From NCBI GenBank assembly GCA_002529455.1, contig NYMS01000063.1, forward strand, positions 248,001-312,000: a DNA stretch of 64,000 bases, read 5' to 3'. How positions within the stretch are numbered: position 1 is the stretch's first letter; each line of letters opens with the position of its first letter. The DNA comes from Glycomyces fuscus. Its GTDB lineage: Bacteria; Actinomycetota; Actinomycetes; Streptosporangiales; Streptosporangiaceae. Both the position numbers and the translations under genes were made by a program. Positions 1 through 64,000 of this stretch are shown piece after piece. The notes beneath the pieces are model-generated. The model was not told the DNA's origin. It made no database searches and saw only the letters and a list, made by a program, of their open reading frames with translations.

Positions 1-83
1 CCGTCCCCGGGGGCACGCTCACGGTGGGCGGCTGCCTGGAGGAGTGCTCCGCCGTGGTCGACATCGAACTGCCCGTCGGGTAG
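1..83 (+). CDS. C-terminal fragment, possibly sensor histidine kinase
   Basis: Only the last 26 codons of a plus-strand gene are in the window, ending in TAG at 81-83. The readable tail (VPGGTLTVGG... then VVDIELPVG) resembles the closing beta-strands of GHKL ATPase domains in NarL-type sensor kinases, which often end in a glycine-rich turn, a strand and an LP dipeptide. That is inference from a very short stretch; the rest of the gene is outside the window. It converges on the ABC-F gene, with about 135 bp between the two stops. Confidence 0.4.
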   Translation, partial: VPGGTLTVGGCLEECSAVVDIELPVG

Positions 84-218
84 CCGCGCCCGCCGGGGAA
101 ACGGGACCCGGCCCCTCCCGTCGTGCCCGTCGCGGCCGACCGGTCCGGGCGCCCCCGGTTCCCGCGCCCCCCGGCGCAGGGCCACGCCGGACGGCGCCGG
201 GCCCCTGCGGCCAACGTG

Positions 219-1904
219 TCAGCGCTCGCGGCGCACCCGGCCCTCGTCCCACACCGGCTCCGGCGCCTCGTACACGCCCCCGTCCGCGCCGAACACCACG
301 AACCGGTCGAACCCGCGCGCGAACCACCGGTCGTGCGTCACCGCCAGGATCGTGCCGTCGTAGGCCTCCAGCGCCGACTCCAGCGCCTCCGCCGACACCA
401 CGTCCAGGTTGTCGGTGGGCTCGTCCAGCAGCAGCATCGTCGACCCCGACAGCTCCAGCAGCAGGATCTGGAACCGCGCCTGCTGCCCGCCCGAGAGCGT
501 GTCGAAGGTCTGCTCCGCGGCCGGTGCCAGCTCGTAGCGGTCCAGCGCACGCCCCGCCTCGTCGCGGGGCACGCCCCGGCGGGTGCCCTGTCCCCGGTGC
601 AGGATCTCCAGCAGTGTGCGGCCCGCGAACTCGGGGTGCTCGTGGGTCTGCGCGAACCACCCCGGCAGCACCCGCGCGCCCAGCCGGGCCACCCCCGCGT
701 GCTCCACCGGCGGCACCTTCGCCCGGTCCTCCTCCGGCAGCACCGAGGACTCCGGATCGCTGCCGCCCCCGGCCGCCAGCCGCAGGAAGTGCGACTTGCC
801 CGACCCGTTGGAGCCCAGCACCGCCACCCGTTCGCCGTACCAGACCTCCAGGTCGAACGGGCGCATCAGCCCGGTCAGCTCCAGCCCCTCGCACACCAGG
901 GCCCGCCTGCCCGTCCGGCCGCCGCGCAGCCGCATCCGCAGGTTCTGCTCACGGGGAAGCTTCTGCGGCGGGCCCGCCTCCTCGAACCTGCGCAGCCGGG
1001 TCCGGGCCGACTGGTAGCGCGAGGCCATGTCGGAGTTGTAGGCGGCCTTCTGCTTGTAGGTGGCCACCAGCGCCCTGAGCTTGGCGTGCTCCTCGTCCCA
1101 GCGCCGCCGCAGCTCGTCCAGCCGGTCGAACCTCTCCCGGCGGGCGTCGTGGTAGGTGTCGAACGCCCCTCCGTGCACCCACGCCGTGTTGCCCGCGGCG
1201 CCCAGTTCGACCGTGACGATCCGGTCCGGCACCCGGCTCAGCAGTTCCCGGTCGTGCGAGACGAACAGGACCGTCTTGGGGGTCGCCAGCAGCGCCTCCT
1301 CCAGCCAGCGCTTGCCCGGGACGTCGAGGTAGTTGTCCGGCTCGTCCAGCAGCAGCACCGGTGCCGGACCCCGCAGCAGGGCCTCGATGACCAGACGTTT
1401 CTGCTCCCCGCCCGAGAGCGTGCGCACCTCGCGCCACCGGCAGCGCTCGTAGGGGGTGCCCAGCGCCGCCGTGCAGCACTGGTCCCACACGACCTCCGCG
1501 TCGTAGCCCCCGGCGTCGCCGTAGCGGGCGATGGCCTCGGCGTAGCGCATCTGCGTCCTCTCGCCGTCGTCGACCATCATGGCCGCCTCGGCCGCCTCCA
1601 GGTCCGCGTGCGCCCGGCGCACCGGCGCGGGGGAGACCGAGACGAGCAGCTCGTGGACGGTGGTCTCGTCGCGCACGTGTCCGATGAACTGCGGCATCAC
1701 GCCGAGTTCGCCGTCCAGGGTGACCGCGCCGCTCTGGGGGCGCTGCTCACCGCGCACGATCCGCAGCAGGGTGCTCTTTCCCGCTCCGTTGGCGCCCACC
1801 AGCGCCGCCTTGGCGCCCTCGCCGACACGGAAGGACACCGAGTCCAGCAGAACCCGGCCGTCGGGAAGGGTGTGACTGACCTGGTTGACGTCGATGTAGC
1901 CCAA
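219..1904 (-). CDS. ABC-F family ATPase (ribosome-associated / possible antibiotic resistance)
   Basis: A 561-residue protein with two ABC ATPase domains and no membrane segments, the layout of ABC-F translation factors and ribosomal-protection proteins. Domain 1 has Walker A GANGAGKS (about residues 37-44), signature LSGGEQ and Walker B LLLDEPDNYLD. Domain 2 has GSNGSGKS, LSGGQQ and LLLDEPTDNLD. The stretch between them is rich in Arg, Glu and Lys, as expected for the P-site tRNA interaction motif linker. I chose the TTG at 1904 because GGAG lies about 7 bases before it and the protein then opens at the first ABC strand; a longer frame to 2057 has no supporting site. It lies downstream of rox on the same strand, 208 bp away. 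Members range from housekeeping EttA-like factors to resistance proteins, and the sequence alone does not decide which. Confidence 0.9.
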   Translation of the reverse strand: MGYIDVNQVSHTLPDGRVLLDSVSFRVGEGAKAALVGANGAGKSTLLRIVRGEQRPQSGAVTLDGELGVMPQFIGHVRDETTVHELLVSVSPAPVRRAHADLEAAEAAMMVDDGERTQMRYAEAIARYGDAGGYDAEVVWDQCCTAALGTPYERCRWREVRTLSGGEQKRLVIEALLRGPAPVLLLDEPDNYLDVPGKRWLEEALLATPKTVLFVSHDRELLSRVPDRIVTVELGAAGNTAWVHGGAFDTYHDARRERFDRLDELRRRWDEEHAKLRALVATYKQKAAYNSDMASRYQSARTRLRRFEEAGPPQKLPREQNLRMRLRGGRTGRRALVCEGLELTGLMRPFDLEVWYGERVAVLGSNGSGKSHFLRLAAGGGSDPESSVLPEEDRAKVPPVEHAGVARLGARVLPGWFAQTHEHPEFAGRTLLEILHRGQGTRRGVPRDEAGRALDRYELAPAAEQTFDTLSGGQQARFQILLLELSGSTMLLLDEPTDNLDVVSAEALESALEAYDGTILAVTHDRWFARGFDRFVVFGADGGVYEAPEPVWDEGRVRRER

Positions 1905-2112
1905 GACCGCTCTCCACAGGGGTTCTGCCGTACGCGTCCCGTCACCGCCGCGAGCGCCCCCGGAAGGCTTCCACGGCGCGACGCGCGCCCGCAACCGGTT
2001 TTCCGAGGTGCGGGCGGGCGCCGCCGCGGCCCCGGACGGCCCCGGTCCGAGGGGCACGTGCCGCCCGGCCCGGCACCGCGCCGCCGGCCGCTCCCGGGGC
2101 CCGAGCGCGCGC

Positions 2113-5210
<3,098 letters not shown>

Positions 5211-5227
5211 CCGGCCGGGACGCGCAC

Positions 5228-5265
5228 CGGCGCCGTCCGGCCCCGACACGGGCCGGGCGGCGCCG
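5228..5265 (+). terminator. Hairpin terminator after LLM oxidoreductase gene
   Basis: A 16-base stem (CGGCGCCG-T-CCGGCCC pairing with GGGCCGG-G-CGGCGCCG, with one G-T wobble) closes a six-base loop 17 bp after the stop codon. There is no U-run, as is usual in high-GC actinomycetes. Confidence 0.7.
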
Positions 5266-5349
5266 CGCCGGTCGGGACCGGGGCGGCGGGGCGGTTCGGG
5301 CGCGCCCGAGCCGCCGGAACCGTCCCCGGGGACGCCTACGGTGGCGGCC

Positions 5350-6135
5350 ATGGATCTCCAGAAGAAGCTGTCCGTCCCGCTCCCGCCCGGGCGCGTGGTG
5401 TCCTCGGAGGACGGCACCCCGCTGCTGTGGCTGAGCGAGGCCCCCGCGCCGTTCGGGCTGTGGTCCCGGCTGCACGCCGAACACCCCCGCTCCGGACTGT
5501 GGCCGCTGCTCCTGGACGGGATGCACGGTGAACCGGACCGGCCCTGGGAGTCCCAGGAGCTGTACCCCGACTGGATCTCCTCGCCCTCCGACCACGACCC
5601 GGAGGAACTGCTCGCCCGGTGGTGGAGGAACCACACGGGGGGACAGCGGGACGACCCCGTCCCCGACCCGGTGTCGGTGACCGCCCCCTACGGGACGTCC
5701 TGGCCGGGGCGCGCTCCCGCCGCCCCGCCGCCGGAGGAGGACCCGGGGCTGACCGCGGCGGAGTGCGCCGAGATCATGGTCGAGAACGGAGTGGGCTCGC
5801 GGCTGGGACTGGTCCCGGCCGCCTCGGGGGCCGAGGCCGTGGCCGCGTCCGGGTGGGCGGGACCGCTCAACCACGACAACGACACCGCCGTGTTCGCGGC
5901 CGTCGTGGCCGACTGGGAGCGCCGCTTCGGCGTACGCGTGCTGGGCATGGGCTTCGCGACCCTCACCCTGGCCGTCGCCGCACCGCCCGCCGACACCGGG
6001 CAGGCGCTGCGCGTGGCGGCCGAGCACTTCGCGTTCTGCCCGGACAACCTCTGGCAGGACCCCGCCCACCGCGACCTGCGGACCTACGCCGGCACACTCG
6101 TGGACCGCCCGGTCTGGCACTTCTGGTGGGACTGA
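5350..6135 (+). CDS. DUF4253 domain protein
   Basis: A 261-residue soluble protein. The C-terminal third matches the DUF4253 pattern: a conserved block around LNHDNDTAVFAAVVADWERRFG, then a strand leading to AEHFAFCPDNLWQD and a WHFWWD ending. The N-terminal part is variable, with a proline-rich linker near residues 115-130. Function is unknown; relatives are scattered in actinomycetes and sometimes associate with SMI1/KNR4-type proteins. The ATG at 5350 gives a start at MDLQKKLSVPLP; a frame open further upstream is GC-rich without a ribosome site. It converges on the Mrr-like gene with only 19 bp between. Confidence 0.85.
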   Translation: MDLQKKLSVPLPPGRVVSSEDGTPLLWLSEAPAPFGLWSRLHAEHPRSGLWPLLLDGMHGEPDRPWESQELYPDWISSPSDHDPEELLARWWRNHTGGQRDDPVPDPVSVTAPYGTSWPGRAPAAPPPEEDPGLTAAECAEIMVENGVGSRLGLVPAASGAEAVAASGWAGPLNHDNDTAVFAAVVADWERRFGVRVLGMGFATLTLAVAAPPADTGQALRVAAEHFAFCPDNLWQDPAHRDLRTYAGTLVDRPVWHFWWD

Positions 6136-6154
6136 GCGGGCGGCGCCGCGGCGG

Positions 6155-6808
6155 TCAGGACCGGGGCGGCTCGGGCGCGCCCGCGCCGCCCATCCACCGC
6201 GCCAGCCGCTCCCGGTCCACCAGCACCATGTGGCCCTCGCCCTCGCGGGCCGCGGCCTCCGTGAAGCCGTTCGAGGCCACGAACAACCCCTGGTACCCCT
6301 CGTAGCTGGTGGCGAGGACGCCGAGGAAGGCGCGGACCTCGTTCGGGGGCACCGGGCTGTTCCACCGCTTGCACTGCACCACCACCGCCTGCCCGTCCGG
6401 CGCCCGGCCCAGCACGTCCACCCCTCCGTCGTCGGCTCCGCCGACCACCGTCACGGCGGTGTAGCCGTGCGTGCGCATCAGCCCCGCGACGTGCTCCTCG
6501 AACTCCACACCGGACATGCGGTCCACCTCCGACAGGTCCACGCGCGCGACCGCCCGCTTCTCCCGCGCCAGGCGCAGCCGCATGCGGCACCACCAGACCA
6601 GGGCCGCCGCGCCCAGCGCCGCCACGAGCCACAGCAGCGGCCGGGCGGAGCTCTGCACGACCCAGGCCCCGACCATCAACGCCACGACCAGGCCCAGGAA
6701 GAGGCCGTACCGGTGACGCCACACGAACCGCCACTCCCGGGGGCCGGTCCTTCCCTCGCCGGGGTACGTACCGTCTTCAGTCGCGTTGTCCGGTGAGATG
6801 TCCGTCAT
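6155..6808 (-). CDS. Membrane-anchored Mrr-like restriction endonuclease
   Basis: A 217-residue protein with two hydrophobic helices near the N-terminus (about residues 32-50 and 56-75), followed by a Mrr_cat-type PD-(D/E)xK nuclease domain. The core reads SGVEFEEHVAGLMRTHGY, then GVDVLGRAPDG and VVVQCKRW, giving the D...QxK active-site arrangement of type IV restriction enzymes. Such membrane-tethered Mrr-domain proteins are common in actinomycetes, and their role (methylated or foreign DNA cleavage) is inferred. The ATG at 6808 has GGAAGG eight bases upstream. Confidence 0.87.
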   Translation of the reverse strand: MTDISPDNATEDGTYPGEGRTGPREWRFVWRHRYGLFLGLVVALMVGAWVVQSSARPLLWLVAALGAAALVWWCRMRLRLAREKRAVARVDLSEVDRMSGVEFEEHVAGLMRTHGYTAVTVVGGADDGGVDVLGRAPDGQAVVVQCKRWNSPVPPNEVRAFLGVLATSYEGYQGLFVASNGFTEAAAREGEGHMVLVDRERLARWMGGAGAPEPPRS

Positions 6809-7034
6809 GGGTGCCACCTTCCCTGAACACACGGTTCGTCACCCGTCCCGCCGCCGGAGCCCTGTGGGGAAGCCCACGGCGCGGAGCCGTTTCCGGCCCG
6901 GGACGTGCCCTGACCACTACCCGCCCGGAGCGCGGGGACTACCATGGCCGCGCGGCGACCGACCCCTCGCGGCGGCGACCGCCCGGGGAGCGGTGTCCCG
7001 CCGCCCCGGGGTACCCACGGGAAGTAGTCCTCCG

Positions 7035-8024
7035 ATGTCAGTCCTCACGCGCGTCGCCGACTTCGCCGGCAGGTGGTTCGCCCTCCTGGTCCTCGCCGGG
7101 GGGATCGCCGGCCTGGTCGCCCCCGGGCAGGCCTCCCTCGTCGCCCCCCACATCTCCCTGCTGCTCGGGGTGATCATGTTCGGCATGGGGCTCACGATGC
7201 GCCCCGTGGACTTCACGATCGTCGCCAGGCACCCCAGGGCCGTCATCCTCGGAGTCCTGGCCCAGTACACGGTCATGCCGCTCCTGGGCTGGGGGATCGC
7301 CCAGGCCCTCGGACTGCCGCCGCTGCTGGTGGTGGGCATGGTCCTGGTCGGCTCGGCCCCCGGCGGCACCGCCTCCAACGTCATCGTCTACCTCGCCCGC
7401 GGCGACGTGGCCCTCTCGGTGGCGATGACCTCGGTCTCCACCCTGCTCGCCCCCGTGCTGACCCCGCTCCTGGTCCTGGGCCTGGCCGGTTCCACCCTGC
7501 CCGTCGCCGCCGGGGACCTGTTCGTCTCCATCCTCCAGGTCGTCCTGGTGCCGGTGCTGGCGGGACTGCTGCTGCGCGTGGTCGCGGGCCGGTTCGTGGA
7601 GAGGATCCTGCCCGTCCTGCCGCTGGTGTCGGTCGTCGGCATCGTCGTCGTGGTCGCCGGAGTGGTGGGCGCCAACGCCGACGCCGTGCTCTCCACCGGG
7701 CTCCTGGTCGCCCTGGCCGTGGTGCTGCACAACTCCCTGGGCCTCGGGCTCGGCTACCTGATCGGTGTGGTCGTCAAGCTGCCCGAGGCCGCCCGCCGCG
7801 CGGTCAGCGTCGAGGTGGGGATGCAGAACTCCGGACTCGCGGCGGCCCTGGCGACCGCCCACTTCGCGCCGCTCGCCGCCCTGCCCGGCGCCCTGTTCTC
7901 GGTCTGGCACAACGTCTCCGGCTCGCTCATCGCCACCTACTGGGCCCGCCGCCCGCCCGCGGACGCCCCGACCGGGACGTCCGAGCCGGCCCCGCAGGGC
8001 TCGCAGGACCCGTCCGGGGCCTGA
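7035..8024 (+). CDS. Bile acid:sodium symporter family transporter
   Basis: A 329-residue integral membrane protein with about ten hydrophobic segments, matching the BASS (bile acid:Na+ symporter, SLC10-like) family. The signature block GSAPGGTASNVIVYLARGD lies near residues 110-130. A second conserved block, SVEVGMQNSGLAAALA, lies near residue 265; both form the crossover region that binds sodium and substrate in this fold. Bacterial members carry organic anions such as pantoate or other carboxylates; the substrate here is unknown. The start ATG at 7035 is unremarkable and no operon partner is evident. The C-terminus ends in a short polar Pro/Ser/Gln-rich tail. Confidence 0.92.
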   Translation: MSVLTRVADFAGRWFALLVLAGGIAGLVAPGQASLVAPHISLLLGVIMFGMGLTMRPVDFTIVARHPRAVILGVLAQYTVMPLLGWGIAQALGLPPLLVVGMVLVGSAPGGTASNVIVYLARGDVALSVAMTSVSTLLAPVLTPLLVLGLAGSTLPVAAGDLFVSILQVVLVPVLAGLLLRVVAGRFVERILPVLPLVSVVGIVVVVAGVVGANADAVLSTGLLVALAVVLHNSLGLGLGYLIGVVVKLPEAARRAVSVEVGMQNSGLAAALATAHFAPLAALPGALFSVWHNVSGSLIATYWARRPPADAPTGTSEPAPQGSQDPSGA

Positions 8025-8155
8025 GCCCGCCCCGCCGACCGAACCGGTTACCCGGGCGCAACGCGGTTCACACGTGTCGCCCCTGGCCTGAACCGGCCAC
8101 CTCTCTTTGCGTGATCGACTCATGACACAAGGCGACGGATGTCAGGCTGGTGCCC

Positions 8156-8410
8156 ATGCCCGAGCGACACCGTCGGTTCCTCCACCCCTGCTCCGGACTC
8201 CTCGCACTCGCCCTCACCGCCGCGCTGGGAGACCCCCACGTCCTCCTCGCGCCGTGCGCCCCTCCCGCGCACACCGTGCCCGTCACCGCCCCCGCCGCGG
8301 AGACCGACCCGCGCCGCACGGCGCTCCGCGACCGCGTGCGCGGACGCTGCCCGCACCCCCGCAGGCCCGAGCGGGGGATCATCCCGCACCCCCGCTGTTC
8401 CTACGACTGA
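8156..8410 (+). CDS. Possible small secreted protein
   Basis: An 84-codon frame with consistent G/C at third positions. It begins MPERHRR, followed by a hydrophobic stretch (CSGLLALALTAALG) that could be a signal peptide, then a Pro/Ala-rich and Arg-rich tail with several cysteines. No family is recognised and the ribosome site is weak, so the call rests on codon pattern and the leader-like N-terminus only. Confidence 0.35.
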   Translation: MPERHRRFLHPCSGLLALALTAALGDPHVLLAPCAPPAHTVPVTAPAAETDPRRTALRDRVRGRCPHPRRPERGIIPHPRCSYD

Positions 8411-8435
8411 CGCCCGCGCCCCCTCCGCAGGGTCC

Positions 8436-8990
8436 TCACGGCTTCGGGGGCGCGTCCCGGCGCAGCCGCAGCCACGCCCTCCTCAGGAGCGCGGTGCCCA
8501 GGACCAACGCGCCCTGGGCGAACACCAGGCCCAATCCGAGGCAGAAGAGGTTGACGAGGACGAACCCGAGGATCGACGCGGGGACACCGCTCCCCGGTCC
8601 CGCGTCCGCGTAGGCGCGGTCCTGCTCCGTGGTCAGCATCCAGGTCGGCTCACCGGGGACGAGGCGGGCCGCCTCCAGGCGCCCCGCCTCACAGGGCCCC
8701 GACAGGTACAGGTGGACGCCGGTCCGCACGGGTCCGTCGTCCGCGGGACGGAAGACACCCAGGCACAGCGAGCCCCCGTCGCCGAGGGGCACCGACTCGG
8801 TGACCTCAAGGACGCCCTCCTGCCCGGTCCAGCCGTAGGCGGCCCCCAGGGCCCGCAGCTCATGGCCCGAGAACCGCACCGAAGCCGGGATGAGTACGCA
8901 GGCCAGCACCGCGCTGGCCAGGAACACGACGAACGCCTTCCCCGGTGACAGCCGCCCGGTGTCTCCCGACCAGGCCCTCCGCCAGCCCAT
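8436..8990 (-). CDS. Hypothetical membrane protein
   Basis: A 184-residue protein with a hydrophobic helix near residues 17-36 and a second hydrophobic segment near residues 140-168. Between them is a probably extracytoplasmic domain with strands and paired cysteines (LCLGVF and SGPCEAG). The architecture resembles small actinomycete two-pass proteins of unknown role. I prefer the ATG at 8990 because GGGGAGGGG precedes it; a GTG at 9032 would add 14 glycine-rich residues. No function can be assigned. Confidence 0.7.
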   Translation of the reverse strand: MGWRRAWSGDTGRLSPGKAFVVFLASAVLACVLIPASVRFSGHELRALGAAYGWTGQEGVLEVTESVPLGDGGSLCLGVFRPADDGPVRTGVHLYLSGPCEAGRLEAARLVPGEPTWMLTTEQDRAYADAGPGSGVPASILGFVLVNLFCLGLGLVFAQGALVLGTALLRRAWLRLRRDAPPKP

Positions 8991-9224
8991 GCGCCCCTCC
9001 CCGCCGCCTCCGCTCCGCCGGGACACGGCCACCCCTTCGGACGCCGCGGGCGGGCGTCGGGTTCGTCCGCGCCGCAGGGCTTCTTCGCTCCTGTCGCACG
9101 GCCTGGCGCCGCCACCGCGCCCCGGCGTGTTCCTGCGCCCCGGAACGCGGCCGGGGCGGCGGGCGCCCTCCCCGAGCCCGGGGGAGGGGCCGGTGCGCGA
9201 GCGCCGTTCTCCGCCGCCTGCGCG

Positions 9225-9677
9225 CTACGCCGGGGCGTCGGGGGCCTGGACCGTGCAGACGTCCATGATGGCCGCGGTGTCCCAGTAGAAGGGGCGCACC
9301 TCGGTGATGCGCCGGTCCTCCACGGTGATCGTCTGGAGCAGGGGGAAGCCGGTCTCCCGCCGGGTCCGACGGGAGCGGGCACGGATCCGGGTCAGGACCA
9401 CCAGGGTCCCCCGTCTGGCGAGGAACCGCCGCTCCACCATGTCGAAGGACTCCCAGGTGTGGCCCATGGCGGCGAAGAACCGCTCCGTCCCGTGGTGTCC
9501 GCGCCAGGTGCCGCCGTAGGGCAGGCCCTCCGCCTGGTACAGCACCACGTCGGCGGCGAAGTACTCCGCGAGCGGCGCGAAGTCGCCACCGCCGGTCCCG
9601 CCCTCCGACAGGTACCGGGCCTCGGCCGCGTACATGGCCTCCAGCACCGCCGCGTCATCCTTCCGCGTCGTCGTCAT
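9225..9677 (-). CDS. Nuclear transport factor 2 / SnoaL-like protein
   Basis: A 150-residue alpha+beta-barrel (NTF2-like) protein. It begins with a helical stretch (AVLEAMYAAEARYLSE) and continues with EYFAADVVLYQAEGLPYGGTWRGHHGTERFF, then repeated strands and RPFYWDTAAIM, the usual order of SnoaL-like domains. Family members include ketosteroid isomerase-like enzymes, polyketide cyclases and non-catalytic ligand binders; no catalytic assignment is possible here. ATG start at 9677. Confidence 0.85.
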   Translation of the reverse strand: MTTTRKDDAAVLEAMYAAEARYLSEGGTGGGDFAPLAEYFAADVVLYQAEGLPYGGTWRGHHGTERFFAAMGHTWESFDMVERRFLARRGTLVVLTRIRARSRRTRRETGFPLLQTITVEDRRITEVRPFYWDTAAIMDVCTVQAPDAPA

Positions 9678-10503
9678 GGCACCAGCGTGCCCGTGCCGTG
9701 CGGGGTCGCGCTGGCGGTAAACGGACGTCGCGCTCAGGTGCGGCGGGGCGCTCCGCCCCGACCGCAGGGGAGGGGCCCGCCCGGAGCCGGGAGGGGGCGG
9801 TTCGCCTCCGGGCGGCTCAGACCGCGCCCAGGAAGCGGCAACCGAAGCGCCTACCGCCTCGCCCGCCGTGCCAAGGGGGAGTCGGCCACCCGGCTCTGCG
9901 CGGGAGGTGCCGACGCTTTTTCTGCAAGAACGATATGTCTGTTAGGAGTAATGATGAGTGTTTTGTCAGGATTCGGATCCGGGAGTCGCTGCTCCCAGGT
10001 AATCCCCTCGCCGGGTCGGAGCGTCGAAAAGAGGCAGGACCGAACCGTGGCCGCAATTCCGGGTGCGGCTGTTACGACGTGCCCGTGAGAGGAGGCGGGG
10101 GTGGGGTCCCCGCGCTGCTCCCGGCGGTGTGCGTGTTCACCCGGGGTGGACCGGACCGAGGTCGGGGAGCCGGTGCGCGAGAGGTGGTGCCCGCCGCCTT
10201 GGGTGTGCCGGTCGCCAGGGCGGGCGCGGGGAAGTGGCGCTGGGCTTGTGCGGGTGCCTGGGCGGCGCTGGGCAGGGACGAGCAGGCGGTGCTGTTCGGT
10301 CCGGCTCGTCCTCCGGCAGATGGCGAGCGCGTCCACCGGACCAGCGGTGCGCGGGGCGTCGGCCGCTCTCCTCTTCGACAGGGTTGGGCGCGCCAAAGCC
10401 ATTGCCATAGTCAGGGCCTGTCCATAACGAATGGGTTTACCTGTGGCTGTCGGTCTTTTCTCTTGCTATGGTTCCCTGACCAGGCTTCCGTGAAGGGTTC
10501 GTT
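9678..10503. other. Gene-poor stretch upstream of the restriction protein
   Basis: About 825 bp with no gene I can defend. There is a short AT-richer island (9910-9975), then an open but unrecognisable plus-strand frame from about 10083 to 10410 (reads VPALLPAVCVFTRGG, later AWAALGRDEQAVLFGPARP). That frame looks like the remains of a coding region. The 100 bp before 10504 are again AT-richer and carry the likely promoter and the ribosome site GAAGGG. Both AT-richer patches bracket an accessory insertion. Confidence 0.5.
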
Positions 10504-11586
10504 ATGGAATTCGAAGAGAAGGTCTCCGCGCTCAGTTCCAAGGTGCAGAAGCAGCGCGATATGACCCAGACCGAGGAGGCGGCGAAGAACGCCTTTGTCA
10601 TGCCCTTCATCGCGACCATTCTCGGGTACGATATCTTCGATCCGCGCGAGGTGGTGCCCGAGTTCACCGCGGACGTCGGCATGAAGAAGGGCGAGAAGGT
10701 CGACTACGCCATCATGCTCGACAACGAAGTACAGATGCTCATCGAGTGCAAGAAGGCGAACGGCGAGTTGAGGGTGGAGCACGCATCACAGCTCTACCGC
10801 TACTTCTCCGTCACCAACGCGCGGATCGCGGTTCTCACCAACGGTGTGGAATATCAGTTCTACACCGACCTCGAAGCGCCGAACCGTATGGACTCCAAGC
10901 CGTTCATGGTGCTCGATTTCGGGGATGTTGACGAGAGTCTGCTTCCGGAACTGCGCAAGCTGACGAAGGCGTCCTTCGACCTGACCTCGGTGATCGACGC
11001 GGCGGAGAAGCTCAAGTACCTCGGCGCGATCAAGCGCACCCTGGCGGACCAGTTCCAGGAGCCGGAGGACGAGTGGGTGAAGTTCTTCGCCAGCCGTGTC
11101 TATGACAAGGCCTTCACCAAGCGGGCCCGTGAGCAGTTCACACCGCTCGTCCGTGAGGCGGCCGCCGCCTTCCTCGACGACCAGGTCAACGTCCGGCTGA
11201 AGAAGGCGTTGGAGAGCACGCGCCCGCAGCCCGAGGAGACGGCGGTCAGCAGTCAGGAGGCCGCCGACGAGGACCTGGAGCGCGGCACGGGCATCGAGAC
11301 CACCCTGGAGGAGTTGGAGGGGTACCAGGTGGTCAAGGCGATCGCGTGCAGCGAGGTCAAACCGCAGCGGATCGCTCATCGGGACTCCAAGAGCTACTTC
11401 GCCATCCTGTTGGACGACAACAACCGGAAGCCGATCGCGCGCCTGCGTTTCAACGCCAGGTCGAAGAAGTACCTCGGCACCTTCGACGCCGACAAGAACG
11501 AGATCCGCCACCAGCTGGACTCGATCGACGAGATCTACCTCCACGCCGAGGAGATCCGCCAGTCCGTGCGGAACTACCTCGCCTGA
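10504..11586 (+). CDS. Stand-alone HsdR_N-type restriction endonuclease
   Basis: A 360-residue protein whose N-terminal 170 residues match the type I restriction enzyme R-subunit N-terminal nuclease domain. The opening helix carries EEAAKNAFVMPFIATILGYD, and the PD-(D/E)xK core is readable as D67 (KVDYAIM), E81 and K83 (IECKKAN), followed by the conserved QLYRYFSVT helix. No helicase, specificity or methylase subunit is adjacent, so it belongs to the solitary predicted type IV-like group (COG4748). The C-terminal half, after an acidic linker near residue 245, is a separate small domain (SYFAILLDDNNRKPIARLRFN). ATG at 10504 with GAAGGG six bases before. Confidence 0.9.
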   Translation: MEFEEKVSALSSKVQKQRDMTQTEEAAKNAFVMPFIATILGYDIFDPREVVPEFTADVGMKKGEKVDYAIMLDNEVQMLIECKKANGELRVEHASQLYRYFSVTNARIAVLTNGVEYQFYTDLEAPNRMDSKPFMVLDFGDVDESLLPELRKLTKASFDLTSVIDAAEKLKYLGAIKRTLADQFQEPEDEWVKFFASRVYDKAFTKRAREQFTPLVREAAAAFLDDQVNVRLKKALESTRPQPEETAVSSQEAADEDLERGTGIETTLEELEGYQVVKAIACSEVKPQRIAHRDSKSYFAILLDDNNRKPIARLRFNARSKKYLGTFDADKNEIRHQLDSIDEIYLHAEEIRQSVRNYLA

Positions 11587-11830
11587 CGCCTGTACCGGTA
11601 CGGCCGTCGCCGTACCGGTCCCCAGCCGGTGTCCGGCAGGGGCGAGCCGGGGCCGCACACCGGGTCGGCCGCGATGGTGCCGACCTCCGGGAGGCCGCCC
11701 ACGGGGCGGGGGACCTCCGCCGTGAGACCGGTCCTCTGGTCGGGCCTGCGGCGCCGGGTTCGTCATCGAACCGGACATGACGAGGGTCGTCCTCCCATCA
11801 GACGAATCCCCGTGCCGGGTACCGGTGCCC

Positions 11831-12144
11831 GTGGCGATCATTCACAAGGCCACCCTCACGCCGAGCAGACCCGAGCTGATCGGTGCCTGGCTTGACGGCC
11901 GGCCCCGGGCGGGGCAGGGGCCCGACGAGGTGCTCGGCGCGTACAGGTTCGACGACCCCGAAGGACTGGTGGCCGAGCGGCCCGAGGCGCGGTTCGCCGC
12001 GGGCGGGTTCGGGTGGGTGGTCGTCCACCTCGGCGGGATCGACCCGGACGAGCTCAGCGAGCTCACCCTGGAGGCCTGGTACCCGGTCGCGCCCGAGGAA
12101 CTGCCGGCCATCCGCCGACCCCGGCGGCCCTGGTCCGGGCCTGA
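11831..12144 (+). pseudogene. Chimeric pseudogene: MaK_N_cap-like head fused to YjbR-like tail
   Basis: The first 45 codons (GTG start, VAIIHKATLTPSRPELIGAW) are nearly identical to the start of the gene at 14330. After the codons for DDPEG the sequence jumps without interruption to the segment LVAERPE, and the rest matches the C-terminal half of the gene at 15011 (FAAGGFGWVVVHL, ELSELTLEAWY). The equivalent of roughly 720 bp is missing between the two halves. Near the end one base is lost relative to the 15011 copy, so the ancestral stop (tga at 12142-12144) is out of frame and the open frame would run on into unrelated sequence. I read this as a duplicated gene pair that collapsed by internal deletion. 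A translated product is unlikely but not excluded. Confidence 0.85.
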
Positions 12145-12183
12145 CCCGGCCTGGGAACAGGTCCTTTCGGCCGGCGGCCACGG

Positions 12184-13125
12184 TCAGCGGTCCAGGAGCT
12201 CCTCGGCGCTGGTACCGGGAAGGGCGACGGTCACCTGCGTGTCCCACGGGTCGCGGAGCACCACCGACCTGCCGGTGTCGGTGTGGTCCAGCTTGTGCGC
12301 CCTCAGACGCGCGACGAGCGCGTCGAGGTCCTGTCGCGTCGGCACGGTGATCGCCACGTCGCCGAGCCCCAGACTCGCGGCGCGCGGACCCGCGCCCGCG
12401 CTCTGCCAGGTGTTCATCGCGACGTGGTGGTGGTAGCCGCCCGCCGACGCGAACAGCGCGCCCGGGTAGGTGTCGACCGTGGTCTCGAACCCGATCGCGT
12501 CGACGTAGAAGGCCCTGGCGGTCTCGATGTCGCCGACCTGCAGGTGGACGTGTCCGACCCTGCCCGCCCGGCTCGGTCCCTGGGCGAGGACCGCCTCGTC
12601 GAGGTGTGTGCGCAGGTAGGCGTTGGGGTCGAGGTACAGCGTGCTCATCCGCAACCGCCCGTGGTCGTATCTCCAGGCCGACCGGTCCCGGTCGGTGTAG
12701 AGCTCGATGCCGTTGCCCTCGGGGTCGGTGAAGTAGAAGGCCTCGCTGACCAGGTGGTCGGAGGAGCCCACGAACCGGCTGCGCGGTTCCCGTGCCGCAC
12801 GGTGGACGGTCGCGGCGAGTGAGGCCGGGTCCTCGAACAGGAACGCGGTGTGGAACAGCCCGGCCTGGCGCGGGTCGACGGAGGGCAGTCCCGGGGTGGA
12901 GACCAGCCGGACCATCGGGGTCCCGCCGCGTCCGAGCACGCGGTGCACCCGGCGGCCGTGTGCCCGTTCCTCGATGGGTTCCATGACCAGCGCGTTCGCG
13001 TAGTAGGAGGTCATCGACTCCAGGTCGCCCACGTGCAGGGTCACGGCGTCCATACCCGTGCCGTCGTTCAGGTTGCGCTCGTTCACGGACGGGGTGTGCG
13101 GCGCCGGATTCGCGGAATCGGACAT
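12184..13125 (-). CDS. VOC-family ring-cleavage dioxygenase-like protein (CatE-like)
   Basis: A 313-residue protein with two vicinal-oxygen-chelate modules. The first (about residues 27-145) runs from MDAVTLHVGDLESMTSYY to YFTDPEGNGIELYTD. The second (about 185-305) runs from VGHVHLQVGDIETARAFY to SVVLRDPWDTQVTV. Histidines at the openings and acidic residues at the ends of the modules are in positions used for metal binding in catechol 2,3-dioxygenase-type enzymes such as Bacillus CatE. The aromatic substrate is not known. The ATG at 13125 follows GGGAGG with a five-base gap. It and the MBL gene upstream are on the same strand but 266 bp apart. Confidence 0.9.
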   Translation of the reverse strand: MSDSANPAPHTPSVNERNLNDGTGMDAVTLHVGDLESMTSYYANALVMEPIEERAHGRRVHRVLGRGGTPMVRLVSTPGLPSVDPRQAGLFHTAFLFEDPASLAATVHRAAREPRSRFVGSSDHLVSEAFYFTDPEGNGIELYTDRDRSAWRYDHGRLRMSTLYLDPNAYLRTHLDEAVLAQGPSRAGRVGHVHLQVGDIETARAFYVDAIGFETTVDTYPGALFASAGGYHHHVAMNTWQSAGAGPRAASLGLGDVAITVPTRQDLDALVARLRAHKLDHTDTGRSVVLRDPWDTQVTVALPGTSAEELLDR

Positions 13126-13391
13126 GGTGGCCTCCCAGGTCAGTAGGTCCGAGGTGCCTCGGAGGGTGAGGAGCCTCTGCCCGCGCCAACACCGTGTGCA
13201 GGAAGTTTCTTCCTGTTCAACTAAATGGGACGGGCCGACGCGGACCGCTCCGGTGGCCCGGGTGGCCGAACGGGCGTGCCACCAGGATCCACGAGCCACC
13301 GCTGCGGCAGGTGCGCTCGAGCGGCCGTGGACGAGGCGCCCGGTGCTGGGATCCGCCTGTGCCTATGGCCCACCGGGAGGGAAACCGTGTC

Positions 13392-14135
13392 TCAGTGCTC
13401 TCCGACCTCGAGCGCACGGCGCACCGCGGCCTGCGCGCCTCCGGTCCACGGTTTCCCGTGGCCGGGGAGCACGGTGGTGGCGCCGGTGTCGGCCACCGCG
13501 TTCAGGGAGGCCAGGGCCTGGTGGGTGTCCTTGGTGGCCGCGGAGGCCACGATCTGCGGTTCCGCTCGGCCGGTGTAGGGGTCGAGGGTGACCAGGGCGT
13601 CTCCGCTGATGACGGTGTCGCGGTCGGGCAGGTGGAGGATGCAGTGCCCGTCCGTGTGGCCGGGGGTGTGCACGGCGACGGGACGGCCGGGCACGGGCAG
13701 GGCGGTCCTGGTCGTCAGCGGCTCGACGCCGCCCACCCCCTTGACGTTCAGGGCTCCGGCCGCGGCCATCCGGCCCAGCAGCGGCAGGGACCGGGGGTGG
13801 GTGAGCGGGTAGAGGAAGCGGTTGCGCTGGGGCGTGTACCGGTAGGGGTGGGCCGCCAGGTGGGCGTCCTGCGGGTGGACCAGCACGGGTACGTTCCACT
13901 CCCGCTGCGCGCGCACGGCGAAACCCACGTGGTCGAAGTGGCCGTGGGTCAGTACCAGCGCCCTGACCTCGTCCGGGCGCCGCCCCCGCGTCTCCAGGGC
14001 CCGCAGGACCATGGACCACATGCTCGGCAGGCCCGCGTCCACGAGGGTCACGCCGTCCTGGTCCTCGACGAGGTAGCAGTTGACATGGGCGTGGGAGACG
14101 AGGTGGACGCCGTCGGCGACTTCCGGAGTGATCAA
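13392..14135 (-). CDS. MBL-fold metallo-hydrolase
   Basis: A 247-residue metallo-beta-lactamase-fold hydrolase. The metal site is visible: THGHFDHVG (HxHxDH) near residue 67, HTPGHTDGH further on, the ISGDALV aspartate and LPGHGKPW near the C-terminus. Family roles include thioesterase, lactonase and glyoxalase II chemistry; the substrate is unknown. I prefer the TTG at 14135 (product MITPEVADGVHLVSHAHVNCYLV...) since AGAGG lies five bases upstream and homologues usually begin here. An ATG at 14210 would add 25 residues without a ribosome site. Confidence 0.85.
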   Translation of the reverse strand: MITPEVADGVHLVSHAHVNCYLVEDQDGVTLVDAGLPSMWSMVLRALETRGRRPDEVRALVLTHGHFDHVGFAVRAQREWNVPVLVHPQDAHLAAHPYRYTPQRNRFLYPLTHPRSLPLLGRMAAAGALNVKGVGGVEPLTTRTALPVPGRPVAVHTPGHTDGHCILHLPDRDTVISGDALVTLDPYTGRAEPQIVASAATKDTHQALASLNAVADTGATTVLPGHGKPWTGGAQAAVRRALEVGEH

Positions 14136-14329
14136 GGGGTCCTCTCGAACCGTGGTGGAGACGACGGATGCCGTCCCATCGTGGAAAATCCGCGGAGGCC
14201 GGTCAAGCATGACGCGACCGCCGCGCCGGGCGCAGAGGAGAACGTGACCCGACCGCGCACCGGACGGCCCCGTCCCGCGACCGTGACGCCCTTCCCGGGC
14301 TCCGCCCGCGGTACCGGATACTGGTGCCC

Positions 14330-14893
14330 ATGGCGATCATTCACAAGGCCACCCTCACGCCGAGCAAACCCGAGCTGATCGGTGCCTGGCTGGACGGCCG
14401 GCCCTGGGCGGGGCAGGGGCCCGACGAGGTGCTCGGCGCGTACAGGTTCGACGACCCCGAAGGAGAGGTCGGGGTGGAGGTGTTCCTGCTCCGGCGCGGG
14501 GACCGCCTGCTCCACCTGCCGCTGACCTACCGGGGCGCGCCCCTGCCCGACCACGAGGACCACCTCGTCGGAACCCTGGAGCACTCCGTCCTGGGCACGC
14601 GCTGGGTCTACGACGGCACCGGGGACGAGGTGGCCCTCGCGTGCTTCCGGCGGGCTCTGGCGGGAGAGCAGGAACAGGCCGAGCTGGAGGTCTGGGAGGA
14701 CGGCCGCGCCGTGGGGCTCAGGCCCCAGCAGGTCGTGGTCTCCAGGGAGCCCGGCTCCGGTGACGACGGCGCGGGGCCGGTCCGGGAGGGGCGGGTGCTG
14801 ATCCAGCGAGTCCTGGACGGCGAGCCGGAGGGGAGTCCTCGGCTTCTCGCCCGCTGGGGCGACCAGCAGGCGGTGGTCGCGGCGCTGGCCTGA
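14330..14893 (+). CDS. Maltokinase N-terminal cap-like domain protein
   Basis: A 187-residue protein resembling the small actinomycete family that carries the MaK_N_cap domain of maltokinases without the kinase. It begins MAIIHKATLTPSKPELIGAW and continues with FDDPEGEVGVEVFLL, LPLTYRGAPLPDHEDHLVGT and LGTRWVYDG, the conserved spine of that family. The cap in true maltokinases contacts the sugar and trehalose synthase; what the solitary version does is unknown. Its first 45 codons have a near-identical copy at 11831. ATG at 14330; an in-frame GTG two codons earlier is less likely. Confidence 0.8.
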   Translation: MAIIHKATLTPSKPELIGAWLDGRPWAGQGPDEVLGAYRFDDPEGEVGVEVFLLRRGDRLLHLPLTYRGAPLPDHEDHLVGTLEHSVLGTRWVYDGTGDEVALACFRRALAGEQEQAELEVWEDGRAVGLRPQQVVVSREPGSGDDGAGPVREGRVLIQRVLDGEPEGSPRLLARWGDQQAVVAALA

Positions 14894-15010
14894 TCCCGCG
14901 GCTCCGCCCGTCCGGACGGGGGCCGCCGGCACACGCGTCCGGTTCCGGTGCGCGGCCGGCGGCCACCCGCCGCGCACCGGCCTGTCGGCGGTGTGTGGTT
15001 ACCTCCTCCC

Positions 15011-15370
15011 ATGGGTGTGGAGATCGAGCGGTTCGTGCGGTTGGTGGGTGCTCTGCCGGAGTGCGAGTCCAAGGACTCGGACCGGTACACGACGTTCCGT
15101 GTGCGCGGCAGGCCCTTCGGGTACCTGTGGCCGCGCACGGCCACCGTGGGGCTGAAGCAGACCCTCCTGGAGCAGACCGCGCTGGTGGCCGAGCGGCCCG
15201 AGGTGTTCGAGGTGCAGTTCACCGCGGGCGGGTTCGGCTGGGTGGTCGTCCACCTCGACGGGATCGACCTGGACGAACTCAGCGAGCTCACCCTGGAGGC
15301 CTGGTACCTGACCGCGCCCGAGGAACTGCTGGCCGCCCCGCCGACCCCCGCCTCCCTGGTCCGGGCCTGA
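15011..15370 (+). CDS. MmcQ/YjbR family protein
   Basis: A 119-residue protein of the MmcQ/YjbR fold (CyaY-like, double-wing). It shows the standard run: an N-terminal helix (FVRLVGALPECESK), the strand pair TTFRVRGRPFGYLWPR, the TALVAERPEVFE region, then GGFGWVVVHLDGID and a C-terminal helix with ELTLEAWYLTAPEELLA. The family is annotated as DNA-binding, but a biochemical role is not established. It lies 117 bp downstream of the MaK_N_cap-like gene on the same strand. The tail of this gene is duplicated in the chimeric pseudogene at 11831. Confidence 0.87.
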   Translation: MGVEIERFVRLVGALPECESKDSDRYTTFRVRGRPFGYLWPRTATVGLKQTLLEQTALVAERPEVFEVQFTAGGFGWVVVHLDGIDLDELSELTLEAWYLTAPEELLAAPPTPASLVRA

Positions 15371-15518
15371 CCCGGGCCGGTGTCGGCACCGAGCACGACG
15401 AGCCCCCTTCCGGGCGGCGGCTGAGGGGTGAAGGACGCGAAACGGCAGGGTCCCTTGCGCCTTGTCCGTCGGGCCCGGCCCCGCGCGGCCTGGACCGTGC
15501 GGCGCGGCCGCGACCGGT

Positions 15519-16115
15519 TCAGACCAGGGCGTGGCCGTGGGCGGCCACGAGCGGTGCCAGGTCGGGGTCCCCGAAGCGCGTGCGCAGCTCCTTGAAACGG
15601 GTCACCTTGTCCTCGCCGAAGCGGGCGACGGAGGCGGCGTAGGTGTCGGCGGAGCAGAACACCGGCGGGTCGCTCTTGCTGTGGAACTTGTCCGCGTACA
15701 TCACCAGCTCCTCCTCGCCGGACTCGGCCACGTAGTCCCCCTCCGGGACGGGCAGCCCCTGGCCGCGGATGTCCTCGCGGGTCAGCCCCACCCCGGTGTG
15801 GTGCGAGCAGAACCGGCACAGCGCCTCGGGCAGGCCCTCCCCGGCGAGGACCTCGTGGCCGAGCACCCCGTGGCCGACGTAGCGCGCGTGGTCGAGCCGA
15901 CCGGAGGAGTCGTACAGGCGGTAGACCCCGATGTCGTGCAGCAGGCACCCCGCCCTGACCAGGGCGCGGTCCAGCGCCAGGCCGGAGCGGTCGAGCAGCT
16001 GCTCGGCGACCGCGCACACGATCTCGCAGTGGGTGTGGACGAGGTCGAACGCCTCGCGGGTGGGCGCGTACCTCTCGTGCAGTGCGCGGATCCGCGCGTC
16101 GCTCGGGATGACCAT
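15519..16115 (-). CDS. HD-domain phosphohydrolase-like protein
   Basis: A 198-residue all-helical protein of the HD superfamily. The metal-binding pattern is present: HTHCEIVCAVAEQLL (first histidine, near residue 27), the doublet in GCLLHDIGVYRL (near residue 60), and later GHGVLGHEVL and FCSHHTGVG. Such stand-alone HD proteins hydrolyse nucleotides or other phosphate esters. The substrate is unknown. ATG at 16115. It is followed by an unrelated plus-strand gene and preceded by the DUF421 gene on the same strand. Confidence 0.88.
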   Translation of the reverse strand: MVIPSDARIRALHERYAPTREAFDLVHTHCEIVCAVAEQLLDRSGLALDRALVRAGCLLHDIGVYRLYDSSGRLDHARYVGHGVLGHEVLAGEGLPEALCRFCSHHTGVGLTREDIRGQGLPVPEGDYVAESGEEELVMYADKFHSKSDPPVFCSADTYAASVARFGEDKVTRFKELRTRFGDPDLAPLVAAHGHALV

Positions 16116-16178
16116 GCCCCGACGGTAACCGGCGCGGGAGGCGGTCGGCGCCGGGGGCCCGGTGCGCCCCGGGGGCGG

Positions 16179-16718
16179 CTACCGGTCGCCCCCGTCGAGC
16201 CTGCGCGCGTCCCGGACGTCCTCGAACAGCGCGGGGTCCGCCTCGCCCGGACCGTGCAGCACGCTGAGGTCCCCGGTGGTCTCCAGCACGACCGCGCGCA
16301 CGGACCCCAGGCTCGTGACGTTGGCGGCGCGGAGCTTCGACCGCAGGTCGTCCTCGGTGATGCGCGACCTCCTCATGTTGTCCCTGAGCATGGTGCCGTC
16401 GGACACGAGCAGCAGGGGCGTGTTGTCGACCGCCTGCTTGAACGGGGCGAAGCGGCGCAGCAGGGCGATGGCGACCTGGAGCAGGTACAGCACCGCCAGC
16501 GCCGCCATGCCCTCGACCAGTGACACCTGTGCCACCGCGACCGTCGCCACGAGGGAGCCGACGGCGACCGTCATGGCGAAGTCGAAGCTCGACATCTTGG
16601 AGAAGCTGCGCAGCCCGGCGATACGCGTGTAGGTGATGACGGCGGCGAAGATACCCACGGTGGAGGCGAGTATCAGCAGCAGCCTGTCCAGCCCTGTCCC
16701 GAAGAGACTTTCCAGCAT
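16179..16718 (-). CDS. DUF421 (YetF-like) membrane protein
   Basis: A 179-residue protein with three N-terminal transmembrane helices (about residues 10-30, 45-63 and 68-86) and a cytosolic DUF421 domain. Diagnostic segments are RIAGLRSFSKMSSFDFAMTVAVGS, split between helix 1 and helix 2, and PLLLVSDGTMLRDNMRRSRITEDDL. YetF-family proteins are widespread and some Bacillus relatives affect spore or stress physiology; the molecular role is unknown. ATG at 16718. It lies 63 bp upstream of the HD gene on the same strand, so the two may be co-transcribed. Confidence 0.9.
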   Translation of the reverse strand: MLESLFGTGLDRLLLILASTVGIFAAVITYTRIAGLRSFSKMSSFDFAMTVAVGSLVATVAVAQVSLVEGMAALAVLYLLQVAIALLRRFAPFKQAVDNTPLLLVSDGTMLRDNMRRSRITEDDLRSKLRAANVTSLGSVRAVVLETTGDLSVLHGPGEADPALFEDVRDARRLDGGDR

Positions 16719-16815
16719 GCCCGGGCACCTACCCGGCCCGGTTCGGGGGAACCGCCCGCCCGCGCGCCCCGGCGTGCCCGGTCACACCCCGGCCCCGGGC
16801 GGGGCGGAGGGCGCC

Positions 16816-18066
16816 TCACCCGGGGCCGGGGGCGTGCCGGGCGACCCAGGCCGCCGTGCGCCGGGGGTCGGCCAGGTCGTCCCAGAAGCGCTCGGGGTGG
16901 TTGAACCACTCGGTGAACTCGTCGGCCAGGGAGCGGTTGCGGCTCAGCTCCCCGAGGAACTCCACGAAGTCCCCGGGCAGGGTCTCCAGGTTCTCCATGA
17001 GCAGGTTGGTGGTGCGCGACGCCGACAGGACGCGGTCCTGCCTGCGCATGTCGACGTGCTCGACGAAGCGGCGGTCGAGGACGTCCTGGCGGACGATCTC
17101 CTCGGCGAGCACCCACGCGGCGTGGGAGGCCGTGTTGGCCCCCTGCCCCAGCAGGGGGTCCACGGTGACGTGCGCGTCGCCGAGGGCGAGCACGACGGTG
17201 CCGTCGTCCAGCACCGTGTGCGTGCGGCGCACCACGGGGGTGACCGCGCCCTGGAGGATGCCGCGCGGCCCGTCCAGGGGACCGAACTCCGCGGGGTCGA
17301 TCCGCTCGGAGCAGGCCGGGTAGTACTCGCGGAGCAGGCCCAGGGCCAGGTCGCGGTAGGCCTTCGGGTCCTCCTCGTAGGGGGTGGCGGCCAGGGCCTC
17401 CAGGGCCGAGCCGTAGTGGTTCTCGATGACCAGGGCCATGACCAGGCCGCCGTCGGTCCAGGTGGGGATCTCGATCATCTCGCCCGCGCCGGGGCAGACG
17501 TGGAAGGTCACCTGGGGGACGGGGTGCTGGGCGATGCCGGTGAACAGGCCCGCGCACAGCGCCCTCCTGGGGCGGGTGAAGGGCGAGTACGCGGGATCCC
17601 GCCCGAACACCTCCGCGAAGGGGCCGCGTCCGGTGCACACCACGACCAGGTCGAACCGGGAGGCCAGGGAGGGCAGGTCGCCGGAGGAGAGGCGGCCGAG
17701 CACGAGCTCCCCGCCGCGCTCGGCGAAGTCCTCGGTCAGCCGGGGCTGGTAGAGCCGGTAGTCCACGGCCCGGCTGGGCGCGCGGAGGCGGCCCGCGAAG
17801 GCGGTGGGCTCCGCTCCCGGCGGGCCCACCCGGTACTCGTGCCCGGGGTAGCCGAACTCCTCCGCCGGCCAGTGGTCCACACCGAGCGCGCGCTCACGCT
17901 CCACGGTCACGGCGTGGTGGGCGACGGTGTTGAGCACCTTCGACCTTCGTTGTTCGTCCGGCGAGCGCTCGGTGAAGAGGGTGACCTCCACACCGTGCCG
18001 CAGCAGGTGCAGGCCCAGGTGCAGGCCCGCCGTCCCGGCGCCGACGATACCGATCCGCTTGCTCAC
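16816..18066 (-). CDS. Styrene monooxygenase-like oxygenase component (StyA family)
   Basis: A 416-residue FAD-dependent group E flavoprotein monooxygenase. It matches StyA nearly end to end: IGIVGAGTAGLHLGLHLL at the N-terminus, then VLNTVAHHAVTVERE, WPAEEFGYPGH, APSRAVDYRLYQP, VVCTGRG and GDAHVTVDPLLGQGAN. Such enzymes epoxidise styrene or oxidise indole with FADH2 delivered by a separate reductase (StyB). No reductase gene is nearby, so a reductase encoded elsewhere must be used. The GTG at 18066 has GGAGAG four bases upstream. It is divergent from the FUSC exporter gene. Confidence 0.9.
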   Translation of the reverse strand: MSKRIGIVGAGTAGLHLGLHLLRHGVEVTLFTERSPDEQRRSKVLNTVAHHAVTVERERALGVDHWPAEEFGYPGHEYRVGPPGAEPTAFAGRLRAPSRAVDYRLYQPRLTEDFAERGGELVLGRLSSGDLPSLASRFDLVVVCTGRGPFAEVFGRDPAYSPFTRPRRALCAGLFTGIAQHPVPQVTFHVCPGAGEMIEIPTWTDGGLVMALVIENHYGSALEALAATPYEEDPKAYRDLALGLLREYYPACSERIDPAEFGPLDGPRGILQGAVTPVVRRTHTVLDDGTVVLALGDAHVTVDPLLGQGANTASHAAWVLAEEIVRQDVLDRRFVEHVDMRRQDRVLSASRTTNLLMENLETLPGDFVEFLGELSRNRSLADEFTEWFNHPERFWDDLADPRRTAAWVARHAPGPG

Positions 18067-18411
18067 GTCTCTCCTGGGGCGGGGGATGGTGTGCGGGCAG
18101 GGAGCGGACAGGAGGGCCCGGTCGGCCCGGGGCCGGGAGGCGCCTTCCTTCACCGACGGTAATCGTACGTAACATGTCGCGGTCCGACCAGGGGTGTGCG
18201 CGATCCGGTGGGCGAAGGGGGAGGGGCCGGGCACGCGGGCCCCTGCTCCGTGAGGCCGTGCGGTCGGCCTCCGGCCGGTGCGGGGACGCGACGGGCGGGA
18301 TCCCTCGTACTCGGAGGGTGATCATGCGGCGCGCCTGGGTAGCGATGCCGGTGGTGGTTGTTTCCACGCGGGCGTGCGGAGCCCGCCGGACCCTGGTGTG
18401 GCGGGAGGGGC
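18067..18411. other. Divergent promoter region, StyA-like / FUSC
   Basis: About 345 bp of non-coding DNA between two divergent starts. The only AT-richer spot (18160-18178) contains GTAATCGTACGTAAC, an imperfect palindrome around CGTACG that could be an operator or part of the promoter for the monooxygenase. I see nothing else definable. Confidence 0.4.
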
Positions 18412-19614
18412 ATGCGGGCTCTGAACGGTCTCGTGCGCGCCGGACTGCGGCGGGCGGCCCGCGCGGGTTCGGCGGCGCTGGAGCGCCTGTCCGCGGACGG
18501 GTGGTCGCTGGTGCAGGCCACGATCGCCGCGACCGCGGCGTGGGTCATCGCGGGCGGGCTCGTCCGCGACCACTCCCCGTTCTTCGCGCCGATCGCGGCG
18601 GTCATCGCCCTCAACGCCTCGGGCGGGGAGCGGGGGACCAACGCCGTCCGGATGCTGATCGGCGTGGTCATCGGCATCGTCGTCGGCGAACTGACCCTCG
18701 TCGTCACCGGCGGGGGCTACGGGGCCCTGGCCGCCGCCACCGGTGTGGCGATGGCGATCGCCGTCGCCGTCGGCGCCGCCAGGCTCGTGATCGCCCAGGC
18801 CGCGGCCGGTGCGATCCTCACCGTGGCCTTCGCCACGGGCCACGTCGGCCTCGGCCGGCTCACCGACGCCCTCATCGGGGCGGGTGTGGCGCTCGCGGTG
18901 AGCCAGATCCTGTTCCCCGCGCGCGTGGTCTCGCGGCTGCGCCGGGCCGAGGCGGCCGCGCTGGCGGAGATGGTCGGCCTGCTCGGCGCGACCGGCCGCG
19001 CGCTGGAGGAGGACGAGGACCCCTCCCGGTGGACGGTGGACCGCCTGGGCGCCCTGAGCAGGCCGATGGCCGACCTCAGCCGCGCACGCGAGAACAGCCA
19101 CCGCGCGGTGCGCTGGTCCAGCGCGCGCTGGACCGATCCCGAGCCGCTGCGGTACGAGGACGAGAGGATCGACCGGCTCATCATCCTCGGTGAGAGCTGC
19201 CTGTCGCTCGCACGGACCGCCGCCTCCATGGACACGGCCGAGCGCCGGCGCCTCGCCCCGGTGGTGTGCGAGATGGCCGCCGTGCTCGACGTGCTCGCCG
19301 GAGACCTCGGAGACCGCGCCGCGCGCCAGCGGGCGGTCGACCGCGTGCTCGGCCTGGTCCGGCCCTTCGACGACGACGGGACGGACGATCCCGTGACCGG
19401 GGCCGCCCACCTGTACGTGCGGATGGTCGCCACCGACATCATGCTGTTCGCCGGACTCGAACCCGAGGGGGCGGAGCGGGCGCTGGCCGGAGAGCACGAA
19501 CGGACGCGGGTCGCCCACCCGCCGCGTGAGCCGTGGCTGCCGTGGGCGCGTCGGGGGCGCTCCTCACCGGGAGGCCGCGAGCGGCACCGCCGGCCGTTCC
19601 GGCGCCGCCCGTGA
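18412..19614 (+). CDS. FUSC-family aromatic acid exporter-like membrane protein
   Basis: A 400-residue protein with an N-terminal membrane domain of about six helices (roughly residues 30-170) and a long soluble helical C-terminal domain. The opening VQATIAATAAWVIAGGLVRDHSPFFAPIAAVIALN is typical of the FUSC/ArAE family (fusaric acid resistance, aromatic carboxylic acid efflux). The conserved RMLIGVVIGIVVGELT follows. Its divergent neighbour is an aromatic monooxygenase, so export of an aromatic acid or epoxide-derived product is a reasonable guess. ATG at 18412 with GGGAGGGG directly before. The C-terminus is Arg-rich. Confidence 0.88.
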   Translation: MRALNGLVRAGLRRAARAGSAALERLSADGWSLVQATIAATAAWVIAGGLVRDHSPFFAPIAAVIALNASGGERGTNAVRMLIGVVIGIVVGELTLVVTGGGYGALAAATGVAMAIAVAVGAARLVIAQAAAGAILTVAFATGHVGLGRLTDALIGAGVALAVSQILFPARVVSRLRRAEAAALAEMVGLLGATGRALEEDEDPSRWTVDRLGALSRPMADLSRARENSHRAVRWSSARWTDPEPLRYEDERIDRLIILGESCLSLARTAASMDTAERRRLAPVVCEMAAVLDVLAGDLGDRAARQRAVDRVLGLVRPFDDDGTDDPVTGAAHLYVRMVATDIMLFAGLEPEGAERALAGEHERTRVAHPPREPWLPWARRGRSSPGGRERHRRPFRRRP

Positions 19615-19714
19615 GGCGGGGCCGGCCTTCGAGGGCGGCGGCAGCGGCTTGCTCGGCGCTCCCGAAGGGGCCCGTCCGCGCCGGGCGCGACGGGCGGGAT
19701 CCACCGAACGCGCC

Positions 19715-20008
19715 CTAGCGGTCCGAGGGCAGCTCGGAGTGCCCCAGGTGGTGCTCGGGGGCGATCCGGTCCCGGATGAGGCGCTTGAGCTCGGCGGCGT
19801 CGGTGAAGGCCGCGTCGGTCCTGCGCGACCACACGCTCTCCCCGTCCAGCCGCACCTCGAAGACGCCGTTGGTGCCCGGGACGAGTGCGACCTCGCCGAG
19901 TTCGGCCTCGAAGGTGGTCAGCAGCTCCTGTGCCATCCAGGTGGCCCGCGGGAGCCACCGGCACCGGGTGCAGTACTCGATCTCCAGCCGCGGTTCCTTG
20001 ACCTCCAT
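19715..20008 (-). CDS. SelT/SelW/SelH-like thioredoxin-fold protein
   Basis: A 97-residue protein with the Rdx-type thioredoxin fold. The redox motif reads EYCTRCRW near residue 10, so the position that is selenocysteine in the eukaryotic relatives is ordinary cysteine here. It continues AQELLTTFEAELGEVALVPG and FEVRLDGESVWSRR, then a helix with ELKRLIRDRI. The function in bacteria is unknown; redox sensing is usually assumed. Start chosen at MEVKEPRLEIEY (20008); an ATG four codons upstream (20020) is equally open. Confidence 0.8.
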   Translation of the reverse strand: MEVKEPRLEIEYCTRCRWLPRATWMAQELLTTFEAELGEVALVPGTNGVFEVRLDGESVWSRRTDAAFTDAAELKRLIRDRIAPEHHLGHSELPSDR

Positions 20009-20142
20009 GACTCCCAGCATGGCACGGAGCCGGGCCCGGGAGGGAGGCCGGACCGGATTGCCGTGGCCGGTGCCGGACAGCGTTGCCCGCGCCCGCCGGG
20101 CCCTTGGCGCGCTCGTGGGAAGGCACCCTCCCGCCGTCGTGA

Positions 20143-20159
20143 TCCGGAACCTTTCCGGA
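20143..20159. promoter_or_regulatory. Palindrome 1 upstream of xylanase
   Basis: TCCGGAA-CCT-TTCCGGA is a perfect inverted repeat (7-base arms, 3-base spacer). The same arms recur at 20249-20264. It is a candidate operator for the xylanase promoter. It lies between the SelT-like gene and the xylanase, about 110 bp before the second site. Confidence 0.6.
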
Positions 20160-20248
20160 AACAGGTGCGGGCAGCGGTTGGCGGGCCAAGTGTCCAGGGC
20201 TCCCACCAGTGGAAACGTCGCATGGGGGAAGCGGGGGTCCTCTGGATA

Positions 20249-20264
20249 TCCGGAATCTTCCGGA
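20249..20264. promoter_or_regulatory. Palindrome 2 upstream of xylanase
   Basis: TCCGGAA-TC-TTCCGGA has the same 7-base arms as the site at 20143, but a 2-base spacer. It ends six bases before the -35 hexamer at 20270, a position suited to an activator or to a repressor that covers the polymerase edge. Confidence 0.6.
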
Positions 20265-20269
20265 ATTTA

Positions 20270-20299
20270 TTGACAACACAGCGGAGTCGGACGGACACT
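20270..20299 (+). promoter_or_regulatory. Predicted xylanase promoter
   Basis: A consensus -35 TTGACA (20270-20275) and a plausible -10 GACACT (20294-20299) are separated by 18 bases. The surrounding sequence is AT-rich relative to the window. The predicted leader to the ATG at 20494 is about 190 bases. Confidence 0.5.
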
Positions 20300-20493
20300 G
20301 GCCCTGTGACGGGGCTCACTCCCCGCCCGCCCGGGTCGCCCCCGACCCGGTTCCGCGACCGGCGACCGCACGAGGGCCGGCCGACCCCGCCGCGTCGTAG
20401 GCAGCCGACGCACGGGGCCACCTCCGGTAACCGCGGCCCCGCCCGGTCGCACCACACCTCCTGACCCCCCGACCCCCCGAGGAGGAAACACCC

Positions 20494-21492
<999 letters not shown>

Positions 21493-21518
21493 CCCCGGCG
21501 GCACCGGCACCCCACCGT

Positions 21519-21544
21519 GGCGCGGCGGCTTCGGCCGCCGCGCC
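21519..21544 (+). terminator. TTCG-tetraloop terminator after xylanase
   Basis: A perfect 11-base stem (GGCGCGGCGGC / GCCGCCGCGCC) closes a TTCG loop with the C(UUCG)G context that gives extra-stable RNA hairpins. It starts 27 bp after the xylanase stop. Confidence 0.8.
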
Positions 21545-21679
21545 GCACCGCCGCCGACCGGTTCCCCCGCGCGGTGCGAGCGACCGCCCGCCGGACCCGG
21601 GACCCGGGGCGGCAGTCCCCGGTCGGGAGCAGCGGGCGGTCGGCCTCCGGGGCCGCCGCCCCCTCACGTGCCGTGGAAG

Positions 21680-22114
21680 TCACGTGCCGTGGAAGAGGGT
21701 GAGGTCGACCGCGGGCGCGTCCGTGTACACCACGCCCCGTTCGGGCGGGATGGGTTCACCCGACGCGGAGTCGGTGCAGTGGGCGTCGAACATCCGCGCC
21801 TCGTCGAGGGGTACCAGGGACCGCTCGGTGACCGTCCAGCCGCGCACCAGCCCGACGGGGACCTCGACCCCGCCCGGAAGCGTGTGGGAGACCTGGTCGG
21901 TGAGGGTGCGCAGCACCACCGCCGCGAGGCCGCCGCTGGTGACGGCGGTACACAGGCGTTCCACCACCGCCGGACGCTCGACGTCGAAGCCCGACTCCCG
22001 GCGTTCGACGGCCGTGACCATCGCGTGCCGGGTGTGCAGGGTGAGGATGTGCTTGGTACCGGGCAGGCCGTCCAGCAGGGCGGACAGCAGGGCGTGGGCG
22101 CGTGGGGAGAGCAT
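21680..22114 (-). CDS. Hypothetical protein
   Basis: A 144-residue protein that I do not recognise. It has a helical N-terminus (LSPRAHALLSALLDGLPG), a mixed alpha/beta middle (LTLHTRHAMVTAVERRE, VVERLCTAVTSGGLAAVVLRTLT), and a C-terminal part containing PIPPERGVVYTDAPAVDL. No membrane segment or signal peptide is visible. Codon usage is typical of the host. The start at 22114 has no clear Shine-Dalgarno, so a leaderless transcript is possible. Confidence 0.6.
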   Translation of the reverse strand: MLSPRAHALLSALLDGLPGTKHILTLHTRHAMVTAVERRESGFDVERPAVVERLCTAVTSGGLAAVVLRTLTDQVSHTLPGGVEVPVGLVRGWTVTERSLVPLDEARMFDAHCTDSASGEPIPPERGVVYTDAPAVDLTLFHGT

Positions 22115-22212
22115 GGTTCGAGTATGCGCGCGCCGACGCGGCCGGACCGGGTTGTCCACAGGCCCGGTCGGGGAGGCCGGGGCTCTTCCCGAGGCGGTCG
22201 GCCGGGGGCGTG

Positions 22213-22290
22213 CGGCGTGCCGGTCGGTTCCGGGGGGCGGCCCGTGCCGCGTGCCGGTCGGTTCCGGGGGGCGGCCCGTGCCGCGTGCCG
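22213..22290. repeat. 34-bp tandem repeat, about 2.3 copies
   Basis: The unit beginning GTGCCGGTCGGTTCCGGGGG repeats exactly with a 34-base period at 22217 and 22251, with a third partial copy beginning at 22285. It lies in the non-coding gap between the hypothetical gene and the DUF574 methyltransferase gene. It is probably a slippage product with no obvious role. Confidence 0.8.
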
Positions 22291-22370
22291 GCTCCCGGCC
22301 CCGACGGCCGGTGACCTCCCCGCCGCCCCGACCGCCCGGCGGCCCCGGCGGCCCGCGCACACGCCTCGGG

Positions 22371-23159
22371 TCAGGGCTTGCGCGCCACGCCGCCGTACTG
22401 GGCGACCTCCTTGGGAGTGCCCAGGTCGGTGGGCAGCGGGCGCCACAGGGAGGCGGAGACCACGCCGGGCTCCAGCAGCTCCAGGCCGTCGAAGAAGCGC
22501 TCGATCTCCTCGACGGTGCGCAGGTGGATGGGCTGGCTCGCGTTCTCGTTCCAGGCCTTGGACGCCTCGATGATCTGCGGACTCGTGCTCGTGCTGTCGC
22601 ACAGGGCCAGGAAGCTGCCCGACGGCAGCGCGTCCACGTAGGTGCGGGCCAGGGCGTAGGTGTTCTCGTCGGCGGGGAAGTGGCCCAGGGTGCCCATGAA
22701 CGTCAGCCCGATCGGCTGGGAGAAGTCCAGGTACCGGCGGGCCTCCTCCAGGAGGGGGCCGGGGTCGGTCAGGTCGGCGTCGACGTACTCGGTCGAGCCC
22801 TCGGGGCTGCTGGTGAGCAGGGCGCGGGCGTGGGTCAGCACCAGGGGGTCGTTGTCGACGTAGACGATCCTGGACTCGGGTGCGGCGGCCTGGGCGGCCT
22901 CGTGGGTGTTGTTGGCGGTGGGCAGGCCGGTGCCGATGTCCAGGAACTGGCGGACGCCCTCCTCCTGGACCAGGTGCGTGACCGCGCGGACGAGGAACTG
23001 CCGGTCGGCGCGGGCGACCTCCACGATCTCGGGGAAGGCCTGCGCGATCTGCCGGCCCAGCTCCCGGTCGACCGGGTAGTTGTCCTTGCCCTCCAGCCAG
23101 TAGTTCCACACGCGTGCGGAGTGGGGGACCGAGGTGTCGATGGGGGGAGTGCTGGCCAT
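22371..23159 (-). CDS. DUF574-type SAM-dependent methyltransferase
   Basis: A 262-residue protein of the S-adenosyl methyltransferase family PF04672, which is greatly expanded in actinomycetes. The signature SARVWNYWLEGKDNYPVDR lies near residue 15. The SAM-binding loop FLDIGTGLPTANNTHEAA lies near residue 75 and the acidic strand end VYVDNDPLVL near residue 102; VDADLTDP and PIGLTFMGTLGH follow. The physiological substrate is not established for the family. The ATG at 23159 has GGAGGAC upstream. A decayed second copy of this gene family lies at about 31390-31800. Confidence 0.92.
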   Translation of the reverse strand: MASTPPIDTSVPHSARVWNYWLEGKDNYPVDRELGRQIAQAFPEIVEVARADRQFLVRAVTHLVQEEGVRQFLDIGTGLPTANNTHEAAQAAAPESRIVYVDNDPLVLTHARALLTSSPEGSTEYVDADLTDPGPLLEEARRYLDFSQPIGLTFMGTLGHFPADENTYALARTYVDALPSGSFLALCDSTSTSPQIIEASKAWNENASQPIHLRTVEEIERFFDGLELLEPGVVSASLWRPLPTDLGTPKEVAQYGGVARKP

Positions 23160-23334
23160 GGTGTCCTCCGGGAAGTGGGCTTCGCGCTGTATTGTCCTGG
23201 CGCACTGGCACCGTCGCAACCACGAAACCCTTGCGTCACAGGGCTTTGCGGGTGCGGACGCGGTTCCTCCGGGCCCCGTCCGGGCCGCGTACGCGTGTTC
23301 GGCCAGGTGGGAGCGTGCTCCTAGCATGGATCCC

Positions 23335-23712
23335 ATGAACGAACTCTCCGAAGAGCAGACGGGCCGGGTCATCGCCCTGGCCATGGACCTCGCCCGGGAG
23401 GGGCGCACGGAGGAGCTGCTGGAGTTCCTCGACCACGGCCTTCCGGTGGACACCCGCGACGAGCAGGGCAACACCCTGGTGATGCTCGCCGCCTACCACG
23501 GCCGGGAGGACGCGGTCCGCGCCCTCGTCGACCGCGGCGCCGACGTGGACCTGCGCAACGACCGGGACCAGACGCCCGTGGCCGGGGCGCTGTTCAAGGG
23601 GGAGGAGGGCATCGTGGCGCTGCTCGTCGCCGCGGGCGCCGACCTCGACGCGGGCACGCCGAGCGCCCGCGCCGCGGCCGAGATGTTCGGCCGCACCCAC
23701 CTGCTTCCCTGA
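23335..23712 (+). CDS. Ankyrin-repeat protein next to catalase
   Basis: A 125-residue soluble protein made of about three ankyrin repeats (ELLEFLDHGLPVDTRDEQGN, TLVMLAAYHGREDAVRALVD, then RDQTPVAGALFKGEEGIVAL). It converges on the catalase gene with a hairpin between. In Pseudomonas an ankyrin protein (AnkB) is linked to, and needed for, full activity of catalase KatB, so a helper role for KatA here is an attractive inference. The start at 23335 (MNELSEE) is preferred; an ATG three codons upstream is also possible. Confidence 0.85.
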   Translation: MNELSEEQTGRVIALAMDLAREGRTEELLEFLDHGLPVDTRDEQGNTLVMLAAYHGREDAVRALVDRGADVDLRNDRDQTPVAGALFKGEEGIVALLVAAGADLDAGTPSARAAAEMFGRTHLLP

Positions 23713-23786
23713 CCCCGGCCGGGGGCCGCGCCGCCGCGGCCCCGAGGGGCCCCGGTGACGCCAGGGGCCCGGGGCCCGCAAGCAGG

Positions 23787-23820
23787 CCGAGCCGACGCGG
23801 TCGGGGCCGCGTCGGCTCGG
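23787..23820. terminator. Bidirectional hairpin between ankyrin gene and catalase
   Basis: Perfect 14-base arms (CCGAGCCGACGCGG / CCGCGTCGGCTCGG) with a six-base loop lie between the two convergent stops. The symmetry suits termination from both sides. Confidence 0.77.
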
Positions 23821-23892
23821 TGGACCGGACCCGGGCCGGGCCCTCACGCCCCGTCCGGTGCCTCATGCCCGGATCGGGCGCTCACGCGTCGG

Positions 23893-25392
23893 TCAGACGC
23901 TGTCCGAGTTGGGGTCGGTCGAGGAGACCTTGCCCGCCTGGAGGGCCTCGATGGCCTTGCGCACGCCCTCGCCGTAGGCCGCGTCGGCCATGGTGCAGTT
24001 GGCGATGTGGCGCTCGATGGTGGCCTGGGAGGCGCCGTCGATCGCGCGCGCGGTGTTCTCGAACAGGCGCTGCTGCTCGTCCGCGCTCATCAGGCGGAAC
24101 AGGTTGCCGGGCTGCTCGAAGTAGTTGGCGTCGTCCTCGCGGTAGTCGAACCGGTCGGCGGTCGAGCCGATGGCCTGCGCCGGCTCGGCGTAGGAGGGCT
24201 GCTCCTGCCAGCGGCCGTAGGAGTTGGGCTCGATGCCGGGCACGCCGCCCTGGTTGCCGTCCACGCGCATCGTGCCGTCGCGGTGGTAGGTGTTGACCAG
24301 CTTGGCGCCGCGCGGGTAGTTCACCGGGATCTGGTGGTGGTTGACGCCCAGGCGGTAGCGGGCGGCGTCACCGTAGGAGAACAGGCGGCCCTGGAGCATG
24401 CGGTCGGGCGAGAAGCTGACGCCCGGGACGAGGTTGGCCGGGGTGAAGGCGGCCTGCTCCACGTCCGCGAAGTAGTTCTCCGGGTTGCGGTTGAGCTCGA
24501 ACTCGCCGACCTCGATCAGCGGGTAGTCCTTCTTGGACCAGACCTTGGTCAGGTCGAAGGGGTGGAAGCGGTAGTCCGCCGCCTCGGCCTCGGGCATGAT
24601 CTGGACGTAGAAGGTCCACTTGGGGTTGTCGCCCCGCTCGATGGCCTCGAACAGGTCGCGCTGCGCGGACTCGCGGTCCCCGGCCACGACCTGGGCGGCC
24701 TCCTGGTCCGTGAGGTTCTTGATGCCCTGCTGGGTCCGGAAGTGGAACTTGACCCAGAAGCGCTCGCCGGCCTCGTTGATGAACGAGAAGGTGTGCGAGC
24801 CGAAGCCGTGCATGTGGCGGTAGCCGTCGGGGATGCCGCGGTCCGACATGACGATGGTGACCTGGTGCAGGGCCTCGGGGAGGTTGGTCCAGAAGTCCCA
24901 GTTGTTCTCGGCCGAGCGCAGGTTGGTGCGCGGGTCGCGCTTGACGGCGCGGTTGAGGTCGGGGAACTTCAGCGGGTCGCGGAAGAAGAAGACCGGGGTG
25001 TTGTTGCCGACGATGTCCCAGTTGCCCTCCTCCGTGTAGAAGCGCAGGGCGAAACCGCGGATGTCGCGCTCGGCGTCGGCGGCACCGCGCTCACCGGCGA
25101 CGGTGGAGAAGCGGGCGAACATCTCGGTCTGCTTGCCGACCTCGGAGAAGATCGCTGCCTTGGTGTACCGGGTGATGTCCTGGGTGACCGTGAAGGTACC
25201 GAAGGCCCCGGAGCCCTTGGCGTGCATCCGGCGCTCGGGGATGACCTCGCGGTCGAAGTGCGCGAGCTTCTCCAGGAACCACAGGTCCTGCAGCAGCATC
25301 GGGCCGCGCGGGCCGGCGGTCAGGCTGTTCTGGTTGTCGGCTACCGGGGCGCCGTTGGCCGTGGTCAGCGGCTTCGTGTTGTCCTGAGACAT
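23893..25392 (-). CDS. katA: Monofunctional heme catalase
   Basis: A 499-residue small-subunit clade catalase that dismutates hydrogen peroxide. The active-site histidine is H57 in [10 protein letters not shown], the distal asparagine is N130 in [12 protein letters not shown], and the proximal heme ligand is Y340 in [14 protein letters not shown]. The length fits the clade. It starts with ATG at 25392, 60 bp after the CatR gene, and the two most likely form an operon controlled from the CatR promoter. No secretion signal is seen, so it is cytoplasmic. Confidence 0.97.
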
Positions 25393-25452
25393 GAATTCCT
25401 CGGTCCTAAGGTGGGATCTTTCGGTGCCGCGGTGAGGGCACCGGGCGCGTGG

Positions 25453-25872
25453 TCAGGCCTTCTGGCAGGCGGGGCAGATGCCCCAGTAGGTGACCTCGAC
25501 CTCGTCTATGGCGAAACCGTGGTCCTGCGAACCCGTCATGCAGGGGGCGGACCCGGTGGCGCAGTCCACGTCGGCGATCGTGCCGCAGCTGCGGCAGACC
25601 ACGTGGTGGTGGTTGTCGCCCACCCTGCGCTCGTAGCGCGCGGGCGACCCCTCCGGTTCGATCCGCCTGACGAGTCCGGCCTCCGTCAGAGCCTTGAGTA
25701 CGTCGTACACCGCTTGTGTGGACACCGCACCGAGCTGGCCGCGGACCGCCTGGAGCACGGTGCTGGCGTCGGCGTGCGGATGAGCCCCGACAGCCTCCAG
25801 AACCGCCACTCGGGGCCGGGTCACGCGTAGCGAAGCCCTCCGGAGGAGGACCTCGGTCTCCGTCTGGTGCAT
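25453..25872 (-). CDS. catR: Fur-family peroxide regulator CatR
   Basis: A 139-residue Fur/PerR-type repressor. The winged-helix domain (RVTRPRVAVLEAVGAHPHADAS, then STQAVYDVLKALTEAGLVRRI) is followed by the metal-binding half, with NHHHVVCRSCG and the closing CPACQ giving the structural CxxC pairs. The CatR/FurA group represses its own gene and the adjacent catalase gene until peroxide oxidises it, and here it is the first gene of a catR-katA unit. ATG at 25872. A symmetrical operator lies 22 bp upstream. Confidence 0.93.
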   Translation of the reverse strand: MHQTETEVLLRRASLRVTRPRVAVLEAVGAHPHADASTVLQAVRGQLGAVSTQAVYDVLKALTEAGLVRRIEPEGSPARYERRVGDNHHHVVCRSCGTIADVDCATGSAPCMTGSQDHGFAIDEVEVTYWGICPACQKA

Positions 25873-25893
25873 GCGCCCATTGAATCACTTTTC

Positions 25894-25906
25894 TGGAATG
25901 ATTCCA
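25894..25906 (-). promoter_or_regulatory. CatR operator-like palindrome
   Basis: TGGAATGATTCCA is a perfect 13-base palindrome, flanked toward the gene by a further half-site (TTGAATCA at 25880-25887). It is an AT-rich Fur-box-like site immediately before catR, consistent with autoregulation. Confidence 0.65.
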
Positions 25907-26100
25907 ACATAGGTGCGCCTCACCCGGTCCCCTCCCCAGGGACAGCGGGTCCGGTGCGCGGTCCCCGAGGTGCCGCGCGGGGAACCGTCGCGCGGGGGAA
26001 GCCGTCTGTCATCCCGGGAGGGCGGGCGCCGCGGGCGTGCGGCGGGGAGCCGGGACGCCCCGGCCCCGGACCGGAGCGACGACGGAGGGCGGGTAGGTCC

Positions 26101-26493
26101 ATGGAGGAAGCGGTCGGGCTCCTCGCCCTGGTCTTCGGGCTCGCGGTGGCCACGGCGGCGGTGCACCACGTACGCGACTCCACCGTGGGCGGCGCCCTGG
26201 AGAGGAACGTCCTGCTCGGACTGAGGACGAGGGCCACCCTGTCCTCGGACCGCGCCTGGCGGGAGGGCCACCTGGCCGCGGTCCCCCGGCTCACGGCCGC
26301 CGTGCGCGCCGGCTACACGGCCGCGGCGCTGGCGGCCGTGTCGCTCCTGGCCGCCCTGGCGGCGGACGCCCTCCTGCCCCTGGCCTGGATCGCGGCTGTC
26401 GCGGGTTACGCCGCCCTGATGGGGTTCCTGGTGGCCGCGACGGCGCGGGCCGACGCGGTGGCCAGGGCGGCGGGGGAGCGGGGGGACCGGTAG
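26101..26493 (+). CDS. SdpI-family membrane protein
   Basis: A 130-residue protein with three hydrophobic helices (about residues 5-22, 65-87 and 92-112). Between the first and second is LGLRTRATLSSDRAWREGHLAA, the conserved cytoplasmic loop of the SdpI family, whose prototype is the Bacillus immunity protein to toxin SdpC. Actinomycete relatives are mostly uncharacterised. It is divergent from catR. ATG at 26101 with GGGTAGG upstream. Confidence 0.78.
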   Translation: MEEAVGLLALVFGLAVATAAVHHVRDSTVGGALERNVLLGLRTRATLSSDRAWREGHLAAVPRLTAAVRAGYTAAALAAVSLLAALAADALLPLAWIAAVAGYAALMGFLVAATARADAVARAAGERGDR

Positions 26494-26740
26494 GCGCGCC
26501 CCCTCCGGCAGGTGGGCGCGCGCCGTGCGCTGGCCGCTCTGGTTATGTCCCATTTGTGATCTACATCGTAAAAGTGCCACTCGGTGAGGCATGTCAGCGC
26601 GGGGGAGGGGCCCGCCCGCGACAGCGCACACGTCTCCTCCCGGCCGGCCCGGGCGGCGAAGGCGCGGCAGCGGTCCGCGACCACCCGCACGCACATCCTC
26701 GCCGGGACCCGGGCGAGGGGCCCGCGGCCCGCCGGGCCGC

Positions 26741-28153
26741 CTACGCGGGCGCGTTCCCCAGCAGCTTCTTCTGGATCTTGCCCATGGCGTTGCGCGGCAG
26801 CGCGTCCACCACGCGCACCTCGCGCGGGCGCTTGTGGACCGACAACCGCTCGGCCACGAAGTCGATGACCGCCTCGGGGGAGATGCCGTCACCGACCAGG
26901 TAGGCGACGATGCGCTGGCCGAGGTCGTCGTCGGCCTCGCCCACCACGGCGGCCTCCGCCACCGCGGGGTGGCCGAGCAGCACCGCCTCCACCTCGCCCG
27001 CGCCGACCCGGTAGCCGCCGGTCTTGATCATGTCCACCGACATCCGGCCCACGATCCGGTGCCAGCCCTCCCCGTCGCGGACCGCCGCGTCACCGGTGCG
27101 GAACCAGCCGTCCCCGGTCCACGCCGCGGCCGTGGCCTCCGGCAGCCCGAGGTAGCCCTCGAACAGGGTGGCGCCGCGGACCTGGAGCTCACCGACGCCC
27201 TCGCCGTCGGAGGCGACGGGCTCGCCGTGCTCGCCGCGCAGCCGCGTCTCCAGGCCGGGCAGCGCCGTCCCGACCCAGCCGACGCGCCGCGGCGCGTCGG
27301 CGCGCGCCGCCACGGTGATCAGCGTCTCGGTCATCCCGTACCGCTCCACGGGGCTGTGGCCGCACGCCGCCCGCAGGTCCCGGGCCACGGTGTCGGGCAG
27401 CGGGGCGCTGCCCGACACCAGCAGCCGCGCCCCGGACAGGGCGCGTGCGCTCTCGGGATCGCGCGCGATCCGCGACCACACGGTCGGCACGCCGAAGAAC
27501 AGGCTCCCGCCCCGCCCCGAGCGGCGGCCCCGCCGGGCCGCGGCGGCGTAGGCGGCGGGGGTGGGGCGCCCGGTGTGCAGCAGCGGGCTGCCCACGCGCA
27601 GGGCCCCCAGGACGCCCAGGACCAGGCCGTGCACGTGGAACAGCGGCAGCCCGTGCACCAGCACGTCGTCTGGCGTCCAGTCCCAGGCGTCGGCGAGCGC
27701 GTCCAGGTCGGCGGCCACGGCCCGGCGCGGGATGAGGGCTCCCTTGGGCGGTCCGGTGGTCCCGGAGGTGTACATGACCAGCGCGGTGGACTCGGGCGAT
27801 GGTTCGGGGAGCGCGTACGAGGAGCGCTCGGCCGGGTCCACGGGGACGACCGGAAGGCCGGTCCCCTCCTGCGGGGTCCCCAGCCACAGCGAGGCGCCGG
27901 AGTCGCGCACGATGTGGCGGCGCTCCGCGGTCCCCGAGTCCGCCGGGACCGGGACCACGGGCACCCCGGCCAGCAGGCCGCCGACCACAGCGACGACCGT
28001 GGACAGCGAGGCCTCGCCGTGCACGGCGACGGCGTCGGCCCCCGCCACCCGCTCGGCCACGGCGGCCGCGGCCGACCACAGCCCCTCGCGGTCCAGCTCC
28101 GCCCCGCCGACGCTCACCGCGGCCCCCTCGCCCGCGCCCGAACCCAGCAGCAC
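26741..28153 (-). CDS. MatB-like malonyl/acyl-CoA synthetase
   Basis: A 470-residue member of the AMP-forming acyl-CoA synthetases. The phosphate-binding loop is MYTSGTTGPPKGA (near residue 150), the substrate-side segment DVLVHGLPLFHVHGLVLG follows, then VERYGMTET and GWFRTGDAAV. The C-terminal catalytic lysine is in NAMGKIQKKLLGN. The order and wording closely follow Streptomyces MatB, which makes malonyl- or methylmalonyl-CoA from the free acid, but a different small carboxylate is possible. The GTG at 28153 has GAGGGGG six bases upstream; no ATG is available nearby. It diverges from the glucose dehydrogenase gene. Confidence 0.9.
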   Translation of the reverse strand: MLLGSGAGEGAAVSVGGAELDREGLWSAAAAVAERVAGADAVAVHGEASLSTVVAVVGGLLAGVPVVPVPADSGTAERRHIVRDSGASLWLGTPQEGTGLPVVPVDPAERSSYALPEPSPESTALVMYTSGTTGPPKGALIPRRAVAADLDALADAWDWTPDDVLVHGLPLFHVHGLVLGVLGALRVGSPLLHTGRPTPAAYAAAARRGRRSGRGGSLFFGVPTVWSRIARDPESARALSGARLLVSGSAPLPDTVARDLRAACGHSPVERYGMTETLITVAARADAPRRVGWVGTALPGLETRLRGEHGEPVASDGEGVGELQVRGATLFEGYLGLPEATAAAWTGDGWFRTGDAAVRDGEGWHRIVGRMSVDMIKTGGYRVGAGEVEAVLLGHPAVAEAAVVGEADDDLGQRIVAYLVGDGISPEAVIDFVAERLSVHKRPREVRVVDALPRNAMGKIQKKLLGNAPA

Positions 28154-28387
28154 CCCGCGCCCCCTCAGGTCGTGTCCCGTCCAGTGGGCCAGTAGACCAC
28201 AGGGGCGGCGCCGCCCGGGCCGGGCCCCGTCTCGTGTGCCGGGCGCGACGGCCGGGTAGCCGCCTGGGAGAGGCCCCGGGGACGGAGGCGAGCGCCCACG
28301 ACCGTTCCCGATCCGGTGTCCTCCGCCCCGGGGCGCCCCGGATCCGGTGGCCGGGGCGGACACGTGCGTCAGGTGAGGGGGAGAGCC

Positions 28388-29434
28388 ATGCGTGCTCTGA
28401 CAGTGGTGCCGTCGCAGGCCGGTTCGGTGCGGATCGGCGAGGTCGAGGACCCCGTGCCGGGCGCGGGGGAACTGCTCGTCGACGGCATCGCGCTGGGGAT
28501 CTGCGGCACCGACCACGAGATCGCCGACGGCGAGTACGGCGAGGCGCCGCCCGGACAGGAGCGCCTGGTCCTGGGGCACGAGTCGCTGGGCCGGGTGCGG
28601 GAGGCGCCCGACGGCAGCGGTTTCTCCGCGGGGGACCTCGTGGTCGGGGTGGTGCGCAGGCCCGACCCCGTGCCCTGCGGGGCCTGCGCGCACGGCGAGT
28701 TCGACATGTGCCGCAACGGCGGGTTCACCGAACGCGGCATCAAGCGGATCCACGGCTACGGTTCCCAGCGGTGGACGGTGGAGGCCGACTACGCGGTCAG
28801 GCTCGACCCGTCGCTGGAGCGCGTCGGCGTGCTGATGGAGCCGACCACGGTCGTGGCCAAGGCGTGGGACCAGATCGACCGGATCGGCGGCCGGGCCTGG
28901 TTCGAGCCGCGCCGCCTGCTCGTCACCGGCGCCGGGCCCATCGGCCTGCTCGCCGCCATGATCGGCGTCCAGCGCGGCCTGGACGTGCACGTGCTGGACC
29001 GGGTGGAGCACGGGGTCAAACCCGAGCTGGTGGCCGCGCTCGGGGCGACCTACCACACCGGCGGCGTCGCCGAGGTCGCGGCCACGGGCGAGCCGGACGT
29101 GGTCATCGAGGCCACCGGCGCCTCCAGCGTCATCCTCGACGCGACGGCCCACAACGCGGCCTACGGGATCGTCTGCCTCACCGGTATCTCCTCGGGCGGG
29201 CACACGGTCGACGTCGACGCCGGGGCGCTCAACCGCCAGCTGGTCCTGGAGAACGACGTGCTCTTCGGGTCGGTCAACGCCAACCTGCGGCACTACGAGA
29301 TGGCCGCGCGGGCGCTGGCCGGGGCCGACCACTCCTGGCTGGAGCGGATGATCACCCGGCGGCTGCCGCTGGAGCGCGCGCACGAGGCGTTCGAGCCCGG
29401 CGGCGACCAGGTCAAGACCGTCATCGAGCTGTGA
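28388..29434 (+). CDS. Zinc-dependent glucose 1-dehydrogenase-like MDR protein
   Basis: A 348-residue medium-chain dehydrogenase/reductase of the archaeal-type glucose dehydrogenase group. The catalytic zinc ligands are in GICGTDHEIADG and LGHESLGRV, the structural zinc cysteines are in CGACAHGEFDMC, and the Rossmann loop is LVTGAGPIGLLAAM. The C-terminal Glc_DH extension (NRQLVLENDVLFGSVNAN) is intact. It oxidises glucose or a related aldose with NAD(P). ATG at 28388 after GGGGGAGA. A strong hairpin follows the stop. Confidence 0.92.
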   Translation: MRALTVVPSQAGSVRIGEVEDPVPGAGELLVDGIALGICGTDHEIADGEYGEAPPGQERLVLGHESLGRVREAPDGSGFSAGDLVVGVVRRPDPVPCGACAHGEFDMCRNGGFTERGIKRIHGYGSQRWTVEADYAVRLDPSLERVGVLMEPTTVVAKAWDQIDRIGGRAWFEPRRLLVTGAGPIGLLAAMIGVQRGLDVHVLDRVEHGVKPELVAALGATYHTGGVAEVAATGEPDVVIEATGASSVILDATAHNAAYGIVCLTGISSGGHTVDVDAGALNRQLVLENDVLFGSVNANLRHYEMAARALAGADHSWLERMITRRLPLERAHEAFEPGGDQVKTVIEL

Positions 29435-29468
29435 GCGGCCGCTCGCGGCCAACGGCCGCGCCCCGCCG

Positions 29469-29497
29469 CCGTGCTCCGGGGACGACCCGGAGCACGG
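29469..29497 (+). terminator. Hairpin terminator after glucose dehydrogenase gene
   Basis: Perfect 12-base arms (CCGTGCTCCGGG / CCCGGAGCACGG) with a five-base loop begin 34 bp after the stop codon. Confidence 0.77.
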
Positions 29498-29743
29498 GCC
29501 TGTCGGCGGGCGCTCCCGCCGCCGCGCGGTGGCGCCGGGGCCCGCCCCGCCGGGCGCGGAAAACCCCGTCCGCGCACCGCGGGACCCGGAGGCCCCGGGA
29601 AATTCCCCGGTTCTTTCCCCCATAGGTGATTTTTGTTTTTGGATCCGCTTCTTTCCTGGTCAGGTGCGCTCGGGGTCCGGGAGGGGAGAAAGCGAGGGGA
29701 GTTTGGCGTATCGGTGGAACCACGTGTTCCGCGCGAGGGTGTG

Positions 29744-29772
29744 TTGACAGTCCTCCAGCGGCGTCCGATATT
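29744..29772 (+). promoter_or_regulatory. Predicted promoter of the secreted hydrolase
   Basis: A consensus -35 TTGACA (29744-29749) and GATATT (29767-29772) are separated by exactly 17 bases, about 65 bp before the ATG at 29837. It lies in the AT-richer 400-bp gap after the glucose dehydrogenase gene, which otherwise holds only the hairpin at 29469-29497 and a T-rich patch near 29625-29655. Confidence 0.6.
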
Positions 29773-29836
29773 CGGTGTCCAGCGCGCTGGAAAAGAAACC
29801 CCGCTTTGTTTTGCGCACCCCCTGAGGAGTAGTGAG

Positions 29837-30682
29837 ATGGGATCACGACCGGCCCGCCGAACGGCGTCCGTCCTTCTCGGCCTGGCGGTGGTCGCCGCCC
29901 TCGCCCCCGGGGCGGCCGCCGCCGACCCCGTGCAGACCCTGGACGGAACGGGCCCCTACGACGCCGAGTACGTCACCACCCTCCGCCTGCGCGACCACAC
30001 CGTCTACCGGCCGGTGGACCTGCCCGAGGGCGAACGGCTGCCGGTCGTGGCCTGGGGCAACGGTGCCTGCCGGGCCGACGGGACGTGGTTCGAGAACATC
30101 CTCACCGAGTTCGCCTCGCACGGCTTCCTGGTCATCGCCAACGGCCGCCCCGGCGGCACCGGCAGGACCGACCCCGAGATGCTCACCGAGGCCGTCGACT
30201 GGGCGATCGAGGAGAACGGCCGCCTGTTCAGCGAGTACCGGGGCCACATCGACACCGACAGCATCGCGGTGATGGGCCAGTCCTGCGGCGGCCTGGAGAC
30301 CTACGAGGTCGCCGACGACCCGCGGATCGACACCACCGTGCTGTGGAACAGCGGCCTGCTGACCGACCGCGACAACGACCTGCTGGAGGACCTGCACGCA
30401 CCCGTCGCCTACTTCACCGGCGGGCCCGACGACATCGCCTACGAGAACGCCCTGGACGACTACGGCCGCCTGCCCCGGGGCCTGCCCGCCTTCATCGGCC
30501 ACCTCGACGTCGGGCACTACGGCACCTTCGCCGAGCCCAACGGCGGCGAGTACGGCCGTGTCGGCGTCGCCTGGCTGCGGTGGCAGCTCAAGGGCGACCA
30601 GCAGGCCCGCCGGGAGTTCGTCGGCGAGGACTGCGGCCTGTGCTCCACCGAGTGGGACACCGACAGCAAGAACCTCACGTAA
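29837..30682 (+). CDS. Secreted alpha/beta hydrolase
   Basis: A 281-residue exported protein. A signal peptide (residues 1 to about 28, core SVLLGLAVVAALAPG, AAA cleavage region) precedes an alpha/beta-hydrolase fold. The nucleophile elbow reads IAVMGQSCGGLET (serine in GQSCG) and the C-terminal histidine is probably in GHLDVGHYGTF. An oxyanion region VAWGNGACRADG precedes them. Two cysteines in the tail (DCGLCSTEWD) may form a disulfide. It resembles PET-hydrolase/cutinase-like and chlorophyllase-like actinomycete esterases; the substrate is unknown. ATG at 29837 after GAGGAGT. Confidence 0.88.
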   Translation: MGSRPARRTASVLLGLAVVAALAPGAAAADPVQTLDGTGPYDAEYVTTLRLRDHTVYRPVDLPEGERLPVVAWGNGACRADGTWFENILTEFASHGFLVIANGRPGGTGRTDPEMLTEAVDWAIEENGRLFSEYRGHIDTDSIAVMGQSCGGLETYEVADDPRIDTTVLWNSGLLTDRDNDLLEDLHAPVAYFTGGPDDIAYENALDDYGRLPRGLPAFIGHLDVGHYGTFAEPNGGEYGRVGVAWLRWQLKGDQQARREFVGEDCGLCSTEWDTDSKNLT

Positions 30683-31009
30683 CCGCACGCGCGCCCCGGG
30701 CGCGCGAGGGCCGCCCGGGGCGCGTGAGGGCCGGCGGGGGCGCCGGAATCCGCGTCCGGCGCTCCGCGGCCGGTTTTCTCCGGGTCCCGGTGGCCGTCCG
30801 CGGGATGCGCGCCCGGAGCCGTAAAAATGCTGCGGAAGGCAAATCCGTATTTTAGGAGCAAGTGAACTGGCCAAAGTATTCGTGGAGTGGACTGAGGCAT
30901 AGCCTGGAGTGGTGTCGGACAAAGCCGACGTTCATGAGACGAGCGGACGCCGGTCTCCTGTATCGCTGTTTCGGTAAAGCACCGATTCGCTACAGAAAGG
31001 ACAGGAAGC
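30683..31009. other. Intergenic leader before the Gly-His peptide gene
   Basis: About 330 bp. The first half is GC-rich; the second half (30820-31009) is markedly AT-richer and presumably holds the promoter and leader of the peptide gene. The ribosome site AGGACAGGA lies at 31000-31006. I could not single out a convincing -35/-10 pair. Confidence 0.5.
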
Positions 31010-31273
31010 ATGAACCGCAAGACTCTGGCCAAGGTCGCCTTCACCGCTCTCGCCGCCCCGGCCCTGGCGTTCGGTGCCCCGGCCGCGGCGATGGCCGACA
31101 GCTACTACCACAGCCACTCCAGCTGGGCGGGGCCCGGCGGCGCCGGCAGCTACAGCGTGACCTCCTACGCCGGTGACGGCCACGGCCACGGGCATGGGCA
31201 CGGCCACGGGCACGGCCACGGGCACGGCTACGGGAACAGCAGCTACAGCTACAGCTACTCCAGCAGCCACTGA
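31010..31273 (+). CDS. Small secreted Gly-His repeat protein
   Basis: An 87-residue protein. A signal peptide (residues 1 to about 29, AFTALAAPALAFG core, MADS cleavage region) is followed by a Tyr/Ser-rich stretch. Eight uninterrupted Gly-His dipeptides (about residues 56-71) follow, then a Tyr/Ser-rich tail ending in SSSH. The His array could bind Ni, Zn or Cu at the cell surface; no family is recognised. The repeat is encoded by alternating GGC/GGG and CAC/CAT codons, so it has been maintained as protein rather than as a pure DNA repeat. ATG at 31010 after AGGACAGGA. A very long hairpin follows. Confidence 0.85.
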   Translation: MNRKTLAKVAFTALAAPALAFGAPAAAMADSYYHSHSSWAGPGGAGSYSVTSYAGDGHGHGHGHGHGHGHGHGYGNSSYSYSYSSSH

Positions 31274-31297
31274 GCGAGGACTCCTCCCCGTGCGGGA

Positions 31298-31369
31298 GGC
31301 GGCCTCCGACCGGTGAGGCACCCGCCGTCTCGAACGACGCGGCGGGTGCCTCACCGGTCGGAGGCCGCC
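31298..31369. terminator. 30-bp perfect inverted repeat (terminator-like hairpin)
   Basis: Arms 31298-31327 and 31340-31369 are perfectly complementary over 30 bases (arm begins GGCGGCCTCCGACCGGTGAG) around a 12-base loop. An outer CCCGTGC/GCACGGG pair extends the stem beyond a small internal loop. It starts 25 bp after the Gly-His peptide stop and is far longer than needed for termination. Confidence 0.85.
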
Positions 31370-31389
31370 CCGGCACGGGTGCGGCGTAT

Positions 31390-31800
31390 CCAGGCCGGCC
31401 GGAGCCCAGCAGTGCGGACGCCGCCCCCCCAGCACCCTGTCACCACCGCGCAGGTCGGAGCCGACGAACTCGGTGGCCCCCTTCCCGGTCCCCACCGGCA
31501 GAGAGCGTGCGCGGGCCAAGGCCATCGGGTCGTCGTCGACGTGGACCGCCCGCCCCGGGCGCCACGGACCGGGCCGCCCCAAGGGCGCCGTCGGACGCGG
31601 GCAGGGCGGTACCGCTGCCCGGGAACCGCCGGATCCCCCCTGACCGCATGGGCGGTGCCGCGTACCAGAAGGCCCGCCCGGCGCCGGTACCGGTAGCGAC
31701 GACCAGGCAGGTGCGCAGGATCTGCCGCCGCCTGCACCCCGCGATCCCGTAAGCCTGGTGGGACAGGGCTTCGACGGTCCTGGCCAGGGACCTCGGCGGC
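31390..31800 (-). pseudogene. Decayed DUF574 methyltransferase
   Basis: Minus-strand fragments in different frames align, in order, with the intact methyltransferase at 22371. MRSGGIRRFPGSGTALPAS corresponds to the QEEGVRQFLDIGTGLPTA region, and after a frameshift VHVDDDPMALARARSL corresponds to VYVDNDPLVLTHARAL, then ATEFVGSDL to STEYVDADL. N-terminal and C-terminal parts are missing or unrecognisable. The order of homologous blocks in two frames argues for a pseudogene rather than chance. Confidence 0.7.
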
Positions 31801-32050
31801 GGCCGACGCCTGTGCGCCCTCCCCCGAGGCGGCGGACCCGCGCGCGGTCCGCACGGCGGTCGTGCGACCGCGCCACCGGTCGGGGGCGCGGACCCCGTGT
31901 TGCTCACGCGCCACGGAGCGCGGACGCCGAGAATCGAAGGGCACCGGTCCGTCACTCCGGGTGCCGGGTCAGGTGCGTGGGGTGGACGCCGGTTCTGTAC
32001 GCGGTCCGCTCAGCCGCCCCCGTCCGCCGAACCAGGGAGGAACCCCTTCC

Positions 32051-33001
32051 ATGCCCGCCGACCGCACGCCCACCGCAGACCGACGCACGGCACGGTCCGC
32101 CGCCGTGCTCCTCGCCACGGCCCTCGCCGCCGGACCGATCGCTGCCGCACCACCCCCGGCCGCCGCCGCGCAGGAGGGGGTCTGCGCCTCCGCGTCGCAC
32201 CCCGACGCCGCGCGGCGGCTCGACGAACGGATCCGTCAGCGGGCGGACGAGCGCGGGGGCACGATCGCCGTGGGGGTCTCCGCCCACGACGGCGACCTCA
32301 CCTGCGGGCTCGACCCCGACGCGGAGTTCGACGCGGCCAGCGTCGGCAAGGTCGTCGTCCTCGGCGCGCTGCTGCGCACCGCCATGGACGGGGACCGGGA
32401 GCTGACCGCCGAGGAGAGGGACCTGGCGACCGACATGATCACCGTCTCGGACAACGACGCGGCCACGGAACTGAACGACCGTCTCGGCACCGAACGCGTC
32501 CAGCGCTTCCTCGACCTGGCGGGCATGGACGACACCAGGCCGGACCCCGAGGGCTACGTCGGACTGATGAGGATCACCGTCTCCGACCAGCTCACCCTGC
32601 TCCGCCTGCTGCGCACGGACAACGACGTCCTCGGCCGGGGGGAACGCGAGTTCGCGCGCGGCCTCATGGGCGACGTCGTCGGGGAGCAGCGCTGGGGGGT
32701 GCCCGCGGGCGCGCCCGCCGACGCCGAGGTGTACCTGAAGAACGGCTGGCTGCCCCGCGGCGACACGAACGTCTGGCGGGTGCACAGCGTCGGCGGCTTC
32801 CGGAACACGCCGGTCGGCGACTACGACATCGTGGTCCTGACCGACGGCAGCGACGGGATGCGGTACGGGGTGGACACCGTCGAGTCCGTGGCGGCCGAGG
32901 TGCACTCCGGCCTCACGGGCCAGGACGTCCGGGGCGGGACGCCGCCAGCCGTCCTGAGGCGGGCCCTCTCCGACGGCTCCGACGGTTCCGGCCGCGCCTG
33001 A
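32051..33001 (+). CDS. Secreted class A beta-lactamase-fold serine hydrolase
   Basis: A 316-residue protein with a signal peptide (residues 1 to about 38, AAVLLATALAAGPIAAA). The serine hydrolase motifs are SVGK (SxxK, near residue 98), SDN (near residue 135) and KNG in place of KTG near residue 233. The spacing is that of class A beta-lactamases, but the KNGW variant and the weakly conserved omega-loop suggest a hydrolase of the enlarged, often non-lactamase family. Activity on beta-lactams is uncertain. ATG at 32051 with GGAGGAA upstream. Confidence 0.85.
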   Translation: MPADRTPTADRRTARSAAVLLATALAAGPIAAAPPPAAAAQEGVCASASHPDAARRLDERIRQRADERGGTIAVGVSAHDGDLTCGLDPDAEFDAASVGKVVVLGALLRTAMDGDRELTAEERDLATDMITVSDNDAATELNDRLGTERVQRFLDLAGMDDTRPDPEGYVGLMRITVSDQLTLLRLLRTDNDVLGRGEREFARGLMGDVVGEQRWGVPAGAPADAEVYLKNGWLPRGDTNVWRVHSVGGFRNTPVGDYDIVVLTDGSDGMRYGVDTVESVAAEVHSGLTGQDVRGGTPPAVLRRALSDGSDGSGRA

Positions 33002-33127
33002 ACTCCGGAGGCCGCTCCCCGCGGGCGGATCGGGGCCGGCGCGGGTCCGGCAGGGGAGGCCCCGCACCGGCTCCGGGAGCCGCCCCGGACCCGGCCCCGT
33101 CACCGCCCGCGGGCACGGGAGGCCACA

Positions 33128-33571
33128 ATGGGAAGCATGTCCCAGCGCAGACCCCGCCACCGCACGTTCCCGCCACGGCCCGCGGCCGACCCCGCGGGGC
33201 CCTGTCCCTGCGGCGGTTCCGCGGCCTACCGGGACTGCTGCGGCCGCCTGCACAGCGGGCGGGCCACGGCCTCCACCGCCGAACAGCTCATGCGCTCGCG
33301 CTACAGCGCCTTCGCCGTCGGAGACCGCGACTACCTCCTGCGGACCTGGCATCCGAGCACCAGGCCCCGGAGCCTGGACCTGGACCCCGGCACCGAGTGG
33401 GTGCGCCTGGAGGTCCTGTCCGCCACCGGGGGCACCCCGTTCCACAACGAGGGCACGGTCGCCTTCCGCGCGGTGCACCGCGCGGGCGCCCGCGAAGGGG
33501 TGCTCGACGAGCACAGCCGCTTCGTGCGGCACGAGGGCGGCTGGGTCTACCTCGACGCGATCGCGGACTGA
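33128..33571 (+). CDS. YchJ-family SEC-C protein
   Basis: A 147-residue protein of the UPF0225/YchJ family. The N-terminal zinc motif CPCGGSAAYRDCCG (residues about 24-37) is followed by TAEQLMRSRYSAFAVGDRDYLLRTWHPSTRP. An NTF2-like strand region follows with EHSRFVRHEGGWVYLD at the end. The function is unknown. Start at 33128 (MGSMSQ) chosen because GGGAGG lies five bases upstream. It is convergent with the lipoprotein gene. Confidence 0.92.
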   Translation: MGSMSQRRPRHRTFPPRPAADPAGPCPCGGSAAYRDCCGRLHSGRATASTAEQLMRSRYSAFAVGDRDYLLRTWHPSTRPRSLDLDPGTEWVRLEVLSATGGTPFHNEGTVAFRAVHRAGAREGVLDEHSRFVRHEGGWVYLDAIAD

Positions 33572-33668
33572 GGGCGCCCCGGGCACGGGGCTCCGACGGG
33601 TCCGTACGGGCCCGCCCGCGGGGCGGTCCCGTGCACGGCCGTCGCAGACCCGGAGGACCGCCCCGGCG

Positions 33669-34334
33669 TCAGGCGGCCTCGGCCCCGTAGTCGCTCTCCG
33701 GCGTCTCGATCCCGTGCATGCCGTCCTGGCTCGCCGTGACGCGGTGCGTGCTGTGGGCGTGGCCGTTCCAGGACTCGCACGTCACACCGGCGTCCTCGCC
33801 GTGCTCGGCGGTCACCACCTCGGGCATGTCGCACCGCACGTACTCGCCCTGCACCTGCCAGCGCACCAGGTGCTCGACCCGCTCGCGGGTGACCGGCACC
33901 GGCGACAGCGTCTGCTCGTACTGGATGAGGACGCCCCCGCTGGTCACCTCCATGTCCCAGGTGAGCTCCTCACCCAGATAGACGACGTCGCAGGTCAGGG
34001 TGGCACCGACCTCGGGTTCCAGTTCCGGGCCGGGGCACTCGGCCGTCGCGTCGGGGTCCACGTGGTTGCCCGCCTTGTGCGCCATCTCCATGGCGTTCCA
34101 GGCCATGCGCGTGTTCATCGGCTCGGAGCTGGAGGGCTTCTCGGGCAGGTCCTCGGGGTGGAGCCTGTCGACGCTCTCGGGAACCCCGGCCCGCTCGAAC
34201 CCGGCCAGGTCCAAGACGACCCTCTCCTCGTCGGCGGCGGCCTCCTCGCCCTCACCGCCGCCGCAGGCCGTCACCGCGAGGAGGAGGACGCCGGCCAGGA
34301 GGGAGGCGTTCCGGCGCATGCGCATGGGGTTCAT
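33669..34334 (-). CDS. Lipoprotein with DUF4333-like domain
   Basis: A 221-residue exported lipoprotein. The N-terminus has a charged start, the hydrophobic run SLLAGVLLLAV and the lipobox LAVTAC followed by GGG. The region PDATAECPGPELEPEVGATLTCDV followed by alternating strands resembles the DUF4333 pattern (paired cysteines around EVGAT), seen in many actinomycete cell-surface proteins. The C-terminal part with a second cysteine pair (VRCDMPEV, GVTCESWNG) may be a second copy of the fold. Function unknown. ATG at 34334; MRMRR three codons later is an alternative. Confidence 0.8.
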   Translation of the reverse strand: MNPMRMRRNASLLAGVLLLAVTACGGGEGEEAAADEERVVLDLAGFERAGVPESVDRLHPEDLPEKPSSSEPMNTRMAWNAMEMAHKAGNHVDPDATAECPGPELEPEVGATLTCDVVYLGEELTWDMEVTSGGVLIQYEQTLSPVPVTRERVEHLVRWQVQGEYVRCDMPEVVTAEHGEDAGVTCESWNGHAHSTHRVTASQDGMHGIETPESDYGAEAA

Positions 34335-34586
34335 GAAAGTCCGTATCCGGTTCGGGGGAGAGGGAGCGCGACCGCGGCGGGGCGGGGCGGGGCGGTCACG
34401 ACTGGGCGGAGTTCAAGGTAGCGGTTCCGTGACGAAGGGTCGAAACGGCGCCCCGCACCGCCTGGTCGGACGGCGGCGGGCGGCGGGCGGCGTGAGGTAC
34501 GGGTGCGGTCACACTCCGTCCCCCCGACACGATAGGAAGGGAGCGCCCGACCGACCGAACGCACCCACACGGACACGGAGCCCCGC

Positions 34587-36245
34587 ATGACTTCCCCACC
34601 TCCCGGCCCCCCGGAACAGGGCGAACTCCTCCAGGAGCTCGCCGGGCGACTGGTCGCGGTCGCCCCGGAGGGCTGGCAGCAGCTCACCTACCTGGTCAGG
34701 GCGATCGGCGCCCACCGCAGCGGCATGCTCGCCGTCCAGGAGGCGGAAGGCCAGGTCCGGCAGCTGGAGGTGCCCGACGGCGTCGACGACCTGGTCGACG
34801 AGCTCAAGCGGTCCGGGTTCCAGGAGGGCGAGGGCACCTGGCTCTCCGTGATCCTCTCGATCCACCACTCGTACCAGGTCGACGTCGAGTACAACCACGA
34901 CGCCGAGCCCGACCTCCCGCCCGGGACGAGCCCGCTCGCCTACGTCCAGGAGCTGGAGCGCTTCCCGCGTTCGCCGGACCGGATCCCCGACTGGCTCGGC
35001 GCCCGGCTGGAGCAGGCGCGCGAGCTGGAGCCCGAGCGGATGCGCGAGGAGTTCGGCGCCGCCCTGGCGCGGGCGTGCGAACGGGAGGGGCTGCGCGCCG
35101 ACCACCTGCCGCCGACCGGTCTGCGCGTGTGCGACTCCGGGGGCGAGGTCCTCCTGGAGGCCGACCTCGGGGACGTCTTCGACCAGGCCGTCATCGCCAC
35201 GGACGAGCAGCGGTCGGACCTGGCCGCCCACTTCGCGGGCTTCATGGCCCGTGCCGCGCGGGAGGGGGAGCGGGCCGCCGCCGCGTCCTCCGGCGGCGCG
35301 CGGCCCGCGGACCCCGCCCACGGCGCCCCCGCGGCGGACCCGGCCGAGGGCCCCTCCGCGGCGGACCCCGACGACACGGTGGCCACCGCCCTGGTGGAGG
35401 CCTTCGCCGAGGCCGGGGTAGGCGCCGCCCTCCAGGGCGCCGACACCCTCGTCGTGACACTGCCCGACGGCAACCACGCCAGCGCCGACATCGGCGACCT
35501 GCGCGCCGCCCTGAACGGGGCCACCCCCGAGCAGGTCGCGCACAACACGGCCCGGTTCGCGCGCACCTCCGTCGAGCAGCTGGGCCAGGCCACCGGGCAG
35601 GACGGCGACACCGCCGGGCGGCTGCGGGTGCGCCTCTACCCCTCCTCCGTGTTCCCCGAGGGGGTGCTGGACTCCCTCCTGGCCCGCGAGGTCGCCCCCG
35701 GACTGTGGCAGACCGTCGTCGTCGACTCCCCCGACTCGCTGCGGCCGCTGCCCCGGCAGGTGCACGAGCGCTCCGGCCGCCCCGACGGGGAGGTCTTCGC
35801 CGAGGCCGTGGCCGCGTCCGTGGACGAGACCGTCGAGGTCAGCGAGCACGAGGTCGACGGGGCGCGCATCGTGCACATCGGCGGCCGGCACCCCTACGCG
35901 GCGGCGCACGTGCACGACCTCGGCCGCCACCTCGGCGACCTCCCGCACGGCGCGCTCGTGGTCTTCCCCATCGCCGAGGTGGTCCTCGCCCACCCGCTGG
36001 GCCAGGGCCACCCGATCGCCGCCATGGACCACATGCAGCAGATCGCCGAGCGCTTCACCGCCGACGGCGACAAGCCCGTCAGCGCCCAGCTCTACTGGTG
36101 GCACCCCGGTTCGGGCTCGCGCGAGCGGGGCGCACCGCCCGACCTGCGCCCCGTGGGGGCCAGGATCGACCACGAGAACAGGTCGGTCACGCTGCTGACC
36201 TCCGACGAGGAGTTCGGGCCCATGCTCGACTCCCTGGCCGGGTAG
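34587..36245 (+). CDS. DUF600/YezG-like immunity domain fused to a larger protein
   Basis: A 552-residue cytoplasmic protein. Residues about 10-140 match the DUF600/YezG immunity fold: GTWLSVILSIHHSYQVDVEYNHDAEPDL, split into strands, then the closing block LERFPRSPDRIPDWL. The same block ends the stand-alone immunity protein at 43540 (FPRDEEHIPDWL). A helical segment and a Pro/Ala-rich linker (about residues 230-265) lead to a C-terminal half (about 350-552) containing GLWQTVVVDSPDSLRPL and HGALVVFPIAEVVLAHPL, which I only tentatively relate to DUF1444-type proteins. Fusion of an immunity-like fold to extra domains suggests a sensing or broad-protection role; this is inference. ATG at 34587. 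Confidence 0.83.
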   Translation: MTSPPPGPPEQGELLQELAGRLVAVAPEGWQQLTYLVRAIGAHRSGMLAVQEAEGQVRQLEVPDGVDDLVDELKRSGFQEGEGTWLSVILSIHHSYQVDVEYNHDAEPDLPPGTSPLAYVQELERFPRSPDRIPDWLGARLEQARELEPERMREEFGAALARACEREGLRADHLPPTGLRVCDSGGEVLLEADLGDVFDQAVIATDEQRSDLAAHFAGFMARAAREGERAAAASSGGARPADPAHGAPAADPAEGPSAADPDDTVATALVEAFAEAGVGAALQGADTLVVTLPDGNHASADIGDLRAALNGATPEQVAHNTARFARTSVEQLGQATGQDGDTAGRLRVRLYPSSVFPEGVLDSLLAREVAPGLWQTVVVDSPDSLRPLPRQVHERSGRPDGEVFAEAVAASVDETVEVSEHEVDGARIVHIGGRHPYAAAHVHDLGRHLGDLPHGALVVFPIAEVVLAHPLGQGHPIAAMDHMQQIAERFTADGDKPVSAQLYWWHPGSGSRERGAPPDLRPVGARIDHENRSVTLLTSDEEFGPMLDSLAG

Positions 36246-36341
36246 CTGTCCGGGTGGAGCGGGGGCCGCCGGCGCGGCGGCCCCCGGTCCGCCCCGCGCA
36301 CCCGCGGCACCGGCCCGCCGGGAGAAAGGACAGACCCCCTC

Positions 36342-37721
36342 ATGCCCGACGCCCCGTCCCGTTCGTCCCCGTCCCGCCCGGTTCCCTCCCGCTCCGTCCC
36401 CTTCCGCGCGCTCGCGGCCCTCGGCGGCACGGTCCTCGCGGCCGCACTGGGCGCCTGCGCCCCCGAGGCCCCGCCCGGGGGCGCCCCCGGGCGGCCCGCC
36501 GACCGCGTCCTCCTCTCACCCACCGCCGATCCCAGCACCTCCCAGACAGTGACCTGGCGCGCCGCCGGGGCCGAGGAGACCTTCCTGGAGATCGGTCCCG
36601 AGGACGGCTCCGCCGAGCCCGCCCGGATCCGGGGGCGGGCCACCGGAGGGGAGGAGCCCGGTTCTACCTTCGCGGCCACGGCCACCGGCCTGGAGCCGGA
36701 CACCGCCTACCGCTACCGGATCGGTGAGGGCACCGGAGGCGGCGAGGGCGGCGGCGCGGACGGCGGCGCGGATGAAACGGCGGGCACGGAGGGAGCGGTG
36801 GGCGACTGGCGCACCTTCACCACCGCCGCCGAGGGGGCCGAACCCTTCAGCTTCCTGTACTTCGGCGACGTCCAGAACGACATCGCCGACGAGGCCGCCC
36901 CGGTCATCAGGGCCGGGCTGGAGGCCGCACCCGACGCCGAGCTGGCCGTGCACTCCGGCGACCTGGTCGACTCGGCCGACAGCGGCTCCCAGTGGGACGA
37001 GTGGTTCGACGCCTTCGGCCCGGCCACCGGGAGCCTGAACCACGTGGCCGCGCCCGGCAACCACGAGTACGACGACGGGCTGAGCGAGTACTGGGTCCCG
37101 CAGTTCCCCGGGGCGGGCAACGGCCCCGACCAGGGCGCCGACCTGGCCGAGACGGTGTACCACACCGACCACCAGGGCGTGCGGTTCGTGGTGCTCAACT
37201 CCAACTACCGCGAGGCGCCCCCGGACGACGCCGGGCGGTGGCTGGACACGCAGCGGCGCTGGCTGGAGCGGGTGCTGGCCGACAACCCCCACGAGTGGAC
37301 CGTGGTCACCTTCCACCACCCGGTCTTCTCCGGCGACCCCGAACGCGACAACGGGCCCCTGCGCGAGGCGTGGCTGCCGGTCCTGGAGGAGTACGACGTG
37401 GACCTGGTCCTCCAGGGCCACGACCACTCCTACACCCGCGGCAGCCTGGCCGGGAACCGGACCGGCGACCCCGACGCGCACACCGGCCCGGTCTACGTGC
37501 TCGCGGTGACCGGACCCAAGATGTACGACGCGGGCGAGGGCGACTGGACCGACCACGGCGCCGAGGTGCGCGTGCAGCGCGCCGACACCCAGACCTTCCA
37601 GACGGTCTCCGTGGACGGCGACACCCTGGAGTACCGGGCCCGCACCGCCGACGGCGGGGTCGTGGACTCCTTCACCATCGTCAAGGACGGGGACGGCAAG
37701 CGCGTCACCGACGGCTCCTGA
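36342..37721 (+). CDS. Lipoprotein purple acid phosphatase-like metallophosphoesterase
   Basis: A 459-residue exported lipoprotein (lipobox ALGAC near residue 39). An N-terminal fibronectin III-like domain of the purple acid phosphatase type (about residues 50-150, TVTWRAAG...LEPDTAYRYRIG) is followed by a calcineurin-like phosphoesterase domain. Metal ligands are in FLYFGDVQND, VHSGDLVDSADSG, APGNHEYDDG, VVTFHHPVFS and LQGHDHSYTRG. It probably releases phosphate from organic phosphate outside the cell. A Gly/Ala-rich insert (GGGEGGGADGG) lies in the first domain. ATG at 36342 after AGAAAGGA. Confidence 0.92.
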   Translation: MPDAPSRSSPSRPVPSRSVPFRALAALGGTVLAAALGACAPEAPPGGAPGRPADRVLLSPTADPSTSQTVTWRAAGAEETFLEIGPEDGSAEPARIRGRATGGEEPGSTFAATATGLEPDTAYRYRIGEGTGGGEGGGADGGADETAGTEGAVGDWRTFTTAAEGAEPFSFLYFGDVQNDIADEAAPVIRAGLEAAPDAELAVHSGDLVDSADSGSQWDEWFDAFGPATGSLNHVAAPGNHEYDDGLSEYWVPQFPGAGNGPDQGADLAETVYHTDHQGVRFVVLNSNYREAPPDDAGRWLDTQRRWLERVLADNPHEWTVVTFHHPVFSGDPERDNGPLREAWLPVLEEYDVDLVLQGHDHSYTRGSLAGNRTGDPDAHTGPVYVLAVTGPKMYDAGEGDWTDHGAEVRVQRADTQTFQTVSVDGDTLEYRARTADGGVVDSFTIVKDGDGKRVTDGS

Positions 37722-37917
37722 GCGGCCCCGCCCGCCGGGCGGGGCGGCCCCCACGCGTCCGCGCGTGCCGCCGCCCACCCGGGTGTACGCGGGGGAGGAG
37801 CGGGTAGCCGTGACCAGTATCCGGTGAGACGGGCGCGATGTCCCGAGCGTGCTGGCGCTCCGGCACCGCGCGTCCCCCTGAACGAACCGGACGGGCGACC
37901 TGTGGGGAGTGTGGCGG

Positions 37918-38625
37918 ATGTTGGAATGGTGGGAGGCCGCACTCCGGCTCGGCTGCGCGTTCGGACTGGGCGCGCTGGTCGGCGTCGAACGCCAGTGGCG
38001 GGCGCGCATGGCGGGCCTGCGCACCAACGCGCTCGTCGCCGTGGGATCGGCGCTGTTCGTCCTGCTGGCCGCCTACGCCGTCGACGAGGTCAGCCCCACG
38101 CGTGTCGCGGCCCAGGTGGTGTCGGGCATCGGCTTCCTCGGCGCGGGCGTCATCCTGCGCGACGGCATCAACATCCGCGGCATCAACACGGCCGCGACGA
38201 TCTGGTGCGCCGCCGCCGTGGGCGTCCTGGCCGGAAGCGGCGTCTACCTGGTCGCGGCGATGGGCGCGGTGGCGGTGGTGGCCGCCAACGTCCTGCTGCG
38301 CCCGGTGGCCCGGCGGCTGCAGAAGAGCTCTCCCGCCACGGCCAAGGAGAGCGAGACCGTCTACCGGGTCCGGATCGTGTGCACGAACTCCCACGACCCC
38401 CACGTACGGGCCCTGCTGCTCCAGGCGCTGTCCGAGACCGAGTTCACGCTGCGCGCCCTGGACTGCCGCCGTCTGGAGGAGAACGACGACCTGGTGTCCG
38501 TGCACGCCGACATCGTCTCGGGCGGACGCCAGGAGGAGGCCGTGGAACAGCTGGTCAGGAGGCTCAGCCTGGAGCCGGAGGTCTCGTCCGTGCGCTGGCG
38601 GGAACTGGACGAGGAGGCGGAGTGA
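37918..38625 (+). CDS. MgtC/SapB-family membrane protein
   Basis: A 235-residue protein. Four to five N-terminal helices hold the MgtC signature (LGALVGVERQWRARMAGLRTNALVAVG, then VSGIGFLGAGVILRDG and GINTAATIWCAAAVG). A C-terminal ACT-like cytosolic domain (about residues 145-230, VYRVRIVCTNSHDPHV...) follows. MgtC proteins act in magnesium limitation, partly by inhibiting F-type ATP synthase. ATG at 37918 with GGGGAG eight bases upstream; the in-frame GTG at 37909 is too close to that site. Confidence 0.93.
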   Translation: MLEWWEAALRLGCAFGLGALVGVERQWRARMAGLRTNALVAVGSALFVLLAAYAVDEVSPTRVAAQVVSGIGFLGAGVILRDGINIRGINTAATIWCAAAVGVLAGSGVYLVAAMGAVAVVAANVLLRPVARRLQKSSPATAKESETVYRVRIVCTNSHDPHVRALLLQALSETEFTLRALDCRRLEENDDLVSVHADIVSGGRQEEAVEQLVRRLSLEPEVSSVRWRELDEEAE

Positions 38626-38908
38626 GGGGCCGCCGTCCCCCCGCCCGCTCCTGACAGGGGACGGCAGGCCGGCTCACCGCCGCCCGCGTGCCCCCGTTCA
38701 CCTCTCCGGTGCTCCCCGCCGTCGGCTCCACGGTGTTCCTCGTGCCCATGCCCCGGCCGACGGCGGCCGCGGTGCCCACCGGCCGTCCTGGAACCGTTCA
38801 CGGCGCGGGACCGGTGCGGTGGGGGCCTGCGTGTGTGAGGCTGGGGCGGAGTACGGACACGGGTGCCGCGGGCCCGGCCGGGCCCGCCGGAGGACGAGGA
38901 ACGTGTAC

Positions 38909-39262
38909 ATGACCGACGACGGTGTCGCCGCCACACTCATCACGACGGGTTTCGAGCAGCTCAAGGAGCAGACCCCGGCCAAGGAGGGCAGGGTCGCGCC
39001 CACGCGTCTGTTCTCGGGCCACGACGTCCGGATCGTGCACATGGTGTTGGACGAGGAGCTCAAGGAGCACACGGCGCCCTCACCGATCCTGGTCCAGGTC
39101 GTCGAGGGGCGCGTCCGGTTCGAGGTCGAGGGCCGCAGCCACGAGCTGGACCCGGGCGGGATGATCCATGTGGCCGCCTCCGTCCCCCACGCGGTCGCCC
39201 CCGTGGGCACCGCTCGGATCCTGGTGATCCTGCTGGACCCGGGTCGCCACACGCACCACTGA
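38909..39262 (+). CDS. Cupin-domain protein
   Basis: A 117-residue single-domain cupin. The beta-barrel motifs are readable: HMVLDEELKEHTAPSPILVQVVEGRV (motif 1, with His/Glu positions partly altered) and DPGGMIHVAASVPHAVAPVG (motif 2). Such small cupins often bind a divalent metal and act in stress or nutrient regulation; the ligand is unknown. Start ATG at 38909 with GAGGA eight bases upstream; a GTG two codons earlier is possible. Confidence 0.88.
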   Translation: MTDDGVAATLITTGFEQLKEQTPAKEGRVAPTRLFSGHDVRIVHMVLDEELKEHTAPSPILVQVVEGRVRFEVEGRSHELDPGGMIHVAASVPHAVAPVGTARILVILLDPGRHTHH

Positions 39263-39284
39263 CTGCCCCACATAGGGGATCGAG

Positions 39285-39539
39285 TCAGTGGTCGAGGCAG
39301 TCTCTGCACCGCTTCGCGGCGAGCGAAGAGGTGTCGCCTTCGGTGGTCGGCAGGGGGTGGTCCGCGCTGATCCGCAGCCACTCCCCGGCGGCGGCCTCGG
39401 GTATCCATCCCCAGCCGGAGTGCTCTCCGGAGCGAATGCGGGGTTCGTCGTTGTGGCCGCAGCCGGGGCGGTGGGCCATGTGGGTCGGCGAGATCAGGAT
39501 GGCGTTCGGGCCGAACGGGGGAGCGTCCATGGGGCACAT
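39285..39539 (-). CDS. Hypothetical small Cys-containing protein
   Basis: An 84-residue protein of host-like codon usage that I do not recognise. It starts MCPMDAPPFGPNAILISP, contains RPGCGHNDEPRI in the middle and ends KRCRDCLDH, so four cysteines and several histidines could form a zinc site. GGGAG lies eight bases before the ATG at 39539. It is convergent with the cupin gene. Confidence 0.6.
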   Translation of the reverse strand: MCPMDAPPFGPNAILISPTHMAHRPGCGHNDEPRIRSGEHSGWGWIPEAAAGEWLRISADHPLPTTEGDTSSLAAKRCRDCLDH

Positions 39540-39634
39540 GATCCCTTCTCCCACCGGCATACGGTGACGGACCCGTATTCTCTCACTCTCTGTGTTCGGG
39601 GTGCGCGGCGGAGAGTCCGAGGAACTCTGTATCG

Positions 39635-39653
39635 TTTTGCGGCGTACGCAAAA
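39635..39653. promoter_or_regulatory. Operator-like palindrome before the membrane protein gene
   Basis: TTTTGCG-GCGTA-CGCAAAA is a perfect inverted repeat of 7-base arms with a 5-base spacer, centred 42 bp upstream of the start at 39686. Its AT-rich outer arms stand out in this GC-rich context. Confidence 0.5.
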
Positions 39654-39685
39654 GATCCGTGAATGCTGAGCTTCGAGGAGCCCTC

Positions 39686-40123
39686 GTGAATCCCCCCATA
39701 CCGGGGCGGCTCACTGCCGTCCGCGTGATTCTGTTCGTCCACGTCGCGATAGCCGTATTCGGACTGGTGTCCTTCTTCGTGCTCTTGTCCGCTTCCGGGA
39801 TGTCCTTCGCGCGGGTGGTGGAAGCGACGGAAACTCCCATGGGGCTCTTCACCCTGGGGATGCTGTTCGGCGTGGGTGTCCTGGTGCTGGAGACCATCGC
39901 CGCCGTGCGGATGGGGGCGGGCGGTCGAAGGACCCAGACCCTGCTCCGTGTCGCTCTGGTCATGGCCGTCATCGGAACGCTGATGAACGTCGTGCAAGGC
40001 TCCGGCTTCCTGGGCTTCGCCCTCGTGGCGGTCGCGCTGGTCCTTGCCGAGACACGGGCCTCCAAGGACTGGTTCGAGGCCACCGACACCGCTGGAGGCT
40101 ACGCGCCCCACCGGCCGTACTGA
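39686..40123 (+). CDS. Hypothetical four-helix membrane protein
   Basis: A 145-residue protein with four hydrophobic helices (about residues 12-35, 50-70, 85-105 and 108-125), polar ends and no known domain. The N-terminus reads MNPPIPGRLTAVRVILFVH if started at the GTG at 39686, which has GGAG five bases upstream. A frame open a further nine codons upstream has no ribosome site. Small actinomycete membrane proteins of this form are common and uncharacterised. Confidence 0.75.
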   Translation: MNPPIPGRLTAVRVILFVHVAIAVFGLVSFFVLLSASGMSFARVVEATETPMGLFTLGMLFGVGVLVLETIAAVRMGAGGRRTQTLLRVALVMAVIGTLMNVVQGSGFLGFALVAVALVLAETRASKDWFEATDTAGGYAPHRPY

Positions 40124-40339
40124 GGAGACGCCCCGTGCACCCGACGACGGTGCCCGGCCGTGCACCGCACCGGACGGTGGCCGAATCCGGCCAGTGCCAC
40201 ACGAGTTCGGACACGCTCTGTGAGCGTTCTCCCGCCTGAGGTGGGTGCAGGAGGCCCTCCCAGGGTGAGCGGTCGCGCCACGGTGGTCTCCCTCCGCCCC
40301 AGGACCACGTCACAGGGGCCGCCGGTTCCGGGAAACGGA

Positions 40340-40893
40340 TCACTCGGTGTGTTGGCGGACCCGCCCCTGGCTGGCCTCCACCGACGTGGTGAAGAGGCCG
40401 AAAGGGAAACCGGCCATGGGGGAGAGCGTGCCGATCACCACCACACCGGAGCCCAGGGCGATGGGCGGGGTCCGGGGTCCGGGGTCCGTACGAAGTTCGT
40501 CCATACGGGGAAGTCCATCGGAGACCGCGGGCGGTCCGACTGCCTCCGAGTCGAAGCTGAGGATGACGGGGACGCCCATCCAACCAGGGTGAGCCTGTGT
40601 CCCCGAGCCAGTGGGAGCACGCGCAGGCCGGGCTCTGTCCCCTCGGGTATGAGCACCCGTCCGGTGCTGCCCCTGCCCGACAACTCCAACGGCTCGTCGT
40701 CCGGTTCGGCCCGTTCACATTCGCCGCTGGGGCCAGGCAGTTGGTCCGTGCGCGCGGCACCGTGGGGGAACTCGCGGAAGGGCTCGACGGCCTCCACGGC
40801 CAAGCCGTCGGGATCGGCGTGGTACACGTCGGTCCGTGCCGCCTCCACGAGCTCCCACCCCTGGGAGTCCGTCTCCGTCACCGCGACCGTCAC
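40340..40893 (-). pseudogene. Probable frameshifted hypothetical gene
   Basis: Two minus-strand frames with coding-type third positions meet near 40580. The upstream one (from GTG 40893, product VTVAVTETDSQGWELVEAARTD...) reads to LARGHRLTLVGW. A second one then begins MGVPVILSFDSEAVGPPAV and ends in VEASQGRVRQHTE at 40340. They could be one gene broken by a one-base change near 40580-40590 or two overlapping genes. No family is recognised. The first frame stays open to 40435, but its codon pattern degrades after the crossover point. Confidence 0.45.
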
Positions 40894-40998
40894 CCGGACT
40901 CCGCGGTCGCCGCTTCGGAAGTTCTGTGCCGAGGGTGGAAACCCCTGTTTCCGGGAAACAGGGCGGTCGGCGTGCCGGCGGCTTCTACCCTGGTGGCC

Positions 40999-42015
40999 AT
41001 GAACGGCCACGATCCCTCCGCTTCCCCAGCCTGTGACGACGCGCCCCTGATGGCCGCGCTCCGGGGACTGGACCTTCCCCGCCCTCTCCTGAACGACGTG
41101 GCAGCCCATCCCGAACACGCAGTTGAGTTCCTCATGGATTTCGCGACGAACCTGCACCGCTCGGGACGCGGCGAACAGGCCCGCCGTCTGCTGGAGACCG
41201 TGCGCGAGCACCATCCCGCTTCGCAGGACCGCCAGTACGCCTCCGTCGAGCTGGTCATGCTCCTGCACCGGAGCCAGGACACGCGGGACGTGGCCGAGGC
41301 GGACCGGATCACCGCCGAGCTGTTGCGCCCCGGCCACCTGGGCGAGGGGCCCGCCGAGGTGCTCGGCGACAGTCTGCGGGAGCTGGAGCGCTGGGACGGG
41401 GCACTGCGCTGCTTCAACATCGCGGCCCGGCAGTTGCTGGCCGAACCACCGGAGGACCTCGCGGACGAGAACGACCTCTCCCTGTCCCCGCTCGTCAGCC
41501 GTCTGCTGGCGCGGATGAAGCTGGGTCTGCCACACGACGCCCACGACGAGGTGGCCCTGGCCGTGGCCGAACGGCAGGCCGAGGGCGCGCTGGGGCTGCC
41601 CTACGAAGAGGAGGGCTGGCCGGAGGAGGACGGCCCGGGCCGGGAGGTGGAGGCGCTCTACTCCCGAGAGGCCTTCGACGGGGCCCGTGCCCGGGGACTG
41701 CTCACGGGGGAGGGCGCAGAGCACGGCGCCGACGCCTACTACCGCGCCGCTGAGCGCAGCCTGCGGCAGCGCGACCGCGAACACCCCGGGACGCTGCGGA
41801 GCGTGGCGCTGCACGGGGTGGAGGCGGTCGCGGAGTTCGCCGAACGCTCCGGCCTGGATCCGGCGGACGACGACACCGTTCGGGACTGGGTCGACCTGGA
41901 GCTCACCGCGGACGACCCGAGGCTGCGGTCGTGGCCGCCCGGCCGCAACGAGCCCTGCTGGTGCGGCTCGGGGCGCAAGTACAAGAAGTGCTGCGGCTCG
42001 CCGTCGAACCGGTGA
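40999..42015 (+). CDS. Helical-repeat protein with C-terminal SEC-C motif
   Basis: A 338-residue soluble protein. Residues about 30-200 are helical and TPR-like (NLHRSGRGEQARRLLETVREHH, then LVMLLHRSQDTRDVAEAD, then DSLRELERWDGALRCFNIAARQLL). It ends in the zinc motif PCWCGSGRKYKKCCG (about residues 320-334), the SEC-C motif first known from SecA. SEC-C tails bring proteins to zinc-dependent partners; the role here is unknown. ATG at 40999. Confidence 0.85.
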   Translation: MNGHDPSASPACDDAPLMAALRGLDLPRPLLNDVAAHPEHAVEFLMDFATNLHRSGRGEQARRLLETVREHHPASQDRQYASVELVMLLHRSQDTRDVAEADRITAELLRPGHLGEGPAEVLGDSLRELERWDGALRCFNIAARQLLAEPPEDLADENDLSLSPLVSRLLARMKLGLPHDAHDEVALAVAERQAEGALGLPYEEEGWPEEDGPGREVEALYSREAFDGARARGLLTGEGAEHGADAYYRAAERSLRQRDREHPGTLRSVALHGVEAVAEFAERSGLDPADDDTVRDWVDLELTADDPRLRSWPPGRNEPCWCGSGRKYKKCCGSPSNR

Positions 42016-42380
42016 GCGTCCCGCCGCCCACGGCACCCACACCGCCCCCAGACCGGAGAGCCGCTGTTGGTGCTGTCTGCGGCGACGGAGCCGTTGACGG
42101 TGAAACCGCGCCTGTCCGTGGGCTTGGTGACCGGGCTGACGGGGCTTTTCTGTCTGCTGGTGGAATCGTCGTCTGCCGGGGAGGCCGTCCAGGGGCTACG
42201 GGAGGTGTCGGCACCGCTGGCCGCGGTGCCGTCGTTTAGGTCCTGGGTGGAAGGGTCGTTGGTCTCGCACGGTGCGCGGACCTTGCTTCCGGCCCGGGTG
42301 CCCTCGTTCGTTCACGGTCGAAGGGGGGACAAAATCCTTGTATTTATGGTTCGGTGTTCCGGTGGCGCTGGGTGACAATC
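42016..42380. other. Gene-poor gap before the toxin/immunity cluster
   Basis: About 365 bp with no defensible gene. GC content falls toward the right end (42330-42370), marking the left edge of the AT-richer cluster. No terminal repeat or attachment-like sequence is evident. Confidence 0.5.
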
Positions 42381-42689
42381 TCAGCTTGTGTAGCGACCGC
42401 AGACAGTTATGATCTTCCTGAGAGTGTCATGCCAGGTGGTTTCTCCCTCTGCCTCTGGTTCGTATCCGGCGCTCCAGCGGCCAAAGAACAGGTCGTCCAG
42501 GTACTGGTTGCCGTGTCCTTCTTCCAGGAGGGTTCGTGCTTCCTCCTGGATGCCTTTCGAGATCTCATGGAGAGATTGGTTGCGCTTGAATACCTCGGCG
42601 AGTGTTCCGCCTTCGATGGTCCAGTCCTGGTGAAGATAGTAGGTGAAAAGGTGGCATAGATTCTTGTATCTATCTTCCGGGGGTGTCAT
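42381..42689 (-). CDS. CdiI-type contact-dependent inhibition immunity protein
   Basis: A 102-residue acidic helical protein fitting the CdiI_2-like immunity family: the opening YKNLCHLFTYYLHQDWTIEGG is followed by FKRNQSLHEISKGIQEEARTLLEEG and a C-terminal helix. The FxxYxHQDWxxEG block is the family hallmark as I know it. Its partner toxin is not adjacent, so it is an orphan immunity gene. ATG at 42689; base composition is AT-richer than the flanking host genes. Confidence 0.8.
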   Translation of the reverse strand: MTPPEDRYKNLCHLFTYYLHQDWTIEGGTLAEVFKRNQSLHEISKGIQEEARTLLEEGHGNQYLDDLFFGRWSAGYEPEAEGETTWHDTLRKIITVCGRYTS

Positions 42690-42941
42690 ATTGTTTCCGT
42701 GGGTTCGTTTTGGATGGGAAGATCTGGATTTCGGTCTGGGTGGTGGGTGCAGGGTAGCAGGTGTGGGTCCTGGAGTGATGCGGTGGTATGTCGGATTTGT
42801 AAATAATTATGATGGTCACGTGGGGCGGATCGAGGTGATTACATCCGACGGATTTTCCCACCGATCCCATTGGTGTGAAAACTGATGTTCTGCTGGAACC
42901 AGGAGGATGTCTCCGTGCTGTCCTTGCCGAGTGCTACGGCG

Positions 42942-43250
42942 TCGGTAGACCCTCGTGACCTCCGTGACCTCGCGAACGTCCGCGGAGAGCCGGCAATCAT
43001 CGGGGCTCAGCGCTGTTGCCTCGCGCTCGGGAAAGTCCCAGTACCGGCGGTTGCTCTCAGCGAAGGTCTCGGGGCCGTCGTGGGAGAGCTCCCGGACCAC
43101 GCAGCGACGTTCCCGTTCGATCCGGGCGCCGCCGAAGGAGAAGCCGAACTCCAAGCTTGGGGGAACGCCCTCCTCCTCTACCAGCGGACCCACTCGTCGA
43201 GCGGGACCTCTCGGACGGTGTGGGCGCCAACCTGGGTGGAGACGTGCGTC
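42942..43250 (-). pseudogene. NIPSNAP-family remnant (copy 1)
   Basis: Minus-strand segments in two frames read in order as a NIPSNAP protein: VSTQVGAHTVREVPLDEWV, then after a frameshift SLEFGFSFGGARIERERR, then DGPETFAESNRRYWDFPEREA and DVREVTEVTRVY. The intact family (dimeric alpha-beta barrel) is widespread in actinomycetes with no fixed function. The same gene, also broken, lies at 47391, so this is one half of a duplicated block. Confidence 0.8.
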
Positions 43251-43253
43251 CCG

Positions 43254-43496
43254 GTCAGTCGGTGGTCGCGGGCGTCCGGAAGCTGATCACCGGGATGGAT
43301 TCCGTGTCCGCCTCTCCGCCCTGTCCCGGTGGCTGCCCTCCGGCTTCCCCGCCGGGAACCACGTGGGTCGGGAGCGCGCCGAGACCCACCCGGCAGCCAG
43401 ACGCACGCGCAGAGCCGGCCCGGCCGCAGCCAGAGCACGCGTCAGTCCGGGGATGCCCGGCGGGTGTTCCAGGAGGGCGGCCAGGGTGCGGCTCAC
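43254..43496 (-). pseudogene. DUF6177 remnant with large internal deletion (copy 1)
   Basis: The first 34 codons (GTG 43496, MSRTLAALLEHPPGIPGL, then TRALAAAGPALRVRLAA) match the start of the full DUF6177 gene at 47713. The sequence then jumps to the nucleotide equivalent of its last 50 codons, reading in another frame as VVPGGEAGGQPPGQGGEAD. About 1.3 kb of the gene is missing. The flanking DNA on both sides also matches the second block. Confidence 0.85.
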
Positions 43497-43539
43497 GGGA
43501 AAAGCTCCTTGAAGAACGGGTGCGGGGATGTGGCTGGCT

Positions 43540-44007
43540 CTACTCGGTGGCTCTGCCCCCGGCTTCCTCGCGCAGTTTCTCGCGGAGCCAGTCAGGGATG
43601 TGCTCCTCGTCCCGGGGAAAGTACTTGAGGTCGTTGGTGAAGCCCCAGGCGGTGGGAAAGGCGATGTTGGGGTCGTCGTCGTAGTTGTAACGGACCTTGA
43701 ACCTCCCGGGACGGGTGATGACGTACTTCATGGAGAACCATGTGCCCTTGCCGTCCTTGTACATCCCGGCACGAAGGTCGGCTAGCAAGGTTCCCGTGTG
43801 GGATGGAGCGCTGCTGCGAATGATGTCTCCGTTCTCGATTTCAACGACCATCAAACTGCTTGAATGATCGATCACCGACTCCCTGTCGTAAGTGATGCTT
43901 ACCCATTCCCTGGGTGCTTCTCTGAGAACTGATTCCCCGAACTCCTTGAGGATTTTCTGTTGCTGGGAACGGTTCAGGTGTCCGCGCTTGAAAAATCGAC
44001 TGACCAA
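43540..44007 (-). CDS. DUF600/YezG-like immunity protein
   Basis: A 155-residue soluble protein of the DUF600 (YezG) immunity family. The features are a helical N-terminus (QQKILKEFGESVLREAP), the strand region GTWFSMKYVITRPGRFKVRYNYDDDP, and the closing motif YFPRDEEHIPDWLREKLREEA. YezG-type proteins neutralise LXG/T7SS or related nuclease toxins. The 3' end of a second copy survives at 49328. No toxin is directly upstream. ATG at 44007. Confidence 0.82.
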   Translation of the reverse strand: MVSRFFKRGHLNRSQQQKILKEFGESVLREAPREWVSITYDRESVIDHSSSLMVVEIENGDIIRSSAPSHTGTLLADLRAGMYKDGKGTWFSMKYVITRPGRFKVRYNYDDDPNIAFPTAWGFTNDLKYFPRDEEHIPDWLREKLREEAGGRATE

Positions 44008-44114
44008 CGTGCTTAATCATCCCTGAGATCGGAGGCGTGGGAGGATGGCTCAGGGTTCGGGCCTCCGTGGCAGGAGGTGGGGAAACACCAGTACGCCCGG
44101 GGCGGATTCCTTCT

Positions 44115-44306
44115 GGTGTCCAAGTCGGGTCCACGCGTCGAAGTAGTGCTCTCGTTCCTGGTCCTCGGAGTTCTGGTGTCGTACCCATCGGAAGTGCCCG
44201 AGGACGTGGAGTCGCCGGGCTCGGCCTCCGCACCCATGATCTCCTCGATTTCCTTAAGAACGGAGGACGGGTATGGGGAGTTCTGCGAATGGGCCTCGGG
44301 GTGGGG
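44115..44306 (-). pseudogene. 3' remnant of an immunity-like gene
   Basis: HPEAHSQNSPYPSSVLKEIEE on this strand matches HPEIYRRNAPRLSAVLKEIEE from the C-terminal part of the intact gene at 44379, and weaker similarity (DGYDTRTPRTRNES to EQYGIRIYPPNGNG) continues. The 5' two-thirds are missing. It is a tail duplication left directly downstream of the intact gene. Confidence 0.6.
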
Positions 44307-44378
44307 CATCCTGGAGAAGTGCGCTGAGAAGAAGAGACATACTATTCTCACTGCTTCTCGTCTTTCTTCGACCCTGGA

Positions 44379-45029
44379 TCAGATTTGTCCGGATGCATCG
44401 AATCCCCTACCGTTCCCGTTCGGTGGATATATTCTGATTCCGTATTGTTCAGGAATTGCGAAGTATGTAGGCTCGTCCGGGATGGTTTCGGTTCCCAAAC
44501 GTTCTTCGATCTCCTTCAGAACGGCTGACAGCCGGGGTGCGTTCCTGCGGTAGATCTCCGGGTGGGCGTTTCCGGAGAAGTCATACCAGGACCAGATGTC
44601 GTGTCGTACACCGAGGCTCACGTCGATGTCCCCGGGCGTCGCGAACAAGGTGACTTCGATGAGCCCGTGGCCCCGATGTTCCTCTCCTTCTGCGTCAACC
44701 CAGCACCCTGGCCCAGAGAGTACCAATTTTTTGGGTTCGGCATCCGTGTACCTGACGGGTCGGCTTGCCAGGATCCGGTTGACAAGTTCTGCGGCGTCGG
44801 CCTTGTCCCCTTCGCTGTTGCTGAGCACCGACCGAATTTCGATGAATCCGTGCCCCTTGCGAAGCCAGTGGACCTCGATTTGATTCAGGTCCATCAGCTT
44901 GTGCGCCTGAAGGGCCTCGGAGACGAGGATCGCCGTTTCGGCCACTCGGTCAAGGTAGAGATCGTCATCCGGTTCGAGTTCCCACGACCATGAGGCTGAT
45001 GTTCCAGAGATGCTGGGCAATATTTTCAT
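44379..45029 (-). CDS. Putative immunity protein following an orphan toxin tail
   Basis: A 216-residue soluble protein of moderate GC content that I do not recognise as a named family. It is alpha/beta with an internal repeat-like design: GHGFIEIRSVLSNSEGDKAD near residue 60 and GHGLIEVTLFATPGDIDVSL near residue 125. The tail is helical (APRLSAVLKEIEERLG). Its ATG (45029) lies eight bases after the stop of the toxin-like fragment at 45038, with TAGGA acting as ribosome site. That spacing is typical of toxin-immunity pairs, so the immunity role is inferred from position. Confidence 0.72.
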   Translation of the reverse strand: MKILPSISGTSASWSWELEPDDDLYLDRVAETAILVSEALQAHKLMDLNQIEVHWLRKGHGFIEIRSVLSNSEGDKADAAELVNRILASRPVRYTDAEPKKLVLSGPGCWVDAEGEEHRGHGLIEVTLFATPGDIDVSLGVRHDIWSWYDFSGNAHPEIYRRNAPRLSAVLKEIEERLGTETIPDEPTYFAIPEQYGIRIYPPNGNGRGFDASGQI

Positions 45030-45037
45030 TTTTCCTA

Positions 45038-45706
45038 CTATGGATATATCTGGGCATCTGGTGGATGCGTCACCACGCCATCCTCGAAATATATTGGATA
45101 GGAGATTCCGTGGCCCTGGTGGCAGCCCTTCATTGATTTCAGGGTCTGGCTGGTTGGATCTTCCGCGGGCCTTGGGGATTCGATGATGTCGATTCTGTTC
45201 GTGCCTCGCGCCAAGTCTCCCGTCGGCTGCCGGCTGGCGCGCTTGATGTTTTTATTGCTGCATTTGATCCATTCGCCTGCTTGTTCTGGTAATAGTGGTG
45301 GTCATCTTTTTTCGGATGTGGCATGAACGTCAACGTCGTTGAATTTTCTTGTGTTTTCTTTCTCTGGAAAGAGGATCCTTTCGGGTGGTATGTGGTCGCG
45401 GGTTATCAGGTCGTCCGCGAAACTACTCTCGGGTCCTGCTGTTCTCGCGTTCTGGTTGTTGTTGCCGAAAACAGACAGGAACTTCCCACAGTCTTGAGGG
45501 TTGTTCAGTCGGCCGGGCGCGATGATGTCACCGACCTGACCACCCACCGAGTCCTTGTGGTCGGCGAGGCGCTCCATGCTGCGGTCCGCGACATGGTTGT
45601 TCACCCGGACTTCGGAAAGCTGCTCTCTGACGTCCTGGTCTCCTGGTTCCATGTTTCGACCGGTCTCCTCACGTGTGGGGAAACCCGCCTCTCTTTCGAG
45701 TTCCAT
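45038..45706 (-). pseudogene. Orphan polymorphic-toxin C-terminal tail with in-frame TGA
   Basis: A minus-strand frame runs from ATG 45706 (MELEREAGFPTREETGRN) to a TGA at 45302-45304 and, in the same frame, stays open to TAG at 45038. The downstream half reads QAGEWIKCSNKNIKRASRQ, then GDLARGTNRIDIIESPRP and GHGISYPIYFEDGVVTHPPD. Both halves look coding and AT-richer than the host genes. I read it as the displaced C-terminus of a secreted toxin, now interrupted. No N-terminal targeting domain precedes it. The catalytic class is not recognisable. Confidence 0.5.
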
Positions 45707-45966
45707 GACCGCATGTTCTCAGTGAGATCGGACTTTTCACCGTCATCTCCGCCGGTACCGGTGCCGTCTCGGGCCATTCGTCGCCGCTTCCTGATCCGCC
45801 GCCGTCGGGGTCGGGGACGCTTGGTCCTCACCGGTGCCGGAGGAGCTACCGGGGCGGGGAGCCGTGCGGTGTCCCCCTCGGCACATGGAAGGGCTGGGGT
45901 GTTGTTACAGCAGGCGCAAGGACTTCGAACCCGAGCACTTCCTCGTCCAGTCCCAGCAGGAGGCGG

Positions 45967-47130
45967 TCAGATGCGCCGAGCTGTTGGAGAGGCAGCACCG
46001 GGAGGCCCTCCACCCGAGCAGGAAGATCCCCGGGACGAACATTCACCGTTTGGTTCGCGCTCTTCTGGATCATGCGTGGGGTACGAAGGCGAGGTCTCGG
46101 CGGGAGAGGCCCTCTTGCCGGGGTCGACGTCGAGCACGTGGACGCCCTCGGCTGAGGAGACCACGATCGTGCCGTCGGGGGTGGCCAGGAGGTCGTGTAC
46201 CTGTGGCGGCACCGACCAGGGGATGACGACCTTCTCAGGGGTGTCCGTGTCCAGGAACAGACTGCACAAGCGTCGAGGCTCCTGCGGGTAGCGCCGATCT
46301 TGGACGAGGACGGCGACCGGACGCCCGCCCCACTCGGTCACCCGTGACACCGACACCCACGGATCCTCCGGGAGCACCGGCTCCAGGTCGGGCAGAGTGA
46401 CGATGTTCCCGGCCTCGGCGAGGTAGGTGCGCCCGGCCGCGTGAGCGATCTCGACGTCCCGGTCCTCGGGGACCCAGCCGTGGAGGCGGACTTTCCCCAC
46501 CCAGGAGCCGTCATCCGCCCGCCGTACGTAGACGAAGGGCTCATCGGTGACACTGAGGTCGTCGGGGTGGACCTCGACGACCTCCTCGGTGGTGGGCCAG
46601 GCCAGGTAGCCGTGCCGTAGGGTGAGGCGCTCGCTGATCTCCCGGTACCGGTAGTGCTCGTAAGTCATCCCGGGGACCGGCTCGCCGATGGCCAGGTCCG
46701 TCGCCGACACCCAGTGATCGTAGAGCCCGTAGCCGCCCTCATGCAGGAGGAGCAGGTCACGGCCACCGTAGTGGCCCAGGGCCAGATAGCACACGTCATA
46801 GACCTGTTCTCCCGCCCGTGTTCCAGGTAGGGGGAAGGTCTTCAGGACGGACCCGTCACGCACGTCGGTGATCACCAGGTCCTTGGACGTGGTGAACGCC
46901 AGGACCGGTTCGGGTCCGAACCTGGGAAGGCCGACCAGGTGAACCGGGGAGCCGAAGGAGAGCGCAGGGCCCAGGGGGCGGCGGCTCCTCAGGTCGAAGG
47001 CGACCGTGAGGAAGCCGTCGTTCAGGAGGCTGGCTTCACGCTCGTCATCCACAACGACCAGCAAGGTGTCCCGAACCAGTTGAAGGCGTGCCCCGTGCCA
47101 GTCTTCGCCCAGCAGGCGCGTCTCCCGCAT
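45967..47130 (-). CDS. Beta-propeller-like protein with degraded 3' end
   Basis: A 387-codon frame. The first about 330 codons encode repeated four-strand units (LLVVVDDEREASLLNDGFLTVAFDL, SKDLVITDVRDGSVLKTFPL, GTIVVSSAEGVHVLDVDPG, each split) like a WD40/YVTN-type propeller with no signal peptide. After VHVLDVDPG the frame loses protein-like composition, and another minus-strand frame (45846-46073, GDLPARVEGLPVLPLQQLG) takes over. The 3' end is therefore probably frameshifted or fused to foreign DNA. ATG at 47130 with GGAGGGAA upstream. Function unknown. Confidence 0.72.
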   Translation of the reverse strand: MRETRLLGEDWHGARLQLVRDTLLVVVDDEREASLLNDGFLTVAFDLRSRRPLGPALSFGSPVHLVGLPRFGPEPVLAFTTSKDLVITDVRDGSVLKTFPLPGTRAGEQVYDVCYLALGHYGGRDLLLLHEGGYGLYDHWVSATDLAIGEPVPGMTYEHYRYREISERLTLRHGYLAWPTTEEVVEVHPDDLSVTDEPFVYVRRADDGSWVGKVRLHGWVPEDRDVEIAHAAGRTYLAEAGNIVTLPDLEPVLPEDPWVSVSRVTEWGGRPVAVLVQDRRYPQEPRRLCSLFLDTDTPEKVVIPWSVPPQVHDLLATPDGTIVVSSAEGVHVLDVDPGKRASPAETSPSYPTHDPEEREPNGECSSRGSSCSGGGPPGAASPTARRI

Positions 47131-47390
47131 CGGGGTTCCCTCCGTCGGTTCCGGTTCCCCGGTATCGTAAAGTTCTCCTTTCGCCTGGCACGGTCCGGAG
47201 CCAGGTCTGCGCGGAGACCGGGACGGCCCGGGAAGGGGCAGATGGCACCTCCGCATCCGGCCAGGCCCAAGCCTTGGGATTGTTCAACGCCCCTGTTCGA
47301 CACGCTTTGTCACCGGTTAGCAGCGGTGACGTCACCTGCCGGGTGCACCGGCCGAACTGATGCGCGCACCTGCTGCGGAGAGAGGCGGGG

Positions 47391-47690
47391 TCAGTAGACC
47401 CGGGTGACCTCGCGGACATCGGTGGAGAGCGGATAGTTCTTGGAGTCAAAGCCCAGCGCCTCGCGCTTGGGGGGAGCCCCAGTACTGGCGGTTGCGCTCG
47501 GCGAAGGACTCCGGGGCGTCGTAGGAGTTCTCCCAAACGAAGTGGTGGCGTTCCCGGTCGATTCAGGCGCCGCCGAGGGAGAAGCCGAACTCCAGCCGTA
47601 GGGGGCGGTCTCCTCCTGTCACCGTTGGGCGCGCTCATCGAGCAGGCCCTCTCGGAGGGTGTGGGTGCGTACCTGGGTGGTGATGGTCAT
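47391..47690 (-). pseudogene. NIPSNAP-family pseudogene (copy 2)
   Basis: It starts with ATG at 47690 after GAGGAGG and reads TTQVRTHTLREGLLDERAQR, then an in-frame stop. Frameshifts follow around LEFGFSLGGA, a second stop, IDRERHHFVWENSYDAPES, and the end DVREVTRVY at a TGA (47391). Two stops and two frame changes show that it is dead. It is paralogous to the remnant at 42942. Confidence 0.87.
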
Positions 47691-47712
47691 GATCCTCCTC
47701 TCTTGATCAACC

Positions 47713-49284
47713 GTGATGACGCCTATTGTTGGACGACCCTTTCCGAGCAGGCGAGCTCGGGTGCGTCTCCGGCCAGTCAGCGGTCGCGGGCATCCGGAAC
47801 CTGATCACCGGAATGGTCTCCGTGTCCGCCTCTCCGCCCTGTCCCGGTGGCTGCCCTCCGGCTTCCCTGCCGGGATCCACGTGGGCCAGGAGCGCCCCGA
47901 AGCCCGCCCAACTCCCGCCGTCGTGGTCGCCGCCCCTGGTGAGGTCGTACCAGACGGCCGGGGTCATCGGCGGTCCGACCGGGACGGCGCGCACGGGTGC
48001 GTCCAGGGCGTGGTCGACGCCCAGGGCGGCGACGGTCTCCACCCCCAGGGCCACGCCCACCGGCTCCGGGCCACCCGTCCGGTAGGGGCTGCGGGTCAGG
48101 TCCGCGCGGCCCCGGCAGCGGCGCACCTCCATCACGTGCAGCACGCCCCGGTCGGTCAGCTCCCGCACGAGCGGCACCAGGGCGGACAGGTCCGGCTCCT
48201 GCTCCGGCGGGTGGCTCACCGTGAGCGTGACGGTCTCACGGACGCCCTCCCGGGTCCGGCGTACCCGCAGAGTGCCGCAGAAGGCGCGTACGCCCTCGGG
48301 GCGCACCGACGCGGGTGGTCCGGTGAACACCAGCCACGAGGGGCGGGGCGCCCGGTCGCGGCACAGGCCGGTGAGGACCTGGGTGTTCCAGGCCAGGGTG
48401 GCGGGTTCGGTGGGACCGAACAGGGAGGGGGCGGCCCCGGCCAGGGTCTCGGTGAGCAGCTCCACCGTCTGGCCCAGGACCAGGTTCGGATCGGCCGGGT
48501 GGTCGGCCTTGAGGGTGACCTGGAGCTGGTGGTCGCTCTCCTCCGGGACCGGTTCGGTCCGCAGCGGGGAGTCGGCCGCCGGGGTGCCGGGCGGGTCGGC
48601 GACGAGGCCGTAGCGTTCGTCCCAGTGCAGGGGGCGGCCGGAGAAGCCGTCGCGGAACCCGTCGCCGTCGGTCACCGCCCAACGGGTCAGGGGCGCGGTC
48701 AGCAGGGTCGCCAGCGGCTCGGTGAGGCGGCAGCCCGGTGGTGTGACCAGTTGCAGGCCGCGCCCCTGGCGTGCGTGCGCGGCCAGGGCGTCGGCCAGCC
48801 AGACCGAGACCGCAACGACGGGCCGGTCCTCGACCACGACGGCGGCCTCCTCGGTGAGCGCGGCGACCACCGGGTGCCCGGCGCCTTGAATCGGAATCCC
48901 GTCGAGCCGCGACAGGTGGTGCTCCGGTTGCCGCACCAGCCCGCCGTACCACTCCACCAGGGTGTCAGCGAAGCGGCGCATCGCCTGCCGGGTGGTGGGG
49001 TCGGCCAGGCCCGCCTCGGTGGTGCGGGCCTCCACCCACCAGGGCTGCGCGGGCAGGGCGTCGGGAAGCGCGGTGTCCAGGAGCCGTTCGGCCTCGGCCG
49101 ACACCGCGAGCCGCTGGGCGGCGTGCACCACCGCGACCAGGTGTCCCGCCTCGTCGCGTAGCTGGACGAGTGCGCCGTCGGCGGCCAGGCGCACGCGCAG
49201 TGACGGACCGGCCGCGGCAAGGGCGCGTGTCAGCCCGGGGATGCCAGGCGGATGCTCCAGGAGGGCGACCAGGGTGCGGCTCAC
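47713..49284 (-). CDS. DUF6177 family protein
   Basis: A 523-residue soluble protein matching the actinomycete DUF6177 family. It begins MSRTLVALLEHPPGIPGLTR. Recognisable inner blocks include WYGGLVRQPEHHLSRLDG, TPPGCRLTEPLATLLTAP, LHWDERYGLV and WLVFTGPPASVRPEGVRAF. The family often sits beside ESX/T7SS secretion-linked toxin genes; its function is unknown. The GTG at 49284 has AGGAG eight bases upstream. An internally deleted copy lies at 43254. Host-like codon usage contrasts with its AT-richer neighbours. Confidence 0.9.
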
Positions 49285-49327
49285 GGGAGGGGCTCCTTGA
49301 AGAACGGATGCGGGGGCGTGGCTGGTC

Positions 49328-49372
49328 CTACTCGGTGGCTCTGCCCTCGGCTTCCTCACGCAGTTTCTCGCG
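49328..49372 (-). pseudogene. 3' remnant of a DUF600 immunity gene
   Basis: Fifteen codons reading REKLREEAEGRATE plus a stop correspond to the last codons of the gene at 43540 (REKLREEAGGRATE). They sit in the same position relative to the DUF6177 gene. The rest of the gene has been replaced by unrelated DNA just upstream (right of 49375). Confidence 0.75.
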
Positions 49373-49406
49373 GAGTCAGACCAGAGACATTTGATGTGCT
49401 CTGAGT

Positions 49407-49730
49407 TCAGGGCAGTCCTGGTCGCTCCCATGTAGGATTGTCATCTCCGTCGAATCGCATTCCCAGGCGCCAGCCGGTCTCTTTTTCCAATAGGCGAAAA
49501 ATGTACTCAGCGTTCCTCGATACTTCGTTCCAGTCGGATCCGTAAACTTCTATGGCTGTGCTGAACCCATCATAGATGTCGAGCTCTTCGATATCGAGAA
49601 TTATCCCCCCCAGGCGAACCTCGATCGTGTCGACGATTGCTTTCTCGTGTTCATGGTCCGGCATGGAGCGGATCTTGGCGACGACTTCGTCCACTCCTTC
49701 GGATGTCATTATAAATTCTGAGCGCGCCAC
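49407..49730 (-). CDS. Putative immunity protein overlapping the toxin gene
   Basis: A 107-residue small acidic alpha/beta protein (FIMTSEGVDEVVAKIRSMPD, then GGIILDIEELDIYDGFSTAIEVYG, then AEYIFRLLEKETGWRLGM). Its ATG (49730) lies inside the end of the toxin-like gene (22-base overlap), which implies coupled translation and a toxin-immunity relationship. No family is recognised. The sequence is AT-richer than the host average, like its partner. Confidence 0.72.
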   Translation of the reverse strand: MARSEFIMTSEGVDEVVAKIRSMPDHEHEKAIVDTIEVRLGGIILDIEELDIYDGFSTAIEVYGSDWNEVSRNAEYIFRLLEKETGWRLGMRFDGDDNPTWERPGLP

Positions 49731-50179
49731 TTTTCTCCTTGTGGCCAGATGATCACGTAGTCATTGCCGATTAAAATGAGCTCATCAATGTCTCCGTCAT
49801 TTCTGGGGAGTGCCGACCGTAGTGCTGAAAGGGCTGTGTCCTGGGTAGTCCCCGCTGCTCGCAGGTCGATGGCCAGGCGGCTGGACTGCTTCTTTCCGCT
49901 GCGGATGTTCTGAATGACGGCGTTTTTGCTGTCGGATTCAGCTGTCTTGAACTCAAGGGTGAGCTGGGTTCCTGATATCACGAATTCTGGTGATTTTTTT
50001 CCTTCTATTGTGGACTCGTCGACCGAGAGCGTGCTGATCCCGTGGTCCTCCAGGAAGCTCGCAATGGATTTCTCTTTTTCGGAAAAGTGCTCCCAGCCTT
50101 CGCCGACCCTGCTTTCGATATGCAGCTCCCGGGCGGTCGGGTCGTTGGTCTCCCTCGGCGCATCGGCCTCGCTCCCCAC
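49709..50179 (-). CDS. CdiA-CT-like nuclease toxin tail
   Basis: A 156-residue product from GTG 50179. Residues about 22-150 resemble the CdiA C-terminal tRNase domain of the PD-(D/E)xK type: helical EGWEHFSEKEKSIASFLEDHG, then KKSPEFVISGTQLTLEFKTA with the E-x-K motif, then QNIRSGKKQSSRLAIDLRAAG. The frame remains open upstream of the GTG through a Pro/Glu-rich linker-like stretch (50180 to about 50290), so this is likely the tip of a once larger secreted effector. It is probably an RNA or DNA nuclease; the target is unknown. Immunity gene overlaps its 3' end. Confidence 0.72.
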   Translation of the reverse strand: MGSEADAPRETNDPTARELHIESRVGEGWEHFSEKEKSIASFLEDHGISTLSVDESTIEGKKSPEFVISGTQLTLEFKTAESDSKNAVIQNIRSGKKQSSRLAIDLRAAGTTQDTALSALRSALPRNDGDIDELILIGNDYVIIWPQGEKWRAQNL

Positions 50180-50952
50180 CGGGGCACCCTCGCTGCTCGG
50201 GGCCCTTCCGTCCCCGCTCGGGGGGAGCGTCTCCCACGGGTGCGGTGGGGGCTCCTTCTCCGTCGGGGGCGGTGGAGGACGGCGGCGGACCGCATGGGTG
50301 GTGTCCGCGCACTCACCGAGAGTTCCACAGGGGTGGGACGTTTCCCAATCCTTCGCCCGGTTTCCGAAGAGTGGGCCTGTGCGGTGCGGATGTGCGCGTA
50401 TGGGCAGGTGGCGCTGGACATAAACAGGGGGAACGCGAGGAGTCCCGTGGGTGTCTGGTGTCGCACGTCACTTTCGGAGGGCGTGCGGTGGGGCGGTTGC
50501 CGTGAGGGATGTGCGCAGGTCACACGCGTGTGCCTGAGTGGCGGGGGAGGTGACCGGATGCGGTCACGGGTCAGGTCGCAGATCCCCGCAGACGGCAGCG
50601 GCGCCCCGGCCGGGTGGTGGCGTGCGGACTCTGCGCGGATCGCCGGGAAGGAAGGGACCGCCGGGCAGGTGGTGTGTGCCAGCGGCCCCGGAAGGTATCC
50701 GATGCACGGTCGCTGGGCGGCCCTTCGGGTTGGGAGCGGTGCGGCGATGTCTCAGCGCGGGTCCTGCTCAGCCCGCGTGGGGTACCGGTGGGGGAGTGCT
50801 CCCGAGACTGGTGTGGCCGCATGTGGACAGAGTCCCGAAAGGGTCTTTAGTCCCGGGTCTGCACGCAGGTCAGCGGCGATAGCCTGTGTCCGCAGACCGC
50901 GCGTTCCCCCGCTCCACCGCGCGCGGCCCCCGGCGGCATTGGCAGGCCCACA
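50180..50952. other. Boundary region between toxin cluster and defence operon
   Basis: About 770 bp. The left 110 bp continue the proline-rich linker frame of the toxin tail. To the right lie the 12-base palindrome CACACGCGTGTG (50521-50532) and the small inverted repeat GTGACCG-GATG-CGGTCAC (50550-50567). Both are candidate regulatory sites for the divergent units. No gene is supported. The kinase promoter is presumably in 50830-50950, but I could not define it. Confidence 0.5.
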
Positions 50953-51990
50953 GTGAAACCCCTGACCCCCTCAGACCCCCGTGCCCTCGGTGGTATCGAG
51001 CTCCTCGGCAGGCTCGGTCAGGGCGGCATGGGCGTGGTCTACGTCGGCCGCACCGCGGAGGACGCCCCGGTCGCGGTCAAGACCCTGCACGCCGCGCACC
51101 TGGACCGCGACGACCTGCGCGAGCGCTTCGACCGCGAGTCCACCGCCCTGGGCATGGTCCAGGGCCCCGGCGTCGCCGCGCTGGTGGCGGTCTCCGAGCG
51201 CGACGACGAGACGCCGTGGCTGGCCATGGAGTACGTCCCCGGCCTGGACCTGGCCACCTACCTGGAGCGCAACGACCCCCTGGACGAGGTCGACGGCGCC
51301 GCCCTGGGCCTGGTCCTGGCCTCGGCCCTGACCGAGATCCACACCGCCGGCCTGCTGCACCGCGACCTCAAGCCCGCCAACGTCATGCTCGGCCCCGACG
51401 GCCCCCGCGTCGTCGACTTCGGTCTGGTGGCCATCGGCGGGGCGGGCGGCGACCTGACGATGACCAACATGCGGCTGGGTACGCCGCGCTTCATGGCGCC
51501 CGAGCAGTTCACCGACCCCACCGGGGTGACCACGGCCGCCGACGTCTACGCCCTGGGCGTGATCCTGGCCTACGCCACCTCCGGGCGCTACCCCTACAAC
51601 GGCTCCACCCCCGAGGCCCTGGGCATGGCGGCGGTCAGCCCCGACGTGCACCCCGACCTGTCGGAGGTCCCGGCCGGACTGCTCCCACTGGTCACCGAGC
51701 TGATGGCGACCACCCCCGGGAGCCGACCGGCGCTGGCCGACGTGCGCGCCCGGCTGACCGAGTTCCTCGCGGCCGCGGGGCTCTCCCCGGGGGCCGCCCG
51801 TGCCCGGCTTGCCGAGCACACCCACGTCGAGGGCACGGGGATCGCCGACACCATCCCGGCCGCCACACGCCCCGCGGCCACCACCCGGCCCGCCACGGCT
51901 CCGCTGCGGACCGGGACCGGGAATGGAACCCGGCTCGCGGCCCGCACGGCCGCCCGGCTGCGCAGGGCCTACGCGCGCCCCGCAGCCTGA
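50953..51990 (+). CDS. Soluble Ser/Thr protein kinase
   Basis: A 345-residue Hanks-type kinase. It has the glycine loop LGQGGMGVVYVG (residues 21-32), ATP lysine K43 (VAVKTLH), catalytic loop HRDLKPANVML near residue 136, DFG near 156, and activation segment ending MAPEQF. The kinase domain ends near residue 280. A short Ala/Thr/Arg-rich tail follows, without a transmembrane helix or sensor domain, so it is cytosolic and unlike the PASTA or PknB type. It is the first gene of the plus-strand defence series, 97 bp before the SNF2 gene. A regulatory or abortive role comparable to PglW-type kinases is inference. GTG at 50953. Confidence 0.92.
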   Translation: MKPLTPSDPRALGGIELLGRLGQGGMGVVYVGRTAEDAPVAVKTLHAAHLDRDDLRERFDRESTALGMVQGPGVAALVAVSERDDETPWLAMEYVPGLDLATYLERNDPLDEVDGAALGLVLASALTEIHTAGLLHRDLKPANVMLGPDGPRVVDFGLVAIGGAGGDLTMTNMRLGTPRFMAPEQFTDPTGVTTAADVYALGVILAYATSGRYPYNGSTPEALGMAAVSPDVHPDLSEVPAGLLPLVTELMATTPGSRPALADVRARLTEFLAAAGLSPGAARARLAEHTHVEGTGIADTIPAATRPAATTRPATAPLRTGTGNGTRLAARTAARLRRAYARPAA

Positions 51991-52087
51991 GGCCCCGCCG
52001 GACCACCGTCCGGCTGGTCACCATCTGAAAACAGCGCCAACCGCCACCGGCGGCGGCGCGTGTAATCGGAACGAAGAGAACACCGCA

Positions 52088-54946
52088 GTGGACAGTGAGG
52101 CTCCCCCCTTGACCGCAGAAGCAGACGCCGCGCGCACCAGCCCCTTCGCCCCCGGGGCACGCGTGGAGGTGCGCGACGCCGAGTGGATGGTGCGCACCTG
52201 CACCCCCGCGGGCTCCGCGACGGACGGGTACATGGTCCGCGCGGTCGGGGTCTCGGAGTTCGTCCGGGGCGAGGACGCGGTGTTCTTCACCGGCATCGAA
52301 CCCGTCGACCTCCTCGACCCCGAGAAGACACGGCTGGTCCACGACGACTCCTCCGGCTACGCCCAGAGCCGCCTGTACCTGGAGTCGGTGCTGCGCCGCA
52401 CCCCGCTGCCCCAGTCCGAGCGCCGCCTGGCCATGCCCGGCAAGTTCCTGCTCAAGGACCTCGTCTACCAGCAGCGCCCCGCCGAACTCGCCCTGCGGGC
52501 CCTGCGCCCGCGCGTGCTCGTCGCCGACGTGGTGGGACTGGGCAAGACCCTGGAGATCGGCCTGACCCTGGCCGAGCTCATCCGGCGCGGACGCGGCGAG
52601 CGCATCCTCGTCGTCACCCCGCAGCAGGTCCTGGAGCAGTTCCAGCAGGAGCTGTGGACCCGCTTCGCCATCCCGCTGGTGCGCCTGGACTCCGTGGGCC
52701 TGGAGCGCATCCAGCGCGACATCCCCGCCGGGCGCAACCCCTTCCTGTACTTCAAGCGCGCCATCATCTCCGTCGACACCCTCAAGAACCAGGGCAAGTA
52801 CGGCCAGCACCTGCGCAACATGCACTGGGACGCGGTCGTCATCGACGAGTCGCACAACCTCATCAACGAGGGCAACCTGCGCAACCAGCTCGCCCGGCTG
52901 CTCGCCGCCCAGACCGACGCCCTGCTGCTGGCCTCGGCCACCCCCCACAACGGCAATTCCAAGTCCTTCGCCGAACTCATCCGCCTGCTGGACCCGGCCG
53001 CCATCGCCGACCCCGAGAACTACGGCGCCGAGGAGATCGAGCACCTCTACATCCGCCGCACCAAGATCCACCCCGAGGTGCGCGCGGAGATGGGCGACGA
53101 CTGGCCCGAGCGCGGTCCCTCCCTGTCGGTGCGCTGCACCGCCACCCCCGCCGAGGAGGCCGTCTTCGCCGAACTCGCCCAGGTGTGGATGGCCGGGGAC
53201 GCTCGCCAGGGCGGACCGGTGGTGCGCGGGAAGGACCACCTGTTCCCCTACACCCTGCTCAAGGCCTTCCTGTCCTCGCACGTGGCCCTGGCCGCCACGG
53301 TCGCCAACCGCCTGAAGACCATCACGCACAAGGACACCGGCCGCCTCAAGGACGGCGAGGACGAGCGCGAGCACGCTGCCCTGCGCACCCTGGGCGACCT
53401 GGCCGCCGAGATCGACGAATCCAGCTCGGCCAAGTTCACCACCCTCGTCCAACAGCTCAAGGAGATCGGGGTCGGCAAGGGCAGCGACACCCGCGCCGTG
53501 GTCTTCTCCGAGTCCGTGCCCACCCTGGGGTGGCTGCACGAGACCCTGCCCGAGGCACTGGGCCTGAAGGACGACCAGGTGGCCCTGATGCACGGCGGCC
53601 TGTCCGACACCGAACAGCAGCGCCTGATCAGCGACTTCGCCCTGGAGGACAGCAGGGTCCGGGTCTTCGTCACCGGCGACGTGGCCTCCGAGGGCGTCAA
53701 CCTCCACCGCCAGTGCCACCACCTCGTCCACTACGACCTGCCCTGGTCGCTCATCCGCATCGAGCAGCGCAACGGCCGTATCGACCGCTTCGGCCAGAAG
53801 CACGAGCCCCAGTTCCGCGCGCTCATCCTGCAGACGGCGACCGAGGGCGCGATGGACGACACCTCGGTGGCCGAGAGACTGCTGCACAGGGAGGCCGAGG
53901 CCCACCGCGCCATGGGCACCGCCGAGACGGTCACCGGCCTGCACAGCGCCAAGGACGAGGAGGACCGCCTCGTCCAGGACCTGCTCCGGGGACGCACCGT
54001 GGACGAGTCCATCGACGCGACCTCCGCGGACGGCGACGACGACGGCGGCTGGATCGGCGACATCCTCTTCGGGGACGTGGGCGTGCCCGAGGAGGCCGCC
54101 GCCCCCGAGCGCGCCCCCGAACCCCAGCTGTTCGACTCCACCGAGCAGTTCGTCCGCGCCGCCCTGGACACCGTCGCCGGCGACGTGGCCGTCGACGACG
54201 ACGGGCGCATCCTCGCCTTCGAACCGCCCAGGGACCTGGCCGACCGCCTGAGCGCACTGCCCGGCGACTACCTGCGCAAGCTCAGGGTGAAGGAGCGCCT
54301 GCGCGTCACCTTCGACCGCGACCACGCCCTGAAGCGGCTCGACGAGGCCCGCGCCACCAAGACCACCTGGCCCGACACCGGCTACGTCAGCGACCTGCAC
54401 CCGCTGGTGGAGTGGCTGGTGGACAAGGTGCAGGTGCGCACCCAGCGCAACCAGGCCTGGGTCATCCGGGCGCCCCGGGCCGTCGAACCCGTCTTCCTGG
54501 TCCAGGGCACCTACTCCAACGAACTGGGACAGCCCACCGTCGTGGAGTGGATGGCCGTCACCGGCCTGCCCGGGGCCCCGCGCGTGGAGGACATGTTCGA
54601 GGCCCTCCGACGCACGGGCGTCGGATCGGGCATGGTCAACACCGGCCGCGCCGAGGACCTGTCCGCCCTCCAGGAACTGGTGCCCGACGCGGTCCGGGCC
54701 GCCCGCGCCCACCTGGCCGAGCGCAGCGCCGCCTACGACGCCCGCATCGAGCAGGACCTGGCCGCCCCCGAGCGGCGGCTGAAGGAGTGGCGGCAGCTCA
54801 GCCTGGAGGGCCTGGGCGAGGGCCGACAGAAGGAACGGGGACGGGTGCACGACACCGTCGCCGAACAGGAGCGGCTGATGCGCAGGATGCGCACGTCGGG
54901 CGAGCCGCTGCTGCGCGTGCTGGCCGTGGTGAAGGGGGAGAACTGA
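52088..54946 (+). CDS. SNF2-family helicase, DrmD-like
   Basis: A 952-residue SF2/SNF2 translocase. Motif I reads ADVVGLGKTLEIG (near residue 148), motif II VVIDESHN (near 252), motif III LLASATPHNG, and the C-terminal helicase half has HGGLSDTEQQRLISDF and QRNGRIDRFGQK (near 561). The architecture and neighbours match DrmD, the SNF2 helicase of class 1 DISARM. The C-terminal 300 residues are helical and probably bind a partner or DNA. GTG at 52088 chosen as the first in-frame start after the upstream gene; its ribosome site is weak. It ends two bases before the methyltransferase ATG. Confidence 0.9.
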   Translation: MDSEAPPLTAEADAARTSPFAPGARVEVRDAEWMVRTCTPAGSATDGYMVRAVGVSEFVRGEDAVFFTGIEPVDLLDPEKTRLVHDDSSGYAQSRLYLESVLRRTPLPQSERRLAMPGKFLLKDLVYQQRPAELALRALRPRVLVADVVGLGKTLEIGLTLAELIRRGRGERILVVTPQQVLEQFQQELWTRFAIPLVRLDSVGLERIQRDIPAGRNPFLYFKRAIISVDTLKNQGKYGQHLRNMHWDAVVIDESHNLINEGNLRNQLARLLAAQTDALLLASATPHNGNSKSFAELIRLLDPAAIADPENYGAEEIEHLYIRRTKIHPEVRAEMGDDWPERGPSLSVRCTATPAEEAVFAELAQVWMAGDARQGGPVVRGKDHLFPYTLLKAFLSSHVALAATVANRLKTITHKDTGRLKDGEDEREHAALRTLGDLAAEIDESSSAKFTTLVQQLKEIGVGKGSDTRAVVFSESVPTLGWLHETLPEALGLKDDQVALMHGGLSDTEQQRLISDFALEDSRVRVFVTGDVASEGVNLHRQCHHLVHYDLPWSLIRIEQRNGRIDRFGQKHEPQFRALILQTATEGAMDDTSVAERLLHREAEAHRAMGTAETVTGLHSAKDEEDRLVQDLLRGRTVDESIDATSADGDDDGGWIGDILFGDVGVPEEAAAPERAPEPQLFDSTEQFVRAALDTVAGDVAVDDDGRILAFEPPRDLADRLSALPGDYLRKLRVKERLRVTFDRDHALKRLDEARATKTTWPDTGYVSDLHPLVEWLVDKVQVRTQRNQAWVIRAPRAVEPVFLVQGTYSNELGQPTVVEWMAVTGLPGAPRVEDMFEALRRTGVGSGMVNTGRAEDLSALQELVPDAVRAARAHLAERSAAYDARIEQDLAAPERRLKEWRQLSLEGLGEGRQKERGRVHDTVAEQERLMRRMRTSGEPLLRVLAVVKGEN

Positions 54947-54948
54947 GC

Positions 54949-57900
54949 ATGGGCTACGACTCGCTGGTCAACCGGGGAGAGTACTTCTCCGCCCACTACC
55001 TGGCCGAGGTGCTGCCCAAGCACCTCAAGGGCAAGGACGGCCCCTTCAGGGAGTGGGCCGAGCGCGAGAGCGCCGAGAACAAACTGCCCAGGGAGGAGCG
55101 CTCGCCCGGGCCGGTGACCCCGCGCCAGGGGCTGCGCCAGCTCAAGGGGCGCTACTTCGGCGACCGCCAGGCCTTCGCCGACTTCACCGAGCAACTGCGC
55201 GAGGGCGACGGCACGCCGAGCCCCGCCGCGGTCGCCGCCCAGACCGAGCGCCTGCACGCCCTGCACCGCGACGTGCTCACCGCGCTCGGCTTCACCCCCA
55301 AGGACGCACCCGCCGAGAGCCTCTTCGAGCACGGCGACCAGGCGGTCCCCGTCCGCCTGGCCCTGCACGAGACCACCGTGGCCGCGATCGAGTGCGGCTG
55401 GGCCCCCGACACCGACGCCGCCATGGACCCCGAGGGCGCGGGACGGCTCCTGGACCCGGTGGACCTGGGCGGACGCGAGCGGATCGAGCTGGGCACCAAG
55501 CTGGTGTCCTGGCTCTTCGCCCGCGACGAGCACCTGCGCTACGTCCTGGTCCTCGCGGGCGGCGTGGTGGTCCTCGCCGACCGCTCGGTGTGGGGCGAGG
55601 GCCGCTACCTGGCCGTCAGCCTGGACACCGCCCTGGGCCGGGGCGACAACGACGAACTCGGCACCATCGCCGCGCTCTTCGGCGCCCAGGCGCTCCTGCC
55701 CTCGGAGGACGGCGGAGCCGAGGCCATCGCCACCCTCGTCGACGCCTCCCGCCAGCACGCCGTGGGCGTGTCCAAGGAACTGCGGGAGGGACTGCGGACC
55801 TCGGTGGAGATCATCGCCAACGAGGTCCTGGCCCGGCTGCGCGACCAGGGCGTCGATCCTGAGCGGATCGACACCCGCTCCCACCGCACCTTCGCCAACG
55901 AACTGGCCCGCCAGTCGCTGCGCTACCTCTACCGGATCCTGTTCCTGCTCTACGCCGAGGCCCGCCCCGAGCTGGGCGTGGTGCCCGCCAAGGACGAGGC
56001 GTACGTGCGCGGGTACAGCATGGCGCGCCTGGGCGACCTGGTCGTCAACGACCTGGTGGGGGAGGAGGCGCGTAACAGCACCCACCTGTACCAGTCGCTG
56101 GACCTGCTGTTCCGCATGGTCAACGAGGGCCACAACCCGCGCGGGCACGTCCTGGACCGGGAGGAGGCCGAGGGGCTCTCGGAGGGCGACGGGCTGCGCT
56201 TCGAACCGCTGAGGGCCGACCTGTTCGACCCCGAGCGGACACGGCTGATCGGCACCCGCCTGCCGCACCCGGACGACGACCCCGACGAGCCGACCATGGA
56301 GCCGCTGGACACCCGGCTGCGCAACGAGGCCCTGCACCAGGTGCTGCGCAAACTGATGATCTCGCGCGGCAACCGGAGGGGGCGCGGCGGGTTCATCTCC
56401 TACGCCCAGCTCGGCATCAACCAGCTGGGCGCGGTGTACGAGGGGCTGATGTCCTACACCGGGTTCATCGCCAAGGAGGAGCTGTACGAGGCGGCCAAGA
56501 ACGGCGACCCGTCCGGCGGGTCGTGGATGGTGCCGCACTCCAGGGTCGAGGACTACAGCGACGACGTGTGGGTGCGCGTCAAGGACGAGAACGGCAAGTC
56601 CACCAAGGACAGCCCCATGGTGGTCTACAAGCCGGGGTCGTTCGTGTACCGCCTGGCCGGGCGCGACCGGGAGACCAGCGCGTCGTACTACACGCCCGAG
56701 TCGCTGACCCAGCTGACCGTGCAGCTCACGCTGCGGGAGAGGCTGGACCAGGACGGGACCACCACCCCGGCGAGGGAACTGCTGGAGTGGACCATCTGCG
56801 AGCCCGCGCTGGGTTCGGGCGCGTTCCTGAACGAGGCCATCAACCAGGTGGCGGCCGAGTACCTCAAGCGCGCGCAGGCCGAGCGCGGGGAGGAGCTGGA
56901 CCCCGAGCGCTACGCGGTGGAGCTCCAGAAGGTCAAGGCCTACATCGCCCTGCACCGGGCGTACGGGGTGGACCTCAACGGCACCGCCGTGGAGTTGGCG
57001 GAGGTGTCGCTGTGGCTGAACGTGATGTACCCGGGGTTGCAGGCCCCGTGGTTCGGCCTGCACCTGCGGCGCGGTAACTCGCTCATTGGAGCCGGGCGGA
57101 GGCTGTACGACCCGGAGACGGTGAAGAAGGGCGAGTGGCTCAAGTCCGCGCCGGTGGATCAGCCGTTCCGGAACGGGGACATCTCGGAGGGGTACATCCA
57201 CCACTTCCTGCTGCCCGCACAGGGGTGGGGGAGTGTGGCCGCCGAGAAGGAGGCCAAGAACCTTGCCCCGGAGGACACCGCGAAGCTGGCCGCGTGGCGG
57301 CGCGCGATGCGCCGCAAGCCCAAGACGAGCGGGAAGAACTCGCAGTTCCGGCGCTTGCAGGCGCTGTCGCGGAGGGCTGAGTTCCTGTGGGGGCTGGTGA
57401 TCCGGCGGCTGGAGCTGTCAGAGCGGGAGGTCAGTCGGCGGGTTGACGTCTATGGCGCTGACTGGATCGACCAGCCCGAGCACGCTATCCCGAGGGAAGA
57501 GGTGCTCGCGAACCTCACGGAGAAGGGCACCCCGTACTGGCGGCTCAAGACGCTGATGGACGCCTGGTGCGCGCTGTGGTTCTGGCCGGTGCAGAAGGCC
57601 GGACTGCTGGACGGCAGCGACGAGGTGTACGAGCGGCTGGAACGGTCGTTGGAGGCCAGCAGCGCTGGCGGTAACGACTCGCTCTTCGGTTCAGCCCGGG
57701 AAAGCTTGGATCTAGCGGACCTGGAGAAGTGGCTCAAGTTCGCCGAGGCCCTGTTGGGTTCCCAGGACATCCCGGAAGGGACGCTGTTCAGTGAGATCGA
57801 GACCTTGGCTGATCTCGACGCTGCCGAGGACTCTCTTTCTCCCCTAATGGCGATGAAGGACGAGTACCGACTGGGGGAAAGCTTCCCCTGGCTCCACGAG

Positions 57901-59865
57901 GTCGAGAACCTCACTGAGCGGCATGGCTTCTTCCATTGGGAGCTTCAATTTGCGCACCTCTTCAAGAACCGAGGCGGCTTCGACATCCAGGTGGGAAATC
58001 CACCGTGGGTGCGCCCTCAATGGGACGAGGATAGCGTGCTTTCAGAGTACGACCCCTGGTTCAAGCTTGCAGATAAAATAGAAACTGGCATCAAGGTTAA
58101 CCGCAGAAGGAGCCTCCTGTCGTCAAGTAGTACAAGGGAATTTTTTCTTGATGAGATTGGAGCGGTTTCGGGCCTGCGTGATTTTTTGTCTGACAAATCT
58201 ACATACCCCTTGCTGGCTGGGACTCAGCCAGACCTTTATCGCGCATTCATGTGTCACGCATGGAGGGCGATAAACTCTCCGGGCATTGCTTCGCTGATTC
58301 ATCGAGATACTCATTTCAGTGGAGGGCGTGAAGGGGGTTTGCGTGCCGCCTCGTACTCTCATCTCAGAGTCCATGTCCACTTCTACAATAGGGCCATGGC
58401 ATTTCCCGACATCGATGGAAATAATGACTTTAGTGTAAATGTATATGGCGCGTCAGGGAAAATTTCTTTCGTGCATGCCAGTTGGATCTTGTCTGCCAGT
58501 GCAATAAGTGGCTCTTTTTCTCATGATGGAAATGGTGATCTTCCGGGGATTAAGCATAATGGGGCTTGGGATTTGAGGCCGCATAAACAAAGATTGGTTC
58601 GTGTTACGGAAGAATCTCTCGCACGTTGGGGGAAGTTGACGGGAGCAGGTGCCGACGAGTTGGATCGGGTGCCTCTCCTGTACCCTGTTACGGCTGCGGA
58701 GGTTGGTGCTATCGATGCCATGTCGAGTTACGGCCATCGGATTGGCTCCAATGGAGTTTTCTTGTCTAGCGGGTACCATGAGATGGCGGCAAAAAAGAGC
58801 GGTCTAATTCAGTGGAATTCATCGAGGCCGGCTTCTTGGAGTGAGGTGATTCTTCAGGGGCCTCATATTTCCCAGGCGACGCCATTTGCGAAGCAGCCAA
58901 ACGTTCCATGTATGAATAACCAGGACTGGTCTGGATACGACCTCGGGTCGCTGCCCGAAGATGCGGTTCCAGCGGCAAACTATGAACGCGCTGGATGTCG
59001 ATCTGACTACTTGGGTGCCCAAGACGTATGGGGTGGAAGGCGTTACACTGAGTACTTTCGTCTTGCATGGCGAGAAATGATTCCTCCGAATAATGAGAGA
59101 AGCCTTTTTGCGGCCTTGATCCCTCCCGGTCCGACGCATGTAAACGGAGTGCATACGCTTGCGTTTTCTGATAATAGAAATACGGTGTTGAACTCTGGAT
59201 TTTGGTCCTCTCTCCCCTTGGATTACCTGCTTCGAGTTACAAGTCGAAGGCATCTCCAGTTGGGTGATGTAGCAAGAATGCCTGCGCCAAGCTCGGGGCA
59301 TCCTTTGGCAGGTTCACTTGTGGTTCGCGCTATGCGGCTAAACTGTCTTACCAAGGCTTATGGTTTGCTTTGGGAGGAGCTATATGAAGAATCATGGAGC
59401 AATGAGACGTGGGCTCGCCCTTGGAGAAATCTGGATCATCTCGGAGATATTGGCCCTGAATGGGGGTGTGTGACTCCGCTGCGTACTGATTATGGGCGCA
59501 GGGCTGCTCTTGTCGAAATGGATGCTCTCGTTGCGGTGTGGTTGGGAATCGATGCTGAGCAGCTTGTTGCTGTTTGTAAAGCGCGTTACCCAATTCTTTC
59601 GGAGTACGAGGCCATGATGTGGTTTGATTCTAAGGGTCTCAAAATTGCATCTGACCATCATTCTTATGGTTACGGGCAGACCAAGGAAGACTTCCTCCAG
59701 CTTCAGAAATACCTGGAGACCGGAGACCCCGCCGACATCCCTGAAGGTTACTCCGCGCCGTTCTACAAGGCTGATCGGGAACGCGAGTACCGCGAAGCCC
59801 ACGCCCACTTCGCCGAGATCGTCGAGCGCGCCAAGCGCGACGGCACCTGGGACGGGGAGGTCTGA
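54949..59865 (+). CDS. Giant adenine-specific DNA methyltransferase, DrmMI-like
   Basis: A 1,638-residue protein of the Eco57I/PglX-like N6-adenine methyltransferase class. A helical N-terminal half ends at the target-approach motif SASYYTPESLTQLT (near residue 580). SAM motif I is CEPALGSGAFLNEA (near 618) and the catalytic motif IV is QVGNPPWVRPQ (near 1016). The distal third is the probable target recognition domain and is strikingly AT-rich. It pairs with DrmD by two-base spacing (TGA GC ATG) and with the helicase by a similar gap, so the three are one translation unit. A longer frame open back to 52183 is only the shadow of the SNF2 gene. In DISARM the methylase marks host DNA to protect it. 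Confidence 0.9.
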   Translation: MGYDSLVNRGEYFSAHYLAEVLPKHLKGKDGPFREWAERESAENKLPREERSPGPVTPRQGLRQLKGRYFGDRQAFADFTEQLREGDGTPSPAAVAAQTERLHALHRDVLTALGFTPKDAPAESLFEHGDQAVPVRLALHETTVAAIECGWAPDTDAAMDPEGAGRLLDPVDLGGRERIELGTKLVSWLFARDEHLRYVLVLAGGVVVLADRSVWGEGRYLAVSLDTALGRGDNDELGTIAALFGAQALLPSEDGGAEAIATLVDASRQHAVGVSKELREGLRTSVEIIANEVLARLRDQGVDPERIDTRSHRTFANELARQSLRYLYRILFLLYAEARPELGVVPAKDEAYVRGYSMARLGDLVVNDLVGEEARNSTHLYQSLDLLFRMVNEGHNPRGHVLDREEAEGLSEGDGLRFEPLRADLFDPERTRLIGTRLPHPDDDPDEPTMEPLDTRLRNEALHQVLRKLMISRGNRRGRGGFISYAQLGINQLGAVYEGLMSYTGFIAKEELYEAAKNGDPSGGSWMVPHSRVEDYSDDVWVRVKDENGKSTKDSPMVVYKPGSFVYRLAGRDRETSASYYTPESLTQLTVQLTLRERLDQDGTTTPARELLEWTICEPALGSGAFLNEAINQVAAEYLKRAQAERGEELDPERYAVELQKVKAYIALHRAYGVDLNGTAVELAEVSLWLNVMYPGLQAPWFGLHLRRGNSLIGAGRRLYDPETVKKGEWLKSAPVDQPFRNGDISEGYIHHFLLPAQGWGSVAAEKEAKNLAPEDTAKLAAWRRAMRRKPKTSGKNSQFRRLQALSRRAEFLWGLVIRRLELSEREVSRRVDVYGADWIDQPEHAIPREEVLANLTEKGTPYWRLKTLMDAWCALWFWPVQKAGLLDGSDEVYERLERSLEASSAGGNDSLFGSARESLDLADLEKWLKFAEALLGSQDIPEGTLFSEIETLADLDAAEDSLSPLMAMKDEYRLGESFPWLHEVENLTERHGFFHWELQFAHLFKNRGGFDIQVGNPPWVRPQWDEDSVLSEYDPWFKLADKIETGIKVNRRRSLLSSSSTREFFLDEIGAVSGLRDFLSDKSTYPLLAGTQPDLYRAFMCHAWRAINSPGIASLIHRDTHFSGGREGGLRAASYSHLRVHVHFYNRAMAFPDIDGNNDFSVNVYGASGKISFVHASWILSASAISGSFSHDGNGDLPGIKHNGAWDLRPHKQRLVRVTEESLARWGKLTGAGADELDRVPLLYPVTAAEVGAIDAMSSYGHRIGSNGVFLSSGYHEMAAKKSGLIQWNSSRPASWSEVILQGPHISQATPFAKQPNVPCMNNQDWSGYDLGSLPEDAVPAANYERAGCRSDYLGAQDVWGGRRYTEYFRLAWREMIPPNNERSLFAALIPPGPTHVNGVHTLAFSDNRNTVLNSGFWSSLPLDYLLRVTSRRHLQLGDVARMPAPSSGHPLAGSLVVRAMRLNCLTKAYGLLWEELYEESWSNETWARPWRNLDHLGDIGPEWGCVTPLRTDYGRRAALVEMDALVAVWLGIDAEQLVAVCKARYPILSEYEAMMWFDSKGLKIASDHHSYGYGQTKEDFLQLQKYLETGDPADIPEGYSAPFYKADREREYREAHAHFAEIVERAKRDGTWDGEV
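57930..59700 (+). other. AT-rich mosaic segment over the target recognition region
   Basis: Within the methyltransferase gene, base composition changes abruptly near 57930 from GC-saturated third positions to frequent A/T (many AAT, GAT, TCT, TTG codons). It reverts near 59700. The frame is continuous through both borders. The segment begins around motif IV and covers most of the presumed target recognition domain, suggesting replacement by recombination with a lower-GC donor. Confidence 0.75.
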
Positions 59866-59867
59866 CC

Positions 59868-62800
59868 ATGCAGCCCACGCTCGCCGCCGCCGAGGTCAAG
59901 CGGAACATCACCCAGTACCTCTCCACGACCTTCGCGCTCGCTGACGAACCCGTCCGCGAAGGGCTGGAAGCCTTCTTCAACGACCCCCGCCAAGGCATTT
60001 TCCGGGGCCCCTACCTCCGCGTCCGCACGCCCTTCCGCCACGCCGACGACTCCTGGCACGAGCACCTGGAATGGCGTCCGGCCGGGTTCAAGCCCTTCCT
60101 CCACCAGGCCAAGGCCTTCCAGCGCCTGTCCACCCTCCACGGCCCCGCCCAGCCCACCCTCATCACCACCGGCACCGGCTCCGGCAAGACCGAGTCCTTC
60201 CTCATCCCCCTCCTGGACCACTGCCGCCGCGAGCGCGCCGCCGGGAACACCGGCATCAAGGCCGTCCTGCTCTACCCCATGAACGCCCTGGCCACCGACC
60301 AGGCCCAGCGCCTCAACGAGTACCTCTCCGACCCGGCCCTGTCCCAGGTCACCGCCGGCCTCTACATCGGCGACACCCCCGAGACCGGGTACCCGCGCGT
60401 GACCACCGCCCGCGCGCAGATCCGCCGCCAGCGCCCCGACATCCTCATCACCAACTACAAGATGCTGGACCTGCTCCTCCAGCGCGAGCAGGACCTTTCC
60501 CTCTGGAAGGACTCCGCCCTCACCTACGTCGTCGTGGACGAGTTCCACACCTACGACGGCGCCCAGGGCACCGACGTGGCCATGCTGCTGCGCCGCCTGT
60601 CCTCCGCCACCGGCAATGCCCGGCCGGGCCGCCCGCTGGGCGACATCTGCCCAGTAGCCACCAGCGCCACCCTCGGCCAGGACGGCAAGGACGGCGCCAG
60701 CACCGCTAGCAGCCCCGGCACCCCCGGCAGCGACACCCCCACCCCGGCCGACCGCATCCGCGAGGTCGCCGCCACCGTCTTCGCCACCGAGTTCGGCCCC
60801 GACTCCGTGGTGGGAGAGGACCGGCTGGCCGTCGACGAGTTCATGGACAAGCTGGACTACGAGCTGCCGGTCCCCGACCCGGTCGTGGTCGCGCGCATCC
60901 GCGACCCGCACAGCGACCCCACCGCCATGGGCCGCATCATGGCCGCCTTCACCGACCGCGACGACCTCACCCCGCGTGAACTCGGCGCCGTCCTGCGCAC
61001 ACACATCCTCACCAAGGCCGTCCTGCACATCCTCGACGGCACGGTCGCCCCCATGGACAGGGTCCTGGAGGAGATCCCCGACCGCGGCGCCTACGCCTGG
61101 GGCCGCGCGCTGAGCAGCGCCCCCGAGCACGCCGCCGAGGCCCTGGCCCGCTACGTGGCCCTGCTCTCCACCGCCCGCGACCCCGACGCCCCCGAGGACG
61201 GACCCGACCGCCCCCTGGTCACCGTCGAGACCCACCTGTGGGTCCGCTCGGTCTCCCGCCTCCTGCGCGCCGTCGCCGACAGGCCCTCCTTCGCCTGGCA
61301 CGGAGAGACCCTGCCCGCCCTGGGCGCGGAGACCACCAATGCCAACCTCGGCCGCGCCAACCTGCCCGCCGTGTACTGCCGCCACTGCGGACGCTCGGGC
61401 TGGGCCGCCATCTCGCCGGAGTCCTCGCCCTCGGACCTGGTCACCGACCCCGACAAGGTCTACCGGGGCGCCATCTCCAGCAAGAAGTACGTACGTCCCC
61501 TCATCCGGGCCAGTCGCGCCGAGGCCAAGGAGCGCCCAGCCGGAACCCTGGTGCTCAACGCCGCGGGCACGCACCTGCGCCCCGTGGACGCCGCCGACAT
61601 CACCAAACACGAGACCGGGCAGCTCGACGGGGTGTTCGTCCTCGCCGACCTCGGCCACACCAAGGAGTCCTTCCGGGCCGCCGAGAACGACCGCTGCCCG
61701 GCCTGCGACGCCGACCAGGGCACCCGCTTCCTGGGGTCGGGCCTGGCCGCGCTCGCCTCGGTGGCCGTCACCGAGCTGTTCACCGGCGGGCAGCTCGCCC
61801 ACGACGGCGAGGTCCCCAAGACGCTGATGTTCAGCGACTCGGTGCAGGACGCCGCCCACCGGGCCGGGTTCGTCTCCAACCGCTCCTACACCTTCTCCGC
61901 GCGCGCCCTGCTGGCCTCCCGCCTGCCCGCCGACGGCTCGCCCATCGACCTCAACGACCTCATCGCCGACACCGTCGAGCACGCCGAGGACCCCGCCTAC
62001 CTGGCGTGCGTGGTCCCGCCGGACATGCACGACCTGCCCGGCATCGACCGGCTGCTGGCGGGGGAGAGCGGCGGCGGCACCCGCGAGTGGGACCTGGTCG
62101 GCGAGCGCCTGGCCTTCACCGCCGTGCTGGAGTTCGGGCTGCGCTCCCGCCAGGGCCGCACCCTGGAGCTGACCCGCACCGCCGCCGCCCAGATCCGCCT
62201 GGACGAGCCCGACCGCATCGCCGCGCTGGCCCGCGACATCCTCCAGCACAGCGGAGACCAGCTCGGCGAGCGCCTCGACCTGTCCGTCTTCCGGGGGTAC
62301 GTGCGCGGCCTGCTGGAGCGCGTGCGCACCCGGGGCGGCATCGGCCACCACTGGCTCGACCCCTGGGTCCACAACGCGGGCACCAGGCGCTTCGGCACCA
62401 TCTGGGGCCAGCGCCCCGACGGCATGCCCGCCTTCCCCAAGCCCCGGGGCGGCTCCGGCCTGCCCGCGCCGCGCTTCGTCACCGACCAGCGCAAGGAACG
62501 CAGCGAGTTCGACTCCATCGCCGGAAGCGGCACCTGGTACCAGGACTGGACCGTGCGCTGTCTCCAGGTCAAGGCCGACACCGTGCCCCGCTACCTGGGG
62601 CGCCTCCTGGACGTGCTGCACGACGAGGGCGTCCTCACCCGCACCACCGCCGCCGACGGCTCCACCCGCGTCTACGGCCTCACCCCCGGGCACGTCCAGG
62701 TCCGGAAGCTGACCGAGGGGGACGCCGTCGTCACCGGCGGCCTGCGCTGCCACGTGTGCAACTGGCGCCAGACCGTCCACCCCGACCACGGCGCCGACTG

Positions 62801-64000
62801 GGAGGCCGCGGCCTGCCCCCGCTACCGGTGCACCGGCCGCCTCACCGTCGACGAGGACCGCCGCTTCACCGACGACTACTACCGCCGCCTCTACCTGGAG
62901 GCCCAGCCCTTCCGGATCACCACCGCCGAGCACACCGGCCAGCTCACCCGCGCCCAGCGCGAGCGCGTGGAGGACTCCTTCAAGCGCGGCACCCGCTACA
63001 CCGACCCCAACGTCCTGTCGGCCACCCCCACCCTGGAACTGGGCATCGACATCGGCGCCCTGTCCGCCGTCCTGCTGGGCTCGCTGCCCACCGGACCGGC
63101 CAACTACGTCCAGCGCGCCGGCCGGGCCGGACGCCGCTCGGGCAACGCCTTCCTGCTCACCCTGGTCGGCCGCCGCGCCCGCGAGCGGTACTACCTGGAG
63201 GAGCCCCTGGACATGATCGCCGGGCAGATCGCCCCGCCCGGCAGCTTCCCCTCGGCGGTGGAGATCCTGCGCCGCCAGTACGCCGCCCACCTGCTCGACC
63301 TGGCCGCGCGCGGCGAGCTGACCGGCGTCCCCGCGCTGCCCGGACGCGCCGCCGACCTGTTCGGCGACCTGGGCTGGCTGCGCGGCTTCACCGAGAGCGC
63401 CCTGGCCTCCGGGGACCGGCTGGTCACGGGCTTCCTCGGCCTGTTCGACGGCGCCGGGGCCGAGGTGGACCCCGATGCCGCCGCCCAGCTGCGCCACTAC
63501 GCCACCGCGGGCCTGGAGGAGACCGTCACCAGGGCCGAGGAGGTCTGGGCCGCGCGCCTGAACGACCTGCGCGAGCGCGTGGAGACCGTCACCCGCTCCA
63601 TCGACGCCCTGCTCGACTCCGACAAGGAGCAGAAGCGCCGCAAGCGGGCCCTCCAGGCCGAGCGCACCGCCGTGCGCAAGCGCATCGGCGAGATCGGCCG
63701 CACCAGCGCCCACGGAGCCCTGGTCGACCTGGGCGTGCTGCCCAACTACTCGCTCGTGGACGGCGCGACCGAGCTGGAGGCCACCCTCACCTGGGAGGAG
63801 CGCAGCGCCGAGGGCGACCGCGACTTCCGCACCGAGGTGCGCGAGTACAAGCGCCCCGCCGCGCGCGCCCTCACCGAGTTCGCCCCCGGCAACCACTACT
63901 ACGTGCGCGGCTACCGGCACACCGTGGACGGGCTCGACATCGGCTCCATGACCCGCCCGGCCTGGCGGGACTGGCGGGTCTGCCCCGGCTGCGGGTACGT
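59868..64000 (+). CDS. Very large DEAD/DEAH helicase, Druantia-E/DUF1998 type (3' end outside window)
   Basis: The first 1,377 codons of an SF2 helicase that continues past the window. Motif I is ITTGTGSGKTESF (near residue 100), motif II VVVDEFHTYDG (near 223), motif III CPVATSATLG. Helicase C carries ATPTLELGIDIGALS (near 1050) and [11 protein letters not shown] (near 1082). Zinc-like Cys pairs occur at YCRHCGRSG (near 503), RCPACDADQ (near 607), CHVCNWRQ (near 963) and again at the edge (VCPGCGY). The layout and size match the large DUF1998-associated helicases such as DruE, rather than the shorter DrmA. ATG at 59868, two bases after the methyltransferase stop. A coiled-coil stretch lies near 1225-1290. 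Confidence 0.92.
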   Translation, partial: MQPTLAAAEVKRNITQYLSTTFALADEPVREGLEAFFNDPRQGIFRGPYLRVRTPFRHADDSWHEHLEWRPAGFKPFLHQAKAFQRLSTLHGPAQPTLITTGTGSGKTESFLIPLLDHCRRERAAGNTGIKAVLLYPMNALATDQAQRLNEYLSDPALSQVTAGLYIGDTPETGYPRVTTARAQIRRQRPDILITNYKMLDLLLQREQDLSLWKDSALTYVVVDEFHTYDGAQGTDVAMLLRRLSSATGNARPGRPLGDICPVATSATLGQDGKDGASTASSPGTPGSDTPTPADRIREVAATVFATEFGPDSVVGEDRLAVDEFMDKLDYELPVPDPVVVARIRDPHSDPTAMGRIMAAFTDRDDLTPRELGAVLRTHILTKAVLHILDGTVAPMDRVLEEIPDRGAYAWGRALSSAPEHAAEALARYVALLSTARDPDAPEDGPDRPLVTVETHLWVRSVSRLLRAVADRPSFAWHGETLPALGAETTNANLGRANLPAVYCRHCGRSGWAAISPESSPSDLVTDPDKVYRGAISSKKYVRPLIRASRAEAKERPAGTLVLNAAGTHLRPVDAADITKHETGQLDGVFVLADLGHTKESFRAAENDRCPACDADQGTRFLGSGLAALASVAVTELFTGGQLAHDGEVPKTLMFSDSVQDAAHRAGFVSNRSYTFSARALLASRLPADGSPIDLNDLIADTVEHAEDPAYLACVVPPDMHDLPGIDRLLAGESGGGTREWDLVGERLAFTAVLEFGLRSRQGRTLELTRTAAAQIRLDEPDRIAALARDILQHSGDQLGERLDLSVFRGYVRGLLERVRTRGGIGHHWLDPWVHNAGTRRFGTIWGQRPDGMPAFPKPRGGSGLPAPRFVTDQRKERSEFDSIAGSGTWYQDWTVRCLQVKADTVPRYLGRLLDVLHDEGVLTRTTAADGSTRVYGLTPGHVQVRKLTEGDAVVTGGLRCHVCNWRQTVHPDHGADWEAAACPRYRCTGRLTVDEDRRFTDDYYRRLYLEAQPFRITTAEHTGQLTRAQRERVEDSFKRGTRYTDPNVLSATPTLELGIDIGALSAVLLGSLPTGPANYVQRAGRAGRRSGNAFLLTLVGRRARERYYLEEPLDMIAGQIAPPGSFPSAVEILRRQYAAHLLDLAARGELTGVPALPGRAADLFGDLGWLRGFTESALASGDRLVTGFLGLFDGAGAEVDPDAAAQLRHYATAGLEETVTRAEEVWAARLNDLRERVETVTRSIDALLDSDKEQKRRKRALQAERTAVRKRIGEIGRTSAHGALVDLGVLPNYSLVDGATELEATLTWEERSAEGDRDFRTEVREYKRPAARALTEFAPGNHYYVRGYRHTVDGLDIGSMTRPAWRDWRVCPGCGY

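Follow-up and report, generated by a model that had tools for sequence, protein, structure and literature searches.

Gene content of the locus

Four genes lie in the same orientation on the + strand of the stretch of DNA analysed here (the window, 64,000 nucleotides), which comes from a soil bacterium. In order, their products are a kinase, a helicase of the SNF2/RapA-like type, a PglX-like methyltransferase and a very large YprA/DUF1998 helicase. The kinase gene, here called armK (50953..51990, +), starts with GTG and encodes a protein of 345 amino acids with a Pfam Pkinase match at 8.5e-36. It is followed by armA (52088..54946, +), which likewise starts with GTG and encodes a BrxHII/RapA-like (DrmD-like) SNF2 helicase of 952 amino acids, by armB (54949..59865, +), encoding a PglX-like adenine methyltransferase of 1638 amino acids with an Eco57I methylase domain and an NPPW motif, and by armC (59868..64000, +), encoding the YprA/DUF1998 helicase. 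The gap between the kinase gene and armA measures 97 bp, and the armA/armB and armB/armC junctions measure two bases each. Both the common orientation, borne out by gene calls and Pfam domains, and the spacing are as the initial annotation had described them.

The armC gene is open at the end of the window, which holds the first 1377 of its 2231 codons; on the host contig it stops at window-equivalent 66563. A 4-bp overlap joins it to armD (window-equivalent 66560-68974, L010:5060-7474, +), which lies wholly beyond the window and encodes a RelE-UvrD fusion of 804 amino acids. From there to the contig end at window-equivalent 70872, HTH-DUF5753 and HATPase genes follow.

Several other predictions in the region were set aside. 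A frame of 2560 amino acids at 52183-59865 was rejected as a gene, being the methyltransferase frame running upstream across armA. An ORF at 50042-50956, which overlaps the kinase start by 4 bp, was considered as an upstream partner gene and dropped as spurious because PADLOC, Pfam and NCBIfam assign it to no family and its composition is unlike that of a protein. A tRNA-Ala predicted by ARAGORN on the minus strand at 51908-52002 was not confirmed by Rfam.

Similarity to ARMADA Type II

ARMADA Type II is an already known, recently described class of anti-phage system with a locus in E. coli ATCC 8739 (L017; Bell et al. 2025, PMC12458937), in which phage protection requires all four genes (PMC12458937). 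Judged by its sequence, the Nocardiopsis-like actinomycete studied here has a complete ARMADA Type II, with armA, armB, armC and armD all present. The system was assigned to this class, rather than to DISARM, Druantia or BREX, because of its gene order, its near full-length similarity to ArmA-D of E. coli ATCC 8739 and the identity of all residues mutated in the published study. The A-B-C-D order, taken from window and contig coordinates, is the published one; identity to E. coli ArmA, B, C and D is 34, 32, 30 and 35%, in alignments that span almost the whole of ArmA, ArmB and ArmD and 83% of ArmC; and comparison at the published positions finds 8/8 mutated residues identical (PMC12458937).

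ArmA aligns with its E. coli counterpart at 34% over residues 20-950, has the Pfam domains SNF2-rel_dom and Helicase_C, and keeps K153 and D253. ArmB aligns at 32% over 1-1628, matches Pfam Eco57I at 1.2e-13, and keeps G622 and the N1017 of NPPW. ArmC aligns at 30% over 1-1854 with K107 and D224 kept, and is a single chain with DEAD, Helicase_C and MrfA Zn-binding (MZB)/DUF1998 domains (Pfam). Its C-terminal part contains a stretch, LDG..H....N.IA.D..KR, near residues 1795-1815, that is conserved in relatives and in E. coli; ARMADA Type II is marked by a predicted active Vsr-type nuclease at this end of ArmC, and a profile of this part, searched against PDB sequences, gave no nuclease match. 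At one related locus (L037) most of ArmC seemed to be missing, but direct comparison aligns that ArmC over 1-2203 at 58%, and the loss was rejected. ArmD matches Pfam UvrD at 8.8e-30 and GajB in PADLOC, and aligns with E. coli ArmD at 35% over 21-766; its N-terminal profile matches YoeB/RelE toxins in the PDB (best E 4e-4). As in the E. coli ARMADA, the helicases ArmA, ArmC and ArmD and the PglX-like ArmB would be the parts that recognise incoming foreign DNA and process it, and the system is presumably active against phage in this host.

The kinase upstream of armA

A kinase gene lies directly upstream of armA in 63/75 assessable actinomycete loci, versus about 2.5 expected from the kinase density in upstream flanks, and is absent from 12/75; these loci come from the best 80 of at least 573 ArmB relatives and are biased toward relatives of the window. 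Two loci in which no + strand armA was found (L072, L079) and three that lie too near a contig edge (L044, L074, L105) were excluded from the 75. Membership of the kinase, which the initial annotation had called its least secure claim, thus holds in the comparison of gene neighbourhoods. Within the genus of the window, the kinase lies upstream of armA in 8/8 assessable genomes, a further one (G019) having been set aside for its short contigs. On the ArmA tree, from which L105 (too short) and L015 (armA not in view) are absent, a single change suffices to place the kinase, and kinase distances track ArmA distances (r 0.931, 0/5000 permutations). The best match to the kinase adjoins an ARMADA in 9/9 genomes, counting a second Pseudofrankia copy and with the genome of L104 outside the set. 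Two apparent background kinases within the kinase clade, from two genomes, turned out to lie adjacent to further ARMADA copies, so that the kinase serves as a marker for the system. In a free tree, five kinases (L081, L083, L086, L099, L109) group apart from the main clade; a single origin is not rejected but stays putative. A sample of 198 genomes from the phylum, searched with ArmA at E 1e-120, gave the window's own genome as the sole match and left the kinase count unchanged. Taken together, it is well supported that the kinase belongs to the system, likely as a fifth, co-inherited component of ARMADA.

The protein has its catalytic residues in place (K43, HRD at 136-138, DFG at 155-157) and appears soluble, having no membrane segment; by the same measure, no membrane segment is found in 66/66 ARMADA kinases versus 5/43 other kinases. 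Most ARMADA kinase copies end with a proline-rich linker and an LRxxYA-type tail. In the window this C-terminal tail motif, the RLRRAYA region, occupies residues 328-345 (51934..51987, +) and is a proposed docking element. Its R337, Y340 and A341 are kept in 92, 97 and 91% of the 66 ARMADA kinases, and the tail pattern occurs in 57/66 of these versus 0/43 other kinases. For the tail and membrane comparisons, the background omits L142, L146 and L163, which are ARMADA kinases themselves (L146 being the L089 gene again), and L066, with its short linker, was excluded from the count of tail propensity. The best PADLOC models for the kinase are those of PD-T4-6 (2.1e-57). The kinase is apparently undescribed, and it is the new part of the finding, the ARMADA class itself being known.

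A candidate switch on ArmB and its relation to known systems

A variable insertion follows the WFWP motif of ArmB at residues 881-927 (57589..57729, +), with LLDGS at its start and DSLFG inside. The length of this loop goes with the kinase type: it measures 40-121 residues in 60/60 counted loci whose kinase is of the main type (L104, with a split match, is absent from the count), 14 residues in 5/5 loci with a second kinase type, and 12-21 residues in 14/14 loci without a kinase. When ArmA-D are compared, long kinase-associated insertions are found in ArmB only. Ser/Thr positions conserved only in the presence of the kinase number 8, 6, 5 and 3 in ArmA, B, C and D, respectively, and are not distinguishable from plain descent; of the features compared, the ArmB loop alone was taken further. 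Both the kinase tail and the ArmB loop date back to a single branch of the tree, and their association thus counts as one event.

The reading favoured here, with a probability of roughly 0.7, is that of an ARMADA Type II with a fifth, co-inherited soluble Ser/Thr kinase that docks by its tail and controls ArmB by phosphorylation. The kinase would dock on the ARMADA complex via its conserved C-terminal tail and phosphorylate ArmB, with the variable loop that follows WFWP as the most likely site, and this phosphorylation would restrict ARMADA to when it should act; the docking, the substrate and the direction of control are all inferred. Tentatively, and with somewhat less than even odds, this may be extended to the notion that actinomycete ARMADA is a phospho-controlled machine, in which the LRxxYA tail recognises its own ARMADA and the kinase gates the methyltransferase through a purpose-made loop, an analogue of PglW-PglX that was assembled independently; a sister branch would have a second version of the kinase with a different tail. 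How large methyltransferase-helicase defences avoid attacking the host and become activated is a question that ARMADA shares with the related DISARM and BREX, and for it the co-inherited kinase, its tail motif and the matching ArmB loop provide candidates for both switch and target, with named residues.

The kinase might instead belong to ARMADA and target ArmA, ArmC, ArmD or transcription rather than ArmB. The kinase gene and armA are adjacent, and ArmA, ArmC and ArmD also have the kinase-only Ser/Thr positions given above; however, the long insertions are confined to ArmB and its loop occurs in just those loci that have the main kinase type, which makes this alternative rather unlikely. Less probable still is a kinase that is a stable neighbour acting elsewhere, be it in a separate one-gene defence like PD-T4-6 or in general regulation. 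Such a role would fit the best PADLOC model, the 97-bp gap before armA and the E. coli ARMADA, which functions without such a kinase gene (PMC12458937). The PADLOC kinase models are broad, however, with 34 families matching this one protein, and the close agreement of kinase and ArmA distances, the ARMADA-adjacent position of the clade kinases found elsewhere in two genomes and the absence of the tail motif from other kinases all speak against it. That the locus is a DISARM, either plain or hybrid, in which drmD and drmMI would precede a divergent drmA and drmB and drmC would come later, is highly improbable, and what follows the window on this contig refutes it: the SNF2 protein does have DrmD as its best models (PADLOC 4.1e-81, NCBIfam 1.4e-88), but the NCBIfam match is far below its cut-off (298 versus 610 bits), DUF1998 is fused within the helicase, and the next gene encodes RelE-UvrD.

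The favoured reading, a kinase-controlled ARMADA Type II, can be set against the systems it resembles. The E. coli ATCC 8739 ARMADA shares the gene order, the 8/8 tested residues and a RelE-UvrD ArmD, but differs in lacking both the kinase before armA and the extra ArmB loop; no kinase gene lies beside it, and armA instead adjoins the gene of another YprA-type helicase, interpreted as Druantia III. DISARM class 1 likewise has a DrmD-like helicase and a DrmMI-like methyltransferase ahead of a YprA-family helicase, whereas the locus described here has a RelE-UvrD protein in place of a separate DrmB and the PLD nuclease DrmC, neither of which is encoded downstream of the helicase as far as the contig runs. 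Of the features that the initial annotation had proposed to look for downstream, the DUF1998 end thus lies in the same 2231-residue chain and a further subunit is present as armD, a drmC-like PLD nuclease is absent up to the contig end, and the ordinary DrmA followed by drmB and drmC that would have marked a plain DISARM does not appear.

With Druantia, the system shares a helicase whose best PADLOC model is DruE3 (1.5e-93), although the match falls into separate segments of the protein, and no other Druantia component (such as DruH) is among the best 25 PADLOC models for each of the kinase and the four Arm proteins. The helicase aligns with ATCC 8739 ArmC over residues 1-1854 (695 bits), versus only 76-276 (121 bits) with the neighbouring helicase taken for DruE. 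Druantia was dropped on these grounds, and the initial annotation, in reading the locus as a DISARM-related hybrid with a DruE-like protein, had named the wrong class, whereas its aside that the array was possibly ARMADA was correct.

BREX type 2/Pgl resembles the system in its pairing of a Hanks-type Ser/Thr kinase with an adenine methyltransferase of the PglX-like type, likewise in actinomycetes. It was dropped as an assignment, since no PglZ or PglY/BrxC was found among the neighbouring genes scanned (PADLOC, Pfam, NCBIfam), and whereas PglW is a multi-domain protein, the kinase described here has 345 residues and a kinase domain only. PglW kinase activity is required for resistance in Pgl (PMC4365076). 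We propose that control of ArmB by the kinase may parallel the role that PglW is thought to have there, and finding kinase and methyltransferase paired in a second kind of system would point to phosphorylation as a control adopted repeatedly for these enzymes.

ARMADA operon and its flanks

ARMADA Type II, according to the text of Bell et al. (PMC12458937), comprises a RapA-like helicase, a PglX-like methyltransferase, a YprA helicase and a RelE-UvrD protein, encoded in that order by armA-armD. The operon that begins in the window has the same order. This four-gene system is already known; in E. coli, the same text reports, all four arm genes are required and protection is not abortive. The genome containing the window is 6.56 Mb, and its closest named relatives at the ARMADA locus are Nocardiopsis. 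The genes all lie on the plus strand: a kinase gene (50953-51990), armA, encoding an SNF2 helicase (52088-54946), armB, encoding a methyltransferase (54949-59865), and armC, encoding a helicase of 2231 amino acids, which starts at 59868 and runs past the window end to window-equivalent 66563 (window numbering continued along the contig). It overlaps by 4 bp with armD (window-equivalent 66560-68974), a RelE-UvrD fusion of 804 amino acids. The spacings given in the initial annotation, 97 bp from kinase to armA and 2 bp at both the armA-armB and armB-armC junctions, agree exactly with these coordinates, and the reading past the window that it called for revealed a DUF1998/MZB domain within the same chain as the ArmC helicase, and the further RelE-UvrD gene downstream.

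The earlier aside that the array was possibly ARMADA is borne out by gene order and by similarity to ArmA-D from the E. coli strain ATCC 8739, which the authors of PMC12458937 used along with one other strain. Identity is 34% over residues 20-950 of 952 for ArmA, 32% over 1-1628 of 1638 for ArmB, 30% over 1-1854 of 2231 for ArmC and 35% over 21-766 of 804 for ArmD. At the eight positions that this text describes as mutated, the window proteins carry the identical residue in 8/8; the mutations were made in the NCTC 12900 system and were read on the ATCC 8739 proteins, which have the same motifs at the same numbers. A 25-row profile of the ArmD N-terminus hits YoeB/RelE toxins in the PDB, with a best E-value of 4e-4. 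The ArmC C-terminus, where a Vsr nuclease is expected, holds a conserved stretch common to relatives and E. coli, and its profile found no nuclease match among PDB sequences.

Directly after armD, on the minus strand, lies an HTH-DUF5753 gene (L010:7731-8654 on the contig downstream of the window, window-equivalent 69231-70154), followed on the plus strand by an HATPase gene (L010:8677-9372, window-equivalent 70177-70872), the last before the contig ends at window-equivalent 70872. Proteins of the same kinds as this divergent pair open armB-armC insertions in many Streptomyces loci. Among loci L032-L111, the armC start was found in 56; armB and armC are more than 1.2 kb apart in 32 of them (for example, L051:15146-24853 and L094:15485-20907), and not in the other 24. 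The inserted families, each identified from one scanned representative, include an HTH-DUF5753 regulator in 34 loci, HATPase in 16, HEC-01A/B-like proteins in 11 and 6, NsnA/B/C-like proteins in 11, 10 and 5, and a caspase-SF1 helicase in 9, with Beta_protein in 9. This junction appears to be a place where other defence systems nest. Immediately upstream of a kinase-free ARMADA, a Tsukamurella plasmid carries a helicase gene and a separate DUF1998 gene (L016:1-4413), which may form an adjacent second YprA-type system.

In the upstream flank of the window kinase (43540-50952), the roughly 1.5 kb nearest the kinase is without a convincing gene; beyond it, all on the minus strand, are a DUF6177 gene (47707-49431), a 429-aa protein with no Pfam match (45967-47256) and a YezG-like immunity protein (43540-43875; weak match, below cut-off).

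Kinase gene beside armA

The association of the kinase with the operon, which the initial annotation had proposed to check by neighbourhood conservation, holds in most of the actinomycete loci assessed. Genome contigs were searched for ArmB relatives irrespective of any kinase, and the sample comprised the best 80 of at least 573 loci; all 80 belong to Actinomycetota, and they are biased to relatives of the window's ArmB. Of these, 75 were assessable because armA and 1.5 kb or more of its upstream flank could be seen. In 63 of the 75, the kinase gene immediately precedes armA in the same orientation. By chance, about 2.5 kinase neighbours would be expected in 75 slots of 1.8 kb, given a density of 7 kinase genes per 375,420 bases across the upstream flanks. 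The kinase is absent from 12 loci (L087, L092, L095, L100-L103, L106-L108, L110 and L111), as judged by tblastn at 1e-10 with one query. Outside the phylum, E. coli ATCC 8739 alone was considered. ArmC occurs in 9 of 40 genomes of the window's genus, its own counted, and the kinase is present in all 8 assessable ArmC-bearing genomes. Two Streptomyces plasmids carry the kinase, and the Tsukamurella plasmid does not.

The kinase stop codon and the first possible armA start are at most 150 nt apart in 62 of 65 loci, and no terminator-like site was found between the two genes on the plus strand of the window; we infer that they are co-transcribed. ARAGORN predicts a tRNA-Ala (ggc) of 95 bases that spans the stop codon of the kinase gene (51908-52002, minus strand); as Rfam detects no tRNA at this position, the prediction is probably a false positive in GC-rich DNA. 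Two Micromonosporaceae loci have another Ser/Thr kinase gene, from a different kinase branch, that begins no more than about 100 bp after armD (L038:23530-24345 and L040:23562-24317).

Descent of the kinase with ARMADA

In the ArmA tree of 82 rows, a single change accounts for kinase presence when the two contig-edge rows are not counted; the 14 kinase-free rows, E. coli included, are split from the rest by a branch with an SH-aLRT of 99%. Distances between kinase domains correlate with those between ArmA proteins at r 0.931 over 66 rows, a value reached by 0/5000 permutations, as shared descent would give. In some placements, both trees depart from host relationships in the same manner, putting Nocardia abscessus among Streptosporangiaceae and grouping Saccharothrix with Streptomyces plasmids.

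The window genome encodes 24 other kinases of this kind, with 31-44% identity to the window kinase; ARMADA kinases among congeners are 54-88% identical. Nine other genomes were searched with the window kinase; in eight of them, the kinase of the ARMADA locus ranks first, and in the ninth, Pseudofrankia, it is second-best. The better Pseudofrankia match, L142, and L163 of Streptomyces scabiei were first taken as background kinases, and both lie directly upstream of further ARMADA copies. The best match therefore adjoins an ARMADA in 9/9 genomes, because L142 itself sits at a second Pseudofrankia ARMADA. These second kinase-armA-armB-armC arrays (L167 and L168) lie apart from the first loci, L089 and L056; in L167, the ArmA and ArmB matches are broken into several pieces.

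In the kinase tree (121 rows), 61 of 66 ARMADA kinases fall in one clade of 64, with a support of 88, below the program's star; its three further rows are L142, L163 and L146, the last a second entry for the L089 gene. When the tree is left free, the other five (L081, L083, L086, L099 and L109) group in a clade of their own. Constraining all 69 ARMADA rows together gave a likelihood 3.18 above that of the free search, and the constraint was not rejected (p-AU 0.554); a single origin of all ARMADA kinases is possible.

Kinase tail, ArmB insertion and a possible mechanism

The 66 ARMADA kinases, of 314-463 aa, consist of a kinase domain, a proline-rich stretch and a conserved C-terminal end. None has a membrane-like segment after residue 280 (mark 1.6), compared to 38/43 other kinases. 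Tail residues R337, Y340 and A341 are kept in 92, 97 and 91% of the 66 rows, and the pattern [LIVMF][RK]xxYA is found in the last 30 residues of 57/66 ARMADA kinases versus 0/43 others; L142 and L163 have it as well. The nine without it are four Actinomadura variants (LAxAY) and the five of the separate clade, whose own tail form has two tryptophans and a final glycine. Helix propensity of the tail, by residue, exceeds that of the linker in 56/60 main-clade rows, weakly suggesting that the tail end forms a helix.

ArmB stands out when Arm proteins from kinase-bearing loci are set against those from kinase-free loci. After its conserved WFWP, an insertion of 40-121 residues (median 91) is present in all 60 rows counted for the main kinase type; the same site holds 14 residues in 5/5 rows with the second kinase type and 12-21 in 14/14 kinase-free rows. 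The insertion starts with L[DN]G[ST] in 57/60 and has a loose LFG-like pattern in 51/60, LLDGS and DSLFG in the window. On the tree, the insertion amounts to a single event, so the link between loop and kinase is suggestive rather than a test; it makes ArmB the kinase's likely partner.

The ARMADA preprint does not use the word "kinase" in its main text, and none of the papers listed by the literature searches deals with a kinase in ARMADA. We propose that the kinase would dock through its C-terminal tail and, once docked, phosphorylate the ArmB loop, which may set whether ARMADA acts, either arming or restraining it. For Pgl, the text of PMC4365076 describes the kinase activity of PglW as essential, with phosphorylation the presumed means by which PglW signals to PglX.
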